64,000 nucleotides of DNA. Source: Bacteroidia bacterium. GTDB lineage: Bacteria > Bacteroidota > Bacteroidia > J057. The stretch covers positions 124,001-188,000 of the forward strand of contig JAUIGE010000006.1 of the NCBI GenBank assembly GCA_030430205.1. The letters run 5' to 3'. A program made the translations under genes and the position numbers. Below are positions 1 through 64,000 of the stretch, one piece after another. How positions within the stretch are numbered: position 1 is the stretch's first letter; each line of letters starts with the position of its first letter. The notes below the pieces were generated by a model. It had not been told where the DNA came from, did not search any database, and saw only the letters and a list, made by a program, of their open reading frames with translations.

Positions 1-60
1 ATTAATTAGAATGACCCTTACATGTTTTACCTACTTTCTATTTGTTAATCACTACTACGT

Positions 61-1854
61 TTAAAGTACATATTTGTTCTCTTTTAGCATCATTTCTGCT
101 ATTTCTCGCCTCAATTTGACCGTATTGAGGGTCAAAGGGCGGGTAAAACGCTTCATTCCCATCATCAACATCTGAAGGGCATCTCCATCTGCAAAGGCCA
201 TGATGGCCTCCCGCCCGGCTGCGCCGACCTTTTCGATGGCTTCATAGAGATAGACACGCACGGCATTGAGTTGCAGCTGAGCTGCGGCCTCTCCTTGTGT
301 TGCCACAAGTTTTTCTGTGCGTAACAGGGCAGATTCTGCTGCATACACCTCAATGATCATATCAGCTATCTTCAGCAGGATCTCCTGCTGCTCATTGATG
401 GCGGGTCCCATGTCCTGGGCAGCTTTGCCTGCCACCATGAGTACAGCTTTTTTGAGCTTGCGCAAAGCTTCTTTTTCTTCCGAAAGCAAACCGATTTCTG
501 CCTGGTCAAAGCCGGGCATGGACATCAACTCCTTGGCCACAGCCATGGCATGTTGAAAGAAATCCAACTGCCCTTTGGCGGCTCTTTTGAGGATCATGCC
601 CACCAGCAACATGCGGTTGATCTCATTGGTTCCTTCGTAAATGCGCGTGATACGCGAATCTCTGTATGCACGCTCCATGGGGGCATCGGCACTGAAACCC
701 ATCCCACCGTACACCTGTACGCCTTCATCTACTATATAATCCAGCACTTCTGAACCGTGCACCTTCATGATGGCAGCCTCAATGGCAAATTCTTCTACCC
801 CTTTCAGCGTAGCTTCCTGCTTATCCATACCGCTGGCTACCAGCTCATCGATTTTTTCTTCCATGTTTTTGCCGGCCCGGTAGCTGGCAGATTCTGTGAC
901 ATAGGTCCGTATAGCCATCTCCGCCAATTTGTGCTGAATAGCGCCAAAACTGCCGATAGAAACACCAAATTGTTTGCGCTCATTCGCATAGTTTATCGCC
1001 TGGGTGCTTACTGCTTTTGCCCCCCCGATGACGGCTGCGCCCAGTTTGATGCGACCAATATTGAGGATATTAACTGCAATTTTAAATCCTTTTCCCCGCT
1101 CAAAAAGCAGATTTTCAACCGGTACAGGCGTATTTTCAAAAAATACCTGCCGGGTTGAGGAGCCCTTGATCCCCATTTTCTTTTCCTCATCTCCCATCGT
1201 GATCCCACCAAAACTTTTCTCTACGATAAAAGCGCTCAGGTTTTTGTCATCATCTATTTTGGCAAAAACAATAAAAACCTCTGCAAAGCCCGCATTGGAG
1301 ATCCACATCTTCTGGCCATTGAGCAGATAATGTGTGCCTGCATCATTGAGGGTAGCTTTTGTCTTGCCGCTGTTGGCGTCTGAGCCTGCGTCAGGCTCAG
1401 TAAGACAGTAGCAAGCTTTCCACTCGCCTGTGGCGAGTTTGGGGAGGTAATGCGCTTTTTGCGCTTCGGTGCCATAATACTGAATAGGCAAGGTGCCTAT
1501 GCCCGTATGCGCGCCAAAGGCGGTAGAAAAAGAACCGCCTTCGCCCAAAACATCCGCTATCAAAAGCGAAGTGTTAAAACTCATGCCCAATCCACCATAC
1601 TCCTCGGGAACCGTAATCCCCAACAGTCCCAGTTGCCCGGCTTTGTCCAACAAGGAAGGCATCAGCCCCGCTTCCATCGTGTCCATCCTCTCTATGTGCG
1701 GATTTACTTCCGTATCCAAAAAATCCTTGCAGGCTTCCGCCATCATTTTTTGTTCTTCTGTAAAGTCCTCAGGAGTAAAAATTTCTTTTGAAGAAGTCTC
1801 CCTAATGAGGAATTCCCCTCCTTTAATTGCGTGTTGGTTTGCTATGTTTTTCAT
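61..1854 (-). CDS. Acyl-CoA dehydrogenase, long FadE-like form
   Basis: FAD-dependent acyl-CoA dehydrogenase of about 597 residues, catalysing the first oxidation of fatty-acid beta-oxidation. Seen in the sequence: the N-terminal helical domain, the FAD/substrate motif TEPDAGSD (about 152-159), the arm NERKQFG (about 291-297), the C-terminal signature QVYGGMGF, and the catalytic-base motif IYEGTNEINR with Glu at about 407. Some 190 further residues follow the usual dehydrogenase core, as in roughly 600-residue FadE-type enzymes of Gram-positives and Bacteroidota. I start at the ATG at 1854. The longer reading frame to 1908 only translates a heptamer repeat (TRNSKPETRNS). A palindrome pair further upstream may bind a regulator. 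The exact chain-length preference cannot be told. Confidence 0.95.
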   Translation of the reverse strand: MKNIANQHAIKGGEFLIRETSSKEIFTPEDFTEEQKMMAEACKDFLDTEVNPHIERMDTMEAGLMPSLLDKAGQLGLLGITVPEEYGGLGMSFNTSLLIADVLGEGGSFSTAFGAHTGIGTLPIQYYGTEAQKAHYLPKLATGEWKACYCLTEPDAGSDANSGKTKATLNDAGTHYLLNGQKMWISNAGFAEVFIVFAKIDDDKNLSAFIVEKSFGGITMGDEEKKMGIKGSSTRQVFFENTPVPVENLLFERGKGFKIAVNILNIGRIKLGAAVIGGAKAVSTQAINYANERKQFGVSIGSFGAIQHKLAEMAIRTYVTESASYRAGKNMEEKIDELVASGMDKQEATLKGVEEFAIEAAIMKVHGSEVLDYIVDEGVQVYGGMGFSADAPMERAYRDSRITRIYEGTNEINRMLLVGMILKRAAKGQLDFFQHAMAVAKELMSMPGFDQAEIGLLSEEKEALRKLKKAVLMVAGKAAQDMGPAINEQQEILLKIADMIIEVYAAESALLRTEKLVATQGEAAAQLQLNAVRVYLYEAIEKVGAAGREAIMAFADGDALQMLMMGMKRFTRPLTLNTVKLRREIAEMMLKENKYVL

Positions 1855-1863
1855 GTTTAAAGA

Positions 1864-1926
1864 GTTTCGAGTTTCGGGTTTCGAGTTTCGGGTTTGGGCT
1901 CGAAACACGAAACCTCAAACCCGCAA
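1864..1926. repeat. Heptamer palindrome, element A (5 + 4 units)
   Basis: Five head-to-tail 7-mers (GTTTCGA or GTTTCGG, the last GTTTGGG) at 1864-1898 are followed directly by four 7-mers of reverse sense (CTCGAAA, CACGAAA, CCTCAAA, CCCGCAA) at 1899-1926. The two arms are imperfect reverse complements, so the element can form a hairpin in DNA or RNA. It ends 10 bp from the start codon of the acyl-CoA dehydrogenase and would lie in its 5' leader. The turn sequence CTCGAAACACGAAACC recurs, up to its last base or two, in the element upstream of dnaK. Confidence 0.9.
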
Positions 1927-1934
1927 CCATATTT

Positions 1935-1990
1935 AGTATGCATGCATACTACTATACGGCTAAAGTACAAAAAGTATGTATACATGCATA
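1935..1990. promoter_or_regulatory. Palindrome pair, putative operator
   Basis: AGTATGCATGCATACT at 1935-1950 is a perfect 16-bp palindrome. About 26 bp further on, GTATGTATACATGCATA (1974-1990) repeats the same theme with a 10-bp perfect core. Between them the minus strand reads TTTTTGTACTTTAG, close to the -7 motif TAnnTTTG. Two similar palindromes flanking a promoter ahead of a fatty-acid oxidation gene suggest the operator of a TetR/FadR-type repressor. That regulator is not encoded in the window, so its identity is inference. Confidence 0.5.
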
Positions 1991-2047
1991 ACAAATTTTA
2001 ATTTTAGGGTGAAAAATTCGCAAAGCCCATAATTCAGCCAGAAAGGC

Positions 2048-2055
2048 TATATTTG
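2048..2055 (+). promoter_or_regulatory. Bacteroidota -7 promoter motif
   Basis: TATATTTG is an exact match to TAnnTTTG, 34 bp upstream of the ATG of the OmpA-family gene. No clear TTTG -33 element is visible. Confidence 0.5.
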
Positions 2056-2088
2056 CCAGGATTCTTGTATCCAGGAAAAGCAGGCAAC

Positions 2089-3687
2089 ATGAAAATGATT
2101 ATGCGATGGCTTAGTGCAAGCCTTCTTCTGTGCGCCACCATGGCCACACTTTTTGCACAAAATGATCAGATATACCTGATCGATAAGGCCATTAACGGCT
2201 ACCAAAAACAAGCCTTAGGCACTCAGATTAATACAGGCAGAAACGAAGTTCTGCCCATCATCTCGCCCAGTGGGCGCTATTTGTTTTTTGCGCGATATGA
2301 TCGCGCAGGAGAGGCGGCCTATGGCCGCCAGGACGAAGACATCTGGTTTTCCAGCCGCATGCTGGATGGCAGTTGGGAAGCAGCAAGGGAGATAGGCTCT
2401 CCCCTCAATAACAACGGCAGCAATGCCGTGATCTCCATTTCGGTGGATGAAAACACCCTTTTCCTGGCCAATCGTTACGATGACAGGGGCAAATTTGTCG
2501 GTGGTGGCCTATCCATCGCCCAGCGTACCAAATATGGCTGGTCGCTGCCAGAGGCCGTGCGGATTGAAGATTTTTACAACAAAAGTAAAATTGGTGCCCA
2601 GAATTTTTGCTTCTCAGCTAATCGCAAAGTCATGCTCATGTCCGTGCAGCGGGACGATAGCTACGGAAGCGTTGATCTGTATGTCAGTTTTTTACAGGGG
2701 AACGGCTATTATAGCCCTCCCATGAATATGGGCGAAAGCCTCAACTCCCCAGGAGTAGAGTATGCGCCCTTTCTGGCCGCTGATGGCATCACTCTTTATT
2801 TCGCCTCGGATGGTCATCCGGGCTATGGCGATAGCGACATCTTTGTCAGCCGCAGGCTGGACAATAGCTGGAAAAACTGGTCGAGGCCCCGCAACCTGGG
2901 CCCTGAGGTAAATGGCGAAGGAGCTGACGCTTTTTATACCGTACCCGCAAGGGGGGACTTTGCCTATATGGCTTCCAGAAACCCCAATGGGGATTCCGAT
3001 ATATACCGGATTCCGGTGCCGCCCTCAGCGCGCCCCAACCCTACCCTGATCCTGTATGGATCAGTAAAAGACCAGGTCACCTACCAACCTTTGGTGGCCA
3101 GCATCCAGTTTTTTGATCGAAAAACAGGAGAAGTGATAGGAGAGGCGCATTCAGCTCCGGGAGATGGCAGCTATCAATATGTGCTTCCTCAGGGAAAGCA
3201 ATATATACTGAGAATTGACCGCAAGGGCTATTATGTGACGACAGAGGAAATTGACCTGACGGATGAAAATATGTTTCGGGAAATGATGCGCAACCTGTAC
3301 CTGATGCCTGGGCCCGATTTGTTGGAAAAAGCGATGGCCTCTGGCATTTCTATCTTTCGGGTAGATGACATTTTGTTTCAGCATGCAAGTGCAGATTTAT
3401 CTTTGGATTCTGAACCGGTTCTGGATCGTCTTTCCAATTTATTGAAAGACCGCCCGGAAATTCGCATTGAAATCCACGGGCATACAGATGATACAGGCAC
3501 AGCTGCCCAGAATCAGGAACTCTCAGAGGCCAGGGCCAGAAGCGTCATTGTCTCGCTGATAGAGCGGGGAATCTCCGCCGAAAGGCTCAGCAGTAAAGGC
3601 TTTGGCGAAAGCCAACCTATCGCTCCCAATAAGACGGAGCAAGACCGGGCGCAAAATCGCAGGGTAGAAATCAAAATAATCAGGTGA
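2089..3687 (+). CDS. OmpA-family protein with PD40 propeller and carboxypeptidase-regulatory-like domain (PorE-like)
   Basis: Exported, peptidoglycan-anchoring envelope protein of about 532 residues. Order of parts: signal peptide (MKMIMRWLSASLLLC..., cleavage near AQ at 24); WD40-like/PD40 propeller repeats with 'LYFASDGHPGYGDSDIF'-type blades (about 45-310); a carboxypeptidase regulatory-like beta-sandwich (about 320-405, starting LYGSVKD); and a C-terminal OmpA domain with HGHTDDTG at about 463-470 and RAQNRRVEIKI at the end. P. gingivalis PorE has TPR, WD40, CRD and OmpA parts; this protein has the same order without the TPR. The ATG at 2089 is chosen because it begins the signal peptide; the TTG at 2053 is part of the promoter motif. 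Link to the T9SS is inference. Confidence 0.85.
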   Translation: MKMIMRWLSASLLLCATMATLFAQNDQIYLIDKAINGYQKQALGTQINTGRNEVLPIISPSGRYLFFARYDRAGEAAYGRQDEDIWFSSRMLDGSWEAAREIGSPLNNNGSNAVISISVDENTLFLANRYDDRGKFVGGGLSIAQRTKYGWSLPEAVRIEDFYNKSKIGAQNFCFSANRKVMLMSVQRDDSYGSVDLYVSFLQGNGYYSPPMNMGESLNSPGVEYAPFLAADGITLYFASDGHPGYGDSDIFVSRRLDNSWKNWSRPRNLGPEVNGEGADAFYTVPARGDFAYMASRNPNGDSDIYRIPVPPSARPNPTLILYGSVKDQVTYQPLVASIQFFDRKTGEVIGEAHSAPGDGSYQYVLPQGKQYILRIDRKGYYVTTEEIDLTDENMFREMMRNLYLMPGPDLLEKAMASGISIFRVDDILFQHASADLSLDSEPVLDRLSNLLKDRPEIRIEIHGHTDDTGTAAQNQELSEARARSVIVSLIERGISAERLSSKGFGESQPIAPNKTEQDRAQNRRVEIKIIR

Positions 3688-3708
3688 GAAAAAGAAACGA
3701 TTTTATAC

Positions 3709-4575
3709 ATGAAACTATATTCGCCGGAAGGCTTTACGGATTATGAATTGATTGACTCGGGTGGGTTTGAGAAGTTGGAGCGCTTTGGGCGCTATATATT
3801 GCGGCGGCCTGAGCCGCAGGCGGTATGGAGCAAACTGAAGCCTGCCAAAGTCTGGGAGGATAATCATGCGCATTTTGAACAAAAAGGGAGTCATTCCGGA
3901 AATTGGAATCGCAAAGCGGATATGCCTGACCAATGGTATGTGTCATATCAGAATAAAGGTATGAAGCTGACATTTCGGCTGGGCCTCACGGCCTTCAAGC
4001 ATGTGGGCATCTTCCCGGAGCAGGCTGTCAATTGGGACTATATCTATGAATCGGCACAGGCGATTCCGGAGGCGCGGGTGCTCAACCTCTTCGCCTATAC
4101 AGGCGGAGCCAGCCTGGCAGCAAGGGCTGCCGGAGCAGATGTCACCCATTGTGACTCCATCAAAAATGTCCTCAATTGGGCGGCAGCCAATATGGAAGCC
4201 AGCAAGCTGAGCGATATTCGCTGGCTGCTGGAAGACGCCTTCAAATTTGTCAAGCGGGAAGCCCGAAGAGGCAATACCTACCATGGTATTATCCTGGATC
4301 CGCCAGCTTATGGGCATGGCCCCAAAGGCGAAAAATGGAAACTCGAAGACATGGTTAACGAACTCACCAGGCTCGTGGCCCAAATCCTCGACAAGGAAAA
4401 ATTTTTCCTTGTTTTCAATAGCTATTCGCTCGGATTCTCCCCTTTGGTCCTACATGATTTGGTCCTCACGCATTTTGACAAAAGCCTGCTCAAAAATGCA
4501 GAAGTAGGGGAATTGTTCCTTCAGGAACAGACAGGACGCAGGCTACCTGCAGGTATTTTTGTCCGTTTTCGCTAA
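3709..4575 (+). CDS. SAM-dependent methyltransferase, RlmI/RlmK-like
   Basis: Class I methyltransferase of 288 residues. It shows the SAM-binding motif I NLFAYTGG (about 126-133), an acidic residue after 'GADVTHCDS', and motif IV DPPAYG (197-202), which places it with the family that methylates bases of 23S rRNA (RlmI/RlmK-type catalytic domain). It lacks an N-terminal PUA domain. The tail ends in an arginine-rich strand. It follows the OmpA-family gene by 21 bp and precedes the esterase gene by 19 bp, so the three may be cotranscribed. Target base unknown. Confidence 0.8.
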   Translation: MKLYSPEGFTDYELIDSGGFEKLERFGRYILRRPEPQAVWSKLKPAKVWEDNHAHFEQKGSHSGNWNRKADMPDQWYVSYQNKGMKLTFRLGLTAFKHVGIFPEQAVNWDYIYESAQAIPEARVLNLFAYTGGASLAARAAGADVTHCDSIKNVLNWAAANMEASKLSDIRWLLEDAFKFVKREARRGNTYHGIILDPPAYGHGPKGEKWKLEDMVNELTRLVAQILDKEKFFLVFNSYSLGFSPLVLHDLVLTHFDKSLLKNAEVGELFLQEQTGRRLPAGIFVRFR

Positions 4576-4594
4576 AAATTCAATCCTTTAACTC

Positions 4595-5854
4595 ATGAAA
4601 AAATCGTTTTCTTTCCTCCTGCTTGTATTCGCTCTTTGCCTGTTACAGGCACAGGGAGACTGCAAGGAAGGGCGCTATTATATGCCCATTTTTCCGGATG
4701 TCTCTGTGACGAGTGCCGTTGAATATGGCTTCAACGCCAACCCTACGATCCTCAATCCCGGCGCTACGCAAAAGCTGTATATGGATGTATATCAGCCTGT
4801 TGGCGATACCTTGAGCCAGCGGCCTGTCATCATGCTGGCCTTTGGCGGAGCCTTTGTTTTTGGCGCGCGGACTTCGCCTGACATTGTGCATCTATGCAGG
4901 GAGTTTGCCAAACTGGGCTACGTAAGCGTAGCGATAGACTATCGCCTGACAAGCGACTTGGTGAGCAAGGGCAGCCAGCGACTGGCTACCTTAGCTGTGC
5001 TGAAAGCATCTCACGATATGCGCGCGGCCCTCCGCTTTATGTACAAAGACGCAGCCACGGCAAATACCTACAGCATAGATACCAGCCGCATATACATCGG
5101 CGGCGTATCGGCCGGTTCGCTGGCGGCTTTGCATACCGCCTATCTCGATAAGCTTCATGAGATTCCGCCTATCCTTGCCTCAGATACCGCAGGCCTGGGA
5201 GGCATTCCTGGCTTAAGCGGAAATGCTGGCTATTCTTCCCGGGTTGCTGGCGTTATCAACCTCTGCGGCGCCCTGGGCGAGACCAGCTTTATAGAAGCAA
5301 ACGACCCCATACTCGTCAGTATGCATGGAACAAAAGACGGAACCGTCCCTTATGGGAGAGATACGGTCACCCTCTTCAATTTGAATCTTCCGGTATCCGG
5401 CAGTGCTGCTATACATGCACACCTTGACACGGCCAATCTGCAGCTAAAGCATGCTTTTTACAGCTGGCAGGGAGCCGGTCACACCCCTTTTCTTTCCTTC
5501 ATCACGGTCGAACCCAAATACATGGATACCACCTTCCGCTTTGTGAGGGATTTTCTGTACGAAGAAATTTGCGGCAATGCAGTGGCCATTGATCCCATAC
5601 AGCAAAGGGCCTCTGTTCAGGCATATCCCAATCCTGCAGAAAATGAACTTTTCTTCAGGATCAAGGGCATTTCCAGCCCTGATTTGAGGATAAGCATGAC
5701 AAATGCTTTGGGGAAAACGATTTTATTTTCCACAGAAAAAACAGGCAACATCCTGAAAATCAATACACAAAGTATGACTCCCGGGCTGTACATTTGGCAT
5801 ATATCGGATGCTAAAGGCCAATATGCGGAAAGTGGAAAAGTGATACTGAAGTAA
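4595..5854 (+). CDS. Secreted alpha/beta-hydrolase (esterase) with T9SS type A domain
   Basis: Exported carboxylesterase-like hydrolase of 419 residues. A signal peptide (MKKSFSFLLLVFALCLLQAQG) precedes an alpha/beta-hydrolase core with the oxyanion segment AFGGAFVFG. The nucleophile elbow is GGVSAG (Ser about 172), the acid is in GTKDGTVP (Asp about 248), and the base is in GAGHTPF (His about 296). The last 80 residues, starting AYPNPAENELFF and ending GKVILK, are a T9SS type A sorting domain, so the enzyme should cross the outer membrane and be released or surface-attached. Substrate unknown. Confidence 0.85.
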   Translation: MKKSFSFLLLVFALCLLQAQGDCKEGRYYMPIFPDVSVTSAVEYGFNANPTILNPGATQKLYMDVYQPVGDTLSQRPVIMLAFGGAFVFGARTSPDIVHLCREFAKLGYVSVAIDYRLTSDLVSKGSQRLATLAVLKASHDMRAALRFMYKDAATANTYSIDTSRIYIGGVSAGSLAALHTAYLDKLHEIPPILASDTAGLGGIPGLSGNAGYSSRVAGVINLCGALGETSFIEANDPILVSMHGTKDGTVPYGRDTVTLFNLNLPVSGSAAIHAHLDTANLQLKHAFYSWQGAGHTPFLSFITVEPKYMDTTFRFVRDFLYEEICGNAVAIDPIQQRASVQAYPNPAENELFFRIKGISSPDLRISMTNALGKTILFSTEKTGNILKINTQSMTPGLYIWHISDAKGQYAESGKVILK

Positions 5855-5929
5855 AGGCAATGATAAAAGTCAGTCCATGGAAAAGACTTTATTCCAGTCC
5901 TTTCCAATGGGTAAAATGGCAACTTTAGG

Positions 5930-5964
5930 CCGAAAAATGCAGAAGTATTTTTCGGTTTTTTTTT
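5930..5964 (+). terminator. Rho-independent terminator after the esterase gene
   Basis: CCGAAAAA (5930-5937) and TTTTTCGG (5948-5955) form a perfect 8-bp stem with a 10-nt loop, followed by a run of T. Confidence 0.8.
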
Positions 5965-5981
5965 ACGGTTTTGTCTTTAAC

Positions 5982-5994
5982 TAGATTAATTCTA
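5982..5994. promoter_or_regulatory. Putative metalloregulator (DtxR/Fur-type) box upstream of feoA
   Basis: TAGATTAATTCTA is an inverted repeat with one mismatched pair, 12 bp upstream of the feoA ATG. AT-rich palindromes of the form TAGA-N-TCTA resemble DtxR/MntR-type sites that control ferrous-iron uptake. The regulator is not in the window, so this is inference from position and symmetry. Confidence 0.4.
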
Positions 5995-6006
5995 AATTAG
6001 CCGACC

Positions 6007-6264
6007 ATGATTGCTATCAACAAAAATACCCATCTAAAAACCCGGCTCTCTGAGCTGCCCAAAGGTTCCATTGCACGTATTTTGGCTTTCGATACCTTTG
6101 ATGTTGAAATGGCATTGGTCAAACTGGGAGTTATCCCCGGATCACAATGTCGGTTGACCCATGTATCTCCCTTTGGCGGGCCCATAGCATTTGATATCAA
6201 TGGCACCAAGGTAGCCATGCGCAAGCAGGATGCCCGTTTTGTCTGGGTGCAGGCAGATGAATAA
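6007..6264 (+). CDS. feoA: FeoA, ferrous iron transport accessory protein
   Basis: 85-residue FeoA with the SH3-like fold typical of the family: LSELPKGSIARI at the start, VKLGVIPGSQCRLTH in the middle, and GGPIAFDINGTKVAMRKQDA near the end. FeoA is a cytoplasmic partner that supports FeoB-mediated Fe2+ uptake. It lies 25 bp upstream of feoB. A possible metalloregulator box lies just before its start. No feoC follows. Confidence 0.93.
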   Translation: MIAINKNTHLKTRLSELPKGSIARILAFDTFDVEMALVKLGVIPGSQCRLTHVSPFGGPIAFDINGTKVAMRKQDARFVWVQADE

Positions 6265-6289
6265 ATGATCGTTGGAAAGAAGGGAAGGT

Positions 6290-8398
6290 ATGGATAAAAA
6301 AAAAATAGCCCTTATAGGCAATCCCAATTCAGGTAAAACATCTCTATTTAATATACTTACAGGGCTCAACCAAAAGGTGGGCAATTTCCCTGGCGTTACT
6401 GTAGAACGCAAGGCGGCGACGCTATCTCTCGACAAAAAAACGAGCGTTACGCTCATTGACCTGCCCGGTACCAACAGCCTTTATCCTTCATCAGAAGACG
6501 AAGCCGTAGCATGCGACATCCTGAGAGATGTCCATCACCCGGATCATCCGGATTTGAGCCTGGTGATCGTTGATGCCACGCAGCTCAAGCGTGGCTTGCT
6601 GCTTGCCAGCCAGATCATTGATCTGGGTCTGCCGGTGGTCGTGGTGCTGAATATGATTGATTTGGTAGAAAAAGCCGGCAATAGCATTTCTATCGCCAAA
6701 CTTTCCCAAACGCTGGGCGTGCCTGTCATCCAGACTTCGGTCCTGAAAAAACAGGGATTAACGGAGCTGAAAAGCATGCTTCAACAGGATATTCCTCCTT
6801 CTCCGAAGCGCTTTCTGAGCATCCCGCCGGGCTTTCAGCCCGCCCTGGACCAACTCAAACCCCTGCTCCAGACCGAGCAGGACTACCTCGCCTACCAGGC
6901 ATTCCTATTGCCTGAGCAGTTCAGCCAAATCCCCGCTGAGGTGGGCAGACGCCTGCAGCAGGAAGCTGGCCTTGAAGAAGGCAAAAGACTCATTTCCAAT
7001 GAGTTATTGGTGCGATTTGACAGACTTGGCAGCATAGAAGATGCGGTTACCCGCAAGCTATCATCTCCCGGCCTCAAACTGACCAATCAGCTTGACAAAG
7101 TCCTGACACATTCCATTTGGGGATATGTGATCTTTGTGGGGCTGCTGTTCCTGATTTTTCAGGCCTTGTTTAGCTGGGCAAGTTATCCGATGGATGCCAT
7201 AGATGCGGGCTTTGGCGCGCTCAATGGTTGGCTGGAACAGGTTCTTCCCGAACATTGGACGACCGATTTGCTGACCAACGGCATCCTTGCCGGGCTCGGG
7301 GGCATCGTCATTTTTGTTCCACAAATTGCCTTTCTCTTTTTCTTCATTTCTCTTTTGGAGGAAAGCGGCTATATGTCCCGGGTCGTCTTTTTGATGGACC
7401 GCATCATGCGGCCTTTTGGCCTCAGCGGCAAATCCGTCATCCCGCTGATTGGCGGCATGGCATGCGCCATTCCATCCATCATGATGTCCCGCAATATTTC
7501 CTCCAAACAGGAGCGGCTGATTACCATCCTGGTGACGCCGCTGATGAGTTGCTCGGCAAGGATTCCGGTCTATGTTCTCCTGATTGCCCTTTTTGTGCCA
7601 GATTATAGCGTTTTGGGCATATTCAATCTGCAGGGAGTTGTCATGATGGGCTTTTATCTTTTGGGCTTTGTAGCCGCCCTGGTCTTTGCTCTGCTGTTTA
7701 AATACATCCTGAAATACAGAAACCCTTCCGTCTTCGTCACCGAGCTACCGATCTACCGCAAACCGCGCTGGGAAAGTGTGGGGCTGATGATTTACCAAAA
7801 ATCCCGAACTTTTGTGGTGGAAGCAGGAAAAGTAATCCTGTTGATTTCCATTGTCTTGTGGTTTTTAGCTTCCTATGGTCCCTCCTCCAGGATGCAACAG
7901 ATAGAGGAAAAATACGCCCAGGTACTGGAAACGCCTTTCTCAGATGAAGCCCTACAAGATAGCCTCATGCAGGCCTATGAAGCCGAAAAGCTTCAAAACA
8001 GCTATGCCGGCCATGTCGGCAAATTTATCGAACCGGCCATCCGGCCTCTGGGTTTTGACTGGAAGATAGGCATCAGCCTATTGACCTCCTTCGCGGCACG
8101 CGAAGTCTTTGTGGGGACCATGGCCACGATTTATAGCGTGGGAGAGGGCGAGGCCAATATGGACTCCCTGCTCGAACGCCTGCGCGAAGAGCGCGATCCC
8201 CGCACCGGCAAGCCGGTTTACGGCACAGCCACAGCGATCTCGCTGCTGGTCTTCTTCGCCTTTGCCATGCAGTGCATGAGCACCCTGGCTGTCACCTGGC
8301 GTGAGACAGGCGGCTGGAAATGGCCCCTGGTCATGGTGGGATATTTGACGGCTTTGGCCTATTTGGCTTCGCTGGTGGTGTATCAGGTGTTGGTGTGA
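6290..8398 (+). CDS. feoB: FeoB, ferrous iron transporter
   Basis: Inner-membrane Fe2+ transporter of 702 residues. The cytosolic G domain has G1 GNPNSGKT (10-17), the switch segment VGNFPGVTVER, G3 DLPGT and G4 NMID, followed by the helical GDI-like region. The membrane part has two Gate motifs; the first carries GGMACAIPSIMMSR and CSARIPVYVLL, the second AAREVFVGTMATIY. The ATG at 6290 is preceded by a purine-rich stretch (GAAGGGAAGG) and gives the normal MDKKKIALIGNPN start; the TTG at 6272 is rejected. It is cotranscribed with feoA. Confidence 0.96.
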   Translation: MDKKKIALIGNPNSGKTSLFNILTGLNQKVGNFPGVTVERKAATLSLDKKTSVTLIDLPGTNSLYPSSEDEAVACDILRDVHHPDHPDLSLVIVDATQLKRGLLLASQIIDLGLPVVVVLNMIDLVEKAGNSISIAKLSQTLGVPVIQTSVLKKQGLTELKSMLQQDIPPSPKRFLSIPPGFQPALDQLKPLLQTEQDYLAYQAFLLPEQFSQIPAEVGRRLQQEAGLEEGKRLISNELLVRFDRLGSIEDAVTRKLSSPGLKLTNQLDKVLTHSIWGYVIFVGLLFLIFQALFSWASYPMDAIDAGFGALNGWLEQVLPEHWTTDLLTNGILAGLGGIVIFVPQIAFLFFFISLLEESGYMSRVVFLMDRIMRPFGLSGKSVIPLIGGMACAIPSIMMSRNISSKQERLITILVTPLMSCSARIPVYVLLIALFVPDYSVLGIFNLQGVVMMGFYLLGFVAALVFALLFKYILKYRNPSVFVTELPIYRKPRWESVGLMIYQKSRTFVVEAGKVILLISIVLWFLASYGPSSRMQQIEEKYAQVLETPFSDEALQDSLMQAYEAEKLQNSYAGHVGKFIEPAIRPLGFDWKIGISLLTSFAAREVFVGTMATIYSVGEGEANMDSLLERLREERDPRTGKPVYGTATAISLLVFFAFAMQCMSTLAVTWRETGGWKWPLVMVGYLTALAYLASLVVYQVLV

Positions 8399-8494
8399 GC
8401 CCCTTTAATAATGCCATTTATCGGCGCCATCTGCGGGCTGATTTTTCAGGAATATATTGAATCCGATAAATCGTCTGGCGATTTGGGGAAGCTG

Positions 8495-8643
8495 GTGTTC
8501 GATTTGTCTGGGCTATAATCCTTTCATCCCTTCGGGATTTGGGGTGTTCGATTTGCCTGAAACTTTAATCCTTTCATCCCTTCGGGATTCGGGTGTTCGA
8601 TTTGTCTGGGGTCATTATCCTGTCATCCCTTGGTTTTGTAAAA
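8495..8643 (+). repeat. 49-bp tandem repeat, three copies
   Basis: GTGTTCGATTTG recurs at 8495, 8544 and 8593, exactly 49 bp apart. Each is followed by TAATCCTTTCATCCCTTCGGGAT or a decayed version; the third copy is truncated. CATCCCTTCGGGAT is itself a small hairpin. The unit resembles the CCCGAAGGG intergenic repeats common in Bacteroidota. Confidence 0.8.
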
Positions 8644-8654
8644 AATCTGTTTTC

Positions 8655-8771
8655 TTCAATCCCGAAGGGATGTTATGATTATAGCAATAATCCACCAATA
8701 CCTACAAAACCCCGAAGGGGTGGCATGATTATAAGAATAAATCGAATCCCATAAATCGCCCAAGGCGATTT
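8655..8771 (-). repeat. Inverted arm of the 49-bp repeat, two copies plus hairpin
   Basis: CCCGAAGGGATGTTATGATTAT (8661) and CCCGAAGGGGTGGCATGATTAT (8711) are about 50 bp apart and run opposite to the 8495-8643 array, so the two arrays converge. The segment ends with AAATCGCC (8753) and GGCGATTT, a perfect 8-bp hairpin. The ATAAATCG...GGCGATTTGG stretch also repeats in direct sense the start of the left array at about 8466-8486. Confidence 0.75.
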
Positions 8772-8778
8772 GGAATAG

Positions 8779-8806
8779 CTGGTCAGGATTAGGAAATCCT
8801 GACCAG
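8779..8806. repeat. Perfect 12-bp hairpin downstream of feoB and mutS
   Basis: CTGGTCAGGATT and AATCCTGACCAG pair perfectly around a 4-nt loop. There is no T run on either side, so a classical intrinsic terminator is not supported. It lies between two convergent genes. Confidence 0.7.
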
Positions 8807-8859
8807 CGGGGTTCGTGCTTTCCGTGAGCATGCTTGATCAGCACCCAGACTTACAAAAA

Positions 8860-8880
8860 ACGAAGAACCAAAAACGAAAA
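8860..8880. repeat. Short heptamer tract beside mutS stop
   Basis: Three consecutive 7-mers, ACGAAGA, ACCAAAA and ACGAAAA, end 6 bp from the mutS stop codon. Same unit length as the other arrays, different sequence. Confidence 0.55.
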
Positions 8881-8886
8881 ACGTCT

Positions 8887-11511
8887 TTACTCCACCAAAG
8901 CCCCCTTAATCTCCTGCAACTTCAGCAGCGCCTCCACCGGCGTCATCCGGTCAATATCAACTCCGGCGAGGATTTCCCGGATCTTCAGCGTATCTGAATC
9001 TTTCAACTCAAACATATTGAGTTGGAGGGAGGTCTTGGTTTCGGCAAATTTGACGCGCTTAGCAGCTTCTCCATCATTCACTTTGTTGGCTTCAAAGTGG
9101 ACGAGTAGCTCTTTGGCGCGGGAGACGACGCTGGCGGGCATGCCTGCCATGGCGGCTACGTTGATGCCGAAGCTGTGCTCGGAGCCACCGGGTTTGAGGG
9201 TGCGGAGGAAAAGGATTTTTCCGTCGATCTCCTTGACAGAAACATTGTAATTTTTGACGCGGTCGAGTCGGTTTTCGAGCTCGTTGAGCTCGTGGTAGTG
9301 GGTGGCAAAAAGCGTTTTTGCCTTGCCGCCCTTCACGCCGTGAAGGTACTCCACCAGCGCCCAGGCGATGGAAACGCCATCGTAAGTGGAGGTTCCCCGC
9401 CCGATCTCATCGAGCAGGACGAGGCTGCGATCGGTCGCATTGTTGGCGATCTGCGCCGTTTCGTTCATCTCCACCATGAAGGTGGACTCCCCGGTAGAGA
9501 TATTGTCGGAAGCGCCGACCCGCGTAAATACCTTATCCACCGCGCCCAGCGTGACCTGCTCTGCCGGCACAAAGCTGCCCATCTGGGCCATCAGCACGAT
9601 CAGCGCCGTTTGGCGCAGGAGCGCAGATTTGCCGGCCATATTGGGGCCGGTGATGATGATGATCTGCTGGAGTTTGTTGTCCAGGAAAATATCATTGGGC
9701 ACATAGGGGCTTTCCGGCGGCAAGGTTTTTTCAATCACCGGATGGCGGCCTGCCCGTATGTCAATGGCATGGCCATTGTTCATTTCCGGCTTGGTGTAGT
9801 TGTTTTGTTGCGCTACCAGCGCAAAGCTGGTCAGCATGTCCAGCTCAGCTACCAGCTGGGCATTGTGCTGAATGGTCCCCACAAAGCCTTGCATGGCTTG
9901 CAAAAACTCCTGATAGAGTTCATTTTCTATCGAAAGAATCCGCTCCTGGGCATTCAGAATTTTATCTTCATAAATTTTGAGTTCTTCGGTGATGTAACGC
10001 TCGGCATTGGTGAGGGTTTGCTTGCGGATCCAATCCTCAGGGGCTTTGTCCTTATGGGCATTGGTCACTTCGAGATAATAGCCAAAAACCTTGTTGAAGC
10101 CGATTTTGAGGGAACTGATGCCCGTGCGCTGTATCTCTCTTTGCTGCATTTTGAGCAAATAATCCTTTCCGCTTTTGCGCAATCCCCGCAACTCATCGAG
10201 TTCTTCGGAAACGCCATTTCGAATGACATTTCCGTCATTGATGTTGGCGCTGACTTCGTCCAGCAGGAAGCGAAAAAGCACTTCCAGTGCCGGGGTGACG
10301 TCTTCAAAGGCATCCGCCTTTTTGTTCAGCTCTTTGGCGTGAAAGGCGCGAAGCGTCTCCTTGATCGGGGCCAAAAGCCCCAGGGAATCTCGCAATAAAC
10401 TCGCTTCGCGAGGGCTGAGGCGCTGCGTAGCGAGCTTGGAGGCGAGTCGCTCCAGGTCACCCAACTGCTTGAGTTGGCCGCACATCACATGGAGGTACTG
10501 AGGGGTTTTGATAAAAGTCTCTGTGATGTCTAGCCGATGCCGGATGGCATTGATGTCTTTGAGCGGCAGCAGCAGCGCCCTGCGCAGCATACGGGCACCC
10601 ATGGGGGTGAGGGTATGGTCGAGGATATCGACGAGGGCCGTGCCATCGGGATGCAGGGGCTGGATCAGCTCCAGGTTGCGGACGGTAAACTGGTCCAGCC
10701 AGACAAAGCTGGAATCGTCAAAACGATAAATGCGGGAGATATGGCTGAGATTGCGCTGGTGGTTTTCCTCCAGATAATAGAGGATAGCGCCGGCAGCGAT
10801 GGTGCCGAAGGTCTCTTTTTCCAGACCAAAGCCTTTGAGAGAAGTCGTACCAAAATGCTTGAGCAATTTTTCATTGCAGTAGTCGAACTGGAAAACCCAT
10901 TCGTCTATGCGGGAAATGTAAAATTTATCCCCAAAATCATCCTTAAAGCGCCTCAGGTCATTTTTACATACCAAAATTTCTGTGGGAGAAAGGGTATTGA
11001 GTATTTTATCTACATAGGAAATGCTGCCTGAAAAGCAGAAAAAATCACCGGTAGACACCTCTACAAAAGCCACGCCCATTTCTTTATTGGAACCATAAAA
11101 CAGGGATGCGAGGTAGTTGTGTTTGTGGGTTTCGAGGACTTTGTCATTGAAGGTAACCCCGGGCGTCACCAGCTCCGTCACGCCGCGTTTGACCACGCCC
11201 TGGGCTTGTTTGGGATCTTCGAGTTGGTCACAGACGGCGACACGTTTGCCGGCACGGACCAGCTTAGGTAAGTAGGTATCCAGAGAATGGTGCGGAAAGC
11301 CTGCCAATTCCAGTTTGGAACCGCCATTGTTTCGATTGGTCAATACGATGCCCAATATTTTGGCTGCCACGATGGCATCATCTCCAAAGGTCTCATAAAA
11401 ATCCCCTACCCGAAACAACAATATCGTTCCGGGATATTTAGCCTTGAGGGCATTAAACTGCTTCATCATGGGGGTTACTTTCCCCGCTTTCTTCGTTTTT
11501 GTTCCAGCCAC
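8887..11511 (-). CDS. mutS: DNA mismatch repair protein MutS
   Basis: MutS of 874 residues, recognising base mismatches and small loops and recruiting MutL. The mismatch-wedge motif FYE lies at 38-40 (FRVGDFYETFG). The clamp and lever regions follow, then the ABC-type ATPase with Walker A GPNMAGKS (about residue 620), the signature STGESTFMVEM, Walker B LVLLDEIGRGTS, and the H-loop region FATHYHELNEL. The C-terminal helix-turn-helix 'GMPASVVSRAKELL' is present. Length is normal for bacterial MutS. No mutL is nearby. Confidence 0.97.
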   Translation of the reverse strand: MAGTKTKKAGKVTPMMKQFNALKAKYPGTILLFRVGDFYETFGDDAIVAAKILGIVLTNRNNGGSKLELAGFPHHSLDTYLPKLVRAGKRVAVCDQLEDPKQAQGVVKRGVTELVTPGVTFNDKVLETHKHNYLASLFYGSNKEMGVAFVEVSTGDFFCFSGSISYVDKILNTLSPTEILVCKNDLRRFKDDFGDKFYISRIDEWVFQFDYCNEKLLKHFGTTSLKGFGLEKETFGTIAAGAILYYLEENHQRNLSHISRIYRFDDSSFVWLDQFTVRNLELIQPLHPDGTALVDILDHTLTPMGARMLRRALLLPLKDINAIRHRLDITETFIKTPQYLHVMCGQLKQLGDLERLASKLATQRLSPREASLLRDSLGLLAPIKETLRAFHAKELNKKADAFEDVTPALEVLFRFLLDEVSANINDGNVIRNGVSEELDELRGLRKSGKDYLLKMQQREIQRTGISSLKIGFNKVFGYYLEVTNAHKDKAPEDWIRKQTLTNAERYITEELKIYEDKILNAQERILSIENELYQEFLQAMQGFVGTIQHNAQLVAELDMLTSFALVAQQNNYTKPEMNNGHAIDIRAGRHPVIEKTLPPESPYVPNDIFLDNKLQQIIIITGPNMAGKSALLRQTALIVLMAQMGSFVPAEQVTLGAVDKVFTRVGASDNISTGESTFMVEMNETAQIANNATDRSLVLLDEIGRGTSTYDGVSIAWALVEYLHGVKGGKAKTLFATHYHELNELENRLDRVKNYNVSVKEIDGKILFLRTLKPGGSEHSFGINVAAMAGMPASVVSRAKELLVHFEANKVNDGEAAKRVKFAETKTSLQLNMFELKDSDTLKIREILAGVDIDRMTPVEALLKLQEIKGALVE

Positions 11512-11563
11512 TTGTATCTTTTTTTTTGCTAAAATATAGGCTATTACCAGCTATCACTACAAG

Positions 11564-11667
11564 GCAATTGAAAATGGAAAATTGACAATTGACAATTCAA
11601 ACCAGATCGCTCATTGTCCATTGTCCATTGTCCATTGTCCATTGTCCCTCGTCCCTCGTCCCTCGTC
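11564..11667. repeat. Heptamer palindrome, unrelated sequence (5 + 8 units)
   Basis: Left arm 11564-11598: GCAATTG, AAAATGG, AAAATTG, ACAATTG, ACAATTC. A 13-nt loop follows, then the right arm 11612-11667: five copies of CATTGTC and three of CCTCGTC, all exactly in 7-bp phase. ACAATTG and CATTGTC are near complements, so the arms converge. It lies in the divergent gap between mutS and the kelch gene, about 50 bp from the mutS start. Confidence 0.9.
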
Positions 11668-11807
11668 AGTATCACCTACCCTAAATACTAAAGTATTCCT
11701 TTAATACAACAAATTTTCCAATATCGAAGGTAGGCATGAATAAAGGGCGATTCCAAAGGATTTTTCCACAGCTATGGAAAAGCTTTTCAATACATGGCTA
11801 AAATTTC

Positions 11808-11815
11808 TACTTTTG
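11808..11815 (+). promoter_or_regulatory. Bacteroidota -7 promoter motif
   Basis: TACTTTTG is an exact TAnnTTTG match upstream of the kelch gene. The rest of the 11512-11884 gap holds the heptamer palindrome and a mini-array; no other gene is seen. Confidence 0.5.
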
Positions 11816-11841
11816 CCTTCCCGCCTATGGTAGTACAGCAT

Positions 11842-11862
11842 GCAGTCGGCAGTAAGCAGTGT
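11842..11862 (+). repeat. Mini heptamer array in the kelch leader
   Basis: GCAGTCG, GCAGTAA and GCAGTGT are three consecutive 7-mers lying between the -7 motif and the chosen start codon. They argue that the upstream ATG at 11840 is not the true start. Confidence 0.55.
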
Positions 11863-11884
11863 GTATTATACTATTTTCCTTTTT

Positions 11885-13534
11885 ATGCAAAAGCTTTTTT
11901 TCTTTCTGGCAAGCCTCTTTGCCATGAATGCTTCATACGCTCAATTTTCGCCCTGGTACGAAGGCAGTCGCTGCCTTTATCATCAGGCAGAAGGCAACTG
12001 TGCCGCCTTTGGCGGCAAGCTTTTCGTTTTCAACGGATTTACCAATCCCGAATACGACCCGGCCTGCAGCCTGGGAGATGGGCAATGTATCTCTGATACG
12101 CTTGCATTTTTTGATCCGCAAAGTGGCCCTGGCGATAGCCTCGGTCGCCCGCTGGGCAGTTGGCAGCAATTTGTGCAAATGCCCTTGCCTGTCACCCATG
12201 TAGACGTGTCTGTGGTAGATGCAGAAATCTGGCTGGTAGGTGGATTTATGGGAGATCATGGCGGGCAGGCCACCAACAAGGTACAGATTTACAATCCCGC
12301 CATGAATCAATGGCGCTACGGCCCTGACTTACCGGTAGCTCATGCTTCCGGCACCACGGCCCAACTGGGCCGAAAAGTCTATGTCACCCACGGTTCCAAT
12401 CACCGTGGCGGTATCAATGAAAGACATTTTGTCTTTGACCTCGATCATCCAGCCTTAGGCTGGAAAGACCTCCGCCCTCCCCCCCTTTCGCTCAACCATG
12501 TAGGCGTGGCGGTGATGCGGGGCAAGATCTACACCGTCGGTGGGCAAAAATGCCACGATTGCTTTCCTTCCTTTCACCAATCGAGCCTCATGGAGTACGA
12601 TCCGGAAAAGGATCGTTGGTCCTATCTGGACTCTATGCCCCAAAACCGCTCGCATATCGAGCCCAGCGTCTTTGCCATGGATGGCAAGCTCTATGTAGGC
12701 GGCGGCAATTCCGACCAGGGATTTAAACGCGATATCATCGAGTATGATCCCGACAGCCGCCAATGGCGGCAGGTATATTATTTCCCCTCGCCTGATGGCG
12801 GGCAGTTTACCAGCTATTGGGCACCTTCAGTCAAGCCGATCGGCGATCAGCTGATCTTCGCCCATGGCGGTTTGAATGACTATACCGCTCCACGGGATCA
12901 GACTTTTTTGCTGCCGATACAGCGCCAAAGGCGCCATGAGTTGGTCTTTTCCAAAGACAGCCTCTTTTTCCGTTTGCCCGTCGATACGGTGGTTTCGGCG
13001 GAGATATTGCTTTGGACTTATAGCGGTGAAACCGCTTATGATTTTGAGCTGGGCAATGCGCCAGCCTGGCTGGCGCAGGTCAATGGGAGGATGTCTCTTC
13101 GCCCTTCGGGCGATGAGGTGGGATTTAGCATCCGGACGGACAGCATGGCTGCGGGAGTTTATTATTATGAACTGCAGGCAGTGGATGCTGACACCATGTT
13201 ACCTGCATTTAGTCCAGCCAGTATGATCCTTGTTTTGGAGGTCAAAAAGAGCCCCAATGTGGGCCTGGAAGCCCTGGCAGCTACAGATTGGCATATAGAA
13301 ATTCCCCACTTGCAGCAGGGGTTTCACTTTTTCACAGAGACTTCAAGCCCTGCATTCATGCAATGGAAAATAATTGATATGAAGGGGAATAGCATTTTTG
13401 AAGGAAGCAAATATGTGGCATCCAGCGGCAGGCATAAGCTGGGAAATAATATGCATAATATGCCTCCTGGAATGTATTTACTCTGGGTAAGAAGGAATGA
13501 AAAGGAAGTGTTGGTAAAGAAATTTCTACGGTAA
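11885..13534 (+). CDS. Secreted kelch-repeat protein with T9SS type A domain
   Basis: Exported protein of about 549 residues. A signal peptide (MQKLFFFLASLFAMNASYAQ) is followed by kelch propeller blades, visible as 'AEIWLVGGFMGD', 'GKIYTVGGQKCHD' and 'GKLYVGGGNSDQG' with the paired Gly and spaced Tyr/Trp of the family. A beta-sandwich follows (about 370-465). The last 85 residues have the T9SS type A look: IIDMKGNSIFEG, NMPPGMYLLWVRR, VKKFLR. Kelch propellers usually bind protein or glycan; no catalytic residues stand out. The ATG at 11885 gives a clean signal peptide; the one at 11840 lies beside a repeat and is disfavoured. Confidence 0.8.
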   Translation: MQKLFFFLASLFAMNASYAQFSPWYEGSRCLYHQAEGNCAAFGGKLFVFNGFTNPEYDPACSLGDGQCISDTLAFFDPQSGPGDSLGRPLGSWQQFVQMPLPVTHVDVSVVDAEIWLVGGFMGDHGGQATNKVQIYNPAMNQWRYGPDLPVAHASGTTAQLGRKVYVTHGSNHRGGINERHFVFDLDHPALGWKDLRPPPLSLNHVGVAVMRGKIYTVGGQKCHDCFPSFHQSSLMEYDPEKDRWSYLDSMPQNRSHIEPSVFAMDGKLYVGGGNSDQGFKRDIIEYDPDSRQWRQVYYFPSPDGGQFTSYWAPSVKPIGDQLIFAHGGLNDYTAPRDQTFLLPIQRQRRHELVFSKDSLFFRLPVDTVVSAEILLWTYSGETAYDFELGNAPAWLAQVNGRMSLRPSGDEVGFSIRTDSMAAGVYYYELQAVDADTMLPAFSPASMILVLEVKKSPNVGLEALAATDWHIEIPHLQQGFHFFTETSSPAFMQWKIIDMKGNSIFEGSKYVASSGRHKLGNNMHNMPPGMYLLWVRRNEKEVLVKKFLR

Positions 13535-13567
13535 AATTTCCTACTTTCGCCCCCAAAACAACTCCCC

Positions 13568-14101
13568 ATGCGAAAACTCCGGGTCGAAGAAATGGACCGC
13601 CTCAGCCTTGAGGACTTCAAATCTGCCACAAAAAACGAGCTGATCATTGTTTTGGATGATGTGCGCAGCATGCACAATGTAGGCTCTATCCTGCGTACTG
13701 CTGATGCTTTTCTGGTGAAAAGGGTGCTGCTGTGCGGCATCACGCCGCGGCCACCGCATCGCGAGATCCGCAAGACGGCTATCGGGGCTGAGGAAAGCGT
13801 GGACTGGCGTCATGAAGCTTCAGCTTTGGAGGCGGCGAGCAAGCTGAAAGCGGAGGGCTACCAGCTCCTGGCGGTTGAGCAGGCGGAAGGCAGCGTTTCG
13901 CTGCAGGATTTTTTACCCAGTGTTGAAGAGAAATACGCCCTCATCGTAGGGCATGAGATAGATGGAGTAAAGCAAGAGATCATTGATCTTTGTGATGCAT
14001 GCCTGGAGATCCCTCAGTTTGGCACCAAACATAGCCTGAATGTATCTGTGGCAACAGGAATTGCCATGTACCAACTAACATTTCGAGGCAAGCATAGTTA
14101 A
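13568..14101 (+). CDS. TrmH/SpoU-family RNA 2'-O-methyltransferase
   Basis: 177-residue SPOUT-class enzyme methylating ribose in tRNA or rRNA. The three family motifs are visible: N-x-G-x-I-x-R-T (NVGSILRTADAF, about 37-48), the middle motif GHEIDGV (usually GNExxGV, with His replacing Asn here), and the knot motif IPQFGTKHSLNVSVATGIAMYQL near the C terminus, which binds SAM. The protein lacks the N-terminal L30e-like substrate domain found in RlmB. A TACTTTCG promoter-like motif lies about 18 bp upstream. Target nucleotide unknown. Confidence 0.85.
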   Translation: MRKLRVEEMDRLSLEDFKSATKNELIIVLDDVRSMHNVGSILRTADAFLVKRVLLCGITPRPPHREIRKTAIGAEESVDWRHEASALEAASKLKAEGYQLLAVEQAEGSVSLQDFLPSVEEKYALIVGHEIDGVKQEIIDLCDACLEIPQFGTKHSLNVSVATGIAMYQLTFRGKHS

Positions 14102-14139
14102 GGATTTTATGTTTCACATACTTAATTTTATCTAATTTC

Positions 14140-14610
14140 ATGGCAATTCAAATAGGACAAAAAGCGCCTGATTTTCATTTGGTATCTTCCGACAAAGCGG
14201 AAGTAAAACTGGAACAGTACAAAGGCAAGAATCTCTTGCTGTTGTTTTTCCCCTTCGCATTCACAGGCGTATGCACAGCAGAACTTTGCTCAACACGCGA
14301 TAATATCGGTGTTTATGAAGGCGCAAATGCAGAAGTTTTAGCGGTTTCTGTGGATGCACCAGCCACCCTCAAGGTTTTTAAGGAACATCATAACTTCAAT
14401 TTCACCCTGGCTTCTGACTTCAATAAAGAAGCTTCTCCGGCATACGGATCTTTTTATGATGTCTTTGCATTGGGATTAAAAGGCGTTTCCAAGCGATCTG
14501 CTTTTGTGATCGACAAAGAAGGGATCATCCGCTATGCGGAGGTTTTGGATAATGCGGGCGAACAGCCCAACTTCGAAGCCATACAGCAAACATTGGCTTC
14601 ATTGAATTAA
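14140..14610 (+). CDS. Peroxiredoxin (AhpC/TSA family, PrxQ/BCP-like)
   Basis: 156-residue thiol peroxidase reducing H2O2 or organic peroxides. The thioredoxin-like fold starts IGQKAPDF and carries the active site PFAFTGVCTAELC: peroxidatic Cys45 preceded by Thr42, and a second Cys at 50. The C-x4-C spacing is that of atypical two-Cys PrxQ/BCP enzymes, although the rest also resembles AhpE. It follows the methyltransferase gene by 38 bp and is closed by a terminator. Confidence 0.88.
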   Translation: MAIQIGQKAPDFHLVSSDKAEVKLEQYKGKNLLLLFFPFAFTGVCTAELCSTRDNIGVYEGANAEVLAVSVDAPATLKVFKEHHNFNFTLASDFNKEASPAYGSFYDVFALGLKGVSKRSAFVIDKEGIIRYAEVLDNAGEQPNFEAIQQTLASLN

Positions 14611-14635
14611 ACCCACTACGTATTTATTGGTATAA

Positions 14636-14670
14636 CCTCGTAAGATTTTTCCTTGCGAGGTCTTTTTTTG
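14636..14670 (+). terminator. Rho-independent terminator after the peroxiredoxin gene
   Basis: CCTCGTAAG (14636-14644) and CTTGCGAGG (14652-14660) form a 9-bp stem with one G-U pair, followed by TCTTTTTTT. Confidence 0.85.
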
Positions 14671-14949
14671 GATAAAAATTCGAAAATCAAACTATTTCAA
14701 TCCTGCACTTTCATGGAGTATAATCATTCTATATTGGTTAAATAACCCTTAAGCAGGAATATCCTTTCAACAAAAGCCCCAATTTCATTAAAAAACAGAA
14801 TTAAACGAAATGTGAAAGGATTCCCATCTTATTGTATTGGATTTAGCTTCAATTGGTCATAGAATTGTATTCATAAGTAATTGTTAACGGTAAACATTTT
14901 TTTCTCTCATTCAATGTAGGTAGGGCCTTCCAGGTAGAAGGCTTTTTTA
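14671..14949 (+). ncRNA. Possible small RNA ended by an orphan terminator
   Basis: No reading frame of note occupies this stretch. It ends in a clear intrinsic terminator: GCCTTC (14925-14930), a 6-nt loop, GAAGGC (14937-14942), then six T. The preceding gene already has its own terminator at 14636, so this second one implies a separate short transcript. Its 5' end is unknown and no known RNA family is recognised. The remaining 14950-15093 is the leader of the metalloprotease gene. Confidence 0.3.
14925..14949 (+). terminator. Orphan rho-independent terminator
   Basis: Perfect 6-bp GC-rich stem GCCTTC/GAAGGC with T6 tail. No coding gene precedes it within 300 bp. Confidence 0.8.
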
Positions 14950-15093
14950 TTCAACACAAGACGATCTTTTGCCACGAAACTGGCAACTCACCTTTACTCA
15001 CTCTCTGTATTTTATTGGTCCCCTATTATGGATTCCCACAGCATTTATGCAAATAAATAGCTGATAAGAGGAATATTCAATTCTGCATCTATT

Positions 15094-18000
15094 ATGAAAA
15101 ATTTGCTCCTGGGAGTGGTATGCACGCTTTTTTCTGTAGTTTCATCTGCTCAAACGTTTCAACAAGCACCCATTTTTGGTGGACAATCGGTCCAGCAACT
15201 TTACCATCAAGCCATCCAAAATCAGATCCAGCAAGGCCAATTTGAAGGCTTTCATTGCGGAAATGATTACAACAATTCGGCTTTGATTCCAGCCTCTTCT
15301 CCCTGTTTTGAAGTAACGAAAGGCTATGGCAGCATTTGCTGGAATCCCAGCTCCGGAGGTGCCAATAATATCGATCCGGCCTGTAGCATTGCACCTTTAT
15401 CTTTTCCCACTACCAATGGGGGAAAATACCAGGTGCCCATTCGCATCACGATATTCGAAGACAGCAACTGGATAGGGGCAAATTATCTCAATGGCACGGG
15501 CTTCCAGCAGCTTTCCGATCCTGCTATTGACCAGAAACTGGCCGCCATCAATGCTTTGTATGGCAATGCTCAGATACAATTTTATGAGTGTCGCGCAAGA
15601 AACAGGGTACAAAATGCCGATATGTTTGATTTTTACCAGAACAATGATCCCAATACAGGCGAAAATGACGGCACAGGGGACCTGAATCAAACCGCGATGT
15701 TTGATCAGCAAAATGTGATCAATATTTACTTCGTTGGCGGCATCGAAGGCGATCATGATTGCTGCGGCACGATGGGCTTTGCGCCCTACCCTCCCAGTAG
15801 GGATTTCATCATCATGCGCTATGGTACAGCTGTAGGCGGTACTACCTTTGAACATGAACTGGGTCATTATTTTGGTCTTCACCATACCCATAAGGCAGGA
15901 CCGAGCCTCTCTACCGGAGATGTCTATGGTTTCCCAGATGGTAATCTTTACAATTGTGATTGTAAGACTAGCGGAGATGGCATATGCGATACCTGGCCAG
16001 ATCCGAATTTTTCGTATCAGTGCGGCTCCAATTGCTGGGGCCTGGACGCCTACTGCTTCATTTCGGATGTATATCCGCGTTGTGAGTTTGACTCCGCAGG
16101 CTTTGCCTGCGTGTCCGGCGCCAACAATGCCCCTGCCACAGCCCTTCCCCTCAACCCCAACCATGGGGTGAATAGTGGCAATGGAATGAGCACCATTTTG
16201 AATGAAAATGTGATGACCTACAACCTCTACAATGGCTGTCGTCAGGCTTTTTCTCCCTGTCAATACAAAAAAATTAACGACGTCTTACTTAACTGCCGAA
16301 GCTACCTATGCTATAGCGGGCCTGAGCGCTACTTCAGCAGCCAGGCTCCCGGCGATCCCCATTCTCCTCATCAGGAGATCTGCGTAGGCGATCCGGCACC
16401 GACTTTCATCGCCACTTTTCCCGGCAGTAATTCCGCCTCTTTTAACTGGTATGCAGAAGAAAATAGCAGCCAGGCTCTTGTTTTGGGCAGCACTACATTT
16501 ACCCCCGCACTTGGCAGCGGACCGGGACAACTGAACAATATGTTGCCAGGCACCTACTATTTCTACCTCCAGGGTGTCAATAGTTACAATGATTGCAAAA
16601 TGCGGGTGGAAGTAGTGGTAAATCCTTCTGCGGGTCCTGCAAGCAGCACTGCGGGTATGGATTCTCTTTCTCTTTGTGGCCAAAGCACTTTGCTCCTCCA
16701 GGCCCATGCGGCTCAACTTTATCCCAACGAAATCGTGGGTTGGTGGATCAGCAATTCTCCTTTGAGCTTTACCGATCAAAATGATTTGGATATTCAGCTT
16801 GCCAATGTCAGCCTGGGAGGCAGCATCAATCAAGCCAGCCTGAACCATCTTTTTCCCGCTGCTGTCAATAAAAAGGAATTGAGCCTTTCCATTGATTGCA
16901 GCCAACTCACTGCTAATCACCAGTATTATGCTACGCCTCTTGTCTCCAAAGACAATGTCGCTCCACCGAGTGGATTCACAGCCGGGCCTCAAAGCCTGAA
17001 TGATTATAACAATGGAAATCCAGGCGTAACGGAAATCATCATTCCAGCCTTCCAACTTCCTTCAAATGCCCTTTTGGAACAAGTCTGCATCGACCTGGTG
17101 CATCCCGTCACCAATGATCTGGTGATAGACCTTATCGCTCCAGATGGGACAGTGATACCCATGGTAACCTTCTTGCCATTCACCTATCCAAGAGGTGATT
17201 TCGATGCTTGCCTGGTGGATGATGGTACGGGTGCCAGCACCTTTTTGGGGTGTAATGGCAATACTTCAGAAGCCTGTTTTGTAGGTTCAATAGAAAGCGT
17301 AACGCCCTTTTCCGCCTACCAGGGGAATCCCAATGGGGATTGGACGCTGCGCATCACAGACCAAAATAATGCAGGATTTGGCGGCAGCCTGACCCATGCC
17401 GAGTTGATTTTTGATCAATCTCCTGTGGCATTGATTTTTCCCGATGTGGAACTATCGGACTGTACCATCGGCGAGCCGGTGAAGTTTAGCTGCAATTGTG
17501 GCAACAACAATGGCGGAAATGTAAGCAACCTTATCGCCACACATCCTCAGGATAGCGCCCTGGGATATAGCCAGTTGAAACTGGCCTGGACTCCTCCTCC
17601 GATCCAACCGGATGGTTACCTGATACAATTTAGCGACGACAATGGACAAAGCTGGCATAGTCCACAAACGCATCCCTGGATCAATGAAATTCATTATGAC
17701 AATGCAGGTGCAGATGTAAATGAGGGCGTAGAAATCGCGGGAGCCGCAGGCATGAACTTGTCCTGTTATGGACTTTATTTATATGATGGAGCCAATGGCA
17801 GTGTATATGGTTCTCCTCTTTCCTTAACGGGTATTTTTAGTGATGAAGGAACGGGCTATGGAGCTTTATGGTTTGGGATAAATGCCATGCAAAACCAGGC
17901 CGATGGCCTTGCTTTGGTCTATGAGGGAAATGGCGATTGCAATTGCCCGGGATCACAACAAGTGATCGAATTGCTCAGCTATGAAGCTGCATTCAGTTGC

Positions 18001-20871
18001 CAGAATGGCCCTGCCGCCGGTATGACGACGGCGCTGATCCACACTTCTGAGTCCTCTGCTACGCAGAGCGGCCACTCGCTGCAGCGCAGCGGCTGTGGGA
18101 GCGAATGCTCAGACTTCAACTGGACCACACCCCTGCCCCACTCTCGTGGTTCATTGAACAACAATCAATCTGCCTACACCTTAGCAGGCAATCAACAAAG
18201 CTATTTTCTCTCTCAACTGACACCATGTACCCATTATACAATCCGCATCTCACCTATTTCCTGTACAACAGGAGCAGGCACATTTGTCTCTTCTCTTAAC
18301 AGTATGGCCACCTATGGTCCTGATTTGACTTATGTGCTCAATGCACCGACATCCGTATGTGAAGGGACAGGAACAAGCGTTCAACTCAGCCAGTCTCAGG
18401 CTGGCTTCAGCTACCAATTACTCAATGGCAACGGTCAGGAGGTAGGTCCTGCTCAACTCAGCGTGGGAGCTGCGCTGACATTTACCATTCCGACATCAGA
18501 GCTTCTTCCCACAGCCAGCCCCCATGCTTTCCAGATGGAGGTCAGTAGTTGCACTTGTTCTCAGTTATTACAGAGCAGCGTTCAAATCGCTGTCTCTGCC
18601 CTTCCCGATGCCGGCAGCAATAGCAGCCTGAGCATTTGCGATAACGCAAATCCCAGCACCTTATTCGCCCAGCTAGGCGGCACGCCAGAGGCTGGCGGTA
18701 GCTGGAGTGGCCCTTCCTCACTGGGAGGTGGGGATCAGGGGATCTACGACCCGGCTAGCGCCCAGGCGGGAACTTATACCTATACCATAGCCGATCCGGG
18801 ATGCCCGGTTAGCAGTGCTTCTGTCGTTGTTTCAGAGATAGCCGGGCCCAATGCCGGTGTAGATGGGGCATTGGGCATTTGTGAAAATGCTGCTGCAAGC
18901 TCTCTTTTCAGTCAGTTGGGCGGAAGCCCACAGGCAGGAGGAATCTGGAGCGGACCCTCTTCCCTGGGCCTGAGCCACCTGGGCAATTATGATCCCGCAA
19001 CCTGCGACGGGGGGGTGTATACCTATGTGGTGACAGCTGTAGGCTGTCCACCGGACGTATCCCACGTCAATGTCACAGAATCCAGCATCCCTTATACAGG
19101 TCTGAACACGACCCTGTATATCTGCGGATCCGCAAGCCCGGTCTATCTCTTCCTGCAATTGGGAGGCGCTCCTGATGCAATGGGCACCTGGACGGGTCCG
19201 GCAGCTTTGGGAAATGGATTTATGGGGGCGTATAACCCCGCAATTCATCCAGCTGGGACTTATACATACACTATCACCAATCCGGGCTGTAGCCCTGTCA
19301 GTTCTACTGTAGATATTATCTATTTCAATGCTTCCAGCGCGGGTGTCAGCAGCAGCCTGAGTCTGTGTGCACAGGGAGATCCCGTGAATCTATTTCAGGC
19401 TCTGGGAGGCTCACCTCATACAGGTGGCAGCTGGACTGGGCCCAATAGCCTCAGCAATGGATATTGGGGCACTTTTGATCCGCAAAACATGCAGGCCGGA
19501 AGCTATACCTATAGCCTGACAGCGGGTGGATGTCCACCCTCTACGGCCCAAGTTCATATTTCCCTAACCCCCAATCCTCAGCCTTTGGCTGAGCAAAACT
19601 GCAGCAATTGCCAGGAAATACAGCTTTCCTACTGTGACAATTGCCCCAATCCTCCCGATCCTGCTGCCTATATTGATGGCAGTCTGAGCGCAAATGGAAA
19701 TTACCTTTCAGGCTATGGCCTGCAATGGTATATGGACAATGGAGGTAGCCCGGGAACTGCGCTCAACGGCAGTCCTGCTGTAGACCTTTCCCAGCAACAG
19801 ACCTACTGGCTTTCACAGGTAGATCCTCTGGCAGGCTGTGAAAGCCAGGCCCGGAAGCTCCATATCCTTCCCCAAAATGCGCCCGATTTGCTGATCAATC
19901 ATCCAGCCTCCCAGCTTGCGGGCAGCAGCCTGGACCTGGCCACCACGGTCAACGACCTGGCAGGTGTGACCAGCGCTTACCGCTTCTATGAAGCCGATCC
20001 GGCTTTGGGCTCGGTAGCGATAGGCAGCTTGCTTGCAAGCAATGGTACACCTCTTTCAAGCCAGCATGCCTGGGTGAATCCCCCTGCCGGGCTGCATACC
20101 TATTGGGTAGTAGCTGATAATGACCCGCTTAGCAGCCTTGTCTGCCACGATACCAGCATCATTCTGCTTCACTTTACCCCCTCTGGAAATGTACAAGTCG
20201 ATATCAGAATTGCCCTGGAGGGCGCAATGGACCATAGCAATGGGTTGATGCGCGATAAACTGCGTACCAAAGGCTATTTGACTGTAGAAGAACCCTATTC
20301 TAATTTGGGACTGCCCCATGCAAGCAGTTCTGTGGAGCAAATGAATCCTCTTCTTTTGGACCAAAGCGGCAATAACGCCATCGTAGACTGGGTCATCCTG
20401 GAATTGCGAGCTGGCAATGATTCGACACAGGTAGTGGCTACACGCGCAGCCTTATTGCAGCGGGATGGAGATGTAGTGGATACTGACGGGCAGTCGCCTG
20501 TCGCTTTTGGCGGCATCACAGCAGGAAATTATTTCCTCAGCATCAAACACCGCAATCACCTGGGTGTGATGAGTGCCCATGCCCTGCCATGGGGAAGCAG
20601 CCCACAATGGATCGATATAAGCGACCCCAACTTTCCGCTGCTGGGCGTGCTCGCCTCCAAAGTAGTCAATGGAAAACAGCTGCTTATCTCGGGAGATGCC
20701 AGCGGCGACGGACAAACTCAAAATAATGACATCGTTGATTTTTGGAGAAATGAAGTGGGCACTTCGGGCTATATGAGAGCCGATCTCGATATGGACGGAG
20801 AAGTCCAAAACAGTGATATGATACAATATTGGCGCCCCAATGTAGGGCGGGGAACTCAGATTCCGGAGTAG
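15094..20871 (+). CDS. Giant secreted M43-type metalloprotease with P-domain, Ig-like repeats and dockerin-like end
   Basis: 1925-residue exported protein. A signal peptide (MKNLLLGVVCTLFSVVSSAQ) is followed by a zinc protease with HELGHYFGLHH (zinc ligands His254, His258, His264; Glu255 catalytic) and the Met-turn VMTYN, as in M43 cytophagalysin/pappalysin enzymes. Then come a proprotein-convertase P-domain-like beta-sandwich (DLVIDLIAPDG...NPNGDWTLRITD), a fibronectin/lamin-tail-like region, and four tandem repeats of about 81 residues (nt 18601-19565) with GGSWSGPSSLG and GTYTYT motifs. The end carries two calcium-loop segments (SGDASGDGQTQNNDI, DLDMDGEVQNSDM), dockerin-like. No type A or B T9SS domain is visible. 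Probably digests extracellular protein. Confidence 0.85.
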   Translation: MKNLLLGVVCTLFSVVSSAQTFQQAPIFGGQSVQQLYHQAIQNQIQQGQFEGFHCGNDYNNSALIPASSPCFEVTKGYGSICWNPSSGGANNIDPACSIAPLSFPTTNGGKYQVPIRITIFEDSNWIGANYLNGTGFQQLSDPAIDQKLAAINALYGNAQIQFYECRARNRVQNADMFDFYQNNDPNTGENDGTGDLNQTAMFDQQNVINIYFVGGIEGDHDCCGTMGFAPYPPSRDFIIMRYGTAVGGTTFEHELGHYFGLHHTHKAGPSLSTGDVYGFPDGNLYNCDCKTSGDGICDTWPDPNFSYQCGSNCWGLDAYCFISDVYPRCEFDSAGFACVSGANNAPATALPLNPNHGVNSGNGMSTILNENVMTYNLYNGCRQAFSPCQYKKINDVLLNCRSYLCYSGPERYFSSQAPGDPHSPHQEICVGDPAPTFIATFPGSNSASFNWYAEENSSQALVLGSTTFTPALGSGPGQLNNMLPGTYYFYLQGVNSYNDCKMRVEVVVNPSAGPASSTAGMDSLSLCGQSTLLLQAHAAQLYPNEIVGWWISNSPLSFTDQNDLDIQLANVSLGGSINQASLNHLFPAAVNKKELSLSIDCSQLTANHQYYATPLVSKDNVAPPSGFTAGPQSLNDYNNGNPGVTEIIIPAFQLPSNALLEQVCIDLVHPVTNDLVIDLIAPDGTVIPMVTFLPFTYPRGDFDACLVDDGTGASTFLGCNGNTSEACFVGSIESVTPFSAYQGNPNGDWTLRITDQNNAGFGGSLTHAELIFDQSPVALIFPDVELSDCTIGEPVKFSCNCGNNNGGNVSNLIATHPQDSALGYSQLKLAWTPPPIQPDGYLIQFSDDNGQSWHSPQTHPWINEIHYDNAGADVNEGVEIAGAAGMNLSCYGLYLYDGANGSVYGSPLSLTGIFSDEGTGYGALWFGINAMQNQADGLALVYEGNGDCNCPGSQQVIELLSYEAAFSCQNGPAAGMTTALIHTSESSATQSGHSLQRSGCGSECSDFNWTTPLPHSRGSLNNNQSAYTLAGNQQSYFLSQLTPCTHYTIRISPISCTTGAGTFVSSLNSMATYGPDLTYVLNAPTSVCEGTGTSVQLSQSQAGFSYQLLNGNGQEVGPAQLSVGAALTFTIPTSELLPTASPHAFQMEVSSCTCSQLLQSSVQIAVSALPDAGSNSSLSICDNANPSTLFAQLGGTPEAGGSWSGPSSLGGGDQGIYDPASAQAGTYTYTIADPGCPVSSASVVVSEIAGPNAGVDGALGICENAAASSLFSQLGGSPQAGGIWSGPSSLGLSHLGNYDPATCDGGVYTYVVTAVGCPPDVSHVNVTESSIPYTGLNTTLYICGSASPVYLFLQLGGAPDAMGTWTGPAALGNGFMGAYNPAIHPAGTYTYTITNPGCSPVSSTVDIIYFNASSAGVSSSLSLCAQGDPVNLFQALGGSPHTGGSWTGPNSLSNGYWGTFDPQNMQAGSYTYSLTAGGCPPSTAQVHISLTPNPQPLAEQNCSNCQEIQLSYCDNCPNPPDPAAYIDGSLSANGNYLSGYGLQWYMDNGGSPGTALNGSPAVDLSQQQTYWLSQVDPLAGCESQARKLHILPQNAPDLLINHPASQLAGSSLDLATTVNDLAGVTSAYRFYEADPALGSVAIGSLLASNGTPLSSQHAWVNPPAGLHTYWVVADNDPLSSLVCHDTSIILLHFTPSGNVQVDIRIALEGAMDHSNGLMRDKLRTKGYLTVEEPYSNLGLPHASSSVEQMNPLLLDQSGNNAIVDWVILELRAGNDSTQVVATRAALLQRDGDVVDTDGQSPVAFGGITAGNYFLSIKHRNHLGVMSAHALPWGSSPQWIDISDPNFPLLGVLASKVVNGKQLLISGDASGDGQTQNNDIVDFWRNEVGTSGYMRADLDMDGEVQNSDMIQYWRPNVGRGTQIPE
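18601..19565 (+). repeat. Four in-frame protein repeats of about 81 codons
   Basis: Units begin near 18601, 18841, 19087 and 19330. Each encodes an opening G.....L.IC, then LFxQLGGxPxAGGxWSGPxxL, then a GTYTYTI-like close. They form a stalk of Ig-like domains between the protease/P-domain half and the C terminus. Confidence 0.75.
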
Positions 20872-20877
20872 GAAGAG

Positions 20878-20996
20878 GTTTTGGGTTTTGGGTTTCGGGT
20901 TTCGGGTTTCGGGTTTTGGGTTTCGGGTTTTGGGTTTTGGGTTTCGGGTTTCGGGTTTCGGGTTTTGGGTTTTGGGTTTCGGGTTTTGGGTTTTGC
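20878..20996 (+). repeat. Heptamer array, element B: 17 perfect-phase units, one direction
   Basis: Seventeen consecutive 7-mers GTTTYGG (the last GTTTTGC) occupy exactly 119 bp with no slip. The only variation in the first 16 is C or T at position 5, in the order TTCCCTCTTCCCTTCTT. There is no reverse arm here. It starts 6 bp after the metalloprotease stop codon. Confidence 0.95.
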
Positions 20997-21081
20997 TCTC
21001 ACCCAAAGAATTTAGATTACCGTAACAATTGGGAGCATCATCAGGAGGCTGAATAAAATTCAGTTCTCCTGGTATTTTTTT

Positions 21082-21089
21082 TACTTTTG
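21082..21089 (+). promoter_or_regulatory. -7 promoter motif 4 bp before an ATG
   Basis: TACTTTTG matches TAnnTTTG exactly and ends 4 bp before the ATG at 21094. A transcript starting at the usual distance would have essentially no leader. Confidence 0.45.
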
Positions 21090-21093
21090 TGGT

Positions 21094-21333
21094 ATGAAAA
21101 TCAATGCCAAATGGATTGTGGGTTTGGGGATGCTGGCATTTTGCCTGCAACTGAAGCCATGTCCTCATGGCAATTGTCCGGCAGGCCGCTGCCTGGCAGA
21201 TGGTCCCAAACCGATGGGTTGGGAGTTATTTTCGGAAGAAAAGAAGGGAGTGGAAGTGTCAGCTGACAGCCTGCTGTCTGTGCCTGCGGATAGCCTGTCT
21301 GCGGTAAAACAGCAAGAGAAAAGCCATCAATAA
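21094..21333 (+). CDS. Small putative exported protein
   Basis: 79 residues, no recognised family. The N terminus (MKINAKWIVGLGMLAFCLQL) looks like a signal peptide; four Cys follow early (KPCPHGNCPAGRCLADG), then a hydrophilic Ser/Asp-rich tail. An exact -7 promoter motif directly precedes it, which supports expression. Its last 75 bp overlap, tail to tail, the 3' end of the CHAT gene on the other strand. That overlap could also mean the frame is fortuitous. Confidence 0.45.
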   Translation: MKINAKWIVGLGMLAFCLQLKPCPHGNCPAGRCLADGPKPMGWELFSEEKKGVEVSADSLLSVPADSLSAVKQQEKSHQ

Positions 21334-24300
21334 AAATCCTCCTGCAAGTAGCATGTATAGATTTCGGGAGCTATGGACGGAAATAGCTTCCTTTTCCCCT
21401 ATCAAAACAAAACCCGCCCAATAATAAGGGTGATCCCTTTTGGTAGAAGCCAGGTAAGCCTTGCGGGCTTCCTTCATAGCGACATCTTTAGTTTTGCCCT
21501 GCCCCAGGGCTATATAAAAAAACTCCATTATCCTGGTGGTCGCCCGGTCATCCGCCGTCCATAGACTCATGACAACGCTGGGGCAGCCTGCATAGCGAAA
21601 AGCCCGCGCCATAGACATGACGCCCTCTCCTTTCAATAACTTCCCCGCACCTGTATTACAGGCGGATAGGACAGCAAGCTCTGCCTGCAGGCTCAGGCTG
21701 TATAGCTCATAGGCATGAAGGATGCTGTAAGGGGCACTCTCCTTCTCATTTTCTGGATCCCGGTTGAAGACCAGGCCCGAGTACAAAGGATTTTGATCAT
21801 TGATAAAGCCGTGCATGGCAAAGTGAAGGACAGAATAGCCCGCGGCTTCGGAAAGAAAACGCTTTTTGGTAGCCTGCCCATTTGTATAAGCCTGCCCGTC
21901 CATTTGATCAGAAATGAGCTGAAGCTCCTGTTCATTGTAGACCAGGGGCGGCCAATCCTCGGGAGAATTTCCCCTTTGATAAGATGGAGCAAAACCAATC
22001 AGGCCCTTGCCCTTTTTCTTTTTTTGCGATGCATCCCGCTCCAAAAATGCTGCCGCATACTCATAGCGCAATTGGCAGGATGAAAACAGATAGGACAGAG
22101 AAGCATAACTCATGCCTGCATCCGGATCAGGCTTTTCTGTCAAAAGTACACCAAAAGGCAGATAGCCCAACATCCCATCCGGGATAATGAGCAATTCGGA
22201 TATGTTTCGATTTGCCACAAAAGGCTCCAGCAGCAATTGGAACAGCTTATAGGACTGCTGGGTAAATGCTTGAAAATTAGGCCCAATAGCCTTGAGGCTT
22301 TGGTCAGGTTGCTGGGTCAGGATGGCCCGAAAGGCTTCTATCTGGTTTATGAAAGCGTCATCTATCGCTTGTGTAAAAACCTGAATGGTATCAGCTGCCA
22401 GACAAAAAGCGGTAAGGTCTTTTTCGCCCCAAAAAAATTCAATTACCGCTTTTTCTCCTTCCAAAGATGACATGATCTTTTCGGCATTGACACTATGGTC
22501 TTTATATTTCAATTCATAATACTCAGGGTAGTCTTTTTCCAGGGTTTTCATCAAAACCGAAAAAGCCTGCCGTAATTCGAAATGCTTGTTTTGCCAAAAG
22601 GAAATCTTGACGCTGTCAGCCTCTTCGGCCCTTTGTTCATCAAAAATCTTCTTCTGATAGAAGGATAATTCCTTTTGAAGCTGGTTCTCCTGCGCCAAAA
22701 GATCGGCGCTTATTCCGGCAAATTGCTTGGCATCTGAATCCTGAAGGGCTTCCCTCAGCGAAAGGCCTTTGTTTTTTTCGGCAAAGGAGAAGGCAGCTTT
22801 CAGCAGGGCCTGATCGTGATTTTTTTCAAACCTCTTTAAAGCCACATGGATGGCCCCATCATATACGCGATGTGCGACCTCCGCAAATCTTATCTTTGAG
22901 CCTTCTGTCCGAATATCAGCCCGAATGCTATCTATCAGAACCATTGCCAGATCAAAGCTTTGGGCTGACAAATTAAGCCATTTTTGCTCCTTCCCTTCAT
23001 CATACAATTTCAGGCATAAATCAGCCTTGCCTTGCAAGAGGCTTAGAAATAACACTTTATCATTGACCTCGTCTATGCGTGGCTGGGATGCCAGAGAAGT
23101 ACTTTCAAAGCTTTCGCTCAACTCTTCGAAAGCCATTTGGTAATATTCAAGTGCTTTGAGTTTTTCCTCCTCTTTGGCATAAAAGCTTGCTAATGAAAGA
23201 TATACCCGACTGATTTGAATATCCCTTCCCTGGAAGGTTTTTTTGCCCATTGCCAGAGATTTTTCATACCACATTTTAGCCTCCTTCCTTTTTCCCTGGC
23301 GCATATATACCCTCCCCATTTCCCGAAGGGCAGCTGTCCTAAATTGTTGATCTGCGGACTCCAGGGCTAGTGCCTTGTTTAAATAATCCATCGCTTTTTC
23401 AAAATCTCTCTGTTCAAGGGCGTATTCTGACAGAAAGGAATAAACAGCGAAAAGGAGCCTTACCTCATCCAGGGTCATTTTATTTTGTACTTTTCCCAGG
23501 ATTTTCATCCATAGTTTTTGAGCATTTTCTTTTTGGCCCAATTTCCAATATACAATCCCTTCATTCATAGAGGTAACCAGGATGGCGGCCTGATCTAATT
23601 CGGAATTATGACTGGCCAGGTAGCGGGCACGCCGGAAGTAAGCCAGCGCCTGCTCAAAATCCTCCATCTCCATAAATGTGGAGCCCATGGTATTGTACAG
23701 ATTTCCTAAATACTGGCTGTCTACCGGGCTCATTTTTTCCATTTGCTCATATACCTCCAGGGTTTTCTGGCTGTAAAAAAGGGAGCGATCAAAGTCCCCG
23801 GTCGTACTGTACAAAAATACCAATAGCCCCAAAGTGGTCGGAATGGCTGAATCATCTTTATCCAAATGAAGTTGGGCGCTGTCGAGGGCTGAGAGAAACC
23901 AGCTTTCTGCTTCCTGGTATTTCCCACTGTATACATGATTTATTCCTATGACGTCGCAGGCATAGGTAAAATCATCCCATATTTTCAAGGTGAAAAGGTC
24001 CTCCCTTGCCCGGTTGAGGAAGAAAATAGAGCTATCTATCTGGTAGGATTGAGAGAGGAAGTTTTCGCCCAAAAGTTGGTAATAATGGGCTTTCCCAGCT
24101 GAAGGGCCTTCAATCAAAGAGGCCATCCAGCGGCTATTCACAATTTTTTGATAACAGAGTTGGGGGTCTTTGCTCTCCACCATGCGCACGTATTTAAACA
24201 GGCACTCCAGAGCCAGGTTCCAATCACAGTCTGCAATGGCCGCTTTTTCTTTCTCTTCAAGGAGAAATACGGCTTGTTGCTCCTTTCCCTTTCCTTGTAA

Positions 24301-24432
24301 AGAATCAATATAGGAGACAAAGCTCTTCCAATCCATTGGCTCATCAACCTGAGCCAACAATTCAAGGGGAATTCCCAATAAAAAAATAGAAACCCAAAAG
24401 GCAATACCCAGCCTGACACTCCTGCTTTTCAT
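21259..24432 (-). CDS. TPR-CHAT protein, exported caspase-like protease candidate
   Basis: 1057 residues. An N-terminal signal peptide or anchor (RLGIAFWVSIFLLGIPLELLAQ) precedes a long run of tetratricopeptide repeats (about 100-450). A helical linker follows, then a CHAT (caspase HetF-associated with TPRs) domain with LHFAMHG (catalytic His about 874) and LSACNTGAG (catalytic Cys about 925). The end has one membrane segment (LYMLLAGGFLLMAFLLLFY) and a short basic tail. Predicted topology puts the TPRs and CHAT in the periplasm, anchored at the C terminus. Both catalytic residues are intact. The ATG at 24432 is used; the TTG at 24450 falls inside a promoter motif. The neighbouring sigma/anti-sigma pair suggests signalling. 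Confidence 0.88.
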   Translation of the reverse strand: MKSRSVRLGIAFWVSIFLLGIPLELLAQVDEPMDWKSFVSYIDSLQGKGKEQQAVFLLEEKEKAAIADCDWNLALECLFKYVRMVESKDPQLCYQKIVNSRWMASLIEGPSAGKAHYYQLLGENFLSQSYQIDSSIFFLNRAREDLFTLKIWDDFTYACDVIGINHVYSGKYQEAESWFLSALDSAQLHLDKDDSAIPTTLGLLVFLYSTTGDFDRSLFYSQKTLEVYEQMEKMSPVDSQYLGNLYNTMGSTFMEMEDFEQALAYFRRARYLASHNSELDQAAILVTSMNEGIVYWKLGQKENAQKLWMKILGKVQNKMTLDEVRLLFAVYSFLSEYALEQRDFEKAMDYLNKALALESADQQFRTAALREMGRVYMRQGKRKEAKMWYEKSLAMGKKTFQGRDIQISRVYLSLASFYAKEEEKLKALEYYQMAFEELSESFESTSLASQPRIDEVNDKVLFLSLLQGKADLCLKLYDEGKEQKWLNLSAQSFDLAMVLIDSIRADIRTEGSKIRFAEVAHRVYDGAIHVALKRFEKNHDQALLKAAFSFAEKNKGLSLREALQDSDAKQFAGISADLLAQENQLQKELSFYQKKIFDEQRAEEADSVKISFWQNKHFELRQAFSVLMKTLEKDYPEYYELKYKDHSVNAEKIMSSLEGEKAVIEFFWGEKDLTAFCLAADTIQVFTQAIDDAFINQIEAFRAILTQQPDQSLKAIGPNFQAFTQQSYKLFQLLLEPFVANRNISELLIIPDGMLGYLPFGVLLTEKPDPDAGMSYASLSYLFSSCQLRYEYAAAFLERDASQKKKKGKGLIGFAPSYQRGNSPEDWPPLVYNEQELQLISDQMDGQAYTNGQATKKRFLSEAAGYSVLHFAMHGFINDQNPLYSGLVFNRDPENEKESAPYSILHAYELYSLSLQAELAVLSACNTGAGKLLKGEGVMSMARAFRYAGCPSVVMSLWTADDRATTRIMEFFYIALGQGKTKDVAMKEARKAYLASTKRDHPYYWAGFVLIGEKEAISVHSSRNLYMLLAGGFLLMAFLLLFYRRQAIRRHRQQAVS

Positions 24433-24439
24433 ACATAAG

Positions 24440-24447
24440 CTAAAGTA
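24440..24447 (-). promoter_or_regulatory. Near-consensus -7 motif before the CHAT gene
   Basis: TACTTTAG on the minus strand (one mismatch to TAnnTTTG) ends 7 bp from the CHAT start codon, suggesting the gene can be transcribed apart from the small gene upstream. Confidence 0.35.
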
Positions 24448-24462
24448 CAAAAAGCCAGTTAA

Positions 24463-24795
24463 TTAACAACCCGTCGGTATGCAAATCCCCATAGAGGCAG
24501 GCTCTTGTGTGGGCTCATAGCCTACAAATTTCACTTCTACCATGCTTGCAATATCTCCATCAGAGGTCGCACCCCTCAGGATTAGGTTGTTTCCTTCCAC
24601 TACGCTTACAGGAACCACCACTGTATCCCAACTCACGGTGGCAGAGCTAAGGTTTTCAGGATTGGAAGACAAAACCACATATACCCAGGGACTGGATACA
24701 GTGATGCACCCGGCAACCTTTTCAGTTCCAGGATCAGGTGAGGTGATTTTTTTCACTTTACAGATCGGAGGGGGATTGGTGCCGGAGGTTGCCAT
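24463..24795 (-). CDS. Small hypothetical protein upstream of the CHAT gene
   Basis: 110 residues, not recognised. No signal peptide (starts MATSGTNPPPICKVKKI). The composition is beta-rich with many Val, Ser and Thr, with Cys near both ends (ICKV, GCITV, GICIPTGC). It lies 30 bp upstream of the CHAT gene on the same strand, so it may be a partner or substrate of it. A separate role is equally possible. Confidence 0.65.
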   Translation of the reverse strand: MATSGTNPPPICKVKKITSPDPGTEKVAGCITVSSPWVYVVLSSNPENLSSATVSWDTVVVPVSVVEGNNLILRGATSDGDIASMVEVKFVGYEPTQEPASMGICIPTGC

Positions 24796-24872
24796 AGTTT
24801 TTGGAATTAATGTGTTATCGAAAAAAAGAAAATGCTAATAAGTGAATATTTCGTTGAAAATAGATCAATATG

Positions 24873-24925
24873 CAAAAAAATCAAAAACGCCTTTTCCTGG
24901 CATGGATATGCACAAGGAAAAGGCG
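24873..24925 (-). terminator. Terminator-like hairpin in the leader of the small/CHAT genes
   Basis: CGCCTTTTCCT (24888-24898) and AGGAAAAGGCG (24915-24925) form a perfect 11-bp stem. On the minus strand it is followed by TTTTTGATTTTTTTG. It sits about 90 bp upstream of the minus-strand gene at 24795, so it either ends a short RNA or acts as an attenuator. Confidence 0.7.
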
Positions 24926-25049
24926 AATGATTAGGTAATTTCGAATCGGTTTTAGAAAGGCTTTTTTACGGGCTGTTAATTACTTAGTGAGGTAAGGAAT
25001 CAGTTTTTAAGGGTGAGAGATGAAGTGTATTTAGAAAAAATTTGTTTGA

Positions 25050-25086
25050 AGGGAAAAAAAGCTGCCCCTTGTTGAAAGCAGCTTTT
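25050..25086 (-). terminator. Second terminator-like hairpin in the same leader
   Basis: AAAAGCTGC (25057-25065) and GCAGCTTTT (25078-25086) pair perfectly over 9 bp. The minus strand continues with T7, while the plus strand has only T4. Orientation is therefore the same as the hairpin at 24873-24925. Confidence 0.6.
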
Positions 25087-25290
25087 GCATCAGCACGAGT
25101 GAGGATTGTTTTGCTAGTTCAGTTAGCCTATGTTGAGTAAAAAGAACGATTTGTTTTCTTAAGTTTAGCTTCTTGTACGTTTTCAATAATTTAGACGCCC
25201 AGTCAAAAAAAATATCAATGAATTTATGTTTATTTTTTTAAGAAAAATCCAAATTGAAGAATAATTCCCTGCTAATCAATCAGTTATAAA

Positions 25291-25857
25291 ATGAAAAAAA
25301 ACAGACTTAATGACAAAGATATTATTGAAGGGATTCGAAAGGGAGGGCGAAAACAGGAAAAAAGCATCACTATTTTATTTAAAACCTACTTCCATTTGGT
25401 GCATGAAGGCAAGGGAAAATTTCATCAGCTTTCTGAAGAAGACTTGCTCACAGCCTATAATGCTTCCATCATTTCCATCAGAAGACATATAGTTGAAGGT
25501 AGTTTCAGAGGGGAAAGTAGTCTCTGGACTTTCCTCAACACCATTTTTTTTCGCAAGTGCGTTGATATTATCCGAAAACACACGTCTAACTTATTAGATG
25601 GTGTAGATGAACTGCCAGATGAAGAGGATGCAGAACTCAATGTACTCCAAAAAATGACTCTACAGGAAGATTTTGAAAGCCTGCTTCAACTATTAGATCA
25701 GCTAGGCTCTCCCTGTAAAGAGATCATTCTTGATTCTGAGTACAGTGGGTATCGTTCGGATGAAATTGCAGAGCGGATAGGATTTGGCAATGCCAAAAGT
25801 GTGAATAGCAAAAAATACAGTTGTCTTCAACGCCTTTACAAACTTCTTGAGTCCTAA
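25291..25857 (+). CDS. ECF-type RNA polymerase sigma factor
   Basis: 188-residue sigma-70 family protein. Region 2 is visible as FRGESSLWTFLNTIFFRKCVDIIRK (about 73-97), and region 4 as LGSPCKEIILDSEYSGYRSDEIAERIGFGNAKSVNSKKYSCLQRL at the C terminus. There is no region 1 or 3, as in ECF (group IV) factors. The next gene, 12 bp downstream, encodes an anti-sigma-like membrane protein, the usual pairing. It diverges from the TPR-CHAT gene pair. Confidence 0.88.
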   Translation: MKKNRLNDKDIIEGIRKGGRKQEKSITILFKTYFHLVHEGKGKFHQLSEEDLLTAYNASIISIRRHIVEGSFRGESSLWTFLNTIFFRKCVDIIRKHTSNLLDGVDELPDEEDAELNVLQKMTLQEDFESLLQLLDQLGSPCKEIILDSEYSGYRSDEIAERIGFGNAKSVNSKKYSCLQRLYKLLES

Positions 25858-25869
25858 GCTTTTGAAACC

Positions 25870-26601
25870 ATGAAAGAAGAATTATACATACAAATAAAAC
25901 GCTATTACCTGCGGGAAATGAGTCAGGAAGAGCAGCAGGCATTTGAAGCCAAAATTGCTTCAGATTCAGCTTTCGCTCAGGAAGTCCGAACTCATGCGCG
26001 CATGTACGAAAGCATACAGCAAAAAGGAGATCAACTCCTGGAAGCAAAGCTTCATTCACTCGGCCAGCAGCTTCTTATCGCCCCTTCCACTGCTCAGCTT
26101 CGTCCTTTCAGCCAAAGGCGAAATTATTTGATCGCTGTAGCAGCGGCAGTCGTCCTCCTGCTCAGCATGCTCTTTGTGCTTGCGCCGCAGCAGGATTCGC
26201 AAAGTTTATTTGCCGAAAATTTCAAGCCCCTTTCGGGCGCCAGAGGAGATGGAGCCCATTTGGGTCCCTTCTTCGATGCCTATGAAAAAGAAGCTTATAC
26301 AGAAGCCATCAGTATTTTTGAACAAAATATGGCCGACAGCCCGGCCGCCCTTGAACCTATCGTAAACCTATATCTGGGGATGAGCTATCTCAGCCTGGAT
26401 CAGGCAGAGAATGCCCTGCATGCCTTTGAAAAGGTCAGCCAGGAATCTCCCGCAATCTATGATGATGCCCAATGGAATCTCGCCTTGACTCTGCTCAAGC
26501 TGGATCAGCCTGAAGAGGCAAAAAAAATATTGGAAAAAATCGCTGCCGAAGGCCAGAACGAATGGCAAAAGAAAGCCAGCAAGTTACTTGATGAATTATA
26601 A
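25870..26601 (+). CDS. Anti-sigma-like membrane protein with periplasmic TPRs
   Basis: 243 residues. The cytoplasmic N-terminal part has the pattern usual for Bacteroidota anti-sigma proteins (YYLREMSQEEQQAFEAKIASDSAF, about 12-35), without the zinc-binding His/Cys. One membrane helix (about 86-104, NYLIAVAAAVVLLLSMLFVL) follows two Arg, predicting N-in, C-out. The periplasmic half has TPR-like helices (PIVNLYLGMSYLSLDQAENALHAFEKV and the next pair). It probably holds the sigma factor inactive until a periplasmic signal arrives. Sigma binding is inferred from gene order and the N-terminal pattern. Confidence 0.75.
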   Translation: MKEELYIQIKRYYLREMSQEEQQAFEAKIASDSAFAQEVRTHARMYESIQQKGDQLLEAKLHSLGQQLLIAPSTAQLRPFSQRRNYLIAVAAAVVLLLSMLFVLAPQQDSQSLFAENFKPLSGARGDGAHLGPFFDAYEKEAYTEAISIFEQNMADSPAALEPIVNLYLGMSYLSLDQAENALHAFEKVSQESPAIYDDAQWNLALTLLKLDQPEEAKKILEKIAAEGQNEWQKKASKLLDEL

Positions 26602-26647
26602 GTTGTGGAATTTGGGCGCAAGCCTTCTCTTCTATATAAAAGAAAAG

Positions 26648-27448
26648 ATGCGCCATCCTTTTACACTTTTCCTTGCCCTGACCTCGATTATTGTTAGTTG
26701 CCAACAGCCAGCCAGCGCGCCAGTAAGTGAAAACGACCTAAAGCCGACATTCGAAAGAACCACCTTTTCGGAATCCCCACAGCCGAGGGAGGTTGATTCA
26801 GTGCCTTTACCTTTAGTTCAGCACTCCTTTTTCCTTAAGTCTTATGACAGCCTTAAGATGGACATCAGGCGTCGCAGGATCGAGTTTGCTCAACGCTACA
26901 CAGTAGCAAAGAGTGACTCGGCCCGCACAGCCATCGTGCATCTTTCCTCTACCTTTTTATTGGAAACGCTTTCCGATCATGTCTTCCCGGCATGGTTTGG
27001 GACGAGTTGGGCCTATGAGGGCATCAGCAATGTGCCCGGAGAAGGTGAAATCGCCTGCGGCTATTTTGTCTCTACCACCCTTAGGCATGCTGACTTCAAG
27101 CTGAATCGCTACAAACTGGCGCAAGCCTATTCCCACCGCATCGCGGAGGTTCTGGGAGATCGCCTCCAGCGATTTACAGCGCTGGAGAAACTGCTCAGCT
27201 ATGTGAGTAAGCAGCCGGATGACCTCTACGTAGTAGGGCTGGACAATCATGTGGGATTTATTGAAAAAAGAGCCGGAAATATATTTTTCACCCATTCCTC
27301 CTATTGGAATCCCGCTAAAGTGATCCGGGAGGAAGCTGCAGGTTCCTCTATTTTGTATCATTCACAAGTCTATATTCTCTCCCACATACTGACCAATGAG
27401 AAGCTGATCCAGCAGTGGTTGAAGGGAGAGCAGATTGAAAATCCGTGA
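26648..27448 (+). CDS. Lipoprotein with papain/NlpC-P60-like motifs
   Basis: 266 residues. The lipobox IIVSC (Cys18) follows the signal peptide MRHPFTLFLALTS. The body contains GTSWAYEGISNVPGEGEIACGYFVST with Cys137 at the start of a helix, VGLDNHVGFIEK with His201, and FTHSSYWNP with His216. That order of Cys, strand-His and polar residue matches NlpC/P60-like or other papain-fold peptidases and amidases. I do not recognise the exact family. The ATG at 26648 is preferred to 26588 because it begins the signal peptide. It is 46 bp after the anti-sigma gene, so it may belong to the same operon. Confidence 0.6.
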   Translation: MRHPFTLFLALTSIIVSCQQPASAPVSENDLKPTFERTTFSESPQPREVDSVPLPLVQHSFFLKSYDSLKMDIRRRRIEFAQRYTVAKSDSARTAIVHLSSTFLLETLSDHVFPAWFGTSWAYEGISNVPGEGEIACGYFVSTTLRHADFKLNRYKLAQAYSHRIAEVLGDRLQRFTALEKLLSYVSKQPDDLYVVGLDNHVGFIEKRAGNIFFTHSSYWNPAKVIREEAAGSSILYHSQVYILSHILTNEKLIQQWLKGEQIENP

Positions 27449-27510
27449 GGATTAGTGAAAAAACCCTTTTCAAAAGATCATCCGGCTTTTTACATAAGCA
27501 AAGTTGAGGC

Positions 27511-27518
27511 TACCTTTG
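27511..27518 (+). promoter_or_regulatory. -7 promoter motif 4 bp before the lpxH start
   Basis: TACCTTTG matches TAnnTTTG and ends 4 bp before the GTG at 27523; a leaderless transcript is likely. Confidence 0.5.
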
Positions 27519-27522
27519 CGCC

Positions 27523-28284
27523 GTGGAAAAACACATTTTCATCGCATCGGATATGCACTTTGGAGTGCCGGATCATGCCAGCAGCCTGGCGCGCGAAAAG
27601 CGCTTTGTGCAGTGGCTGGAGGAGATCGCGCCTCGCTGCGAGCGCCTGATACTGCTGGGGGATATATTCGATTTTTGGTTCGAATACCGGCATGTGCAGC
27701 CGCGCGGCTATGTGCGCCTGCTCGGCAAGCTGGCCGAGCTGAGTGATCGGGGCATCCCGATCGAGCTATTTACCGGCAACCACGATATGTGGTATCACGA
27801 TTTTTTTCCCCAGGAAATAGGAGCTAAAATACACCGCAAACCGGTCCTTCGGACCTATTTTGGCAAGACCTACTACCTCGCCCATGGCGACGGACTGGGG
27901 CCGGGAGATCACGGCTACAAATTTATCAAGCGCGTCTTCAGCAGTCGCATCAGTCAATGGCTGTTCGCCCGTCTGCATCCCAATTTCGGCATCGGCATCG
28001 CCAATTTTTTTTCCCAAAAAAGCCGCATCGCCAAAAAAGACCTGGATAATGTGTTTCATGGTGAAAAGGAATTTCTCCTCATCCACGCCCGCGAGATGCT
28101 GCGCCAGCAGCCAGAGATAGACCATTTTGTCTTTGGGCATCGCCATCATTTGAAGAAAATTCCGCTTGCAGAAGGCAAGTCGGTTTTCTATTTGGGCGAT
28201 TGGATAACGTATTTTAGCTACCTGGAGATTGGGCCGGATGGAGGGGAATTGAAGAGATTGACGAATGATGAACAAGGATTTTAG
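27523..28284 (+). CDS. lpxH: UDP-2,3-diacylglucosamine diphosphatase (LpxH-like)
   Basis: 253-residue calcineurin-like metallophosphoesterase that cleaves UDP-diacylglucosamine to lipid X in lipid A synthesis, at the inner face of the inner membrane. Metal-binding motifs in order: DMH (10-12), GDIFDFW, GNHDMWYHD, AHGDGLGPGD, and FGHRHH near the end. The GDIFDFWFE and GNHD context is that of LpxH rather than generic phosphatases. The start is a GTG placed just after a -7 motif, in good accord with a leaderless mRNA. Confidence 0.85.
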   Translation: MEKHIFIASDMHFGVPDHASSLAREKRFVQWLEEIAPRCERLILLGDIFDFWFEYRHVQPRGYVRLLGKLAELSDRGIPIELFTGNHDMWYHDFFPQEIGAKIHRKPVLRTYFGKTYYLAHGDGLGPGDHGYKFIKRVFSSRISQWLFARLHPNFGIGIANFFSQKSRIAKKDLDNVFHGEKEFLLIHAREMLRQQPEIDHFVFGHRHHLKKIPLAEGKSVFYLGDWITYFSYLEIGPDGGELKRLTNDEQGF

Positions 28285-28316
28285 AAATAGTGACCTCAAA
28301 AATCAAAAATCCTTGT
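28265..28316. repeat. Inverted repeat at the lpxH 3' end
   Basis: GAACAAGGATTTT (28270-28282), overlapping the lpxH stop, and AAAAATCCTTGTTC (28304-28317) are near-perfect complements around a loop of about 20 nt. The AAAATCC/GGATTTT theme repeats after it. It resembles the other short-repeat palindromes of the window. Confidence 0.65.
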
Positions 28317-28325
28317 TCGATATTC

Positions 28326-28361
28326 TTAAAATCAAAAACCCGCCACTTCTCAGTGACGGGT
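28326..28361 (-). terminator. Terminator for the secreted protein gene at 28464
   Basis: ACCCGCCACT (28338-28347) and AGTGACGGGT (28352-28361) form a 10-bp stem with one G-U pair and a 4-nt loop. The minus strand continues with TTTTTGATTTT. Confidence 0.75.
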
Positions 28362-28463
28362 CTCCAGTCCTTGAACCGTTGAGTCTAATAAGTATTTGGT
28401 TTTTCGGGAATCTAACCTACCAGGCTGTCGTTCAGGGATCTGAAACACAAGGAGCAGGGGCAC

Positions 28464-29147
28464 TTATCTTCTGGAACTGAAAGCGCTTCCGGACTGCTGG
28501 GCGGTTTCCTTGGCTGTTTGGAAAGTGCTGGAAGGGCCATGATTCAGACTTGAATCAGGAGATGTCTGCACTGCGCCTCTTACGCCTAGTTTTGCATGCT
28601 GCATTTGGTTGAATGTAGATGCATTCAGGTTGAAGAGGTCGTGACCGACAGAACATGTGCCGTAATTATTAAAAGTGCCTGCATTCACGAGGTCTCCGGT
28701 TGTTATCAGGCTTGCAGATGCCATATTGGTGGTAATGGCAGCGCGCTGAGCGGAGAAGAAATTCAAATGCGTGCTGGAGGATACATTGTTGATAAAGCGA
28801 CCGAAATTGCGGATGCCTCTTACTTTGAGTTCCCCAAAGTTGGAAAGCTTGCCCGTAGGACGGATCAGCACCTCACCGTCGGCGGAGGTTACATTCGCGC
28901 CGAGAGCGATTTCCATGCTGCCTGCCAGGTCGATCATAAATCCATCATATACCATGCTGCCTTCAATGATGATTCTGTCACCTTCCTCTATCTGGGTGCC
29001 TGGGTAAGCGGGATACCAGTTTTTAGGATTGACATACATACGGTCTTCTGATCCGAGGAAGTGGTAGTCTTTAGCAAAGTTTGCCAAAGGCATCAAAGCG
29101 ATCAAAAAAGTAAGGCTGGCGATGTGGAGAAGGGTTGACGTTTTCAT
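28464..29147 (-). CDS. Secreted protein with beta-solenoid-like repeats
   Basis: 227 residues. A signal peptide (MKTSTLLHIASLTFLIALMPLANFA) is followed by short repeated strands rich in Gly, Asn and aliphatic residues (GKLSNFGELKVRGIRNFGRFINN, TGDLVNAGTFNNYGT), typical of right-handed beta-solenoids in surface proteins. The last 40 residues are polar and Ser/Gln-rich. No T9SS domain or catalytic motif is seen. The ATG at 29147 is chosen for the signal peptide; the frame to 29216 adds unlikely polar residues. Function unknown. Confidence 0.7.
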   Translation of the reverse strand: MKTSTLLHIASLTFLIALMPLANFAKDYHFLGSEDRMYVNPKNWYPAYPGTQIEEGDRIIIEGSMVYDGFMIDLAGSMEIALGANVTSADGEVLIRPTGKLSNFGELKVRGIRNFGRFINNVSSSTHLNFFSAQRAAITTNMASASLITTGDLVNAGTFNNYGTCSVGHDLFNLNASTFNQMQHAKLGVRGAVQTSPDSSLNHGPSSTFQTAKETAQQSGSAFSSRR

Positions 29148-29500
29148 GACTGTTGTGTTAAATAATTTTGGCGATGAAGTTTGTTTGGCTGCGCAACGAC
29201 TGTGTGTTTGTGTCAATTGCTGTTATGCTCCTCATTTGGCAAATGGCATACCACAATAAAAAGAGATGTTAGATAAATGGGTTATTTAATAATTTTTAAT
29301 AGTTGTCATTCTTACAATTCCAAATACATGAACTACCCAATTTTCACTCTTTCTGTATTGATGACTATATTTTCACAAAAGTAACTATTGAGCAAATATA
29401 ATTTACAAGTGACTGAATAACAGCTACTTACACGCACTTATTTTATCCTGGAAAATATTACAGGGAAAAGGAAACTTCTTACTGCTTCCCGGGGGCAAAC
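29148..29500. other. AT-rich intergenic region
   Basis: Leader of the secreted protein gene and 3' flank of the helicase-nuclease gene, both on the minus strand. I see no reading frame, array or clear terminator in it. Confidence 0.6.
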
Positions 29501-32500
29501 TCAGACTTCTTCAAGCTCTCCCAAACTTGTGTAGTAGATCACGCCCTTTCTTTCTGTGTATCCCATCTCCTCCAAAGCGTCCAAATAGGAATTGACCTGT
29601 TTTAAGTACACATCTTTTTTGTGTCCTGTTTTATAGTCAATCACTACCACTTTATTGTCCAATATATTTACACGGTCGGGGCGTAAGGTCTTCCCGGAGG
29701 CCGAGATGATCTCGGCTTCAGCCTTCACCTTCCAGTGAGACTGGAAATAGGGCGCTATCCCCTCAAAGGAAATCACTTCCTTGAGCATCTCTTCAAAGTT
29801 GCCCTGCAGGGAAGCAGGTAAAAAGCCTTTCATCACCATGCTGCGCGCGGCTTGGGGCACATCCTCCGGCACAACGATATGTGCCAGGGCCTCATGCAGC
29901 AATTCGCCCATCTGGATTTTCTCCTGCCGCTCCAGCATGCTGCTTTTGAGGTAGCGGTTGGAACTGTAGCGGATGTTCACCGCCTGATTCCAGCCGGCAA
30001 GGCTGCGCTTCGGGCCCTCCAGCACAGGAAGAGCGGCCTCTTTTGTATGGCCTTTTGGGGGAACGGCTTTGCCGTACATACGGATGTTGCCCTCCGCAGC
30101 GGCATCTGCTGCCAGCGGCATGGCATCCAGCACCTGCTGGATCACAGAAGAAGAGCGCTTGAGGTTTTCCTTTTTTTCATCCTCCGGGCAAAAAATATAC
30201 AGACGCAATTCCGGGCGGGTAAAGGCCACATAGAGCAAATTGAGGTTATCGAGATAACTCAGAAGCGTTTCCCGCTCATAAGCCTGCTCAAAATAGCTAT
30301 CCTTCAAAGCGCTGCTGTAATTGACCGGCAAAAAGGAAAACCGATTATAAGGCGCCCTGTCGGGCCTCACCCACAGCAGGCTGTTGGCTTTGGGCTCCAT
30401 GCCCCAATCTGCAAAAGGCAGCATCACCACCGGAAACTCCAGGCCTTTGGCCTTGTGAACCGTCATGACCTCCACCGCCTGGGAGCTGGAACTGGCCGGG
30501 ATAGCCGGTTTTTCCCTGATCTCTTCCCAATACGCCAGAAAGCCGCTGATGCTCGCTTCGTTTTTGCTGCCATATTCCAGGGCATGATCCAGAAATGCCT
30601 GCACATAGGCATTGTGGTCGAGGATATTTTCGAACAGCCTGATGAGGCGTTCCATGCACTCATAGACCGGCTGCTGACGCAGCATAGACAGCCTGCCTCT
30701 CAGCTCGCGCGGCAGGGCCGCGCCTTCTTTCCCGACAAAAAGGTCGTCGGGAACCTGGCTTTCCAGGCCCAGCGAAAGCTGCCCGGCAGCCTGCTTCAGT
30801 TGATGAAGCAAATGGTAGCCGTAGGCTACCCGGGCGCGGTACATCTTCTCCTCCTCATGGTTCAGGAGGCAGAGCAAAGCGTGCAAAAAGCGCACTTGCG
30901 GATGGTTGTTCAGTTTGAGGGACTCGGCAGAGGCCACCAGGATGCCATTTGCCTGCAAATGCTCGGAGATGTCCACGGCTTCGGCATTGGTGCGGACGAG
31001 CAGGCAGATGTCTGCCGGGCTGAAGCCTTCCCCGATCATTTCACGGATGCTTTCCAGGCAGCGCTCTTTGGCGCTTTCTTTCCACTTATCCTCCTTGCCG
31101 TTGGGCAGCAGTTCTACCTTGACAAGCCCATCCATGGCTTTTTTCGGATTCTGAGCTATCTGCTCATAGGCCGTAGCGATCACAGCCTTGCGGCTTTCGT
31201 TGTCGCCAAACTCCTGGAGGAGGAGCTCCACGGCCGTTTCGAAGAAATGGTTGTTGAAGGCTACGACCTGATGCGCTGTGCGGTAGTTGTCCAGCAACAG
31301 TTTGTTGGTGACGCCCTGCTTGCGGGCAAGCATTTCTTTCTCCACTTTATAGAGGAGCAGTTCCATATTGCCATTTCGCCAGCGATAAATAGATTGCTTG
31401 ACATCGCCCACGATCAGGCTGCCGTTGCCGGTACTCAGGGCTTCCAGCACCAGCGGGCGCAGGTTTTCCCACTGCATATCAGAGGTGTCCTGAAATTCGT
31501 CGATCAGGTAGTAGCGATAGCGCGTGCCGACCTTTTCATATATAAAAGGAGTATCCTGCTCGGAGACGATCTCGCGCAGCAGGTAATTGGTATCGGAGAT
31601 AACGAGGCGGTTGTTTTCGAGGCGGTAGTCGATGAGTTTGCTTTGCAAATCGTTCATCACGCCAAAGCTGTAGAGATTTTGGGCCGCGATGCGGGCGCTG
31701 TTGTAGCTGGTAAATTGCTGGTTGTAGTATTCAACCATTTGCTCCAGTATGCCATGCAGGCCTTCATCTACGGCTTGCTGGATGGTCGAGGCCAAAGGAC
31801 TTTTGGCGCTATACCATTCATTTTCTCCTGCTGCTGCCTTTTTTGCCCTTTCTTTTGGTTCAAAATCTTTTTTCTCTGTTACATTGAAAAAGTAGCCTAC
31901 TGCACCACTTCTTTTATATTTAAAATCATCTGCTGTCAGGTCAAACTGCCCGATGATCCGAATCGCAAGATCTGCCCATTCCTCCATCTGGTTTTCGAAC
32001 TTCTTTCGAATCTTCCAAAGCTCCTCTTCCAATCCGATCACATCCTCCAACTCTATGCTCACCTTCTCCTCATTGAAGGTCACCAGTTGTTCCTGAAATT
32101 GCTCTTTGAAAATTTCCCCCCCCAGCTCCTTGATTTTACTCTCAATGCGCCAGCCTTTGTCCTCCTCCATGCTGCGCTCCACCAGCTTTCGCAATACCTG
32201 GGTGAGTTTTTCATGTGTACCAATTTCCCGAAAAGTCTGCTGGGTGATGCGTTCCAAAACGATATCCTGCTTCATATCCACTTCATAGCCCAAAGGCAGG
32301 TTCAACTCCTTGGAAAAGGCACGGATCACGCGCTGAAAGAAGCTTTCAATGGTGCTGACAGAAAAATTGGAATAATCGCTCAGGATCAAATTGAGCACGG
32401 TACGGGCGCGTTGGGAAATATCGAAATGCAGGCCTTTGCCGGTAAAATACTTTTTCAGCATCTGAAACATATCCAGCTTTTCCAGCTCCTCCCCTTCCAG

Positions 32501-32689
32501 ATATGCCAAAGCCGAAAGCGCCCCAATGATGCGGGCCTTCATCTCTTCTGTGGCTTTATTGGTAAAAGTGATTGCCAGCACGGAGCGAAACTCCGCAGGC
32601 TCGCGAATGACAATTTTGAGGTATTCGGATACCAGGGTAAAAGTCTTCCCTGAGCCGGCAGATGATTTGTATTGGGTGAGTGCATTCAT
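29501..32689 (-). CDS. RecB/AddA-like UvrD-family helicase-nuclease
   Basis: 1062 residues. Superfamily 1 helicase motifs: Walker A SSAGSGKTFTL (9-19), motif Ia AITFTNKATEEMKAR, Walker B YLIDEFQDTSDMQWE, motif III GDVKQSIYRWRNG, motif V VEVMTVHKAKGLEFPVV, and motif VI LLYVAFTRPELRLYIF. The C-terminal 150 residues carry a PD-(D/E)XK nuclease of the RecB/AddA kind: RPDRVNIL, VVVIDYKTG, and QVNSYLDAL. It should process double-strand DNA ends for recombination. The AddB-type partner usually found beside it is absent from this window. It diverges from the flippase gene with only 28 bp between start codons. Confidence 0.92.
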   Translation of the reverse strand: MNALTQYKSSAGSGKTFTLVSEYLKIVIREPAEFRSVLAITFTNKATEEMKARIIGALSALAYLEGEELEKLDMFQMLKKYFTGKGLHFDISQRARTVLNLILSDYSNFSVSTIESFFQRVIRAFSKELNLPLGYEVDMKQDIVLERITQQTFREIGTHEKLTQVLRKLVERSMEEDKGWRIESKIKELGGEIFKEQFQEQLVTFNEEKVSIELEDVIGLEEELWKIRKKFENQMEEWADLAIRIIGQFDLTADDFKYKRSGAVGYFFNVTEKKDFEPKERAKKAAAGENEWYSAKSPLASTIQQAVDEGLHGILEQMVEYYNQQFTSYNSARIAAQNLYSFGVMNDLQSKLIDYRLENNRLVISDTNYLLREIVSEQDTPFIYEKVGTRYRYYLIDEFQDTSDMQWENLRPLVLEALSTGNGSLIVGDVKQSIYRWRNGNMELLLYKVEKEMLARKQGVTNKLLLDNYRTAHQVVAFNNHFFETAVELLLQEFGDNESRKAVIATAYEQIAQNPKKAMDGLVKVELLPNGKEDKWKESAKERCLESIREMIGEGFSPADICLLVRTNAEAVDISEHLQANGILVASAESLKLNNHPQVRFLHALLCLLNHEEEKMYRARVAYGYHLLHQLKQAAGQLSLGLESQVPDDLFVGKEGAALPRELRGRLSMLRQQPVYECMERLIRLFENILDHNAYVQAFLDHALEYGSKNEASISGFLAYWEEIREKPAIPASSSSQAVEVMTVHKAKGLEFPVVMLPFADWGMEPKANSLLWVRPDRAPYNRFSFLPVNYSSALKDSYFEQAYERETLLSYLDNLNLLYVAFTRPELRLYIFCPEDEKKENLKRSSSVIQQVLDAMPLAADAAAEGNIRMYGKAVPPKGHTKEAALPVLEGPKRSLAGWNQAVNIRYSSNRYLKSSMLERQEKIQMGELLHEALAHIVVPEDVPQAARSMVMKGFLPASLQGNFEEMLKEVISFEGIAPYFQSHWKVKAEAEIISASGKTLRPDRVNILDNKVVVIDYKTGHKKDVYLKQVNSYLDALEEMGYTERKGVIYYTSLGELEEV

Positions 32690-32717
32690 TGAAAGCTAAA
32701 TTACTAAATTGCCTGCT

Positions 32718-34007
32718 ATGGCTCCCACCTTTTCCTCCTTTTGGCGAAATGTCTTTACCCTGATGTCGGGAACCCTCCTGTCTCAGGTATTGCTTTTGGT
32801 CTTTACGCCCGTGCTGAGCAGGATTTACCTGCCGGAGGCTTTTGGGGTGATGGGCGCCTATCTGGGCGCTTTGCTGGTCCTCACCGTCATCGCCAATGGC
32901 GGCTATGAGATGGCCATCATGCTGCCCAAAGCAGAAGAAGAAGCACATAGGCTGAGTTGGCTCAGTATGTTTATTGGGCTGTTTATCAGCCTGTTGGTGC
33001 TGGGGATGAGTTTGCTGGGGGGAAAGGCTTTTTTGCTTTGGATAAAGCTGCCGGAGCTTATCGGCTGGCATCTGATGCTGCCGCTGAGTCTCTTATTGGA
33101 ATCCATTTACCAGGCCTGTTACCAGGCATTGAACCGCTTTCGCGCCTACCGCCCCCTGGCGGCAAGCCGCCTGATACGGGCCATCGTCCAGATCAGCCTC
33201 AGCCTGACGCTGGGCCTGATGGACTACGGTTTCCAGGGCCTGCTTGCAGGCTTGATCGGCGGGCAGTTTGTCGGTGCCGTGATTTTGTTTTTTTTCTATA
33301 TACAAAAGCCGCTTGCCCGTCAGAGCCTCAGCCCTTTTTCCCTCCCAAAATTGCTTGCCAGTGGCAGGGCCTACCGGGACTTTCCGATCTTCGGCATGCT
33401 CAGCAGCGGCCTCAATACCGCCGGCAAACAATTGCCCTATTTTTTTCTGCCCCGCCTTTTTCCTGCTGAAGAGCTGGGAAAAAGCATGTCTGGACATTTT
33501 CAGCAAACGCAAAAGCTGCTTTCTCTGCCGATAGGCGTGCTGAGCGTGTCTCTGGGAAGCGTTTTTTATGAACGTGTCAGCAGGGCGAAAGAGGAAGGCG
33601 GAAAGGCACTTGCTGACTTGACTAAAAAAACTTTCCGCAGCCTGCTGCTGCTGGGGATCCTGCCATCGGCCGTGGTGATGGCCTTTGGGCCGGAGCTATT
33701 CCGTTTTGTGCTGGGGCCAGAGTGGGAGACGGCCGGGCTCTATGCACGCTGGCTTATGCCCTGGTTTTACCTGACTTTTGTGGCGGTGCCCCTCTCCTAT
33801 CTCGTTGATGTGCAACGAAAACTGGATGTGTATCTGCTGCTCAATGCAGCACTGTTTTTGGGGCAGCTTGCTGCCCTTTTGTGGGGGAGCAGCCATTTGG
33901 AAAATGGGGAACTAATTCTTCTCTATGGCGCTGTAAGCGCTATTTTGGTGGGAGTACAAATTGGCTACTTTTATTTTTTAGGCGTGAAATTTGTACATTC
34001 GGAATAA
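32718..34007 (+). CDS. Polysaccharide flippase (Wzx/MATE-like)
   Basis: About 429 residues with roughly 12 to 14 predicted membrane helices, for example SGTLLSQVLLLVFTPVLSRIYLPEAFG near the start, which is the typical opening of the polysaccharide biosynthesis/oligosaccharide flippase family. Such proteins move lipid-linked sugars across the inner membrane. The ATG at 32718 is used; the TTG at 32709 lies in a possible -7 element. No other polysaccharide gene is adjacent, so the exported sugar is unknown. Confidence 0.85.
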   Translation: MAPTFSSFWRNVFTLMSGTLLSQVLLLVFTPVLSRIYLPEAFGVMGAYLGALLVLTVIANGGYEMAIMLPKAEEEAHRLSWLSMFIGLFISLLVLGMSLLGGKAFLLWIKLPELIGWHLMLPLSLLLESIYQACYQALNRFRAYRPLAASRLIRAIVQISLSLTLGLMDYGFQGLLAGLIGGQFVGAVILFFFYIQKPLARQSLSPFSLPKLLASGRAYRDFPIFGMLSSGLNTAGKQLPYFFLPRLFPAEELGKSMSGHFQQTQKLLSLPIGVLSVSLGSVFYERVSRAKEEGGKALADLTKKTFRSLLLLGILPSAVVMAFGPELFRFVLGPEWETAGLYARWLMPWFYLTFVAVPLSYLVDVQRKLDVYLLLNAALFLGQLAALLWGSSHLENGELILLYGAVSAILVGVQIGYFYFLGVKFVHSE

Positions 34008-34031
34008 ATTTTTCAAACCCCTTGGCAAATT

Positions 34032-34760
34032 ATGAGATACAGTACGCTTGCGTGTTTCCTATTCCTTTCCCTCTCTTTCCACCAAAGTTATTCTCAACAA
34101 GACAAAACGCTTTATTTCGTGCAACTGGCTACCTACCCCAGCCAGGTTGAAGCGGCCTATTTTGAAGGTATTCAGGACATACTTGAAAGAAAAATAGACA
34201 GCAAAGCCTACCGCTACTTCAGCGGTCCTTTTCTTCAAAAATCCCCCGCTGACAGCGTGCAGCAGCTCGCCCAGCAAAAAGGCTACCGCTACGCGGAAGT
34301 CATCACCATCAAACAGATGGCTGCCATGGATAGCACCCGCCAGGATTCGCTGGCGGCCCTCGATAGCCAGATGGACCCGATGGAGCGGCTCGGCCTGCGC
34401 AAAGTAGATGGCGGCAAAGCCATACGCGTCAGCAATGTCTTTTTTGGCTTTGATTCTTCCTATCTGAATGGCGCTTCCCGCAAAGAACTTGACGAGCTCG
34501 CAGCTTTTCTCATGGAAAATCTCAGCTATGTCGTCGAAGTCCGCGCCCATACCGACTCCAGCGGCAACGAATACTACAACATCCTGCTCTCCGAAAGACG
34601 GCGCGACGCTGTCATCAACTACCTGCGCAATCAGGGAATCCCCGCCAGCCGCATGGAGCCTCATATCTTTGGGGAAACCAATCCGGTAGCCAACAACAGC
34701 CGTGGGGCTGGGCGCACCCTCAACCGGCGGGTGGAGCTTGTTGTGAAGAAAGAAGATTAA
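34032..34760 (+). CDS. OmpA-family protein with SPOR-like N-terminal region
   Basis: 242 residues. A signal peptide (MRYSTLACFLFLSLSFHQSYSQ) is followed by a region reminiscent of SPOR (LYFVQLATYPSQVEAAYFEGI...GYRYAEVITIK). The C terminus is an OmpA domain: FFGFDSSYLNGASRKELDELAAFL, VEVRAHTDSSGNEYYN, LSERRRDAVINYL and RTLNRRVELVV. It should bind peptidoglycan from the outer membrane. Its stop codon shares TTAA with the stop codon of pdxH on the other strand. Confidence 0.85.
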   Translation: MRYSTLACFLFLSLSFHQSYSQQDKTLYFVQLATYPSQVEAAYFEGIQDILERKIDSKAYRYFSGPFLQKSPADSVQQLAQQKGYRYAEVITIKQMAAMDSTRQDSLAALDSQMDPMERLGLRKVDGGKAIRVSNVFFGFDSSYLNGASRKELDELAAFLMENLSYVVEVRAHTDSSGNEYYNILLSERRRDAVINYLRNQGIPASRMEPHIFGETNPVANNSRGAGRTLNRRVELVVKKED

Positions 34761-35404
34761 GGTGCGAGTCGCACCACCTTCCACAAGCCGCCTTCGCGGC
34801 TATACTGAATGCGATCGTGCAATCGGCTGGGTCTTCCCTGCCAGAATTCGACCAGATCGGGTCGGAGGCGGTAGCCGCCCCAGTGGGGCGGACGGGGGAT
34901 ATGCTCAGCCTCGCCGTATTGGGCGAGGTACTGGTTGATGCGCGCATCGAGCGCGCTGCGGTCGGACAGGACGCTGCTCTGGGGCGAAGCCCAGGCGCCG
35001 ATGCGACTTCCCTTGTCGCGGGACTGGTAGTATTCGTCGGAATCAGCGGCGCTGATTTTTTCCACCGCCCCTTCGATGCGGACCTGTCGCTCCAGCTCCG
35101 GCCAGAAAAAAGTGATGGCCGCAAAGGGGTTTTGGGCCAGTTCCTGGCCTTTTTTGCTGTCGTAATTGGTAAACCAGACGAGCCCTTGCTCGTCGTAGCC
35201 TTTCAGCAGCACGATGCGCAGGCTGGGCCTGCCGTCTCTGACAGTCGCCAGGCTCATGGCGTTGGGCTCGACGACCTCGGCGCTGACCGCCTGCTCAAAC
35301 CATTGGTTGAATTGGTGGATGGGGTTGCCGGAAACTTCGTTTTCGCTAAGGCTGCCTTTGGCGTATTGGGTGCGGAGATCGGAGACTTTTTTTCCTAGTT
35401 TCAT
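34757..35404 (-). CDS. pdxH: Pyridoxamine 5'-phosphate oxidase
   Basis: 215-residue FMN enzyme oxidising pyridoxamine or pyridoxine 5'-phosphate to PLP. Family features: NAMSLATVRDGRPSLRIVLLKGYDEQGLVWFTNYDSKKGQEL (FMN-binding core), QVRIEGAVEKI, SRDKGSRIGAWASPQSSVL, and the C-terminal PHWGGYRLRPDLVEFWQGRPSRLHDR. The ATG at 35404 gives the usual length (MKLGKKVSDLRTQY); MIEKYP at 35422 is an alternative. The long frame to 35647 runs into the divergent GNAT gene and is rejected. Confidence 0.95.
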   Translation of the reverse strand: MKLGKKVSDLRTQYAKGSLSENEVSGNPIHQFNQWFEQAVSAEVVEPNAMSLATVRDGRPSLRIVLLKGYDEQGLVWFTNYDSKKGQELAQNPFAAITFFWPELERQVRIEGAVEKISAADSDEYYQSRDKGSRIGAWASPQSSVLSDRSALDARINQYLAQYGEAEHIPRPPHWGGYRLRPDLVEFWQGRPSRLHDRIQYSREGGLWKVVRLAP

Positions 35405-35470
35405 GGGGTATTTTTCAATCATTTTCGCCAAAATTCGAGAAATCATTTTCTTCATCCAATATATAAAGTC

Positions 35471-35950
35471 ATGCCTGCAATAAACATCCGCAAAGCAACC
35501 CCCACCGATATGCCCGCCGTTCACCAGCTCATCTACGAACTCGCCGTCTATGAAAAAGAAGGCGATCAGGTAGAAAATACGCCTGAACAGATGGTGAAGG
35601 ACGGTTTTGGCGAGCGGCCGCTCTTTGAGATTTTTGTGGCCGAGCATGCCGAAGACGGCATAGTGGGCATTGCCATGTTTTACTTTTGCTATTCGAGCTG
35701 GAAGGGCAAGCTGTGTTATCTCGATGACCTGGTGGTCACGGAGCGCTACCGCCGCTCAGGCGTCGGGAAGCAGCTCTTTGATGCGCTGGTGGCCTACGCC
35801 CTGGCCGGAGATGCACACCAGCTTCGCTGGCATGTGATGGACTGGAATGAACCGGCTATCCGGTTTTATGAGAAGATTGAGGCGGGCCTTGATCCGACCT
35901 GGATTACCTGTAGGCTGAGTCGCGGGCAGTTGGAGGGATGGAATGAGTAG
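35471..35950 (+). CDS. GNAT-family N-acetyltransferase, diamine-acetyltransferase-like
   Basis: 159 residues. Acetyl-CoA-binding motif RYRRSGVGKQLFDAL (R-x-x-G-x-G/A) after YLDDLVV; the N terminus (RKATPTDMPAVHQLIYELAVYEKEGDQV) and the C-terminal HVMDWNEPAIRFYEKIEA closely follow the spermidine/diamine acetyltransferase (SAT-like) group. The likely role is acetylation of a small amine. The stop codon lies at the edge of an octamer palindrome. Confidence 0.85.
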   Translation: MPAINIRKATPTDMPAVHQLIYELAVYEKEGDQVENTPEQMVKDGFGERPLFEIFVAEHAEDGIVGIAMFYFCYSSWKGKLCYLDDLVVTERYRRSGVGKQLFDALVAYALAGDAHQLRWHVMDWNEPAIRFYEKIEAGLDPTWITCRLSRGQLEGWNE

Positions 35951-36038
35951 ATGAGAGGATTAGCAGATTTGAGGATGAAAAATTGTCTTCCATCTGCAAA
36001 TCTGCTAATCTGCACATCCTCTAATCCTCTCATCCTCC
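35950..36038. repeat. Octamer palindrome between convergent genes
   Basis: Right arm 35991-36038 consists of six 8-mers: CATCTGCA, AATCTGCT, AATCTGCA, CATCCTCT, AATCCTCT, CATCCTCC. Left arm 35950-35977 (GAGGATTA, GCAGATTT, GAGGATG) is the complementary sense. The loop is about 13 nt. The element fills the gap between the GNAT stop and the BatC stop almost exactly. Confidence 0.85.
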
Positions 36039-36794
36039 TCACCAATCCGGTCTCCCCGTCTTCTCCCCCGCCTTTGTCGTCTTCCGCAGCTCCTGCATAA
36101 AGCGCATCTCATTTTCGCGCATGCGGTCGAGAAGTTGGCGGGCGCGGTCCATATTGAGGGTATCGACGGTGAAGGGGATGGCCTGGTCGTTATTGGCGGG
36201 CTGCTGGGCATTCTCAGCAGAGGCATCCTGGGCCTTTTTTTCTTTTTCTTCCTCGCGTTCCTCTTCGCTTTCCTCATCACTCTCGCTTCCCTCCTCCTCT
36301 TTCTGCTGATCGCCTTCTTCATCGTTGGACTGATCAGGGCCTTCTTCCTTCATTTCCTCCTGCGGTTTTTCCTGATTTTCCTGCTCTGCTTCCATGATTC
36401 GGCGAATCAATTCATAGTTGAATGCCGCATCGAGGTGGAAGGAGTTCATGCGAACCGCTTTCTGAAAGCTTTCCAGTGCTTTGGGGTACTGTTTGTTTTG
36501 GGCAAAAATGATCCCTATCTGGTTGTAGGCCAAAGAGGTGGTTTCCTCATCCTCCGCTGAAAGCGATTGATAATAGGCCGCCAGGGCCTTGTCAAGCGAA
36601 TCCATCGCCATATAACATTGCCCGATATTGAAATAAATTTCATGCGACTGATCGGGAAATTGCGTCAAAACGCTCCTGTATTTTGCCAGGGCTGCCGGGT
36701 ATTGCTTGTTTTCGAAAAGGGAATGAGCCTCTTCCAGCGGGCCTGAGGTGGTGCTGAGGATGAGGAGAAGAGATATGGTTAGGAGGAATTTCAT
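36039..36794 (-). CDS. BatC-like TPR protein
   Basis: 251 residues. A signal peptide (MKFLLTISLLLILSTTSG) precedes about four TPR units (LFENKQYPAALAKYRSVL, HEIYFNIGQCYMAMDSLDKALAAYYQSL, SLAYNQIGIIFAQNKQYPKALESFQKA). A very acidic Glu-rich linker follows (about 140-195), then a short basic tail. This is the layout of BatC proteins, which accompany VWA proteins BatA/BatB in Bacteroidota aerotolerance operons. It follows the VWA gene by 8 bp. Its role is in the periplasm; the molecular mechanism of Bat proteins is not settled. Confidence 0.8.
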   Translation of the reverse strand: MKFLLTISLLLILSTTSGPLEEAHSLFENKQYPAALAKYRSVLTQFPDQSHEIYFNIGQCYMAMDSLDKALAAYYQSLSAEDEETTSLAYNQIGIIFAQNKQYPKALESFQKAVRMNSFHLDAAFNYELIRRIMEAEQENQEKPQEEMKEEGPDQSNDEEGDQQKEEEGSESDEESEEEREEEKEKKAQDASAENAQQPANNDQAIPFTVDTLNMDRARQLLDRMRENEMRFMQELRKTTKAGEKTGRPDW

Positions 36795-36802
36795 GGGGAA
36801 AG

Positions 36803-37819
36803 TTAAGACTTTTGGGAAAGGGAGGCCTGAAGGCCTTTTTTTGTGGGCATTAAAAACAGGCTGCCCATCAGGCAGCAGATGCCTATCAGCAAAAATAGCT
36901 GATATTGGTTGTTGGCGAGCTGCTCGCGGGAGACCTCCAGCGCTGCTGGCCTGAGCATGCGTATCTCCTGCGCCAAAGCGCGCAGGTTTTGGGACGGCCC
37001 GTCGAGCCGGTAATAGGTCGCATCAAACTCATCCGCCAGCTCCCTGAGCTGGTCATCTGTCAGCCGTGAAACGGCTGGGAGGCCCTCTTCTGTCTCCTTA
37101 AAGCCTTGCGGCTTTCCGTCCACATAGGCGGGCACTTGCCCGCCGGCATAGGTGCCCACCCCTACGGGGAAGACTTTCACGCCCTGCCTGCGGAGGCGTT
37201 CGATGACCGAAGAAAAGGTGCCTCCGTGGTCTTCGCCATCGGATAGCAGGACGACCACCCGCCCGGCTGCGCCGGGAGGTGTTTCAACGCTTAAAAAGCG
37301 TTCAAGAGCCATTTGCAAGGCGGGCCGCAATTGCGTCCCTTGCTGTGCAAATTGTGCGGGATCTGCCAGGTCCAGAAAAAGATTAACAGCCTGTCTGTCC
37401 TGCGTTAAGGGGCATTGGATAAAAGGATAATCCGCAAAAACAATGAGGCCGATTTTATCGCCATGAAGCTCATCTACCAGCGCTTTCAGCTCCCTTTTGG
37501 CCTTTTGCAGGCGGGAAGGACGGATGTCTTCGGTATGCATGCTGGCCGAGACATCCAGCAGGATATACACCTCATGCGCCAGGCTTTCCACCTCTCGTAT
37601 CTCTTCTGAGCGATAAGGCCCCATGAGGGCAAACATCAGGCAGGCCACACCTCCGAGCCGCAAAGCGGCTTTCAGCAAAGGAAAGCTCCAGCGGTATTGA
37701 GTCGGCTCAAACCAATTGCCTGTCGCTTTTTTCGCACGCCGGTAAATGAGGATCAGGATCGCTCCCAAAACGGGGACGGCCAGCCAGATGAATGCGTATG
37801 AGGTGTAGATAAAATCCAT
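36803..37819 (-). CDS. BatB-like VWA-domain membrane protein
   Basis: 338 residues. Two membrane helices at the N terminus (about 7-25 and 55-75) precede a von Willebrand A domain with the MIDAS motif DVSAS (in YILLDVSASMHTEDIRPSRL), a Thr in GTQL, and LLSDGEDHGG. One membrane helix lies at the C terminus (FLLIGICCLMGSLFLM). The region matches BatA/BatB aerotolerance proteins. Only one VWA gene is present here; the usual pair plus MoxR ATPase is not. It sits 5 bp after the OppC-like permease gene. Confidence 0.82.
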   Translation of the reverse strand: MDFIYTSYAFIWLAVPVLGAILILIYRRAKKATGNWFEPTQYRWSFPLLKAALRLGGVACLMFALMGPYRSEEIREVESLAHEVYILLDVSASMHTEDIRPSRLQKAKRELKALVDELHGDKIGLIVFADYPFIQCPLTQDRQAVNLFLDLADPAQFAQQGTQLRPALQMALERFLSVETPPGAAGRVVVLLSDGEDHGGTFSSVIERLRRQGVKVFPVGVGTYAGGQVPAYVDGKPQGFKETEEGLPAVSRLTDDQLRELADEFDATYYRLDGPSQNLRALAQEIRMLRPAALEVSREQLANNQYQLFLLIGICCLMGSLFLMPTKKGLQASLSQKS

Positions 37820-37824
37820 GTTGC

Positions 37825-39135
37825 TTATCTTCTCGGATCAAGTACGTCTCTTAAGCGTTCGCCGACAAGGTTAAAAGACAAAACTGTCAAAAATATAGCC
37901 AAACCGGGAAATACGGTAAGCCACCAGGCTTCGAAGTGTGCGCTGCCCATGCGCAGCAGTTTGCCCCAGCTGAGGCTTTCGGGGTCAACCCCGATGTTGA
38001 GGAATGAGAGGCTGGACTCGGCGATGATAGCGCCTGCTATGCCGAAGGAAATCGCTACCAGCGCGGGCGTCAGCCCGTTGGGCAGGGCATGGCGAAAGAG
38101 CGTCCTACGCTCTGAGAAGCCCAACGATCGCGCCGCCTCGATAAAATCGAGGTTGACGTTGCGGAGCATCTCCGCCCGCACCAGGCGGGCGATGCCCGAC
38201 CAGCCTGTCAGGCCGATGATCAGGATGATAAACCAGATGCTTCCCTTGAATACCATGGAAAAGGATATCACCAGCAAAATTACCGGCAAAGCCCGCAATA
38301 TCTCTATCAGCCGCGTCACCAGGCTGTCTATAAGTACCGGTACTTTTTTCGCAAAAAAGGAAAATCTCTTCAACAGCCGACTCAGCAAAAGGGTAAGGCC
38401 AATGATGCCCACGCCTATCAACAGGCTGATAGTCAGCTGCCCCAGCAAATGCAGAAAACTTTCTGCTCCGGCATCTTCCAGCGTATAGCGCCGGACATAC
38501 ATGCCATAAAACCAGGCAAAGAAAATGCCCACAGGCAAGGCCAGCAGGCTGGCGCGGGATGCCTGCAATCGCTGATCGCCAAAGTAGCCTGACAAGGCTC
38601 CCAGAACAATGCCGATCAGGGCTGCGATGGCAATCGAGATGATGCCCACCATCAATGAGATGCGGCTGCTGTGAATAAGTGCCGCCAGCACATCATGCCC
38701 ATTGCGGGTGGTCCCCAGCCAATGGCGAAATCTGGCGGGTAAAACTTGCTTTTCGCCCCCTATCACCAGCTTCTGTGCCTGTCCCGGCGCGATAAAGCCC
38801 TGGTTGTCGCTGTCCATGAATTTATCGCTATATGCGATAATTGGCCAAAGCGCTGATTCCAGCGGCAGCTTGCGCCAGTCTGCTACGCGCTTGTAAGCGA
38901 TGCTTTGCTTTTTGCCGGAAGGCAGGAGGATGCTGTCAATTTTATTGGGCGTAAAAATGGGATAATGCGCCTCGCCGTTATAGCGGCAGTAGATCGGTTT
39001 TTCATTTGCCAAAACATCCGCAAAAATGGCCAGAAAGCCCAGAAAGCCCAGGAAGATGAGAGCAGCAGTTGCTGTCCGGCTCTTTCGGAAGTGCTTCCAG
39101 TTGCTTTGAGGGGGTATGGTGGATGTTGAAGACAA
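37825..39135 (-). CDS. Peptide ABC transporter permease, OppC/DppC-like
   Basis: 436 residues, an inner-membrane component of an oligopeptide importer. The binding-protein-dependent permease domain shows the EAA loop EAARSLGFSERRTLFRHALPNGLTPALV. After the first helix there is a long extracytoplasmic insertion (about 45-140) with FRHWLGTTRNGHDVLAALIHSSRISL, the usual DppC entry motif, at its end. The only start in frame before the first helix is the TTG at 39135; there is no ATG. The partner permease gene lies 470 bp upstream, separated by a nested inverted repeat. The ATPase and binding protein are not in the window. Confidence 0.88.
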   Translation of the reverse strand: MSSTSTIPPQSNWKHFRKSRTATAALIFLGFLGFLAIFADVLANEKPIYCRYNGEAHYPIFTPNKIDSILLPSGKKQSIAYKRVADWRKLPLESALWPIIAYSDKFMDSDNQGFIAPGQAQKLVIGGEKQVLPARFRHWLGTTRNGHDVLAALIHSSRISLMVGIISIAIAALIGIVLGALSGYFGDQRLQASRASLLALPVGIFFAWFYGMYVRRYTLEDAGAESFLHLLGQLTISLLIGVGIIGLTLLLSRLLKRFSFFAKKVPVLIDSLVTRLIEILRALPVILLVISFSMVFKGSIWFIILIIGLTGWSGIARLVRAEMLRNVNLDFIEAARSLGFSERRTLFRHALPNGLTPALVAISFGIAGAIIAESSLSFLNIGVDPESLSWGKLLRMGSAHFEAWWLTVFPGLAIFLTVLSFNLVGERLRDVLDPRR

Positions 39136-39346
39136 GTTTTTTTGATTTGTTGGAGAGATGCTGTTATGGGAAGACTTGACGCTGAATTTGACGCTGATCT
39201 ACCCTGATTATTATGATAAGATTATGTTTGAGCTGCATATCATATTCCAGATTGGTGGGAGAAAAATTCTTACCATAAAAAATTATAAGTAAAAGACCAA
39301 AAATAAATGGATCCAGTTTTTGTTTCCTGGCTCGCTTAAAAGACTA

Positions 39347-39543
39347 GACAGGATAACAGGATTCACAAGATTTACAGGAAAAGATCAGGGCTTTCCGATA
39401 AAACCATATAGGGCATAGAAGTTCATATAAGGTCACTTGATGAGAAAGCTTATATGAACTTAATGCCCTTATATGGTTCAAATATGCAGCCTTTATCGCT
39501 TTATTGAAAAATCCTGTTAATCCTGAAAATCCTGTAATCCTGT
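39347..39543. repeat. Nested inverted repeat between oppB- and oppC-like genes
   Basis: Outer arms: GACAGGATAACAGGATT (39347) and AATCCTGT-type 8-9-mers ending GTAATCCTGTC (39543). Inner arms: CCATATAGGGCAT (39404-39416) with ATGCCCTTATATGG (39463-39476), and GTTCATATAA (39421-39430) with TTATATGAAC (39450-39459), the latter perfect. The rest of the 39136-39605 gap is AT-rich with no gene. Confidence 0.8.
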
Positions 39544-39605
39544 CAAAAAACGAAAACATAAATGGAGACATTTATTTATATCCTTTTACTAATAATCAGC
39601 GAAAA

Positions 39606-41075
39606 TCAGCGTCCACTCTTCAAATTATCCTTCTTCAATTTTATCCTCGGATCAATCACCACATACAGCAAATCGCTGACAAGGTAGCCCAAAATCGCCA
39701 ATCCCCCCGTCAGGGTGAAGACGGCCATGATCATGGGAATGTCTTTATCGAAACATGCCTGAAAGATCTCGCGGCCCATGCCGGGGATGCTGAAGATGGT
39801 CTCCAGGACCACATTGCCGCCTATCAGGGCGGGCAACACGCCCGCAAAGCGGGTGATCAGCGGCAATGCCGCATTGCGCAGCGCATGGCGCAGCAGGACC
39901 ACGCGCTCACGCAGGCCTTTGGCCCGGGCAGTACGCACATAATCCTGGCGGATGACCTCCAGCATGCTCGACCGCATGAGGCGACTCGCAAAAGCAATTT
40001 GCCCATAGGTATAGGCAATCAGCGGCAGCACCAGACGATTTACATCGCTAAAAAAGGAGGAAAGCAGGCTCTCATCGCCCAGCCTGACCTCATTGAAGGA
40101 GGAAGGAAACCAGTCCAATACATCGGGATTGGCAAAGGTGACCAGCAACAGGGTCGCCACCCAAAAACTGGGCAGGGAATCCATCGCAAAGACGATGACG
40201 GTCGTGATCCGGTCAAATTTGCTGCCGTGCCAGGCAGCACCCAATATCCCCAAAGGAATGGAAATCAGGTAAGCCAGGAGGATTGAAAAGATGGTAAAAA
40301 TGAAAGACCAAAAGAACAGATCTCCGATCCTTTGAGAGACCGGAAGCATATTTTTGTAAGAATTGCCAAAATCAAAACGCAGCAAAATACCGCTTATCCA
40401 TTTGTGGTATTGGTTTTCTGTCCCAAACCATATCAGGCTGGGCACATAGGTTTTCCAGCTTGTTTTTTCTGTGAAAATTTTTCTGTAGTTCTGCTGAACC
40501 TGCTGGAAATGAGGGCGCAAAAATTGGAGATGGGCGGCATGTTGATAGAGCGTATCGAGCTGCCCGAAGCGGCTTTCGATTCCTTCCGGCTGAGCGGTGC
40601 TCAGCAGGGCATTGACCAGGCTGGAGGAGCTAATGATCGCATCCATGGCGATCTGGCGTCGGTTGGTGTCGAGTTGCAGCGCCTGCTGCTGCAGGCCGCT
40701 GTGAGCCAGCTTAAGCTGGAGGAGTGAGCTGTGGTAAGCCTGCACCGCAGGCCAGTTGCCGGAGCGGGCAAGCAATTTGCCCAGTGACTTCCGACGATCC
40801 TGATCGTATATCTTATGGAGGGTATCGGGCTCTGCGGCCGAGGCGATGCGAAAATAAAAAACCGGCAGGTGCAGGTTCAGTCTTTCGCGCAGACGCTGGC
40901 GATTTTCCTGCTGACTCAGGTAGGACTGCATATCCGAAGGCACGCCCTCATCCTCCGACATATTCATGGCGACAGGATCTATGGGCGAACTCACGCTAAT
41001 CACAAAAGCCAATAGCGATATGACGAAAAGCGTTGGAATAAATATCAGTATGCGTCTGAGAATATACCTGAACAT
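39606..41075 (-). CDS. Peptide ABC transporter permease, OppB/DppB-like
   Basis: 489 residues. First helix RRILIFIPTLFVISLLAFVIS, then an unusually long periplasmic insertion (about 35-215) compared with about 310-residue E. coli DppB. The permease core follows with the EAA loop TARAKGLRERVVLLRHALRNAALPLITRF and GGNVVLETIFSIPGMG. It forms the channel with the OppC-like protein downstream. Large insertions of this sort are common in Bacteroidota homologs. Confidence 0.88.
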   Translation of the reverse strand: MFRYILRRILIFIPTLFVISLLAFVISVSSPIDPVAMNMSEDEGVPSDMQSYLSQQENRQRLRERLNLHLPVFYFRIASAAEPDTLHKIYDQDRRKSLGKLLARSGNWPAVQAYHSSLLQLKLAHSGLQQQALQLDTNRRQIAMDAIISSSSLVNALLSTAQPEGIESRFGQLDTLYQHAAHLQFLRPHFQQVQQNYRKIFTEKTSWKTYVPSLIWFGTENQYHKWISGILLRFDFGNSYKNMLPVSQRIGDLFFWSFIFTIFSILLAYLISIPLGILGAAWHGSKFDRITTVIVFAMDSLPSFWVATLLLVTFANPDVLDWFPSSFNEVRLGDESLLSSFFSDVNRLVLPLIAYTYGQIAFASRLMRSSMLEVIRQDYVRTARAKGLRERVVLLRHALRNAALPLITRFAGVLPALIGGNVVLETIFSIPGMGREIFQACFDKDIPMIMAVFTLTGGLAILGYLVSDLLYVVIDPRIKLKKDNLKSGR

Positions 41076-41127
41076 AAGAATGTTAGTGAATCTCTGTATA
41101 TTTTCGCAGACAATAAAATTTTCATCT

Positions 41128-41667
41128 ATGTTTCGAAAATCCGTTTACTGCCTGTTTTTTCTATGTTTTTGGTTTACAGCCGGATATGGACAAAAACTGG
41201 AAATCAGTTACCAGCACATTCAGTTGGAAGGTGATGTCTGGGAAACAAAAGTTTTCATGCAGGCCCTTGCTGAAGACAGCATGATTATCCGTGCCGTCAA
41301 TTTCTCTTTTCTTGCGGACAAAAGCTGTGCTAGCTTCCAAAAGCGGAACGCTTTATTTCCGACCTACTGGTCCAAATTTTTGGAGCGGCAGGTGGAAATG
41401 GATTCCGTGGATATTCACATTGGCGAAAAATCATTCAATCATCGCTTGCTTTACCTGATCGCCGAGCCGATCGGCTTGCCAGGCACTGAAACGTTGAAAA
41501 TTCCTGGCTCTCAGGCAGAACCTCTTCAGGTGCTTTCTTTTATCTATAAAGGAACATGCGCAAACGCCATCATGATGGAAGACGAAGCGATGAATCCCAT
41601 CAACCAGATCGGTGACGAGGATATCAGGCCGGCGGCTTATAACCTGACATATCTTGGCGAAAAATAG
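41128..41667 (+). CDS. Small secreted hypothetical protein
   Basis: 179 residues. A signal peptide (MFRKSVYCLFFLCFWFTAGYGQ) precedes a mixed alpha/beta body with no family I recognise (KLEISYQHIQLEGDVWETKVFMQALAEDSM...). It resembles the conserved secreted proteins that sometimes precede T9SS cargo but has no sorting domain. The ATG at 41128 is chosen for the signal peptide. Its last 14 bp overlap the start of the glycosyltransferase gene, implying coupled translation. Confidence 0.65.
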   Translation: MFRKSVYCLFFLCFWFTAGYGQKLEISYQHIQLEGDVWETKVFMQALAEDSMIIRAVNFSFLADKSCASFQKRNALFPTYWSKFLERQVEMDSVDIHIGEKSFNHRLLYLIAEPIGLPGTETLKIPGSQAEPLQVLSFIYKGTCANAIMMEDEAMNPINQIGDEDIRPAAYNLTYLGEK

Positions 41668-43030
41668 CTCCCTGGCTTCGCTTTGGCGAAATCCCTATAA
41701 GCGCTTTTGGCTGCTGGCCATAGCGCTGCACGCGCTGTTTTTCGGCTACCAGCTGAGCCAGAGCAATTATTACCTGGCGGATTCCACGGAATACCTGCTC
41801 GCAGCAGAAAATCTGCTGGAACATGGCAGCCTCTATTGCGGCGAATGGCCGCCCGAGCGCATAGACTATTTCACCAAAAGACCCCCTCTTTATCCGCTCA
41901 TCCTGACAATATTTGTCGTCCCCTTTGGGTCGCCCATATTGTTGATTTTGCTGCAAAATCTCCTGGGGCTTTTCAATTTATTTCTCCTGCTCAAGCTGTT
42001 GAAAGGCTTTTCCTTTCCCGAGGAAAAATTGACATTTCTCCTTCCCTTTCTGCTGCTCTATCCCGCGCAGATGATCTACGCCAATTTCGTCATGACGGAA
42101 ATAGGGCTGCAAAGCCTGATCCTGGGGATGCTGTGGTTTTTGTGGAAATATGCCGAAAAACCTGCAGGAAAATACCTGCTGATTTACAGCGGATTGCTGT
42201 CATTGGCGATTTTGATGAAGCCTGTGATGTACCTCTTCGCAGCGGTCAATGTGCTGCTGATGGCCTGGTTTTTTCTCCGAAAAAAGCGATCTGCGGGCAT
42301 GATACCGGCAGCTTTGCTGCCTTGGGTGATCGTGGTCCTGGTCGGAGCCTGGAACCAGCAACGCACGGGCGTTTTCCATTATTCCAGCATACAGCAGATC
42401 AACCTGCTTCAGTACAACGCCTATTACAGCCTGGTGAATAGCGAAGGGCTGGAAGCCGCTGAGCAGCAGGTAAATGCGATCACAGATAGCGCGGACAACA
42501 TGGCATTTTACCCCGAAAGGCATGCTTTCATCCAGGCCTCATCTATAGCCATTCTCAAAAAACATCTGCCGGCTTACTTCAAGCTTCATATCAAGGGCAT
42601 GTTCAATTTTTTCATTGATCCGGGCAGATTTGATTTGTATAGTTTTTGGGGAATGGAGAAAAGGGAAGGCAAAGGCGAGGGCTTGCTGTATCATTATAGC
42701 CAATCGGGCTATCAGGGCATTTTTACTTACCTGGGCCAACAGCCCCTTTTGCTGCTGCTGTGGCTGTTGCTGATCGCTGCTGCCAACGGCATCAAGTTTC
42801 TGGCAGCTATTCGTTTTGCTTTTTTGAAAAGCATTTCGCTGGAAAAGCGCCTGCTGCTTTTGCTCTTTGTGGGTTATCTGGCCGGGATCACCGGCCCATT
42901 GGGAGCGAGCCGCTTTGCGGTGCCTCTCTTTCCGCTGATGCTGCTGATGCTGGCGCTTACTTGCCAGCAGGACTGGCCGCGGGTGCAGGCGATTCTGCGC
43001 CGCCTTTCATTTGGTCGAAAAAAGCTGTAA
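41654..43030 (+). CDS. GT-C glycosyltransferase (ArnT/PMT-like)
   Basis: 458 residues with about ten membrane helices. After the first helix comes ADSTEYLLAAENLLEHGSLY, the loop with the acidic catalytic residue of the dolichyl-phosphate-mannose/ArnT superfamily, then FTKRPPLYPLILTIF. It should transfer a sugar from a polyprenyl-phosphate donor at the periplasmic face. The TTG start at 41654 overlaps the preceding gene; there is no ATG before the first helix. The 3' end overlaps the convergent hypothetical gene by 74 bp. Confidence 0.75.
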   Translation: MAKNSSLASLWRNPYKRFWLLAIALHALFFGYQLSQSNYYLADSTEYLLAAENLLEHGSLYCGEWPPERIDYFTKRPPLYPLILTIFVVPFGSPILLILLQNLLGLFNLFLLLKLLKGFSFPEEKLTFLLPFLLLYPAQMIYANFVMTEIGLQSLILGMLWFLWKYAEKPAGKYLLIYSGLLSLAILMKPVMYLFAAVNVLLMAWFFLRKKRSAGMIPAALLPWVIVVLVGAWNQQRTGVFHYSSIQQINLLQYNAYYSLVNSEGLEAAEQQVNAITDSADNMAFYPERHAFIQASSIAILKKHLPAYFKLHIKGMFNFFIDPGRFDLYSFWGMEKREGKGEGLLYHYSQSGYQGIFTYLGQQPLLLLLWLLLIAAANGIKFLAAIRFAFLKSISLEKRLLLLLFVGYLAGITGPLGASRFAVPLFPLMLLMLALTCQQDWPRVQAILRRLSFGRKKL

Positions 43031-44225
43031 CCAGCTTTTGCACCATCTGATGCAGTTCTTCATCTCCCAACATCAGGTTGAGCTGCGCAAAGGGTTTTTC
43101 ATCCAGAAAATCCAGGCTTAGCTGACAATTTTGCCCCGTCACAACCTGCGTAACATCTACGGTTACCTGCCTGATTTCCAGGGGTTTTTCTTTAAATATT
43201 TTTTCCAACTGATAAAAACTCAAGCCCGTATAGGCCTGGTTTTTCATGGTATAGATGGTCGCTACCGGCGGCACCTGGAAGAGGTACAAATGCACCAGGC
43301 GTTTGAAAAAGGCAGCGAAAGCTTCCATGGAAAAAGCGGATTTCTCAAAAGGAATTTTCAGCATACGCACGGCCATGGCGTCATCCGACGGCTCCACAGA
43401 CAGGCGATCCCAGATCAATGAGTTGATTTCGTCCACAATGGTCCCCGGCGCATGGATTTCCACCTCTCCATTGGTGCCTTGCTCCAGGGGATGAAAGGAC
43501 AGCATCAGGTCAATCCAATGGCCTTCGCGGTTGGAGGCGTAGAGAAAAAGCGCCATCAGCGTATGTCGCCGCTGGTTAAACATATAGCGCATTTCTTCAC
43601 GCTGAATATCAAAATAGTAGTCGCCATCGGTTGTCTCAAGCTGTGCGTGAAACGAACGATAGTCCATGTATTTATCGGACAATTCATCCAGCAAAGCCAG
43701 CAGTTCATAAATGGAAATCTTTCGGCTGTAAAAAAAATGGTCATTGAGGGTGACATAGCTTTTGCGAAAAGCATTGATGGGCGGGGTGAAGGTCAGTTTG
43801 GGGACCAAAGGCTGTGCACCGATCTGCTCGGTGGTCAGGCCGACTTTCCTGCCCGGTCGCTCGGGTATCTTCAGGCCGAGTAAAACGGCCTTGATGACGG
43901 CATTTTCATGTGCATCGCCTATGGCGATGACAAATTGGCCGCGGCCTTTGTTCTGCGGATCGAAGTGGATATGTACGCGCATCACGCGTATATCTGGCGT
44001 GGTTACAGCCGTGGAAATCGTTTTTATTTCCCCCTGATGCCTTTCGTAATGCGAAAGCAACTCGGCATGTGTCAGGCCATAAAATGTCTCCCCACTTTGG
44101 GTGGTCAGGTAGGCGTGAAAGGGAGCCTGGTTCAAATAGGATTTGCTGATCTCTTCCAGACGGGAAATCAGCAGTTGGAGGGGGATTTGGGTACCAAAAA
44201 GGAAGCGACCATAAAGAGGGCCCAT
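42957..44225 (-). CDS. Unrecognised protein made of three copies of one domain
   Basis: 422 residues, no family recognised and no signal peptide. Three stretches can be aligned by eye: about 8-118, 163-278 and 293-402. Each opens with an aromatic (FLFGTQIP, FFYSRKIS, FEKSAFSM), then an amphipathic helix LL..LEE/LLDEL/FFKRL, a Tyr, a strand pair (FHAYLTTQSGETFYG, FHAQLETTDGDYYFD, VATIYTMKNQAYTGL), a helix, and a strand with [IV]xxxFxP/FxD. Repeats 1 and 2 are the most alike. The tail is Ala/Pro-rich and encoded in the overlap with the glycosyltransferase gene. A 10-bp inverted repeat covers the start codon. Confidence 0.7.
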   Translation of the reverse strand: MGPLYGRFLFGTQIPLQLLISRLEEISKSYLNQAPFHAYLTTQSGETFYGLTHAELLSHYERHQGEIKTISTAVTTPDIRVMRVHIHFDPQNKGRGQFVIAIGDAHENAVIKAVLLGLKIPERPGRKVGLTTEQIGAQPLVPKLTFTPPINAFRKSYVTLNDHFFYSRKISIYELLALLDELSDKYMDYRSFHAQLETTDGDYYFDIQREEMRYMFNQRRHTLMALFLYASNREGHWIDLMLSFHPLEQGTNGEVEIHAPGTIVDEINSLIWDRLSVEPSDDAMAVRMLKIPFEKSAFSMEAFAAFFKRLVHLYLFQVPPVATIYTMKNQAYTGLSFYQLEKIFKEKPLEIRQVTVDVTQVVTGQNCQLSLDFLDEKPFAQLNLMLGDEELHQMVQKLVTAFFDQMKGGAESPAPAASPAGK

Positions 44226-44254
44226 ATTGCAATCATATTTGATACAATATGGGC
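44220..44254. promoter_or_regulatory. Inverted repeat over the start codon of the 42957-44225 gene
   Basis: GCCCATATTG (44220-44229) and CAATATGGGC (44245-44254) are perfect complements separated by 15 nt. The left arm includes the ATG (minus strand, 44225-44223). It could be an operator or an RNA hairpin that hides the start codon. Confidence 0.5.
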
Positions 44255-44319
44255 ATTAAATGCTAAAAAGGGGACAGATCAGGCGCAGATATGCTTTTTT
44301 AGCAAGAGTTACATAGTTT

Positions 44320-44655
44320 TCACTTTCGTTCGAAACCCAGATTTTTCAATTTTTTCTCAAAATCCTCCGATGCCCGCAGCTCCACATTTCGCCCGGAAGG
44401 GCAGCTACACGCCTCACAATGGATCAATCCATCATAAGCAGAAAAGGCAAGGCTGACTACGTCAACTCCCTCATCCGAGAGGTAGTCCTCGATCAATTGT
44501 CGTAAGGCCGCGTCATCCTGGTTATTGCCCCAGGGATCAGCGCATTGGGTTTCGGCATAGAGATAGTCTACCATGCTGCCATCTGTCTTTTGGCAGGCGG
44601 AGAAGGCGAGCAGGCCGATGAGGCTGAGCAGGGGGATTAGATGTGTTGTTTTCAT
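44320..44655 (-). CDS. Small lipoprotein
   Basis: 111 residues. Signal peptide with lipobox LAFSAC (Cys21, MKTTHLIPLLSLIGLLAFSAC). The mature part has paired Cys (TQCADPWG, HCEACSCPSG). LRQLIEDYLSDEGVDVVSLAFSAYDGLIHCEAC looks like a compact alpha/beta domain. Not recognised; likely anchored in the envelope. It sits between two unrelated genes. Confidence 0.75.
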   Translation of the reverse strand: MKTTHLIPLLSLIGLLAFSACQKTDGSMVDYLYAETQCADPWGNNQDDAALRQLIEDYLSDEGVDVVSLAFSAYDGLIHCEACSCPSGRNVELRASEDFEKKLKNLGFERK

Positions 44656-44767
44656 GGTTAAAATGGCTTTTAAGGATTGTTAATGTCCGTTTTTTGTGAG
44701 ACGAGATGAGGGGGAAAGATGCTGCATTCATCGCTTTTTTTCGTTTTCCTATGCCCCTTTTTATCCC

Positions 44768-44775
44768 TAACTTGG
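44768..44775 (+). promoter_or_regulatory. Near-consensus -7 motif before the AAA/nuclease gene
   Basis: TAACTTGG (one mismatch to TAnnTTTG) ends 4 bp before the ATG at 44780. Confidence 0.35.
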
Positions 44776-44779
44776 TGCT

Positions 44780-46351
44780 ATGAAAAAATACCCCATTGGC
44801 ATTCAGGATTACCAAGAAATTTGTACTGGTGGTTATCTGTATATCGATAAAACCGAATCTATTTACAAATTGATTGAAAGTGGTAAATATTTTTTCCTAT
44901 CCCGGCCTCGCCGCTTTGGCAAGTCGCTATTACTTTCTACCCTAAAATACTTTTTCCAGGGAAAAAAAGAGCTATTCCAAGGCTTGTGGGTAGATAAAAA
45001 TACCAGCCATGATTGGAAAGAATTTCCCGTTCTTCACTTTTCTTTTAGCAGCTTAAGCTACAAGGATATTGGCCTGGAAAGAGCCCTTCAGCAAGCCTTG
45101 AATCTTCAGGCTGAACATTTTGGAATTGAATTGAAGAGGGAAGGCCTGGGGCAACGATTTCAGGAGTTGATCAAACATTTGGGTAATGGAGACCAAAAAT
45201 TGGTGATCCTCATTGACGAATACGACAAGCCTATCATTGATTATATTGACAAGTACGAACAAGCAGAAGAAAACCGTGATACCTTGAAAAACTTTTTTTC
45301 TGTTATCAAGGATTGTGATCCCTATTTGCGCTTTTTTTTCATCACGGGCGTCTCCAAGTTTAGCAAAGTTTCACTCTTTTCAGATTTGAATCACCTCCGC
45401 GATCTGACCATTTTGGACCAATATGCAGAGTTGGCTGGCTATACCCAGGCAGAATTGGACTTGTATTTTGATGATGATCTGGAGAGGATGGCGGTAGCAA
45501 AAGGGCAAAGCAAAGAACAAATGCGTGAAACCATCAAAAGATGGTATAATGGATATAAATGGGGGAAAGAAGCTTCTACCCCTAGGTTATACAATCCCTT
45601 TTCTATCCTCAATTGCTTTGCTTCAGATCAAATAAACAACTATTGGTGGGAGACGGGCACGCCCACTTTTTTAATGCGGATGCTTCGTAAAAACATGGAT
45701 TTCAAGCTCGATGAGCTGGAAGTCGGGGGTGCCAGTTTTGAAAGTTATACCCTGGACAACCTGGAATCGACTCCACTCCTCTTTCAGACGGGTTACCTAA
45801 CCATCAAAGATTATGATGATGAAAATCGGCTTTTCACATTGGGATTTCCCAATATGGAAGTGAAAGAAGCTTTTCTTCAACACTTATTGGCTGCTTATAG
45901 AGAGACGGGCTCTTCTTTGAGTTATTCGCTTTTTATTCGCCTGAAGAAAACACTTCAAAAAGGAGATTTGAAGTCATTCATTGAAGTTGTAAATCAGCTG
46001 TTTGCTACCATTCCCTACCAGATTTTCATCTCAGACAAAGAGGCATTTTTCCACGCTATCCTCCATTTGAGCTTCTCCGGACTCGGTTTGGTAGCACAAT
46101 CGGAGGTCAGTACTTCCCGTGGTCGTGTGGATACAATTGTGCACCTGGAAGATCGGATTTACATACTGGAATTTAAACTCGATGAATCGGCAGAAGCTGC
46201 CCTGGCCCAAATCAGGCAAAAAGCTTATGGCACCCCTTTTCTTTCCCAGGGAAAAGAAGTGATTGCAATGGGTATCAGCTTTTCTTCTGAGACGAAAAGT
46301 GTAGCTGATTGGCAGGATATGCCCTATATCGAACTTCTGGCAGAAGGCTAA
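44780..46351 (+). CDS. AAA-ATPase-like protein with PD-(D/E)XK nuclease domain
   Basis: 523 residues of the widespread 'AAA-ATPase-like plus PDDEXK_9' family, common in multiple copies in Bacteroidota. The start YPIGIQDYQEICTGGYLYIDKT is diagnostic. Then come Walker A SRPRRFGKSLLLST (about 41-54), Walker B LVILIDEYDKPIID, and ITGVSKFSKVSLFSDLNHL. Near the C terminus the nuclease fold appears as GRVDTIVHLEDRIYILEFKLDESAEAALAQIRQKAY (D...E-x-K). The cellular role is not established; defence or mobile-element roles have been proposed for relatives. Base composition looks more AT-rich than neighbouring genes, compatible with acquisition. It stands alone. Confidence 0.88.
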   Translation: MKKYPIGIQDYQEICTGGYLYIDKTESIYKLIESGKYFFLSRPRRFGKSLLLSTLKYFFQGKKELFQGLWVDKNTSHDWKEFPVLHFSFSSLSYKDIGLERALQQALNLQAEHFGIELKREGLGQRFQELIKHLGNGDQKLVILIDEYDKPIIDYIDKYEQAEENRDTLKNFFSVIKDCDPYLRFFFITGVSKFSKVSLFSDLNHLRDLTILDQYAELAGYTQAELDLYFDDDLERMAVAKGQSKEQMRETIKRWYNGYKWGKEASTPRLYNPFSILNCFASDQINNYWWETGTPTFLMRMLRKNMDFKLDELEVGGASFESYTLDNLESTPLLFQTGYLTIKDYDDENRLFTLGFPNMEVKEAFLQHLLAAYRETGSSLSYSLFIRLKKTLQKGDLKSFIEVVNQLFATIPYQIFISDKEAFFHAILHLSFSGLGLVAQSEVSTSRGRVDTIVHLEDRIYILEFKLDESAEAALAQIRQKAYGTPFLSQGKEVIAMGISFSSETKSVADWQDMPYIELLAEG

Positions 46352-46354
46352 AGC

Positions 46355-47365
46355 CTACAAAAACGAATCCTTTCTCCCCAACAAATACAAAAAGAAAGGC
46401 ACGCCCAAAATCGCTGTCGCGATCCCCACGGGCAAGCCCGCGGGCGGCATCAGCCACTGGCTGACGATATCACATGCCAGCAGGAATACGCCTCCCAGGA
46501 GGCCTCCGAGCAGCATATTGCTGCGGTGAGCGCTCCCAAAGAGGGAGCGACTGAAGTGGGGCACCATCATGCCCACAAAACCTATAGGGCCGCTGAAAGC
46601 GACCGTGCCGCCGACACAGATCGCTGTGACCAGCAGGATCATCAACTTGGCGTTGCGCACGCCCAGTCCCAGGCCATGGGCCTGCTGGTCGCCCAGGAGC
46701 AGCACGTCCATCGGACGTGAAAACAGCCAGCCAAAGAGGCTGGAGACAATCAGCAACAAGAATACGACCTGCACCGCAGGCCAGTTGGCTTTGCCAAAGT
46801 TACCGAAGGTCCAGAAGACGATCTGCCTCACTTCGTCTCCCTGCGCAAGCAGGTAGATCAAAAAGCTTGTCAAAGCCATAAATATGGCAGAAACCGCCAC
46901 GCCTGCGATCAGGAGTTTGGCATTGTCTTGTTTGAGCGAGCCAAACCCCATAAACAATACCAGCAGGAGGCTCAGGATGCCTCCCAAAGCAGCACTCAAA
47001 GGCAGCCCCAGTCCGGCCGCTACCGGCAGGGGCAGTATGCCCAAAATGAAAAGATTGACCCCAAAACCCGCCCCGGCCGTCAGGCCCATGATGTAGGGAT
47101 CTGCGAGCGGATTTTTGATCAATGTCTGCATATAAAAGCCGCCCTGTGCCAGAACAGCGCCTGTAAGAAAGGCGAGCAAAACACGCGGAAAGCGTAGATC
47201 CAGGATGATAGAAGCGTTTTCTACTTCCTCTCCCAACACTATTTCCCACAAATCTCCCAGCCCAAACGCAAAGGTGCCTGTGAGCAGGCCGGCAACTATC
47301 ACGCAGATGCTCACGGCTGTCAGGATCACTGCTGCCCGGAATGTTTGCTTTGGTTTCACTTTCAA
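46355..47365 (-). CDS. FecCD/BtuC-type ABC transporter permease
   Basis: 336 residues with about ten helices. Family motifs: LRFPRVLLAFLTGAVLAQGGFYMQTLIKNPLADPYIMGLTAGAGFG and GPIGFVGMMVPHFSRSLFG. These permeases import vitamin B12, haem or ferric siderophores. It follows the substrate-binding lipoprotein gene by 17 bp. Its stop codon is 3 bp from the stop of the AAA/nuclease gene. The matching ATPase gene is not next to it. Confidence 0.92.
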   Translation of the reverse strand: MKVKPKQTFRAAVILTAVSICVIVAGLLTGTFAFGLGDLWEIVLGEEVENASIILDLRFPRVLLAFLTGAVLAQGGFYMQTLIKNPLADPYIMGLTAGAGFGVNLFILGILPLPVAAGLGLPLSAALGGILSLLLVLFMGFGSLKQDNAKLLIAGVAVSAIFMALTSFLIYLLAQGDEVRQIVFWTFGNFGKANWPAVQVVFLLLIVSSLFGWLFSRPMDVLLLGDQQAHGLGLGVRNAKLMILLVTAICVGGTVAFSGPIGFVGMMVPHFSRSLFGSAHRSNMLLGGLLGGVFLLACDIVSQWLMPPAGLPVGIATAILGVPFFLYLLGRKDSFL

Positions 47366-47382
47366 AATAGGATTGAACGCTT

Positions 47383-48321
47383 TTAGCCCTCCCCCATTAT
47401 CTGCCCGCGATTGAGGGACGAATGCAAAATCACAGTCAACTCCAGCAGCCCATCCAACATACGGGGGCCCGGTCTGTAAAAAAGGTCAGGATCAACAATG
47501 TAAACCTGTTTGTTATTTTCCGCGGGGGTATTGATAAGTGCGGGATAAAGGCTGATCAAATCGGCATAGGCCTGGTCGTTTTTGCTGGGCAAAATCAAGT
47601 ACTCTGGCTGGGCTGCCAGTATGCTTTCGACGGTGGCCTTTGCGTAGGCCTGATCCAGCGTGCCAAGGGCGTTTTTGCCACCCGCCTTTTGAATCATTTC
47701 ATTCAAAAAACCTTTTCCTCCCACCACAATGAGGGGGTCGGCAGAGACGAGAATGATGGTACCGTATTTTACTTCAGGCTCGGTTTTTTGTACGACTTTT
47801 TCCATGATGGCAAGCAGGGAATCTGCTACGGCATTTCCCCTTTCTTCTGCTCCCAGCATTTTGCCGAGCGTACGCATGGCCTCAAAGACGAGGGCCAGGC
47901 TATCATAAGCCTGCAAATAGACGGGAAGTCCCACTTCCTCTATGCTGGCGATGGCATCCGGCCCAAAGAGTTCTTTGGTGGCAAGGAGCATATCTGCTCC
48001 GATGGCTGCGAGCTGCTCGCGATCAATCGCGGGATAGGTGGTCACCTCTTCCTTCCCGAATACTTCGGGAGGGTAATCGCAGGCCTGCGAGCGGGCTGCA
48101 AGCTTATCCTGAGCGCCGATCATATATATCATTTCTGTGATATTGGGAGCAAGCGAAATGACCTTTTGAGGTGTTTTCTTCAACATGACTTCCCGTCCCG
48201 TGGCATCGGTGTAGGTCACTGAAATGGAAGGTGCATTTTGCACCAGTTTTCGCTTTTGGTTATCGCCGCAGGCGGCGAGCAGGCATAGAAAGAGAGAGAA
48301 AAATAAGATTCTTTTTAACAT
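47383..48321 (-). CDS. BtuF/FecB-type substrate-binding lipoprotein
   Basis: 312 residues. Lipobox LLAAC (Cys18) is followed by a class III (helical-backbone) binding protein: VISLAPNITEMIYMIGAQDKLAARSQACDYPPEV is characteristic of cobalamin-binding BtuF and relatives, then IDREQLAAIGADMLLAT, ADPLIVVGGKGFLNEMIQKAGGKNAL and RPGPRMLDGL. The substrate is likely a corrinoid, though a siderophore is possible. No cobalamin riboswitch is recognisable in its leader, which holds a heptamer/hexamer array instead. Confidence 0.85.
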   Translation of the reverse strand: MLKRILFFSLFLCLLAACGDNQKRKLVQNAPSISVTYTDATGREVMLKKTPQKVISLAPNITEMIYMIGAQDKLAARSQACDYPPEVFGKEEVTTYPAIDREQLAAIGADMLLATKELFGPDAIASIEEVGLPVYLQAYDSLALVFEAMRTLGKMLGAEERGNAVADSLLAIMEKVVQKTEPEVKYGTIILVSADPLIVVGGKGFLNEMIQKAGGKNALGTLDQAYAKATVESILAAQPEYLILPSKNDQAYADLISLYPALINTPAENNKQVYIVDPDLFYRPGPRMLDGLLELTVILHSSLNRGQIMGEG

Positions 48322-48370
48322 GGGAAAAAGTCGTGGTTTGTGGGATGGGAAGGGATGGGTTGGAGGTTGG

Positions 48371-48455
48371 AGTTTCGAGTTTCGAGTTTCGAGTTTTGAG
48401 TTTTGAGTTTGGAGTTTTGAGTTTGAGTTTGAGTTTGAGTTTGAGTACGAGTTTG
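48371..48455 (+). repeat. Mixed array, element C: 7 heptamers then 6 hexamers
   Basis: AGTTTCG x3, AGTTTTG x2, AGTTTGG, AGTTTTG (48371-48419) continue without a gap into AGTTTG x4, AGTACG, AGTTTG (48420-48455). The unit loses one base midway. The array lies 50 bp upstream of the btuF-like start codon (minus strand) and ends against a terminator. Confidence 0.9.
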
Positions 48456-48471
48456 AGTTTATAAAAAAGGG

Positions 48472-48500
48472 CCCCCGAAAAGGCCCTGATAATTTCTTTA
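48472..48500 (-). terminator. Terminator of the small HTH gene
   Basis: On the minus strand AGGGCC, an 8-nt loop and GGCCCT are followed by TTTTTT. It lies about 15 bp after the stop codon at 48514 and abuts the repeat array. Confidence 0.8.
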
Positions 48501-48513
48501 CGGTTTCGTTTTT

Positions 48514-48765
48514 TTAAGCTTTTTGTTCTTTGGCGAGAATTCTTTGCGCTGCATCAAATATGGTCGTATCGTCAATTTTCACTACGCCTCCGTCCGGGCC
48601 TTGCTCATAATGTATACCAACTACTTCTCCTCTTCTGAAATTCGCACCACCGAAATAGTTGCGGACAGTTTCAACTGTGAGGCCTAATTCCTCGGCGATG
48701 CTGTGCATGCTTCCATCAGGCAAACTGTCTTTGATTTTGCGTAATTCATTGAATGTTAATGTCAT
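48514..48765 (-). CDS. Small helix-turn-helix DNA-binding protein
   Basis: 83 residues. FNELRKIKDSLPDGSMHSIAEELGLTVETVRNYFGG is a clear helix-turn-helix. A short beta segment follows (RRGEVVGIHYEQGPDGGVVKIDDTTIF) and a C-terminal helix AAQRILAKEQ. Small proteins of this make-up are conserved in Bacteroidota with unknown targets. It has its own terminator. Confidence 0.75.
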   Translation of the reverse strand: MTLTFNELRKIKDSLPDGSMHSIAEELGLTVETVRNYFGGANFRRGEVVGIHYEQGPDGGVVKIDDTTIFDAAQRILAKEQKA

Positions 48766-48933
48766 AATGCTAGTATTTATGTTATGGTTATCAGGTGAAA
48801 TTAAAGATAAGATAAAATGAAATTAATGACAACTATACAAATAAAATGCGATTTTCTCTTTTGGCGTTGCGTGAAGAAAATGGGATATTGGTCCAGGCAT
48901 TAGAATTGTGTTATAACTCTGTGCTTCCATCTT

Positions 48934-49923
48934 ATGTTTACGATTTGTCATTATCCTACGAAACTCTCGGGCTCTCAGCTAGATATGTATCTTTCTGATG
49001 GCTGGTTTCGCATGGGGCAAACGATCTTTACCTGTTTTTACCTGGATATAGAAGAAGGCATTTTCCCTACAATCTGGTTGCGCAAACCACTGAAAGGAGC
49101 ACCTTTCAAAAAAAGTCACCGGAAACTCATCCAGAAAATCGAAAGCCGCTTTCGCGTGGAAGTAAGGCAGGCGCATATTTCTCCCGAAAAGGAAAGGCTG
49201 TATGACATCCACAAGCTGCGCTTCAATGGTCCGGTAGCGGCAAGCCTCCATGAGGCTTTGATGGACAATGCCACCTATGATATTTACAACAGCTGGGAAG
49301 TGGCCATCTATGATGAGGAGAGGCTGATAGCTGCCAGTTTTTTTGATTTGGGCAAAACAAGCGCAGCCAGTATCAAGGGGATTTTTCATCCCGACTACAA
49401 CAAATACAGCCTCGGATTTTATACCATGCTCAAAGAAATCGCCTTTCTGCAGGAACAGGGTTTCGAGTATTACTATCCCGGTTATTTTGTGATTGATTAT
49501 CCCAAATTTGACTACAAGCTGCGAATCGGCAATCTCGAATATCTGGCTACGCCAGAGATGAAGTGGCTTCCTATGGAAGCTATAGATCAGGATAGCCTGG
49601 CGCCGGTGCGCCTCAAAAATACCCTGCGCCAGGTGCAGATGATTCTGACAGACAAAGGCATTTTTCATGAAATGCTCTTTTTCCCTTCGCCTACCATCTT
49701 TTTTCAGGTAGAAAACCAGGAGAAAATCCAGAGTCCGCTCACCATTTGGTGTCCCAAACGACACAAAAAAGAGATTCCCCTTTTGGTAGATTATGATGTG
49801 AATGAAGAAATGTATCACTTGTACCGCATCTCTCTTTCGCTCGATTCTCTGCATGCAACCCGCTCGCTCGACGAGCTCATGACATATATCTTTGCCCTCC
49901 GGCAAATTCAAAGACAGAAATAG
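48934..49923 (+). CDS. Arginyl/leucyl-tRNA-protein transferase-like protein
   Basis: 329 residues. The middle and C-terminal parts follow the ATE/Bpt aminoacyl-transferase fold (GNAT-like): LSDGWFRMGQTIF, then LRKPLKGAPFKKSHRKLIQKI, LYDIHKLRF, and YSLGFYTMLKEIAFLQEQGFEYYYPGYFVIDYPKFDYKLRIGNLEYL, which matches the 'SLG-x-Y-x-Y-x-G-Y' end of bacterial transferases. The paired Cys expected near the N terminus are not retained as pairs. If active it would add an amino acid to protein N termini, an N-degron step. That is inference from fold similarity. Confidence 0.65.
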   Translation: MFTICHYPTKLSGSQLDMYLSDGWFRMGQTIFTCFYLDIEEGIFPTIWLRKPLKGAPFKKSHRKLIQKIESRFRVEVRQAHISPEKERLYDIHKLRFNGPVAASLHEALMDNATYDIYNSWEVAIYDEERLIAASFFDLGKTSAASIKGIFHPDYNKYSLGFYTMLKEIAFLQEQGFEYYYPGYFVIDYPKFDYKLRIGNLEYLATPEMKWLPMEAIDQDSLAPVRLKNTLRQVQMILTDKGIFHEMLFFPSPTIFFQVENQEKIQSPLTIWCPKRHKKEIPLLVDYDVNEEMYHLYRISLSLDSLHATRSLDELMTYIFALRQIQRQK

Positions 49924-49925
49924 GA

Positions 49926-49993
49926 AGTTTTGAGTTTCGGGTTTCGGGTTCCGAGTCCCAAAACCCGAAACCCAAAACTCGAAACCCGAAACT
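49926..49993. repeat. Heptamer palindrome, element D
   Basis: Forward arm AGTTTTG, AGTTTCG, GGTTTCG, GGTTCCG (49926-49953), a short turn AGTCC, then reverse arm CAAAACC, CGAAACC, CAAAACT, CGAAACC, CGAAACT (49959-49993). It ends 8 bp before the start codon of the response regulator, after a run of C. Confidence 0.9.
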
Positions 49994-50001
49994 CCCCCCC
50001 C

Positions 50002-50694
50002 ATGGCAAAACTTCTCTTCATAGACGACGACCTTGCTTTCAGCCCCCTGGTGAAAGAATTTCTGGAGACTCAGGGCATGGAGGTTGACTGGCATCCGCAC
50101 AGTGATTCCGGCCTTCAGGCTTTTTTCAAAAAGCAGTATGACCTCTGCCTGCTGGATATAAAAATGCCGTTTAAAGACGGCTTCACGGTCGCAGAGGAAA
50201 TCCGCAGCAAGGATGCGCAAACGCCCATTATCTTCCTGACAGGTCAGCATGACAAAGCGGACAAATTGCATGGATTTGAGGTCGGAGCCGATGATTATAT
50301 CACCAAACCTTTTAGTTTGGAGGAGTTGATGGCGCGCATACGCGCCGTTATGCGCCGTTTTCAGTTTCATTCCGAAGACCAGGAAAAGGAGATGCAGGAT
50401 TTTGAGATGGGAAGTTATACCTTCTACTTTGGCAGCCGCGAGCTGCGGCATAAGGCTGAAAACCTCACCCTTTCTGCCAAAGAGGCAGCCTTGCTTTTTC
50501 TGCTTTATCGCTATAAAAACAAACTGCTCCCCCGCAATATCGCCCTGCAGGAAGTCTGGGGCGAGGATAATTACTTTAAAGGGATGAGCATGAACGTCTA
50601 TGTTTCCAAGCTCAGAAAATACCTACGGCATGATCCACGCATTCAAATTCTGAATGTACATGGAGAGGGCTATAAGTTGACCATAGAGGCTTAG
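50002..50694 (+). CDS. OmpR-family response regulator, orphan
   Basis: 230 residues. Receiver domain with the acidic pocket IDDD (7-10), phosphoacceptor Asp52 in LLDIKMP, Thr80 in FLTGQ and Lys102 in TKPF. The C-terminal winged helix shows LTLSAKEAALLFLLYRYKNKLLPRNIALQEVWGE and NVYVSKLRKYLRHDPRIQILNVHGEGYKL. No histidine kinase is adjacent. The start at 50002 is firm: the longer frame from 49930 translates only the heptamer palindrome. Confidence 0.93.
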   Translation: MAKLLFIDDDLAFSPLVKEFLETQGMEVDWHPHSDSGLQAFFKKQYDLCLLDIKMPFKDGFTVAEEIRSKDAQTPIIFLTGQHDKADKLHGFEVGADDYITKPFSLEELMARIRAVMRRFQFHSEDQEKEMQDFEMGSYTFYFGSRELRHKAENLTLSAKEAALLFLLYRYKNKLLPRNIALQEVWGEDNYFKGMSMNVYVSKLRKYLRHDPRIQILNVHGEGYKLTIEA

Positions 50695-50736
50695 GGATTT
50701 ACCTGACAAAAGCTTCACACATTGGCTGACGAATTC

Positions 50737-50749
50737 TGCCATTCTGGCA
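50737..50749. promoter_or_regulatory. Inverted repeat upstream of hsp20
   Basis: TGCCA-TTC-TGGCA is a perfect 5-bp inverted repeat, 78 bp ahead of the hsp20 ATG. Position suggests a stress-regulator site; no cognate regulator is known to me. Confidence 0.35.
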
Positions 50750-50827
50750 AAAGTAGCGTCAAAATCGCAGTTTCAAGCCCTTGGCATCCTCATTGATAGT
50801 CTGACATAGGAAATTTAACCTTAAACC

Positions 50828-51298
50828 ATGTCAGACGGAACAAACAAAGAAAAAGACATTTTGAAGGACCTGGGCGAAGGCTTGTCAGCCTTTGGACAAC
50901 GGGTAGGCCGCAAGATGAACGAAATTGTGGATAGCTTCTCTGGAGATGAGTCTACCAGAGATGGCGAAGTGCATGTGGCTACCGACGTATATGCCACCCG
51001 GACACACTATATTATTGAAATAGAGTTACCAGGTGTAGATAAAAAAGATGTGAAAATATCTGCACAGGATGAGATTCTCACTGTGAAAGGAGAAAAGAAA
51101 GCCAGTGACAACTCAGGACAATCTGTGATGAGGGAACGCCGCTATGGCAGCTTCATCCGCAGTTTTGAACTGCCCCTGGATATTGAAATGGAAAACATCA
51201 AAGCGCAATTCAATGCGGGTATGCTTTCCATCAAATTTCCCAAAAAGAATGTTGAACCAGACGAAGAAGCAGAACAAACGACCATTGATATAGAGTAG
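50828..51298 (+). CDS. Small heat-shock protein (Hsp20/IbpA family)
   Basis: 156 residues. The alpha-crystallin domain spans about 50-140: VATDVYATRTHYIIEIELPGVDKKDVKISAQDEILTVKGEKK, RERRYGSFIRSFELPLDIEMENIKAQFNAGMLSIKFPK with the A-x-x-x-x-G-x-L signature. An N-terminal helix and an acidic tail complete it. It is an ATP-independent holdase that hands clients to DnaK, which is encoded next. Confidence 0.92.
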   Translation: MSDGTNKEKDILKDLGEGLSAFGQRVGRKMNEIVDSFSGDESTRDGEVHVATDVYATRTHYIIEIELPGVDKKDVKISAQDEILTVKGEKKASDNSGQSVMRERRYGSFIRSFELPLDIEMENIKAQFNAGMLSIKFPKKNVEPDEEAEQTTIDIE

Positions 51299-51307
51299 GA
51301 TAAGAAT

Positions 51308-51369
51308 AGTTTCGGGTTCCGGGTTTTGCGTTCCGGGTTAACTCGAAACACGAAACCCAAAACTCGAAA
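51308..51369. repeat. Heptamer palindrome, element E, between hsp20 and dnaK
   Basis: Forward 7-mers AGTTTCG, GGTTCCG, GGTTTTG, CGTTCCG (51308-51335), centre GGTTAA, then CTCGAAA, CACGAAA, CCCAAAA, CTCGAAA (51342-51369). The GTTAAC centre is shared with the array upstream of prfA, and the turn CTCGAAACACGAAACC nearly matches element A. It ends 28 bp before the dnaK ATG. Confidence 0.9.
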
Positions 51370-51397
51370 CAACAAATACATAAACTTTAACCATATA

Positions 51398-53305
51398 ATG
51401 AGCAAAATAATAGGAATAGACTTAGGCACCACGAACTCATGTGTTGCTGTCATGGAGGGTAACGAGCCAGTGGTGATCGTTAACTCTGAAGGAAAACGTA
51501 CTACGCCATCTGTGGTGGCTTTCACCAAAGATGGTGAGCGCATCGTAGGTGAGCAAGCCAAGCGCCAGGCGCTTGCCAATCCCATCAACACCATTCGCTC
51601 TATCAAGCGATTCATGGGCCAGAACTACAACGAGGCCGTTGATGAAGGCAAAAACGTATCTTACGAAATTGCCAAAGGCAATAACAACATGGCAGTAGCC
51701 AAGATCGAAGATCGCAACTACACGCCACAGGAGATTTCAGCGATGATCCTTCAGAAAATGAAGAAGACTGCTGAAGACTATCTCGGTTATGAAGTAAAAG
51801 AAGCGGTGATCACCGTGCCTGCCTACTTCAATGACGCCCAGCGTAATGCGACCAAGGAAGCTGGCCAGATCGCAGGTCTGGAAGTAAAAAGGATCATCAA
51901 TGAGCCTACTGCTGCTGCCCTGGCCTACGGCCTCGACAAGCAGGACAAATCCATGAAAATCGCGGTCTTTGACCTCGGTGGTGGTACCTTTGACATCTCC
52001 GTACTCGAACTCGACGGCGGTATGTTTGAAGTACTTTCTACCAATGGTGATACCCACCTCGGTGGTGACAACTTCGACCAGGTGATCATCGACTGGTTGA
52101 ACGATATGTTCAAAAAAGAACATGGCGTTGACCTGAAATCTGATCCCAAATCGCTTCAGCGCATGAAAGAAGCTGCGGAAACAGCCAAAATTGAGCTTTC
52201 CAATGCTTCCAGCACGACCATCAACCTGCCTTATATCCACATGGATAAATCAGGTCCCAAACACCTCGAAGTCGAGCTAAGCCGCGCCAAATTTGAGCAA
52301 CTGGCTGATACCCTTTTCGAGCGTTGCCTGAAGCCTTGTGTGGCTGCTTTGAAAGCTGCCAAACTGGATGTGAATGACATCCATGAAGTGATCCTGGTAG
52401 GAGGTTCTACCCGTATCCCCAAGGTACAGGAAATTGTAAAAGAGCTCTTCAAGCGCGAGCCTAACAGAAGTGTAAACCCTGACGAGGTAGTAGCGATCGG
52501 TGCTTCTATCCAGGGCGGAGTGCTTTCGGGTGATGTAAAAGGTGTGCTTTTGCTGGATGTGACGCCTCTTTCTCTCGGTATTGAGACTTTGGGTGGCGTT
52601 TTCACCAAGCTGGTTGATGCCAATACCACCATCCCAACCCGAAAAGTAGAAGAATTTTCTACAGCGGCTGACAGCCAGACTTCTGTTGAGATACACGTCC
52701 TCCAGGGCGAACGCTCCATGGCTGCGGACAACCGCACCCTGGGTAAGTTTCACCTCGATGGCCTGCCCCCTGCACCCCGTGGCATTCCGAAAATCGAAGT
52801 TACCTTCGACATCGACGCCAACGGTATCCTGAATGTAAACGCCCGTGACAAAGCCACCGGCAAAGAGCAAAAGATTCGCATTGAGGCTTCTACAGGCCTT
52901 TCCGATGACGAAATCGCGCGCATGAAGACTGAGGCTGCCACCAATGCAGATGCCGACAAAGCACGCAAGGAGGAAGTTGAAAAAATCAACCAGGCTGATG
53001 GCTTGATTTTCCAGACGGAAAAACAACTCACGGAATATGGCGACAAATTGTCAGCCAATTACAAAGAGGCCATTGAAAACAGCCTCAAAGAGTTGAAAGA
53101 GGCACATGCCGCCAAAGATATAGCGAAAATAGATGCTGCTACCGCAGCCCTGAATGCCGCATGGCAGCAGGCTTCTACGGAGATGTATCAGGCACAGGAG
53201 CAGGCAGGAGCTGCTGATCCTTCTGCCAATGGCGCTGCAGGCGGAGAAGCTGATCCAGAGCCCAATGCTACTGAAGTAGAATTTGAAGAAGTAGACGACA
53301 AGTAA
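51398..53305 (+). CDS. dnaK: Chaperone DnaK (Hsp70)
   Basis: 635 residues. Nucleotide-binding domain: [18 protein letters not shown], phosphate loops [14 protein letters not shown] and [16 protein letters not shown]. Linker [16 protein letters not shown]. Substrate-binding domain with [20 protein letters not shown], lid helices, and an acidic tail ([10 protein letters not shown]). ATP-driven folding chaperone. The start at 51398 gives [15 protein letters not shown]; the longer frame only reads the repeat. dnaJ and grpE are not nearby; hsp20 precedes it. Confidence 0.98.
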
Positions 53306-53324
53306 GATTGTCTGTTGATAGAAA

Positions 53325-53368
53325 AATAGGTTTACTAAACGTTGAGGTTTGGTAAACCTATTTTTTTT
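53325..53368. terminator. Bidirectional terminator between dnaK and the T9SS genes
   Basis: AATAGGTTTACTAAAC (53325-53340) and GTTTGGTAAACCTATT (53347-53362) form a 16-bp stem with one mismatched or wobble pair and a 6-nt loop. T8 follows on the plus strand and GAAAAA precedes it, so it serves dnaK best and possibly both sides. Confidence 0.88.
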
Positions 53369-56363
53369 ACCGGATCAGGGTCATCGTTCCCTGCAAATGG
53401 CTGACGGTATTCACATCCGTAAAGTAGCTCAGCGTATAGACATACACCCCTTCCGGGCAGCTCTGCCCTTTAAAAGTCCCGTCCCAGCCTGGAAAAGGAT
53501 TTTCACTTTGGTACACCCTCTCTCCCCATCTGTTATAAATCGTCAATTCATAACGGATGATTTCCGGTCTGAAGGAAGGGCCAAAAAAATCATTTATCCC
53601 ATCTGAATTGGGGGAAAATGCCGAAGGCATAAATACCAACGGACTGCAATTGCTCATGCGAGCCTGCGTTGAAGCAGAAGAGGTACAGCCGTGAATGTCC
53701 GTGACTTCCAGTGAATATACCCCCGCAGAATCCACCCAGCGGATTCCCTCATCCCAACCATCCATCCAGCTATAGCTGCGAAAACTATCGCTGCGCGCAT
53801 CCAGGGGACTGGCTTTTTCCCGACAATAAATCAACTCCCCGGGAAGGCTTAGCTGAATCGCGTCATATTGGAGAATGCGAATTTCTCCCTGCTTTTCGCA
53901 GCCGTTTTCATCCATGGTGTGAAGTTGGAAGATGCCTTCTTCTTCAAACAAACGCTCAGCTCCCTCCGGGCCGTCGGCCCAGAGATAGAAGGCAATGCCT
54001 TCAGTAGTGGCGTCTACTTGCAGGCTTTCGCCTGTGCAGAGGCTGTCCTGCGCCTGCAGCGCGAGGGGCGGTGTGTCGGGATAGTGGAGTACCTCCACGG
54101 TATCGCGGCCTATGCAGCCGAGGGCGTCTTTGGCTTCGAGGATGAAGCGGCCCGCCGCTTGAAAATTGCGCATAGCGCCCTGGGGGCCGTCGGCCCATTG
54201 ATAGCCGGCGTAGCCGGCGGTGCTGGCATCTATGCGGGTACTTTCTCCTTTACAAAAGAAAAGTGAATCGGTTATTCCCAATTTGACTGGCGGGAGCATA
54301 CTGATTTCTACACTATCTCTGAAGACCCTGCCACAACTGTCCTCCACTTCCACCCAGTACAAACCCGCTGCTGACAACAGCAACCTTTCAGCTGTACTTC
54401 CATCATTCCAGCGGATGCTCCCCTCTCCTTTTTGGGCTGACAGCCACAGACTCCCCCCCGCACAGAGGGCGGTATCCGGGCCCAAATCGGGCATGTATAG
54501 CAAGGGCTTGTCCCTGATTTCGATGGTGTCGCTGTTGATACAGCCCCAGATGCTGTCGGTCAGCTGCAGCCAATAGCTGCCTGTCTGGCGGATGACCACT
54601 TTCGGCTCTATACTTCCATCAAACCACAAAAGGTGGCTGCCTTGCAGATGACCCATATCCAGGATCATCGAATCCCTGCACAGACCCCGGGCAGGGCCGA
54701 GCTCCACAGTTGGAAGGGGCTTCACGTCTATCGTCAGGGTATCATAATATTTGCCGCAAGCATTTTCCAATATGCCGATGATGTCGATCGGGCCTGCCTG
54801 CTGTGGGCTGAAATAGAGGGTATCACCATGCTGTACATGGGTGGTATCGCCCAGGATGCTATAGCTAAAACCGTAGGTTCCGATGGTACAATGCGGCCAA
54901 ACGCGGATTTCTTCCCCCAGGCAGGGCGTTGATTTACTGACTTTGATTTTCAGGCGATCATTGGTGTAGCGCCCAGTGATATAGGTCGGTAGGTTTTGGC
55001 TGCGGAAATAAAAATTATTGGGGTACATCACGCCCTGTAGCGTGAAGTTGCAGCCGATTCCCGGCACATTGGGGAAACTGATGTAGGCCAAAAATGAGGA
55101 AGAAGAATTGACAATATAAATGCGCCCATCAGGCCCCAACTCCATCCTATAGCCAAAAAAATTGCCTACCAGCCCTCCTGTATTTATCACTGTAGCAGAA
55201 TTCAGGACATGGGAGGGCACGGGCACAGATAAATCCAATTGCACAATGCGGCCAAAAATATCGGAGAGGTACAACAGTTGGTTGTTGCTGGAAAACTCCA
55301 TCCCCAAAGTCAATAAATTTTGCAGGGGTGTCATATCCGCAAAAAACTGAAATTGCCCGTTTTGATTATCAAATTCATTCAAGGTTAAGCCCGCAGTCAT
55401 CCAGCGGCCATCATGTGAAAACTTTATCAAATAGGGCTCTGTAGGGACAGGAGTCGTATTCAGAGGCCCCTGCACCCCCTGATCTGTTATCAAAAAGGAT
55501 TTGATGTTGAATTGGTTGCCCGGTTGCATTATCGTTCTCACACCTGCGAGCAACCAAACATCTTTGCCATTCGCATGATAAACAGCATCCATGTTTTCCA
55601 TATTGGTCACGGTCACCAGGATGTTTTTTTGAAAAGGAACAACATCTCCCAGGCCACCAGCCAGCCGCATATCAATCTTGCTATAGCGCAAACCATTGAG
55701 GTTTTGATTTTCGAGCGCATCGAGGGTGAACAGATAATACACCTCCGGATCAGCAGGATCCGGAAATGCCAGACTTCCCTGTCGGGTGGAGTAATGCCCC
55801 AATATCCCTCTTCCATTAGGCATGACCTGGTGGTTTTTGTTCCAGATGGTGGTGCCATTGGTATAAAAAAGCAAATTGCCTGCGTCATCACTCATCGTGA
55901 CACTGGATTCAATAAAGGAACCCGATCCCCCCACCCAGGACTGCCCTGTCAGTTTTCCTGCCACGTAGCAACTCACAGGCGCTGTGTGAAAATCCAGCAT
56001 AAGGCTGTCTTCCATCTCCCAATACATCTTTTGATTTTCATCATACTCCCCGCAGCCTCCTACAGTCAGTGTCCAAATAGCAGACGTATCCTGGCAATTG
56101 CCATTATTCACGATGAGTTGAATCTGGTAGCTTCCCTTTTGGGTAGGCTGAAATGAAAAGCTGGGATTGGCTCCGCTTACCACGCCATCTACTATCCATT
56201 GATAGCCCATAGACCCGGCAGGTCCTGTGAGAAAAAGTACATCATTGGGCATGAGGAAGTTTTTCCAACCGCTGATTTGTGCAGGCGGGTTACAGCCCGT
56301 TTGAGATTTTGCACAAAAAAGAAAAGCGATCAAAAAAACCCATAGCAGCCCCGTTTTTTTCAT
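53367..56363 (-). CDS. Large T9SS type B (gliding-motility C-terminal) cargo protein, paralog 2
   Basis: About 998 residues. The signal peptide (MKKTGLLWVFLIAFLFCAKSQ) is followed by a PKD-like domain (CNPPAQISGWKNFLMPND). A six-to-seven-blade propeller-like region (about 115-465, with TNGTTIWNKNHQVMPNG and FSHDGRWMTAGL) comes next, then a chain of Ig-like units with repeated 'PLPTVELG', 'WNDGSTAERLLLSAAGLYWVEVEDSCG' and 'QVDATTEGIAFYLWADGPEG'. The C terminus FMPSAFSPNSDGIND...GQSCPEGVYVYTLSYF is the type B (CHU_C) sorting domain. It is 1 to 13 bp downstream of its paralog. Likely a cell-surface or secreted adhesin. Confidence 0.85.
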   Translation of the reverse strand: MKKTGLLWVFLIAFLFCAKSQTGCNPPAQISGWKNFLMPNDVLFLTGPAGSMGYQWIVDGVVSGANPSFSFQPTQKGSYQIQLIVNNGNCQDTSAIWTLTVGGCGEYDENQKMYWEMEDSLMLDFHTAPVSCYVAGKLTGQSWVGGSGSFIESSVTMSDDAGNLLFYTNGTTIWNKNHQVMPNGRGILGHYSTRQGSLAFPDPADPEVYYLFTLDALENQNLNGLRYSKIDMRLAGGLGDVVPFQKNILVTVTNMENMDAVYHANGKDVWLLAGVRTIMQPGNQFNIKSFLITDQGVQGPLNTTPVPTEPYLIKFSHDGRWMTAGLTLNEFDNQNGQFQFFADMTPLQNLLTLGMEFSSNNQLLYLSDIFGRIVQLDLSVPVPSHVLNSATVINTGGLVGNFFGYRMELGPDGRIYIVNSSSSFLAYISFPNVPGIGCNFTLQGVMYPNNFYFRSQNLPTYITGRYTNDRLKIKVSKSTPCLGEEIRVWPHCTIGTYGFSYSILGDTTHVQHGDTLYFSPQQAGPIDIIGILENACGKYYDTLTIDVKPLPTVELGPARGLCRDSMILDMGHLQGSHLLWFDGSIEPKVVIRQTGSYWLQLTDSIWGCINSDTIEIRDKPLLYMPDLGPDTALCAGGSLWLSAQKGEGSIRWNDGSTAERLLLSAAGLYWVEVEDSCGRVFRDSVEISMLPPVKLGITDSLFFCKGESTRIDASTAGYAGYQWADGPQGAMRNFQAAGRFILEAKDALGCIGRDTVEVLHYPDTPPLALQAQDSLCTGESLQVDATTEGIAFYLWADGPEGAERLFEEEGIFQLHTMDENGCEKQGEIRILQYDAIQLSLPGELIYCREKASPLDARSDSFRSYSWMDGWDEGIRWVDSAGVYSLEVTDIHGCTSSASTQARMSNCSPLVFMPSAFSPNSDGINDFFGPSFRPEIIRYELTIYNRWGERVYQSENPFPGWDGTFKGQSCPEGVYVYTLSYFTDVNTVSHLQGTMTLIR

Positions 56364-56376
56364 GCTAAAAGCCATT

Positions 56377-59300
56377 TTATCGAATCAAAGTTACTGTACC
56401 TTGACGGTGGCTAACTGACGGCATATCAGTGTAATAGGTCAAGGAATACACATAGACACCCTCCGGACAACTCTGGCCTTTGTACTTCCCATCCCAGCCA
56501 GGAAATGGGTCCTGGCTTTGGAAAACAACTGTGCCCCACCGGTCAAATATCCGCAGATCGTAGCCTCTAATCCCTTCCTGCCAGGAAGGCCCGAAATAAT
56601 CGTTGATGCCGTCGGCATTGGGTGTAAATGCCGATGGCATGAAAGAGAGAGGACGGCATACAGAAAAACGAACTTCTGCGAAAGCCTCCGAAAAACAATG
56701 ATGGATGTCCTCCATCCGAACGCTATACCTGCCCGCCGAATCTACTTCGCGGACAGGCGCTGTCAAACCATCATGCCATAAATAGGCCAAAAAGCTGTCA
56801 GATCTCAGATCTATGGTCGCGGGTTCATTTTTACAAAAGAAATAGATGTCCGGAATGTCCAGGCTGATGGCTTCAAAGCTGCGGATCAGGATTTCCGCCT
56901 CCGTCGGACAACCCTGCTTGTCCAGGGCCATGAGGGTATATTTTCCCGCTTCGCGGATGTTTCTGACGGGATTTTCCGGGCCATCGGCCCAGCTGTAGAA
57001 GGCTATGCCTTCCGTGGTCGCATCTAGCCGAAGGCTCTCTCCCTTGCAGAGAGAATCTATCTTTGCGAGCTGCAAAACCGGTGGATCCGCATGCTGGATG
57101 ACATCCAGCGTATCGAGAAAGATGCAGCCTGCATTGTCTTTTGTTTCTACCACAAAATGCCCTGGCGAATTGAAAGTGCGGACATTTCCCTGAAATCCGT
57201 CATCCCAGTTATACCCGCTCAAAGCCGGAGACCCCACATCTATGCTTACTTCTTCTTTTGGGCAAAAGAAAAGCGAATCTACCAGCGCCCGGGAGGCAGG
57301 CAGCTTTATTTCTACAAAAATGCTATCTCTCATGCGATGCCCACAACTATCGCTGACCTCTACCCAATAGAGGCCTGTACTTGCCGCAAGCATGGCTTCG
57401 GCGCTGCTGCCATCCTGCCAACGAAGCTTCCCTTCGCCTTTTTGGGCTTGCAAAAGCAAGCTTCCCCCCGCACATAAGGAAGTATCTGAGCCCAGCTCAG
57501 GCATAAATAAAAGCGGTTTGGCGAGGATATGGATGCTATCTGAGGCGGTGCAGCCCATCTGGGCTTCGGTAAACTGAAGCCAGTAAGTTCCTGTCGTTTT
57601 TATCTGAAAAAAAGGCTGTCTGCTGTTGTCGGACCACAAAAATTGTCCTGGCTGCAGCTGCCGCATATCCAGCAGCAGGGAGTCATTGCAAAGGGCCTGG
57701 TCCGGGCCGAGATCAAATCCCGGCAATGGCTGTACATCCACCCACAGGGTGTCCTCATAGATGCCGCAGGCATTTTCCAATCTGCCGATAATCGCCAGGC
57801 GACCTGGCTGGGTTGGCGTAAAATGAATCAGGGTATCACCTGACATCTCATGGGTGCTGTCGCCCGCGATATGGTAGGAAAAGCCGTAAGTCCCGATGGT
57901 ATATTCAGGCCATACCCTGATGCTGTCACCCACACAGGGCGTGGAGTCATGGGTGGTGATTTTCAGGCGTTTATTGGTGTAGCGCCCACTCAGGTAGGTG
58001 GGCAGGCTCCAGCTTTTCCAGGCGGGATGTCGGGGCAAGGCAATGCCGTTCAGCACATAGTTGGCACCAGGTCCCTGCTGGTTGGGGTTATCGATATAGG
58101 CCATCGCACTGCTTAAGCGATGGGTTGCATAGATTTTGTCATCTGGACCCAATTCCAGCCTGGCCGCATATACGGGCGGCGGGAAGGTCAAACTCTGGTA
58201 CACAGGGGTAGCAGATTGGAGAATGCCCGAGGGATTACCCGAGCTCAAATCCAATTGCATCACAGTAGAAATGCCCAATATAAAGTACAGCTTGCTGTTA
58301 TCGGAGGAAAACTCTATCGCGCTGGGATAAGGAAAGACCACAGATGACAAATCCATAAAGTACTGGAGCTGCCCTGTTTGATTATCAAAGTGAAATAAAG
58401 TCTTGCTCGCCACGAACCATTTCCCATCATGGGAAAACTTCAAAAAGCCTGGGAATATAGGGCTGTTATTGATTTGTAATGGATAATGAGTAGGTGAGGA
58501 TACGCCTGATTCAGAAATCAAATAGGTCTGGAGTTCATAATCATTGGCAAGGAAGGAGTCTTTGGCAGCTGCCACAAGCCACACATCACGCCCGTTGGCG
58601 TGGTAGGTAGCATCCATATTTTCTGTGTTGGTGGTATCCAACAGTATGTTTTTGCTCGTCGCTACCACATCTCCCAGCCCGCCGCGCAGGCGCATATCAA
58701 TGAGCGAATAACGCAAGCCATTGGCATAGAGGTTTTCCCCCGCATCCAGCGTAAAAATGTAATAACGAGCTATATGAGCCGGATCGGGAAATGCCAGAAC
58801 TCCTTCCATGGAAGAAAAATGTCCCATCAGGCCTGTCCCATTGGGCATGAGCTGGTGGTTTTTATCCCAAACCAAATTGCCATTCGAAGAAAACAGCAAC
58901 TCGCCCACATCATCACACATGCTGGCGCTTGCTTCCAAATATGCCCCCCGGTAAAAGGGTCCGGGCAGGACCATTCCATGCATACCACCACCCCGCGTAT
59001 AGTTGGGCCCGCCGGGCAGAAAATCAAATATCATGCTGTCTTCCAGCACCCAGATCATCTTTTGATTTTGGTCATATTCCCCACAACCGGCTACCTGTAG
59101 CTCACGCATATCTGAGGTATCCTGGCAACTTCCATTGTCGACGATAAGCTGGATAAAATAACTGCCTCTCTGCGGGGACTGGAAGGAAAAAGTCGCATTG
59201 GTTCCTCGCGGAAAGCCATTCACAAACCATTGGTAGCCAAGGGCGCCCGCAGGTCCGCTCAGGATGAGGATGTGATTGGGGAATAAGAAATTTTTCCAAC

Positions 59301-59400
59301 CGCTGATGGTAGCGGGGGGGCTACAGGCCTGGACATTTTTTGCTAAACTAAAAGCACATAGCAAAATGCCAAGCTTAAGAAGCAAGTGGATTCTTTCCAT
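56377..59400 (-). CDS. Large T9SS type B cargo protein, paralog 1
   Basis: About 1007 residues, the same architecture as the next gene: signal peptide (MERIHLLLKLGILLCAFSLAKNVQA), PKD-like CSPPATISGWKNFLFPNHI, propeller-like region (SSNGNLVWDKNHQLMPNG, FSHDGKWFVASK), Ig-like chain (WQDGSSAEAMLAASTGLYWVEVSDSCG, RLDATTEGIAFYSWADGPEN), and the type B end FMPSAFTPNADGINDYFGPS...GQSCPEGVYVYSLTYY. The start at 59400 begins the signal peptide; upstream Met codons are rejected. It is followed almost without a gap by the paralog, so both arose by tandem duplication and are probably cotranscribed. Confidence 0.85.
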   Translation of the reverse strand: MERIHLLLKLGILLCAFSLAKNVQACSPPATISGWKNFLFPNHILILSGPAGALGYQWFVNGFPRGTNATFSFQSPQRGSYFIQLIVDNGSCQDTSDMRELQVAGCGEYDQNQKMIWVLEDSMIFDFLPGGPNYTRGGGMHGMVLPGPFYRGAYLEASASMCDDVGELLFSSNGNLVWDKNHQLMPNGTGLMGHFSSMEGVLAFPDPAHIARYYIFTLDAGENLYANGLRYSLIDMRLRGGLGDVVATSKNILLDTTNTENMDATYHANGRDVWLVAAAKDSFLANDYELQTYLISESGVSSPTHYPLQINNSPIFPGFLKFSHDGKWFVASKTLFHFDNQTGQLQYFMDLSSVVFPYPSAIEFSSDNSKLYFILGISTVMQLDLSSGNPSGILQSATPVYQSLTFPPPVYAARLELGPDDKIYATHRLSSAMAYIDNPNQQGPGANYVLNGIALPRHPAWKSWSLPTYLSGRYTNKRLKITTHDSTPCVGDSIRVWPEYTIGTYGFSYHIAGDSTHEMSGDTLIHFTPTQPGRLAIIGRLENACGIYEDTLWVDVQPLPGFDLGPDQALCNDSLLLDMRQLQPGQFLWSDNSRQPFFQIKTTGTYWLQFTEAQMGCTASDSIHILAKPLLFMPELGSDTSLCAGGSLLLQAQKGEGKLRWQDGSSAEAMLAASTGLYWVEVSDSCGHRMRDSIFVEIKLPASRALVDSLFFCPKEEVSIDVGSPALSGYNWDDGFQGNVRTFNSPGHFVVETKDNAGCIFLDTLDVIQHADPPVLQLAKIDSLCKGESLRLDATTEGIAFYSWADGPENPVRNIREAGKYTLMALDKQGCPTEAEILIRSFEAISLDIPDIYFFCKNEPATIDLRSDSFLAYLWHDGLTAPVREVDSAGRYSVRMEDIHHCFSEAFAEVRFSVCRPLSFMPSAFTPNADGINDYFGPSWQEGIRGYDLRIFDRWGTVVFQSQDPFPGWDGKYKGQSCPEGVYVYSLTYYTDMPSVSHRQGTVTLIR

Positions 59401-59443
59401 ATCACAAGCAATAAGAGCAATAGGAAAGATATACATTTTAAAC

Positions 59444-61999
59444 TTATTTCTTTACCCAACTTTTGGTAATAACCTCATCCCCTAACCTTAGGGTGATGAT
59501 ATATATGCCATTCGAAAGGGAAATCGTAGGGATTTCAAAATTGAAATCCTCTGATTGTTTTTCAACTTGTCTGGAAAAAATATACTCTCCTTGCAGGTTT
59601 ATCATAGATATCTGGCATATTCCTTTTTGGATGCTTTTGAATTTTATCCTACAAAATTCTCTTCCTGGGTTTGGGAAAACCATCAATTCGAAATTCGACT
59701 CAGAAGGGAATTCAATATCTGTAAGGTCACCATCCTTATTTAGCTTAAGCAGAAAAAACTGGGTACTGCCTGCAAAAGTATGAGTGCCTGAAATAGCAAA
59801 TCCACCATCTGGAGTGGTTGAGACTTTGTCGACAAAATTTGAAAAGAGAAGTTTATGCTTTTTTAGCCAGACCTCACTCCCCTGATTATCAACCTTTTGT
59901 ATCGCCAGAGACATCGTTGTATTCAGGCTGCCATAAAAGGGTATGGGTTCATCTATTCGCCCAACTGAAACCAAGCCTCCATCAATCGCTTCAGTAATAG
60001 AATAGAAAGCGCTACGAGACTCTGTGCTATCGCCAAAGGTTTTTTCCCAAATAGCATTCCCAGAGCTATCTGTTTTCACCAAATAATTTCGATCTACGGT
60101 ATTCTGAGCATTGATATTGGTACCTGTAATCGCAAAACCACCATCTTGTGTCTGGGTAACTGACCAGGATGCTGTCCTTGATGCCCTTCCTCCATCTTTA
60201 TTAAAACTTTTCTCCCAAATCACATCTCCATCTTTATCAAGCCTTAACAGAACCAATTCAAAATTAGATCCTATTCTTGCCATGCCGCCGGCAATAAATC
60301 CGCCATCTGTGGTAGCTGAAATACTATGTAACCGAACCTCTGTCGCATTAAGGCTTTGTAACCTATATGTTTTGTACCAAAGAACAGAATCACTTCCGTT
60401 GATTTTAAAGACTTGTCCAAACTTGGAAGCTGAAGTGGAAGAAATGACATAATTATTATCATTTGTAGACACCATTTCATAATACAACCAGGAAATAGCT
60501 GGAATTGAGTTTGAGCTTAACAGATTCCCTGTTGCATCCACTGTCAGAATTTGAAAAGGAGTAACATTGAAAGTCCCTCCTATTTTACCTAAAATTTTAT
60601 ACCCCCCCTGATGGGAGTTTACGGAACTCAGTCTGATGTCCCAATCCCTAAATGTGTCGACTTTTGTTGCCCATTGTTCTTGTCCCAGAGCATCTGTTTT
60701 TACCAAATAAATCCGTTTCCCTACTTCCCCCTCTTCACTCGTTCCTGATAGGAGAAAGCCTTTATCTATCGCTTGTAGGTGATCAAAACAAGAGTAGGTG
60801 GCAGCAGAATCAATTATGCCATAAAAATTTTCAGATGTTCGTACGCCATTCATGTCGATGGTTCCAAGAACTGCATCAGCAGAACCCTTTTTAGTTGATC
60901 CTCCTGAAAATTTTATGGAAGAAGGATAGGCAATAAAATCAGTAGGGAAAATATACTCGGTGCCCATATATCCATCATATATCTCATGGATAACCTGTCC
61001 GGTGGTATCTACTTCAAAAAATCCATGTTGACTTCCAAAGTTCCAAAGCATGAGGGTGAAACTGGAATCTGAGGTAATCTTTACTTGCTTGAAAAATGTA
61101 TTATTCCCAAATGACCCATTGGACAAATTCACCATTTTTGTTGTTTCAACTACACCACCTTGACTGATTTTAAGCATCAATTGCTCACTATTTGAGTTTA
61201 AGGTTGGCGTAAAAAAATAGATTTTCTTATCTGGTCCTTCTATTAATTCAAAAGTGCCATTTGTTGAAATCGTATTTGTATTCAGCTCATAATTATTTAA
61301 AATATTACCTAGCGAGTCCAGTAAGTAAAACCAATCCTTTCTATCTTGAGGTACCACTGCGGCATAATTCCCATTGGAGAGTTTACAGGAAGTAAAACCA
61401 CGAGGCGAACCCTTTTCAGGATAGCGTTTTTCCCAAACGATATCTCCTGCAGAATCCAGTTCCCAAAGAGCAAGGCTATTCACAGTTGTGTCATTAGCAC
61501 CTTTTATGCCTATTAACACAATCCCATCATTAGAAGTGGGATAACCATTATATACCTCTTCTGCAAAATATCCTCCGATCACTTTTTGCCAAATCACATT
61601 ACCACTGGTATCAATACAACTAATTGTAATATCCTTAAATATGTCGTCAAGAGGCTTACTATTGCTTAGCAAGAAATACTTATCGTTGTTACCCTTGACT
61701 ATTTCAATCGAAATATCATCCCCATGAACATCAAAGGATTTTGTCCAAATCTCCTTCCCATCCTTGTCCGTCCGGATCAGGAATAAATCCTGGTCATATC
61801 CACCTGCTTTATAATTCCTCCCAAGAATCATATAGCCCCCGTTGAATGCTTCAACAAACGAATTTGCTCCCTCATTGACGCTACCTTTACCATAGGTCTT
61901 GAAAAAGGAAGTAGACTGGGCACTGCTTAAAAAGCATGAGAATAAAAGAATGATAACTCCTAAAATGGAGATTGAATTTTTGAGTTTGAATGATTTCAT
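59444..61999 (-). CDS. Secreted propeller-repeat protein with T9SS type A domain
   Basis: 851 residues. A signal peptide (MKSFKLKNSISILGVIILLFSCFLSSAQ) is followed by many repeats of the form 'GGxxIxGxxx...DxxLxKTDxxGxxIWxKxFG' (for example DGGFAITGTNINAQ...YLVKTDSSGNAIWEKTFGD), a beta-propeller pattern. The C-terminal 80 residues (LMVFPNPGREFCRIKF...SLSNGIYIITLRLGDEVITKSWVKK) form a T9SS type A domain. The nucleotide sequence is noticeably more AT-rich than the T9SS genes beside it, which may mark a separate origin. Function unknown, extracellular. Confidence 0.82.
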   Translation of the reverse strand: MKSFKLKNSISILGVIILLFSCFLSSAQSTSFFKTYGKGSVNEGANSFVEAFNGGYMILGRNYKAGGYDQDLFLIRTDKDGKEIWTKSFDVHGDDISIEIVKGNNDKYFLLSNSKPLDDIFKDITISCIDTSGNVIWQKVIGGYFAEEVYNGYPTSNDGIVLIGIKGANDTTVNSLALWELDSAGDIVWEKRYPEKGSPRGFTSCKLSNGNYAAVVPQDRKDWFYLLDSLGNILNNYELNTNTISTNGTFELIEGPDKKIYFFTPTLNSNSEQLMLKISQGGVVETTKMVNLSNGSFGNNTFFKQVKITSDSSFTLMLWNFGSQHGFFEVDTTGQVIHEIYDGYMGTEYIFPTDFIAYPSSIKFSGGSTKKGSADAVLGTIDMNGVRTSENFYGIIDSAATYSCFDHLQAIDKGFLLSGTSEEGEVGKRIYLVKTDALGQEQWATKVDTFRDWDIRLSSVNSHQGGYKILGKIGGTFNVTPFQILTVDATGNLLSSNSIPAISWLYYEMVSTNDNNYVISSTSASKFGQVFKINGSDSVLWYKTYRLQSLNATEVRLHSISATTDGGFIAGGMARIGSNFELVLLRLDKDGDVIWEKSFNKDGGRASRTASWSVTQTQDGGFAITGTNINAQNTVDRNYLVKTDSSGNAIWEKTFGDSTESRSAFYSITEAIDGGLVSVGRIDEPIPFYGSLNTTMSLAIQKVDNQGSEVWLKKHKLLFSNFVDKVSTTPDGGFAISGTHTFAGSTQFFLLKLNKDGDLTDIEFPSESNFELMVFPNPGREFCRIKFKSIQKGICQISMINLQGEYIFSRQVEKQSEDFNFEIPTISLSNGIYIITLRLGDEVITKSWVKK

Positions 62000-62022
62000 T
62001 TTCCTTGGTTCATGTATAACAA

Positions 62023-62631
62023 TTACAACAACTTCAACTTCTCCTGATACTTCATCACTTCCTTCAGGCAGTCTGCTGTGATGATCGCATCCTCCAGCGC
62101 ATTATGCGCATCTCCCTCTCTGGAAAATCCAAAGAATTTGCTGATCGCATCCAGGCTATAGCGGTCTGGAACGGCTATGCCGTTGTTTTTGAGGATGGGA
62201 AAAAGGAAGAGGGCGATATTGTAGAGGTCGAGGATTTTGTTGGAAAAGGGCCATTTGAGCTTCTCCTTGCGGTAGCCAAACTTGAGGAAGTTCATGTCAT
62301 TGATGACACTCTGGCCGCAGATGATGACGCCGCGCAGTTTGCGAAATTTGTCGGGATCACCCTGGCGTATGCCGAGCTTCTCCGCCACCCAATTTTCAAA
62401 TTCTTCGATCACCTCATGCAGCATAGGCGCTTCGTCCAGCTCATCCATGCTCAGGTCATGTACGCGCTGCGCGGGGATGGAGAAACTTTCTTCATTTTCC
62501 GGATATACATTGGAGAGGTAAGTCCCCAATTCGTTCCAGTTATCGTCAAACAGTATGGCACCCAGCTGGATGATTTCGTGCCAGCCGGGCTCCGTGCCGG
62601 TCATTTCGAGGTCTATGGATAAATAAGGCAT
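62023..62631 (-). CDS. DEDDh 3'-5' exonuclease (DnaQ/RNase T superfamily)
   Basis: 202 residues. The exonuclease motifs are YLSIDLEMTG (Asp7, Glu9), ICGQSVINDMNFLKFG with the second Asp, and GDAHNALEDAI with the His-x4-Asp pair that defines DEDDh enzymes. It resembles the proofreading-like or oligoribonuclease class acting on DNA or RNA ends. The ATG at 62631 is taken as the start (MPYLSIDLE); the frame to 62655 would almost touch the prfA stop codon. It lies directly downstream of prfA in the same direction. Confidence 0.82.
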   Translation of the reverse strand: MPYLSIDLEMTGTEPGWHEIIQLGAILFDDNWNELGTYLSNVYPENEESFSIPAQRVHDLSMDELDEAPMLHEVIEEFENWVAEKLGIRQGDPDKFRKLRGVIICGQSVINDMNFLKFGYRKEKLKWPFSNKILDLYNIALFLFPILKNNGIAVPDRYSLDAISKFFGFSREGDAHNALEDAIITADCLKEVMKYQEKLKLL

Positions 62632-62647
62632 AAGAATGATTTGCAGA

Positions 62648-63721
62648 TTATTCAATTCCCCCCGCTTTCAGCTTCTCCATATTCTCCGCGATGCGGAGTT
62701 TTTCGGAGATCTCTTCGAGATCGCCTCCGAGGATGCCACTGAGGTTGTAGAGGGTGAGGTTGATGCGGTGATCGGTGACGCGCCCCTGGGGGTAGTTGTA
62801 GGTGCGGATCTTGGCGGAGCGGTCTCCGGTGGAGACGAGGGACTTGCGGAGGGCGGCCTCCTCGGATTTGCGCTTGGACATCTCCGCATCGTAGAGGCGG
62901 GAGCGCAGCACTTTCATGGCCTTTTCTTTGTTTTTGAGCTGGGATTTCTGGTCCTGGTTGGAGACGACCACACCCGTAGGGATGTGGGTGATCCGGACGG
63001 CAGATTCCGTCTTGTTGACGTGCTGCCCACCCGCGCCTGAGGCGCGGAAAACATCAATCCGGAGGTCACTTTCGACGATATCGAAATCAATGTCTTCGAC
63101 TTCGGGCATCACCGCCACGGTGGCGGCGGAGGTGTGGATACGCCCTTGCGTCTCCGTCTGAGGCACACGCTGCACACGGTGCACACCCGATTCAAATTTC
63201 ATCGTGCCATAGATGTCTGTACCCATCATCGTGGCTGTCACCTCTTTAAAGCCTCCGGCGGTGCCTTCAGCCAGGCTGTTGATCTCCAGCTTCCAGCCCT
63301 GATTGGAAGCGTATTTTTCATACATTTTCAGCAAGTCTCCCACAAACAAAGCAGCCTCATCTCCGCCCGTTCCGGCGCGGATCTCAAGGATACAGTCCTT
63401 GCTGTCGTCTGGGTCCTTGGGGATGAGCATAAATTTGAGTTCTTCCTCCAATTCTTCCTGCTCTGGCAAAAGCAAATCCAATTCTTCCTTGGCCATTTCC
63501 CGAAATTCAGGGTCATTTTCCTCCACCAGGATACGCTTGTTGTTTTCAATATTGCCAACAACATTCTTATAGTTTTGGATTTTTTCTACCAGCCCTTCCA
63601 GGTCTTTGTATTCCTTATTCAGCTTCATATAACGATTTTGATCCGAAATGATGTCCGGGTCAATGATCATTTGCTTTACCTCTTCAAAGCGGTTTTCTAT
63701 AGATTCAAGTTTGTTAAACAT
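62648..63721 (-). CDS. prfA: Peptide chain release factor 1
   Basis: 357 residues. The tripeptide anticodon motif P-x-T appears as VPQTETQGR, which reads UAA and UAG. The catalytic GGQ lies at 231-233 ([27 protein letters not shown]). Domain 1 helices and the C-terminal [14 protein letters not shown] are present. Its ATG (63721) is only 7 bp from the first unit of a 13-plus-4 heptamer palindrome, so the leader of this essential gene carries the repeat. Confidence 0.97.
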
Positions 63722-63728
63722 GGGGACG

Positions 63729-63856
63729 GTTTTGCGTTTCGGGTTTCGGGTTTTGCGTTTCGGGTTTCGGGTTTTGCGTTTCGGGTTTCGGGTTTCGGGT
63801 TTGGGGTTTGGGGTTTCGCGTTAACAACACGGAACCCCAAACTTGAAACCCGAAAC
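63729..63856. repeat. Heptamer palindrome, element F (13 + 4 units) upstream of prfA
   Basis: Thirteen 7-mers in strict phase: GTTTTGC, GTTTCGG, GTTTCGG repeated three times as a 21-bp higher-order unit, then GTTTCGG, GTTTGGG x2 and GTTTCGC (63729-63819). The centre GTTAAC (63820-63825) is followed by reverse units ACGGAAC, CCCAAAC, TTGAAAC, CCGAAAC (63829-63856). Confidence 0.93.
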
Positions 63857-63860
63857 TTCT

Positions 63861-64000
63861 TCAAAAAACATACAAATGTACTTCATTTCCCAGCAATAAG
63901 TAAAGCTTATTCGCATGCAGATCGAGGTCTTGCAAAGGCCTGGAAGAGGGCAAAGTCAGGTAGCGGCTTTTTTGGCTGCGGATGTCATAGACAAACAGTT
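63861..64000 (-). CDS. 3' end of an unidentified gene (partial)
   Basis: An open frame enters from the right edge on the minus strand and runs 45 codons to TGA at 63861-63863. It reads LFVYDIRSQKSRYLTLP, then PLQDLDLHANKLYLLLGNEVHLYVF. The strand-rich pattern with 'LDLHANKLYLLLGNEVHLYVF' looks like the last blade of a propeller-type protein. The gene start is outside the window. It ends 5 bp from the heptamer palindrome. Confidence 0.6.
   Translation of the reverse strand, partial: LFVYDIRSQKSRYLTLPSSRPLQDLDLHANKLYLLLGNEVHLYVF

Follow-up and report, generated by a model that had tools for sequence, protein, structure and literature searches.

A three-unit protein with an undescribed repeat domain in a Bacteroidia bacterium and the likely loss of its presumably dead effector-like domain

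Gene content of the locus

The window, a 64,000-nucleotide stretch of a Bacteroidia bacterium contig, encodes a protein of three similar units, whose gene overlaps a convergent membrane-protein gene (Table 1). The start codon of its open reading frame agrees with the aligned starts of relatives, and by eye the sequence has no obvious signal peptide, which fits the intracellular location proposed in the initial annotation.

Table 1. Position of the three-unit gene, its parts and its neighbours in the window
Feature	Position	Strand	Remarks
Three-unit protein gene	42957..44225	-	422 aa, without C-terminal domain
Unit 1	43866..44219	-	Residues 3-120; from unit profiles and alignments
Linker 1	43758..43865	-	Residues 121-156; length and sequence vary in the family (alignment)
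Unit 2	43398..43757	-	Residues 157-276; 72% identity to same-genus ortholog
Unit 3	43014..43364	-	Residues 288-404; from unit profiles and alignments
Short tail and stop	42957..43013	-	Relatives run on here into linker and C-terminal DNPH1/NDT-like domain; overlaps convergent gene
Convergent membrane-protein gene	41654..43030	+	458 aa; no Pfam match at E 1e-5; 74-base overlap with three-unit gene
Small lipoprotein-like gene, upstream	44320..44655	-	Syntenic in same-genus genome

Several other genes of the window were recorded. Adjoining the three-unit locus is a gene for an AAA-ATPase_like and PDDEXK_9 protein (44780-46351, +). A TPR-CHAT protein (21259-24450, -) is encoded near a 1925-aa open reading frame (15094-20871, +) that had no Pfam match at E 1e-5, and three neighbouring genes (53367-61999, -) encode large proteins with type IX secretion tails, two of them CHU_C and one Por_Secre_tail. 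The strand opposite a UvrD-type helicase gene (29501-32689, -) contains a 933-aa open frame (29852-32653, +), probably as an effect of codon usage.

Sequence evidence for three homologous units

For each of the three units (residues 1-122, 155-278 and 286-405), a profile was built from 13 family members; these profiles matched one another nearly end to end, with E-values of 5.3e-16 for units 1 and 2 (score 90.5), 1.3e-13 for units 1 and 3 (77.7) and 7.9e-14 for units 2 and 3 (78.8). The maxima reached by 100 column-shuffled profiles per pair were 17.9, 17.2 and 19.1, respectively, and reversed profiles scored 12.7-16.1. These profile-profile matches bear out the proposal of the initial annotation that one domain is present three times, as homologous units of about 115-120 aa each. 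When the window sequence was taken by itself, the pairs of unit 1 with units 2 and 3 scored above all 1000 residue shuffles, and 316 of 1000 shuffles reached the real score of units 2 and 3, so that relatives are required to link these two units.

The window protein and the 11 relatives whose N-terminus is complete have the three units in a fixed order. In the window protein, unit 1 shares 30-54% identity with its counterparts in the relatives and 16-24% with any unit 2 or 3; thus, the triplication predates the spread of the family. The motif that had been described as shared by the units turned out to be only partly general. The tyrosine after the first helix is found in all three (Y30, Y186, Y314), whereas the FHAxLxT-like segment is present in units 1 and 2 (FHAYLTT, FHAQLETT) and not in unit 3 (VATIYT), and the same holds for the FxP strand (FDP and FHP, with FLD in unit 3). 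No Pfam, NCBIfam or PADLOC model matched the window protein at its cut-off, in agreement with the earlier remark that no known family came to mind, and the repeat domain is undescribed in the libraries searched.

Predicted structure of the units

The AlphaFold2 model of the window protein, made from four sequences, is of moderate quality (mean pLDDT 63.6, pTM 0.39). The predicted order of elements is β-α-β-β-α-β-β-β-α in all three units, unit 2 being the least confident, so that the three unrelated folds that would have spoken against a repeat did not occur. Averaged over 38 units, hydropathy alternates along the strands, a pattern that would fit a sheet covered on mostly one face.

The search of solved structures with a profile of the 38-unit alignment gave two chance matches only (E 0.035 and 0.5). 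In Foldseek searches with the window model, eight of the nine matches with E <= 0.001 were Fuzzy-Inturned or Mon1-Ccz1 chains, at a probability of 0.25-0.57 and TM <= 0.15. In VIA, the SZT2 domain led with Z 10.2 over 113 residues, followed by KA1 and DynU16 at 7.3 and others, on a scale where models that lack a clear match often reach Z 7-8. Mon1-Ccz1, Fuzzy-Inturned and the SZT2 domain are all presumably of the longin type; among the literature matches listed there was no structure paper on the SZT2 fold. This likeness, which covers most of the low-E matches, is offset by their low probability and TM and was not repeated with the model of a full-length relative (L033; pLDDT 65.1, pTM 0.32): its leading matches were to a polyketide synthase region (TM <= 0.16), and one Mon1-Ccz1 chain fell under 0.001, with a probability of 0.33. 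An MglB-type system was also considered and got no support; Roadblock/LC7 (PF03259) had no match in the window protein or in 13 genomes.

With the window model, Foldseek gave RnlA chain 6y2r_B a probability of 0.90 (E 5.9e-3), and other RnlA entries 0.60-0.82. RnlA, the RNase LS toxin of Escherichia coli, has two tandem N-terminal domains ahead of its effector, according to the excerpted text of PMC5308261, and the likeness would concern this NTD-NRD part, with a TBP-like unit fold that comes from a moderate model and mixed matches. However, VIA aligned two units only, at Z 6.8 and an rmsd of about 14 A, no HEPN domain was matched when the window protein and 10 relatives were scanned with Pfam, and the C-terminal domain of the relatives is predicted to have a DNPH1 fold. 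A viral structure library returned three mixed matches at E <= 0.001, two TATA-binding proteins (probability 0.28 and 0.18) and an RNaseLS-like protein (0.60), which are too weak for fold assignment. TBP-like, KA1-like and longin-like folds are therefore kept as leads suggested by the models, none of them assigned.

The C-terminal domain of the relatives

The open frames of relatives from the same GTDB family are 543-633 aa long, the shortest ending at a contig edge, and all 12 relatives examined carry a further C-terminal domain (C-domain); the window protein stops where the linker to that domain starts. The initial annotation had recognised the repeat and missed that the window copy is a truncated form. 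In the model of L033 the C-domain resembles DNPH1 (8rps; Z 15.7, 2.4 A over 121 residues), a nucleoside deoxyribosyltransferase (NDT; 7o62, Z 14.4) and the TIR domain of SPARTA (8qlo; Z 13.7, 121 aligned), and the domain is predicted to have a DNPH1/nucleoside-deoxyribosyltransferase/TIR-like fold.

Profile comparisons point in the same direction. The C-domain profile reaches RCL with E 5.4e-5, and the NDT family of Pfam (PF05014) matches 11 of the 12 C-domains at E <= 1 (best E 0.0012), although its best score among 10 proteins, 16.9 bits, is below the cut-off of 28.8. The relatives also differ from DNPH1 and NDT in the absence of the catalytic glutamate (12 of 12), and the window copy in the absence of the whole domain. 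The PADLOC model of a CBASS TIR effector (PDLC00733) matched five of 10 proteins, which were nine relatives and the window protein, over a partial stretch with E from 4.7e-5 to 0.024; it had no match in the window protein. This likeness to TIR effectors, in predicted fold and in PADLOC matches, would not imply NADase activity; unlike them, the relatives have a replaced glutamate site and no defence partner gene seen by eye at their loci.

Replacement of the catalytic glutamate

In human DNPH1, E104 forms the glycosyl-enzyme bond, as stated in the excerpted text of PMC10603095. The aligned site holds no glutamate in any of 12 family members (Lys in six, Gln in three, Arg, Ile and Ala in one each), whereas glutamate is present in 30 of 30 aligned matches outside the family, in 29 loci fetched from elsewhere in the phylum, these 30 being the best-scoring ones of a longer list. 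As judged from these alignments, the C-domain of all sampled relatives has lost the catalytic glutamate, and we infer that it would have lost catalytic activity as well. The Asp corresponding to D80 of DNPH1 was considered as a second lost residue and dropped: the outside matches also lack it (Ile in 24, Val in 6 of 30).

The glutamate-bearing NDT-like proteins of the phylum (L077-L105) have a C-domain homologous to that of the relatives, but follow other N-terminal parts. For 16 of the 30 matches the N-terminal part was compared with the repeat unit, and none contained it, the best hhalign match having E 0.0041 and a probability of 8%. C-domain matches at E <= 1e-6 occur in 62 of 296 phylum genomes, the window's own genome included. 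Among the literature matches listed, none dealt with a dead NDT/TIR-like domain joined to such a module, which is no proof that there is no such paper. One of the outside loci, L092, encodes two NDT-like domains next to each other, which lie in different frames and each have the catalytic glutamate.

Distribution and gene neighbourhood

A family member was found in nine of 13 genomes of the GTDB family. Matches in a search of 60 relatives (nine) and of 395 genomes drawn from the class (seven) all belong to that GTDB family, and a scan of genome contigs with a profile of five closer members gave three loci, each from a Bacteroidetes or Bacteroidia MAG. The unit search of 296 phylum genomes gave a match at E <= 0.1 in 14, the best outside the own genome being 0.0039, and five of the 13 rows outside the own genome cross stop codons. 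Plasmids and phages (tblastn, E <= 0.01) and the viral contigs searched gave no match.

The neighbours, named by eye, recur only within paralog groups. A multiheme cytochrome-like gene lies downstream in L052, L053 and L055; in L049 and L050 a RecX-like gene is found upstream, and a D-Ala ligase-like gene lies further downstream; in L045 and L047 a large hydrolase-like gene accompanies one for a secreted-looking protein of 271-274 aa; and L046 shares the setting of the window. Since no operon partner is common to the 11 loci read, the neighbourhood names no pathway. Upstream of one relative (L048, 2160-3407) is a gene whose product looks by eye like an HD domain with a PycTM-like membrane domain.

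Decay and loss of the C-terminal domain

In the tree, the window copy groups with L003, L005 and L006 (support 100/98). Against a profile of the glutamate-bearing matches, the C-domains of these three score 64, 54 and 47 bits, respectively, and those of the nine other members 93-108. Comparison of all 66 pairs among the 12 relatives showed a C-domain more identical than the repeat in 35 of 36 pairs outside the clade, in eight of 27 mixed pairs and in none of three within it. By these alignments, the C-domain has drifted in the clade of the window copy, where it appears as lower conservation.

The ortholog in a genome of the same genus retains the C-domain. It is 52% identical to the window protein overall (54%, 72% and 41% in units 1, 2 and 3) and lies in the same gene order, with genes for permeases, a small secreted protein and a membrane protein on one side and the small lipoprotein-like gene on the other. 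The three-unit and membrane genes are separated by 223 bases in the ortholog locus and overlap by 74 bases in the window, where the membrane protein is 13 residues longer at its C-terminus. A tblastn search with the C-domain of the ortholog found no trace of it near the window gene (best E 0.052, at 31 kb). Synteny with an ortholog that keeps the domain makes it likely that a deletion removed the C-domain in the window species, and a deletion would also explain the overlap of the genes and the 13-residue tail of the neighbour.

Interpretation

The main result is the likely loss of an effector-like domain that had presumably been dead already. The explanation that we prefer, at a probability of about 0.5, is that the window protein is a three-unit binding scaffold derived from a sensor-plus-enzyme ancestor, which became catalytically dead and, in this copy, then lost its enzyme domain. 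The ancestor would probably have carried a three-unit recognition module ahead of a DNPH1/nucleoside-deoxyribosyltransferase-like domain, whose former substrate may have been a nucleotide or nucleoside, which it would by now at most bind. In the excerpted text of PMC3710099 it is proposed that modules N-terminal to NDT and other effector domains act as target sensors, and this role would suit the ancestor. Loss of the catalytic glutamate in the family would have been followed by drift of the dead domain in the clade of the window copy and by its deletion in the window species, leaving the module alone. The three copies of one undescribed alpha/beta domain might then form a cytoplasmic binding module, the partner of which could be a protein, a nucleic acid or a nucleotide. 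The scaffold suggested earlier is reasonable as a fair guess, binding being the default reading for a non-enzyme.

That the module may still bind a partner is suggested by its open frame, by the 72% identity of unit 2 to the ortholog and by an ordinary rate of change, the window branch being no faster in relative-rate tests with 10 of 11 outgroups. This argument is weakened because one outgroup disagrees, over the 5% line and with the window faster (chi-square 4.08; a second outgroup gave 3.16), the outgroups are not independent, and the signals include the time before the deletion. The same data bear on the alternative that the copy is a remnant which, after deletion of its 3' third, now drifts without function while a paralog does the work. 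The domain it lacks is kept by 12 relatives, its end overlaps the convergent gene, and a 574-aa full-length copy exists elsewhere in the genome, but this paralog is only 28% identical and on a separate tree branch. Against a remnant also stand 422 codons without a stop and differences at the three codon positions of 0.364, 0.269 and 0.593, although frame, identity and rate are all weak arguments if the deletion is recent, and we consider a remnant rather unlikely.

Still less probable is that the relatives are active immune-type effectors that use another catalytic residue, with the repeat as an infection sensor. The fold shared with DNPH1 and SPARTA TIR domains, the PADLOC matches and the sensor role proposed for N-terminal modules would agree with it; however, the glutamate is lost in all 12, the genes are chromosomal and have group-specific neighbours, plasmids and phages gave no match, and the family is conserved and vertically placed instead of scattered. 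We regard it as quite improbable that the gene is really full length and its C-domain was lost in assembly. Although the assembly is a draft in 80 contigs, the site lies inside a 225-kb contig, the frames of both genes are unbroken at the junction, and the C-domain profile gives just two matches elsewhere in the genome, the paralog and a weak one (E 0.06). The closed pseudo-three-fold ring suggested earlier would fit exactly three units in fixed order in members with a complete N-terminus, yet we regard it as very improbable: at a pTM of 0.39 the model does not fix how the units pack, and the linker between units 1 and 2, which has 36 residues here and varies in the family, does not point to a tight ring.

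A binding scaffold left by a dead enzyme might be placed, tentatively, in a wider frame: a domesticated immune-type protein, in which a sensor-plus-NDT/TIR-like effector became a non-enzymatic adaptor that one bacterial family inherits vertically and that carries a tandem recognition domain of a new kind, with the dead, decaying and deleted stages of the effector visible side by side. The locus adds an undescribed tandem domain and a case in which an enzyme domain related to immune effectors would have lost its catalytic residue across a lineage, drifted in one clade and been dropped in one species, the recognition part staying in place. This series of dead, decaying and deleted domains opens the question of what role the recognition module may play by itself.
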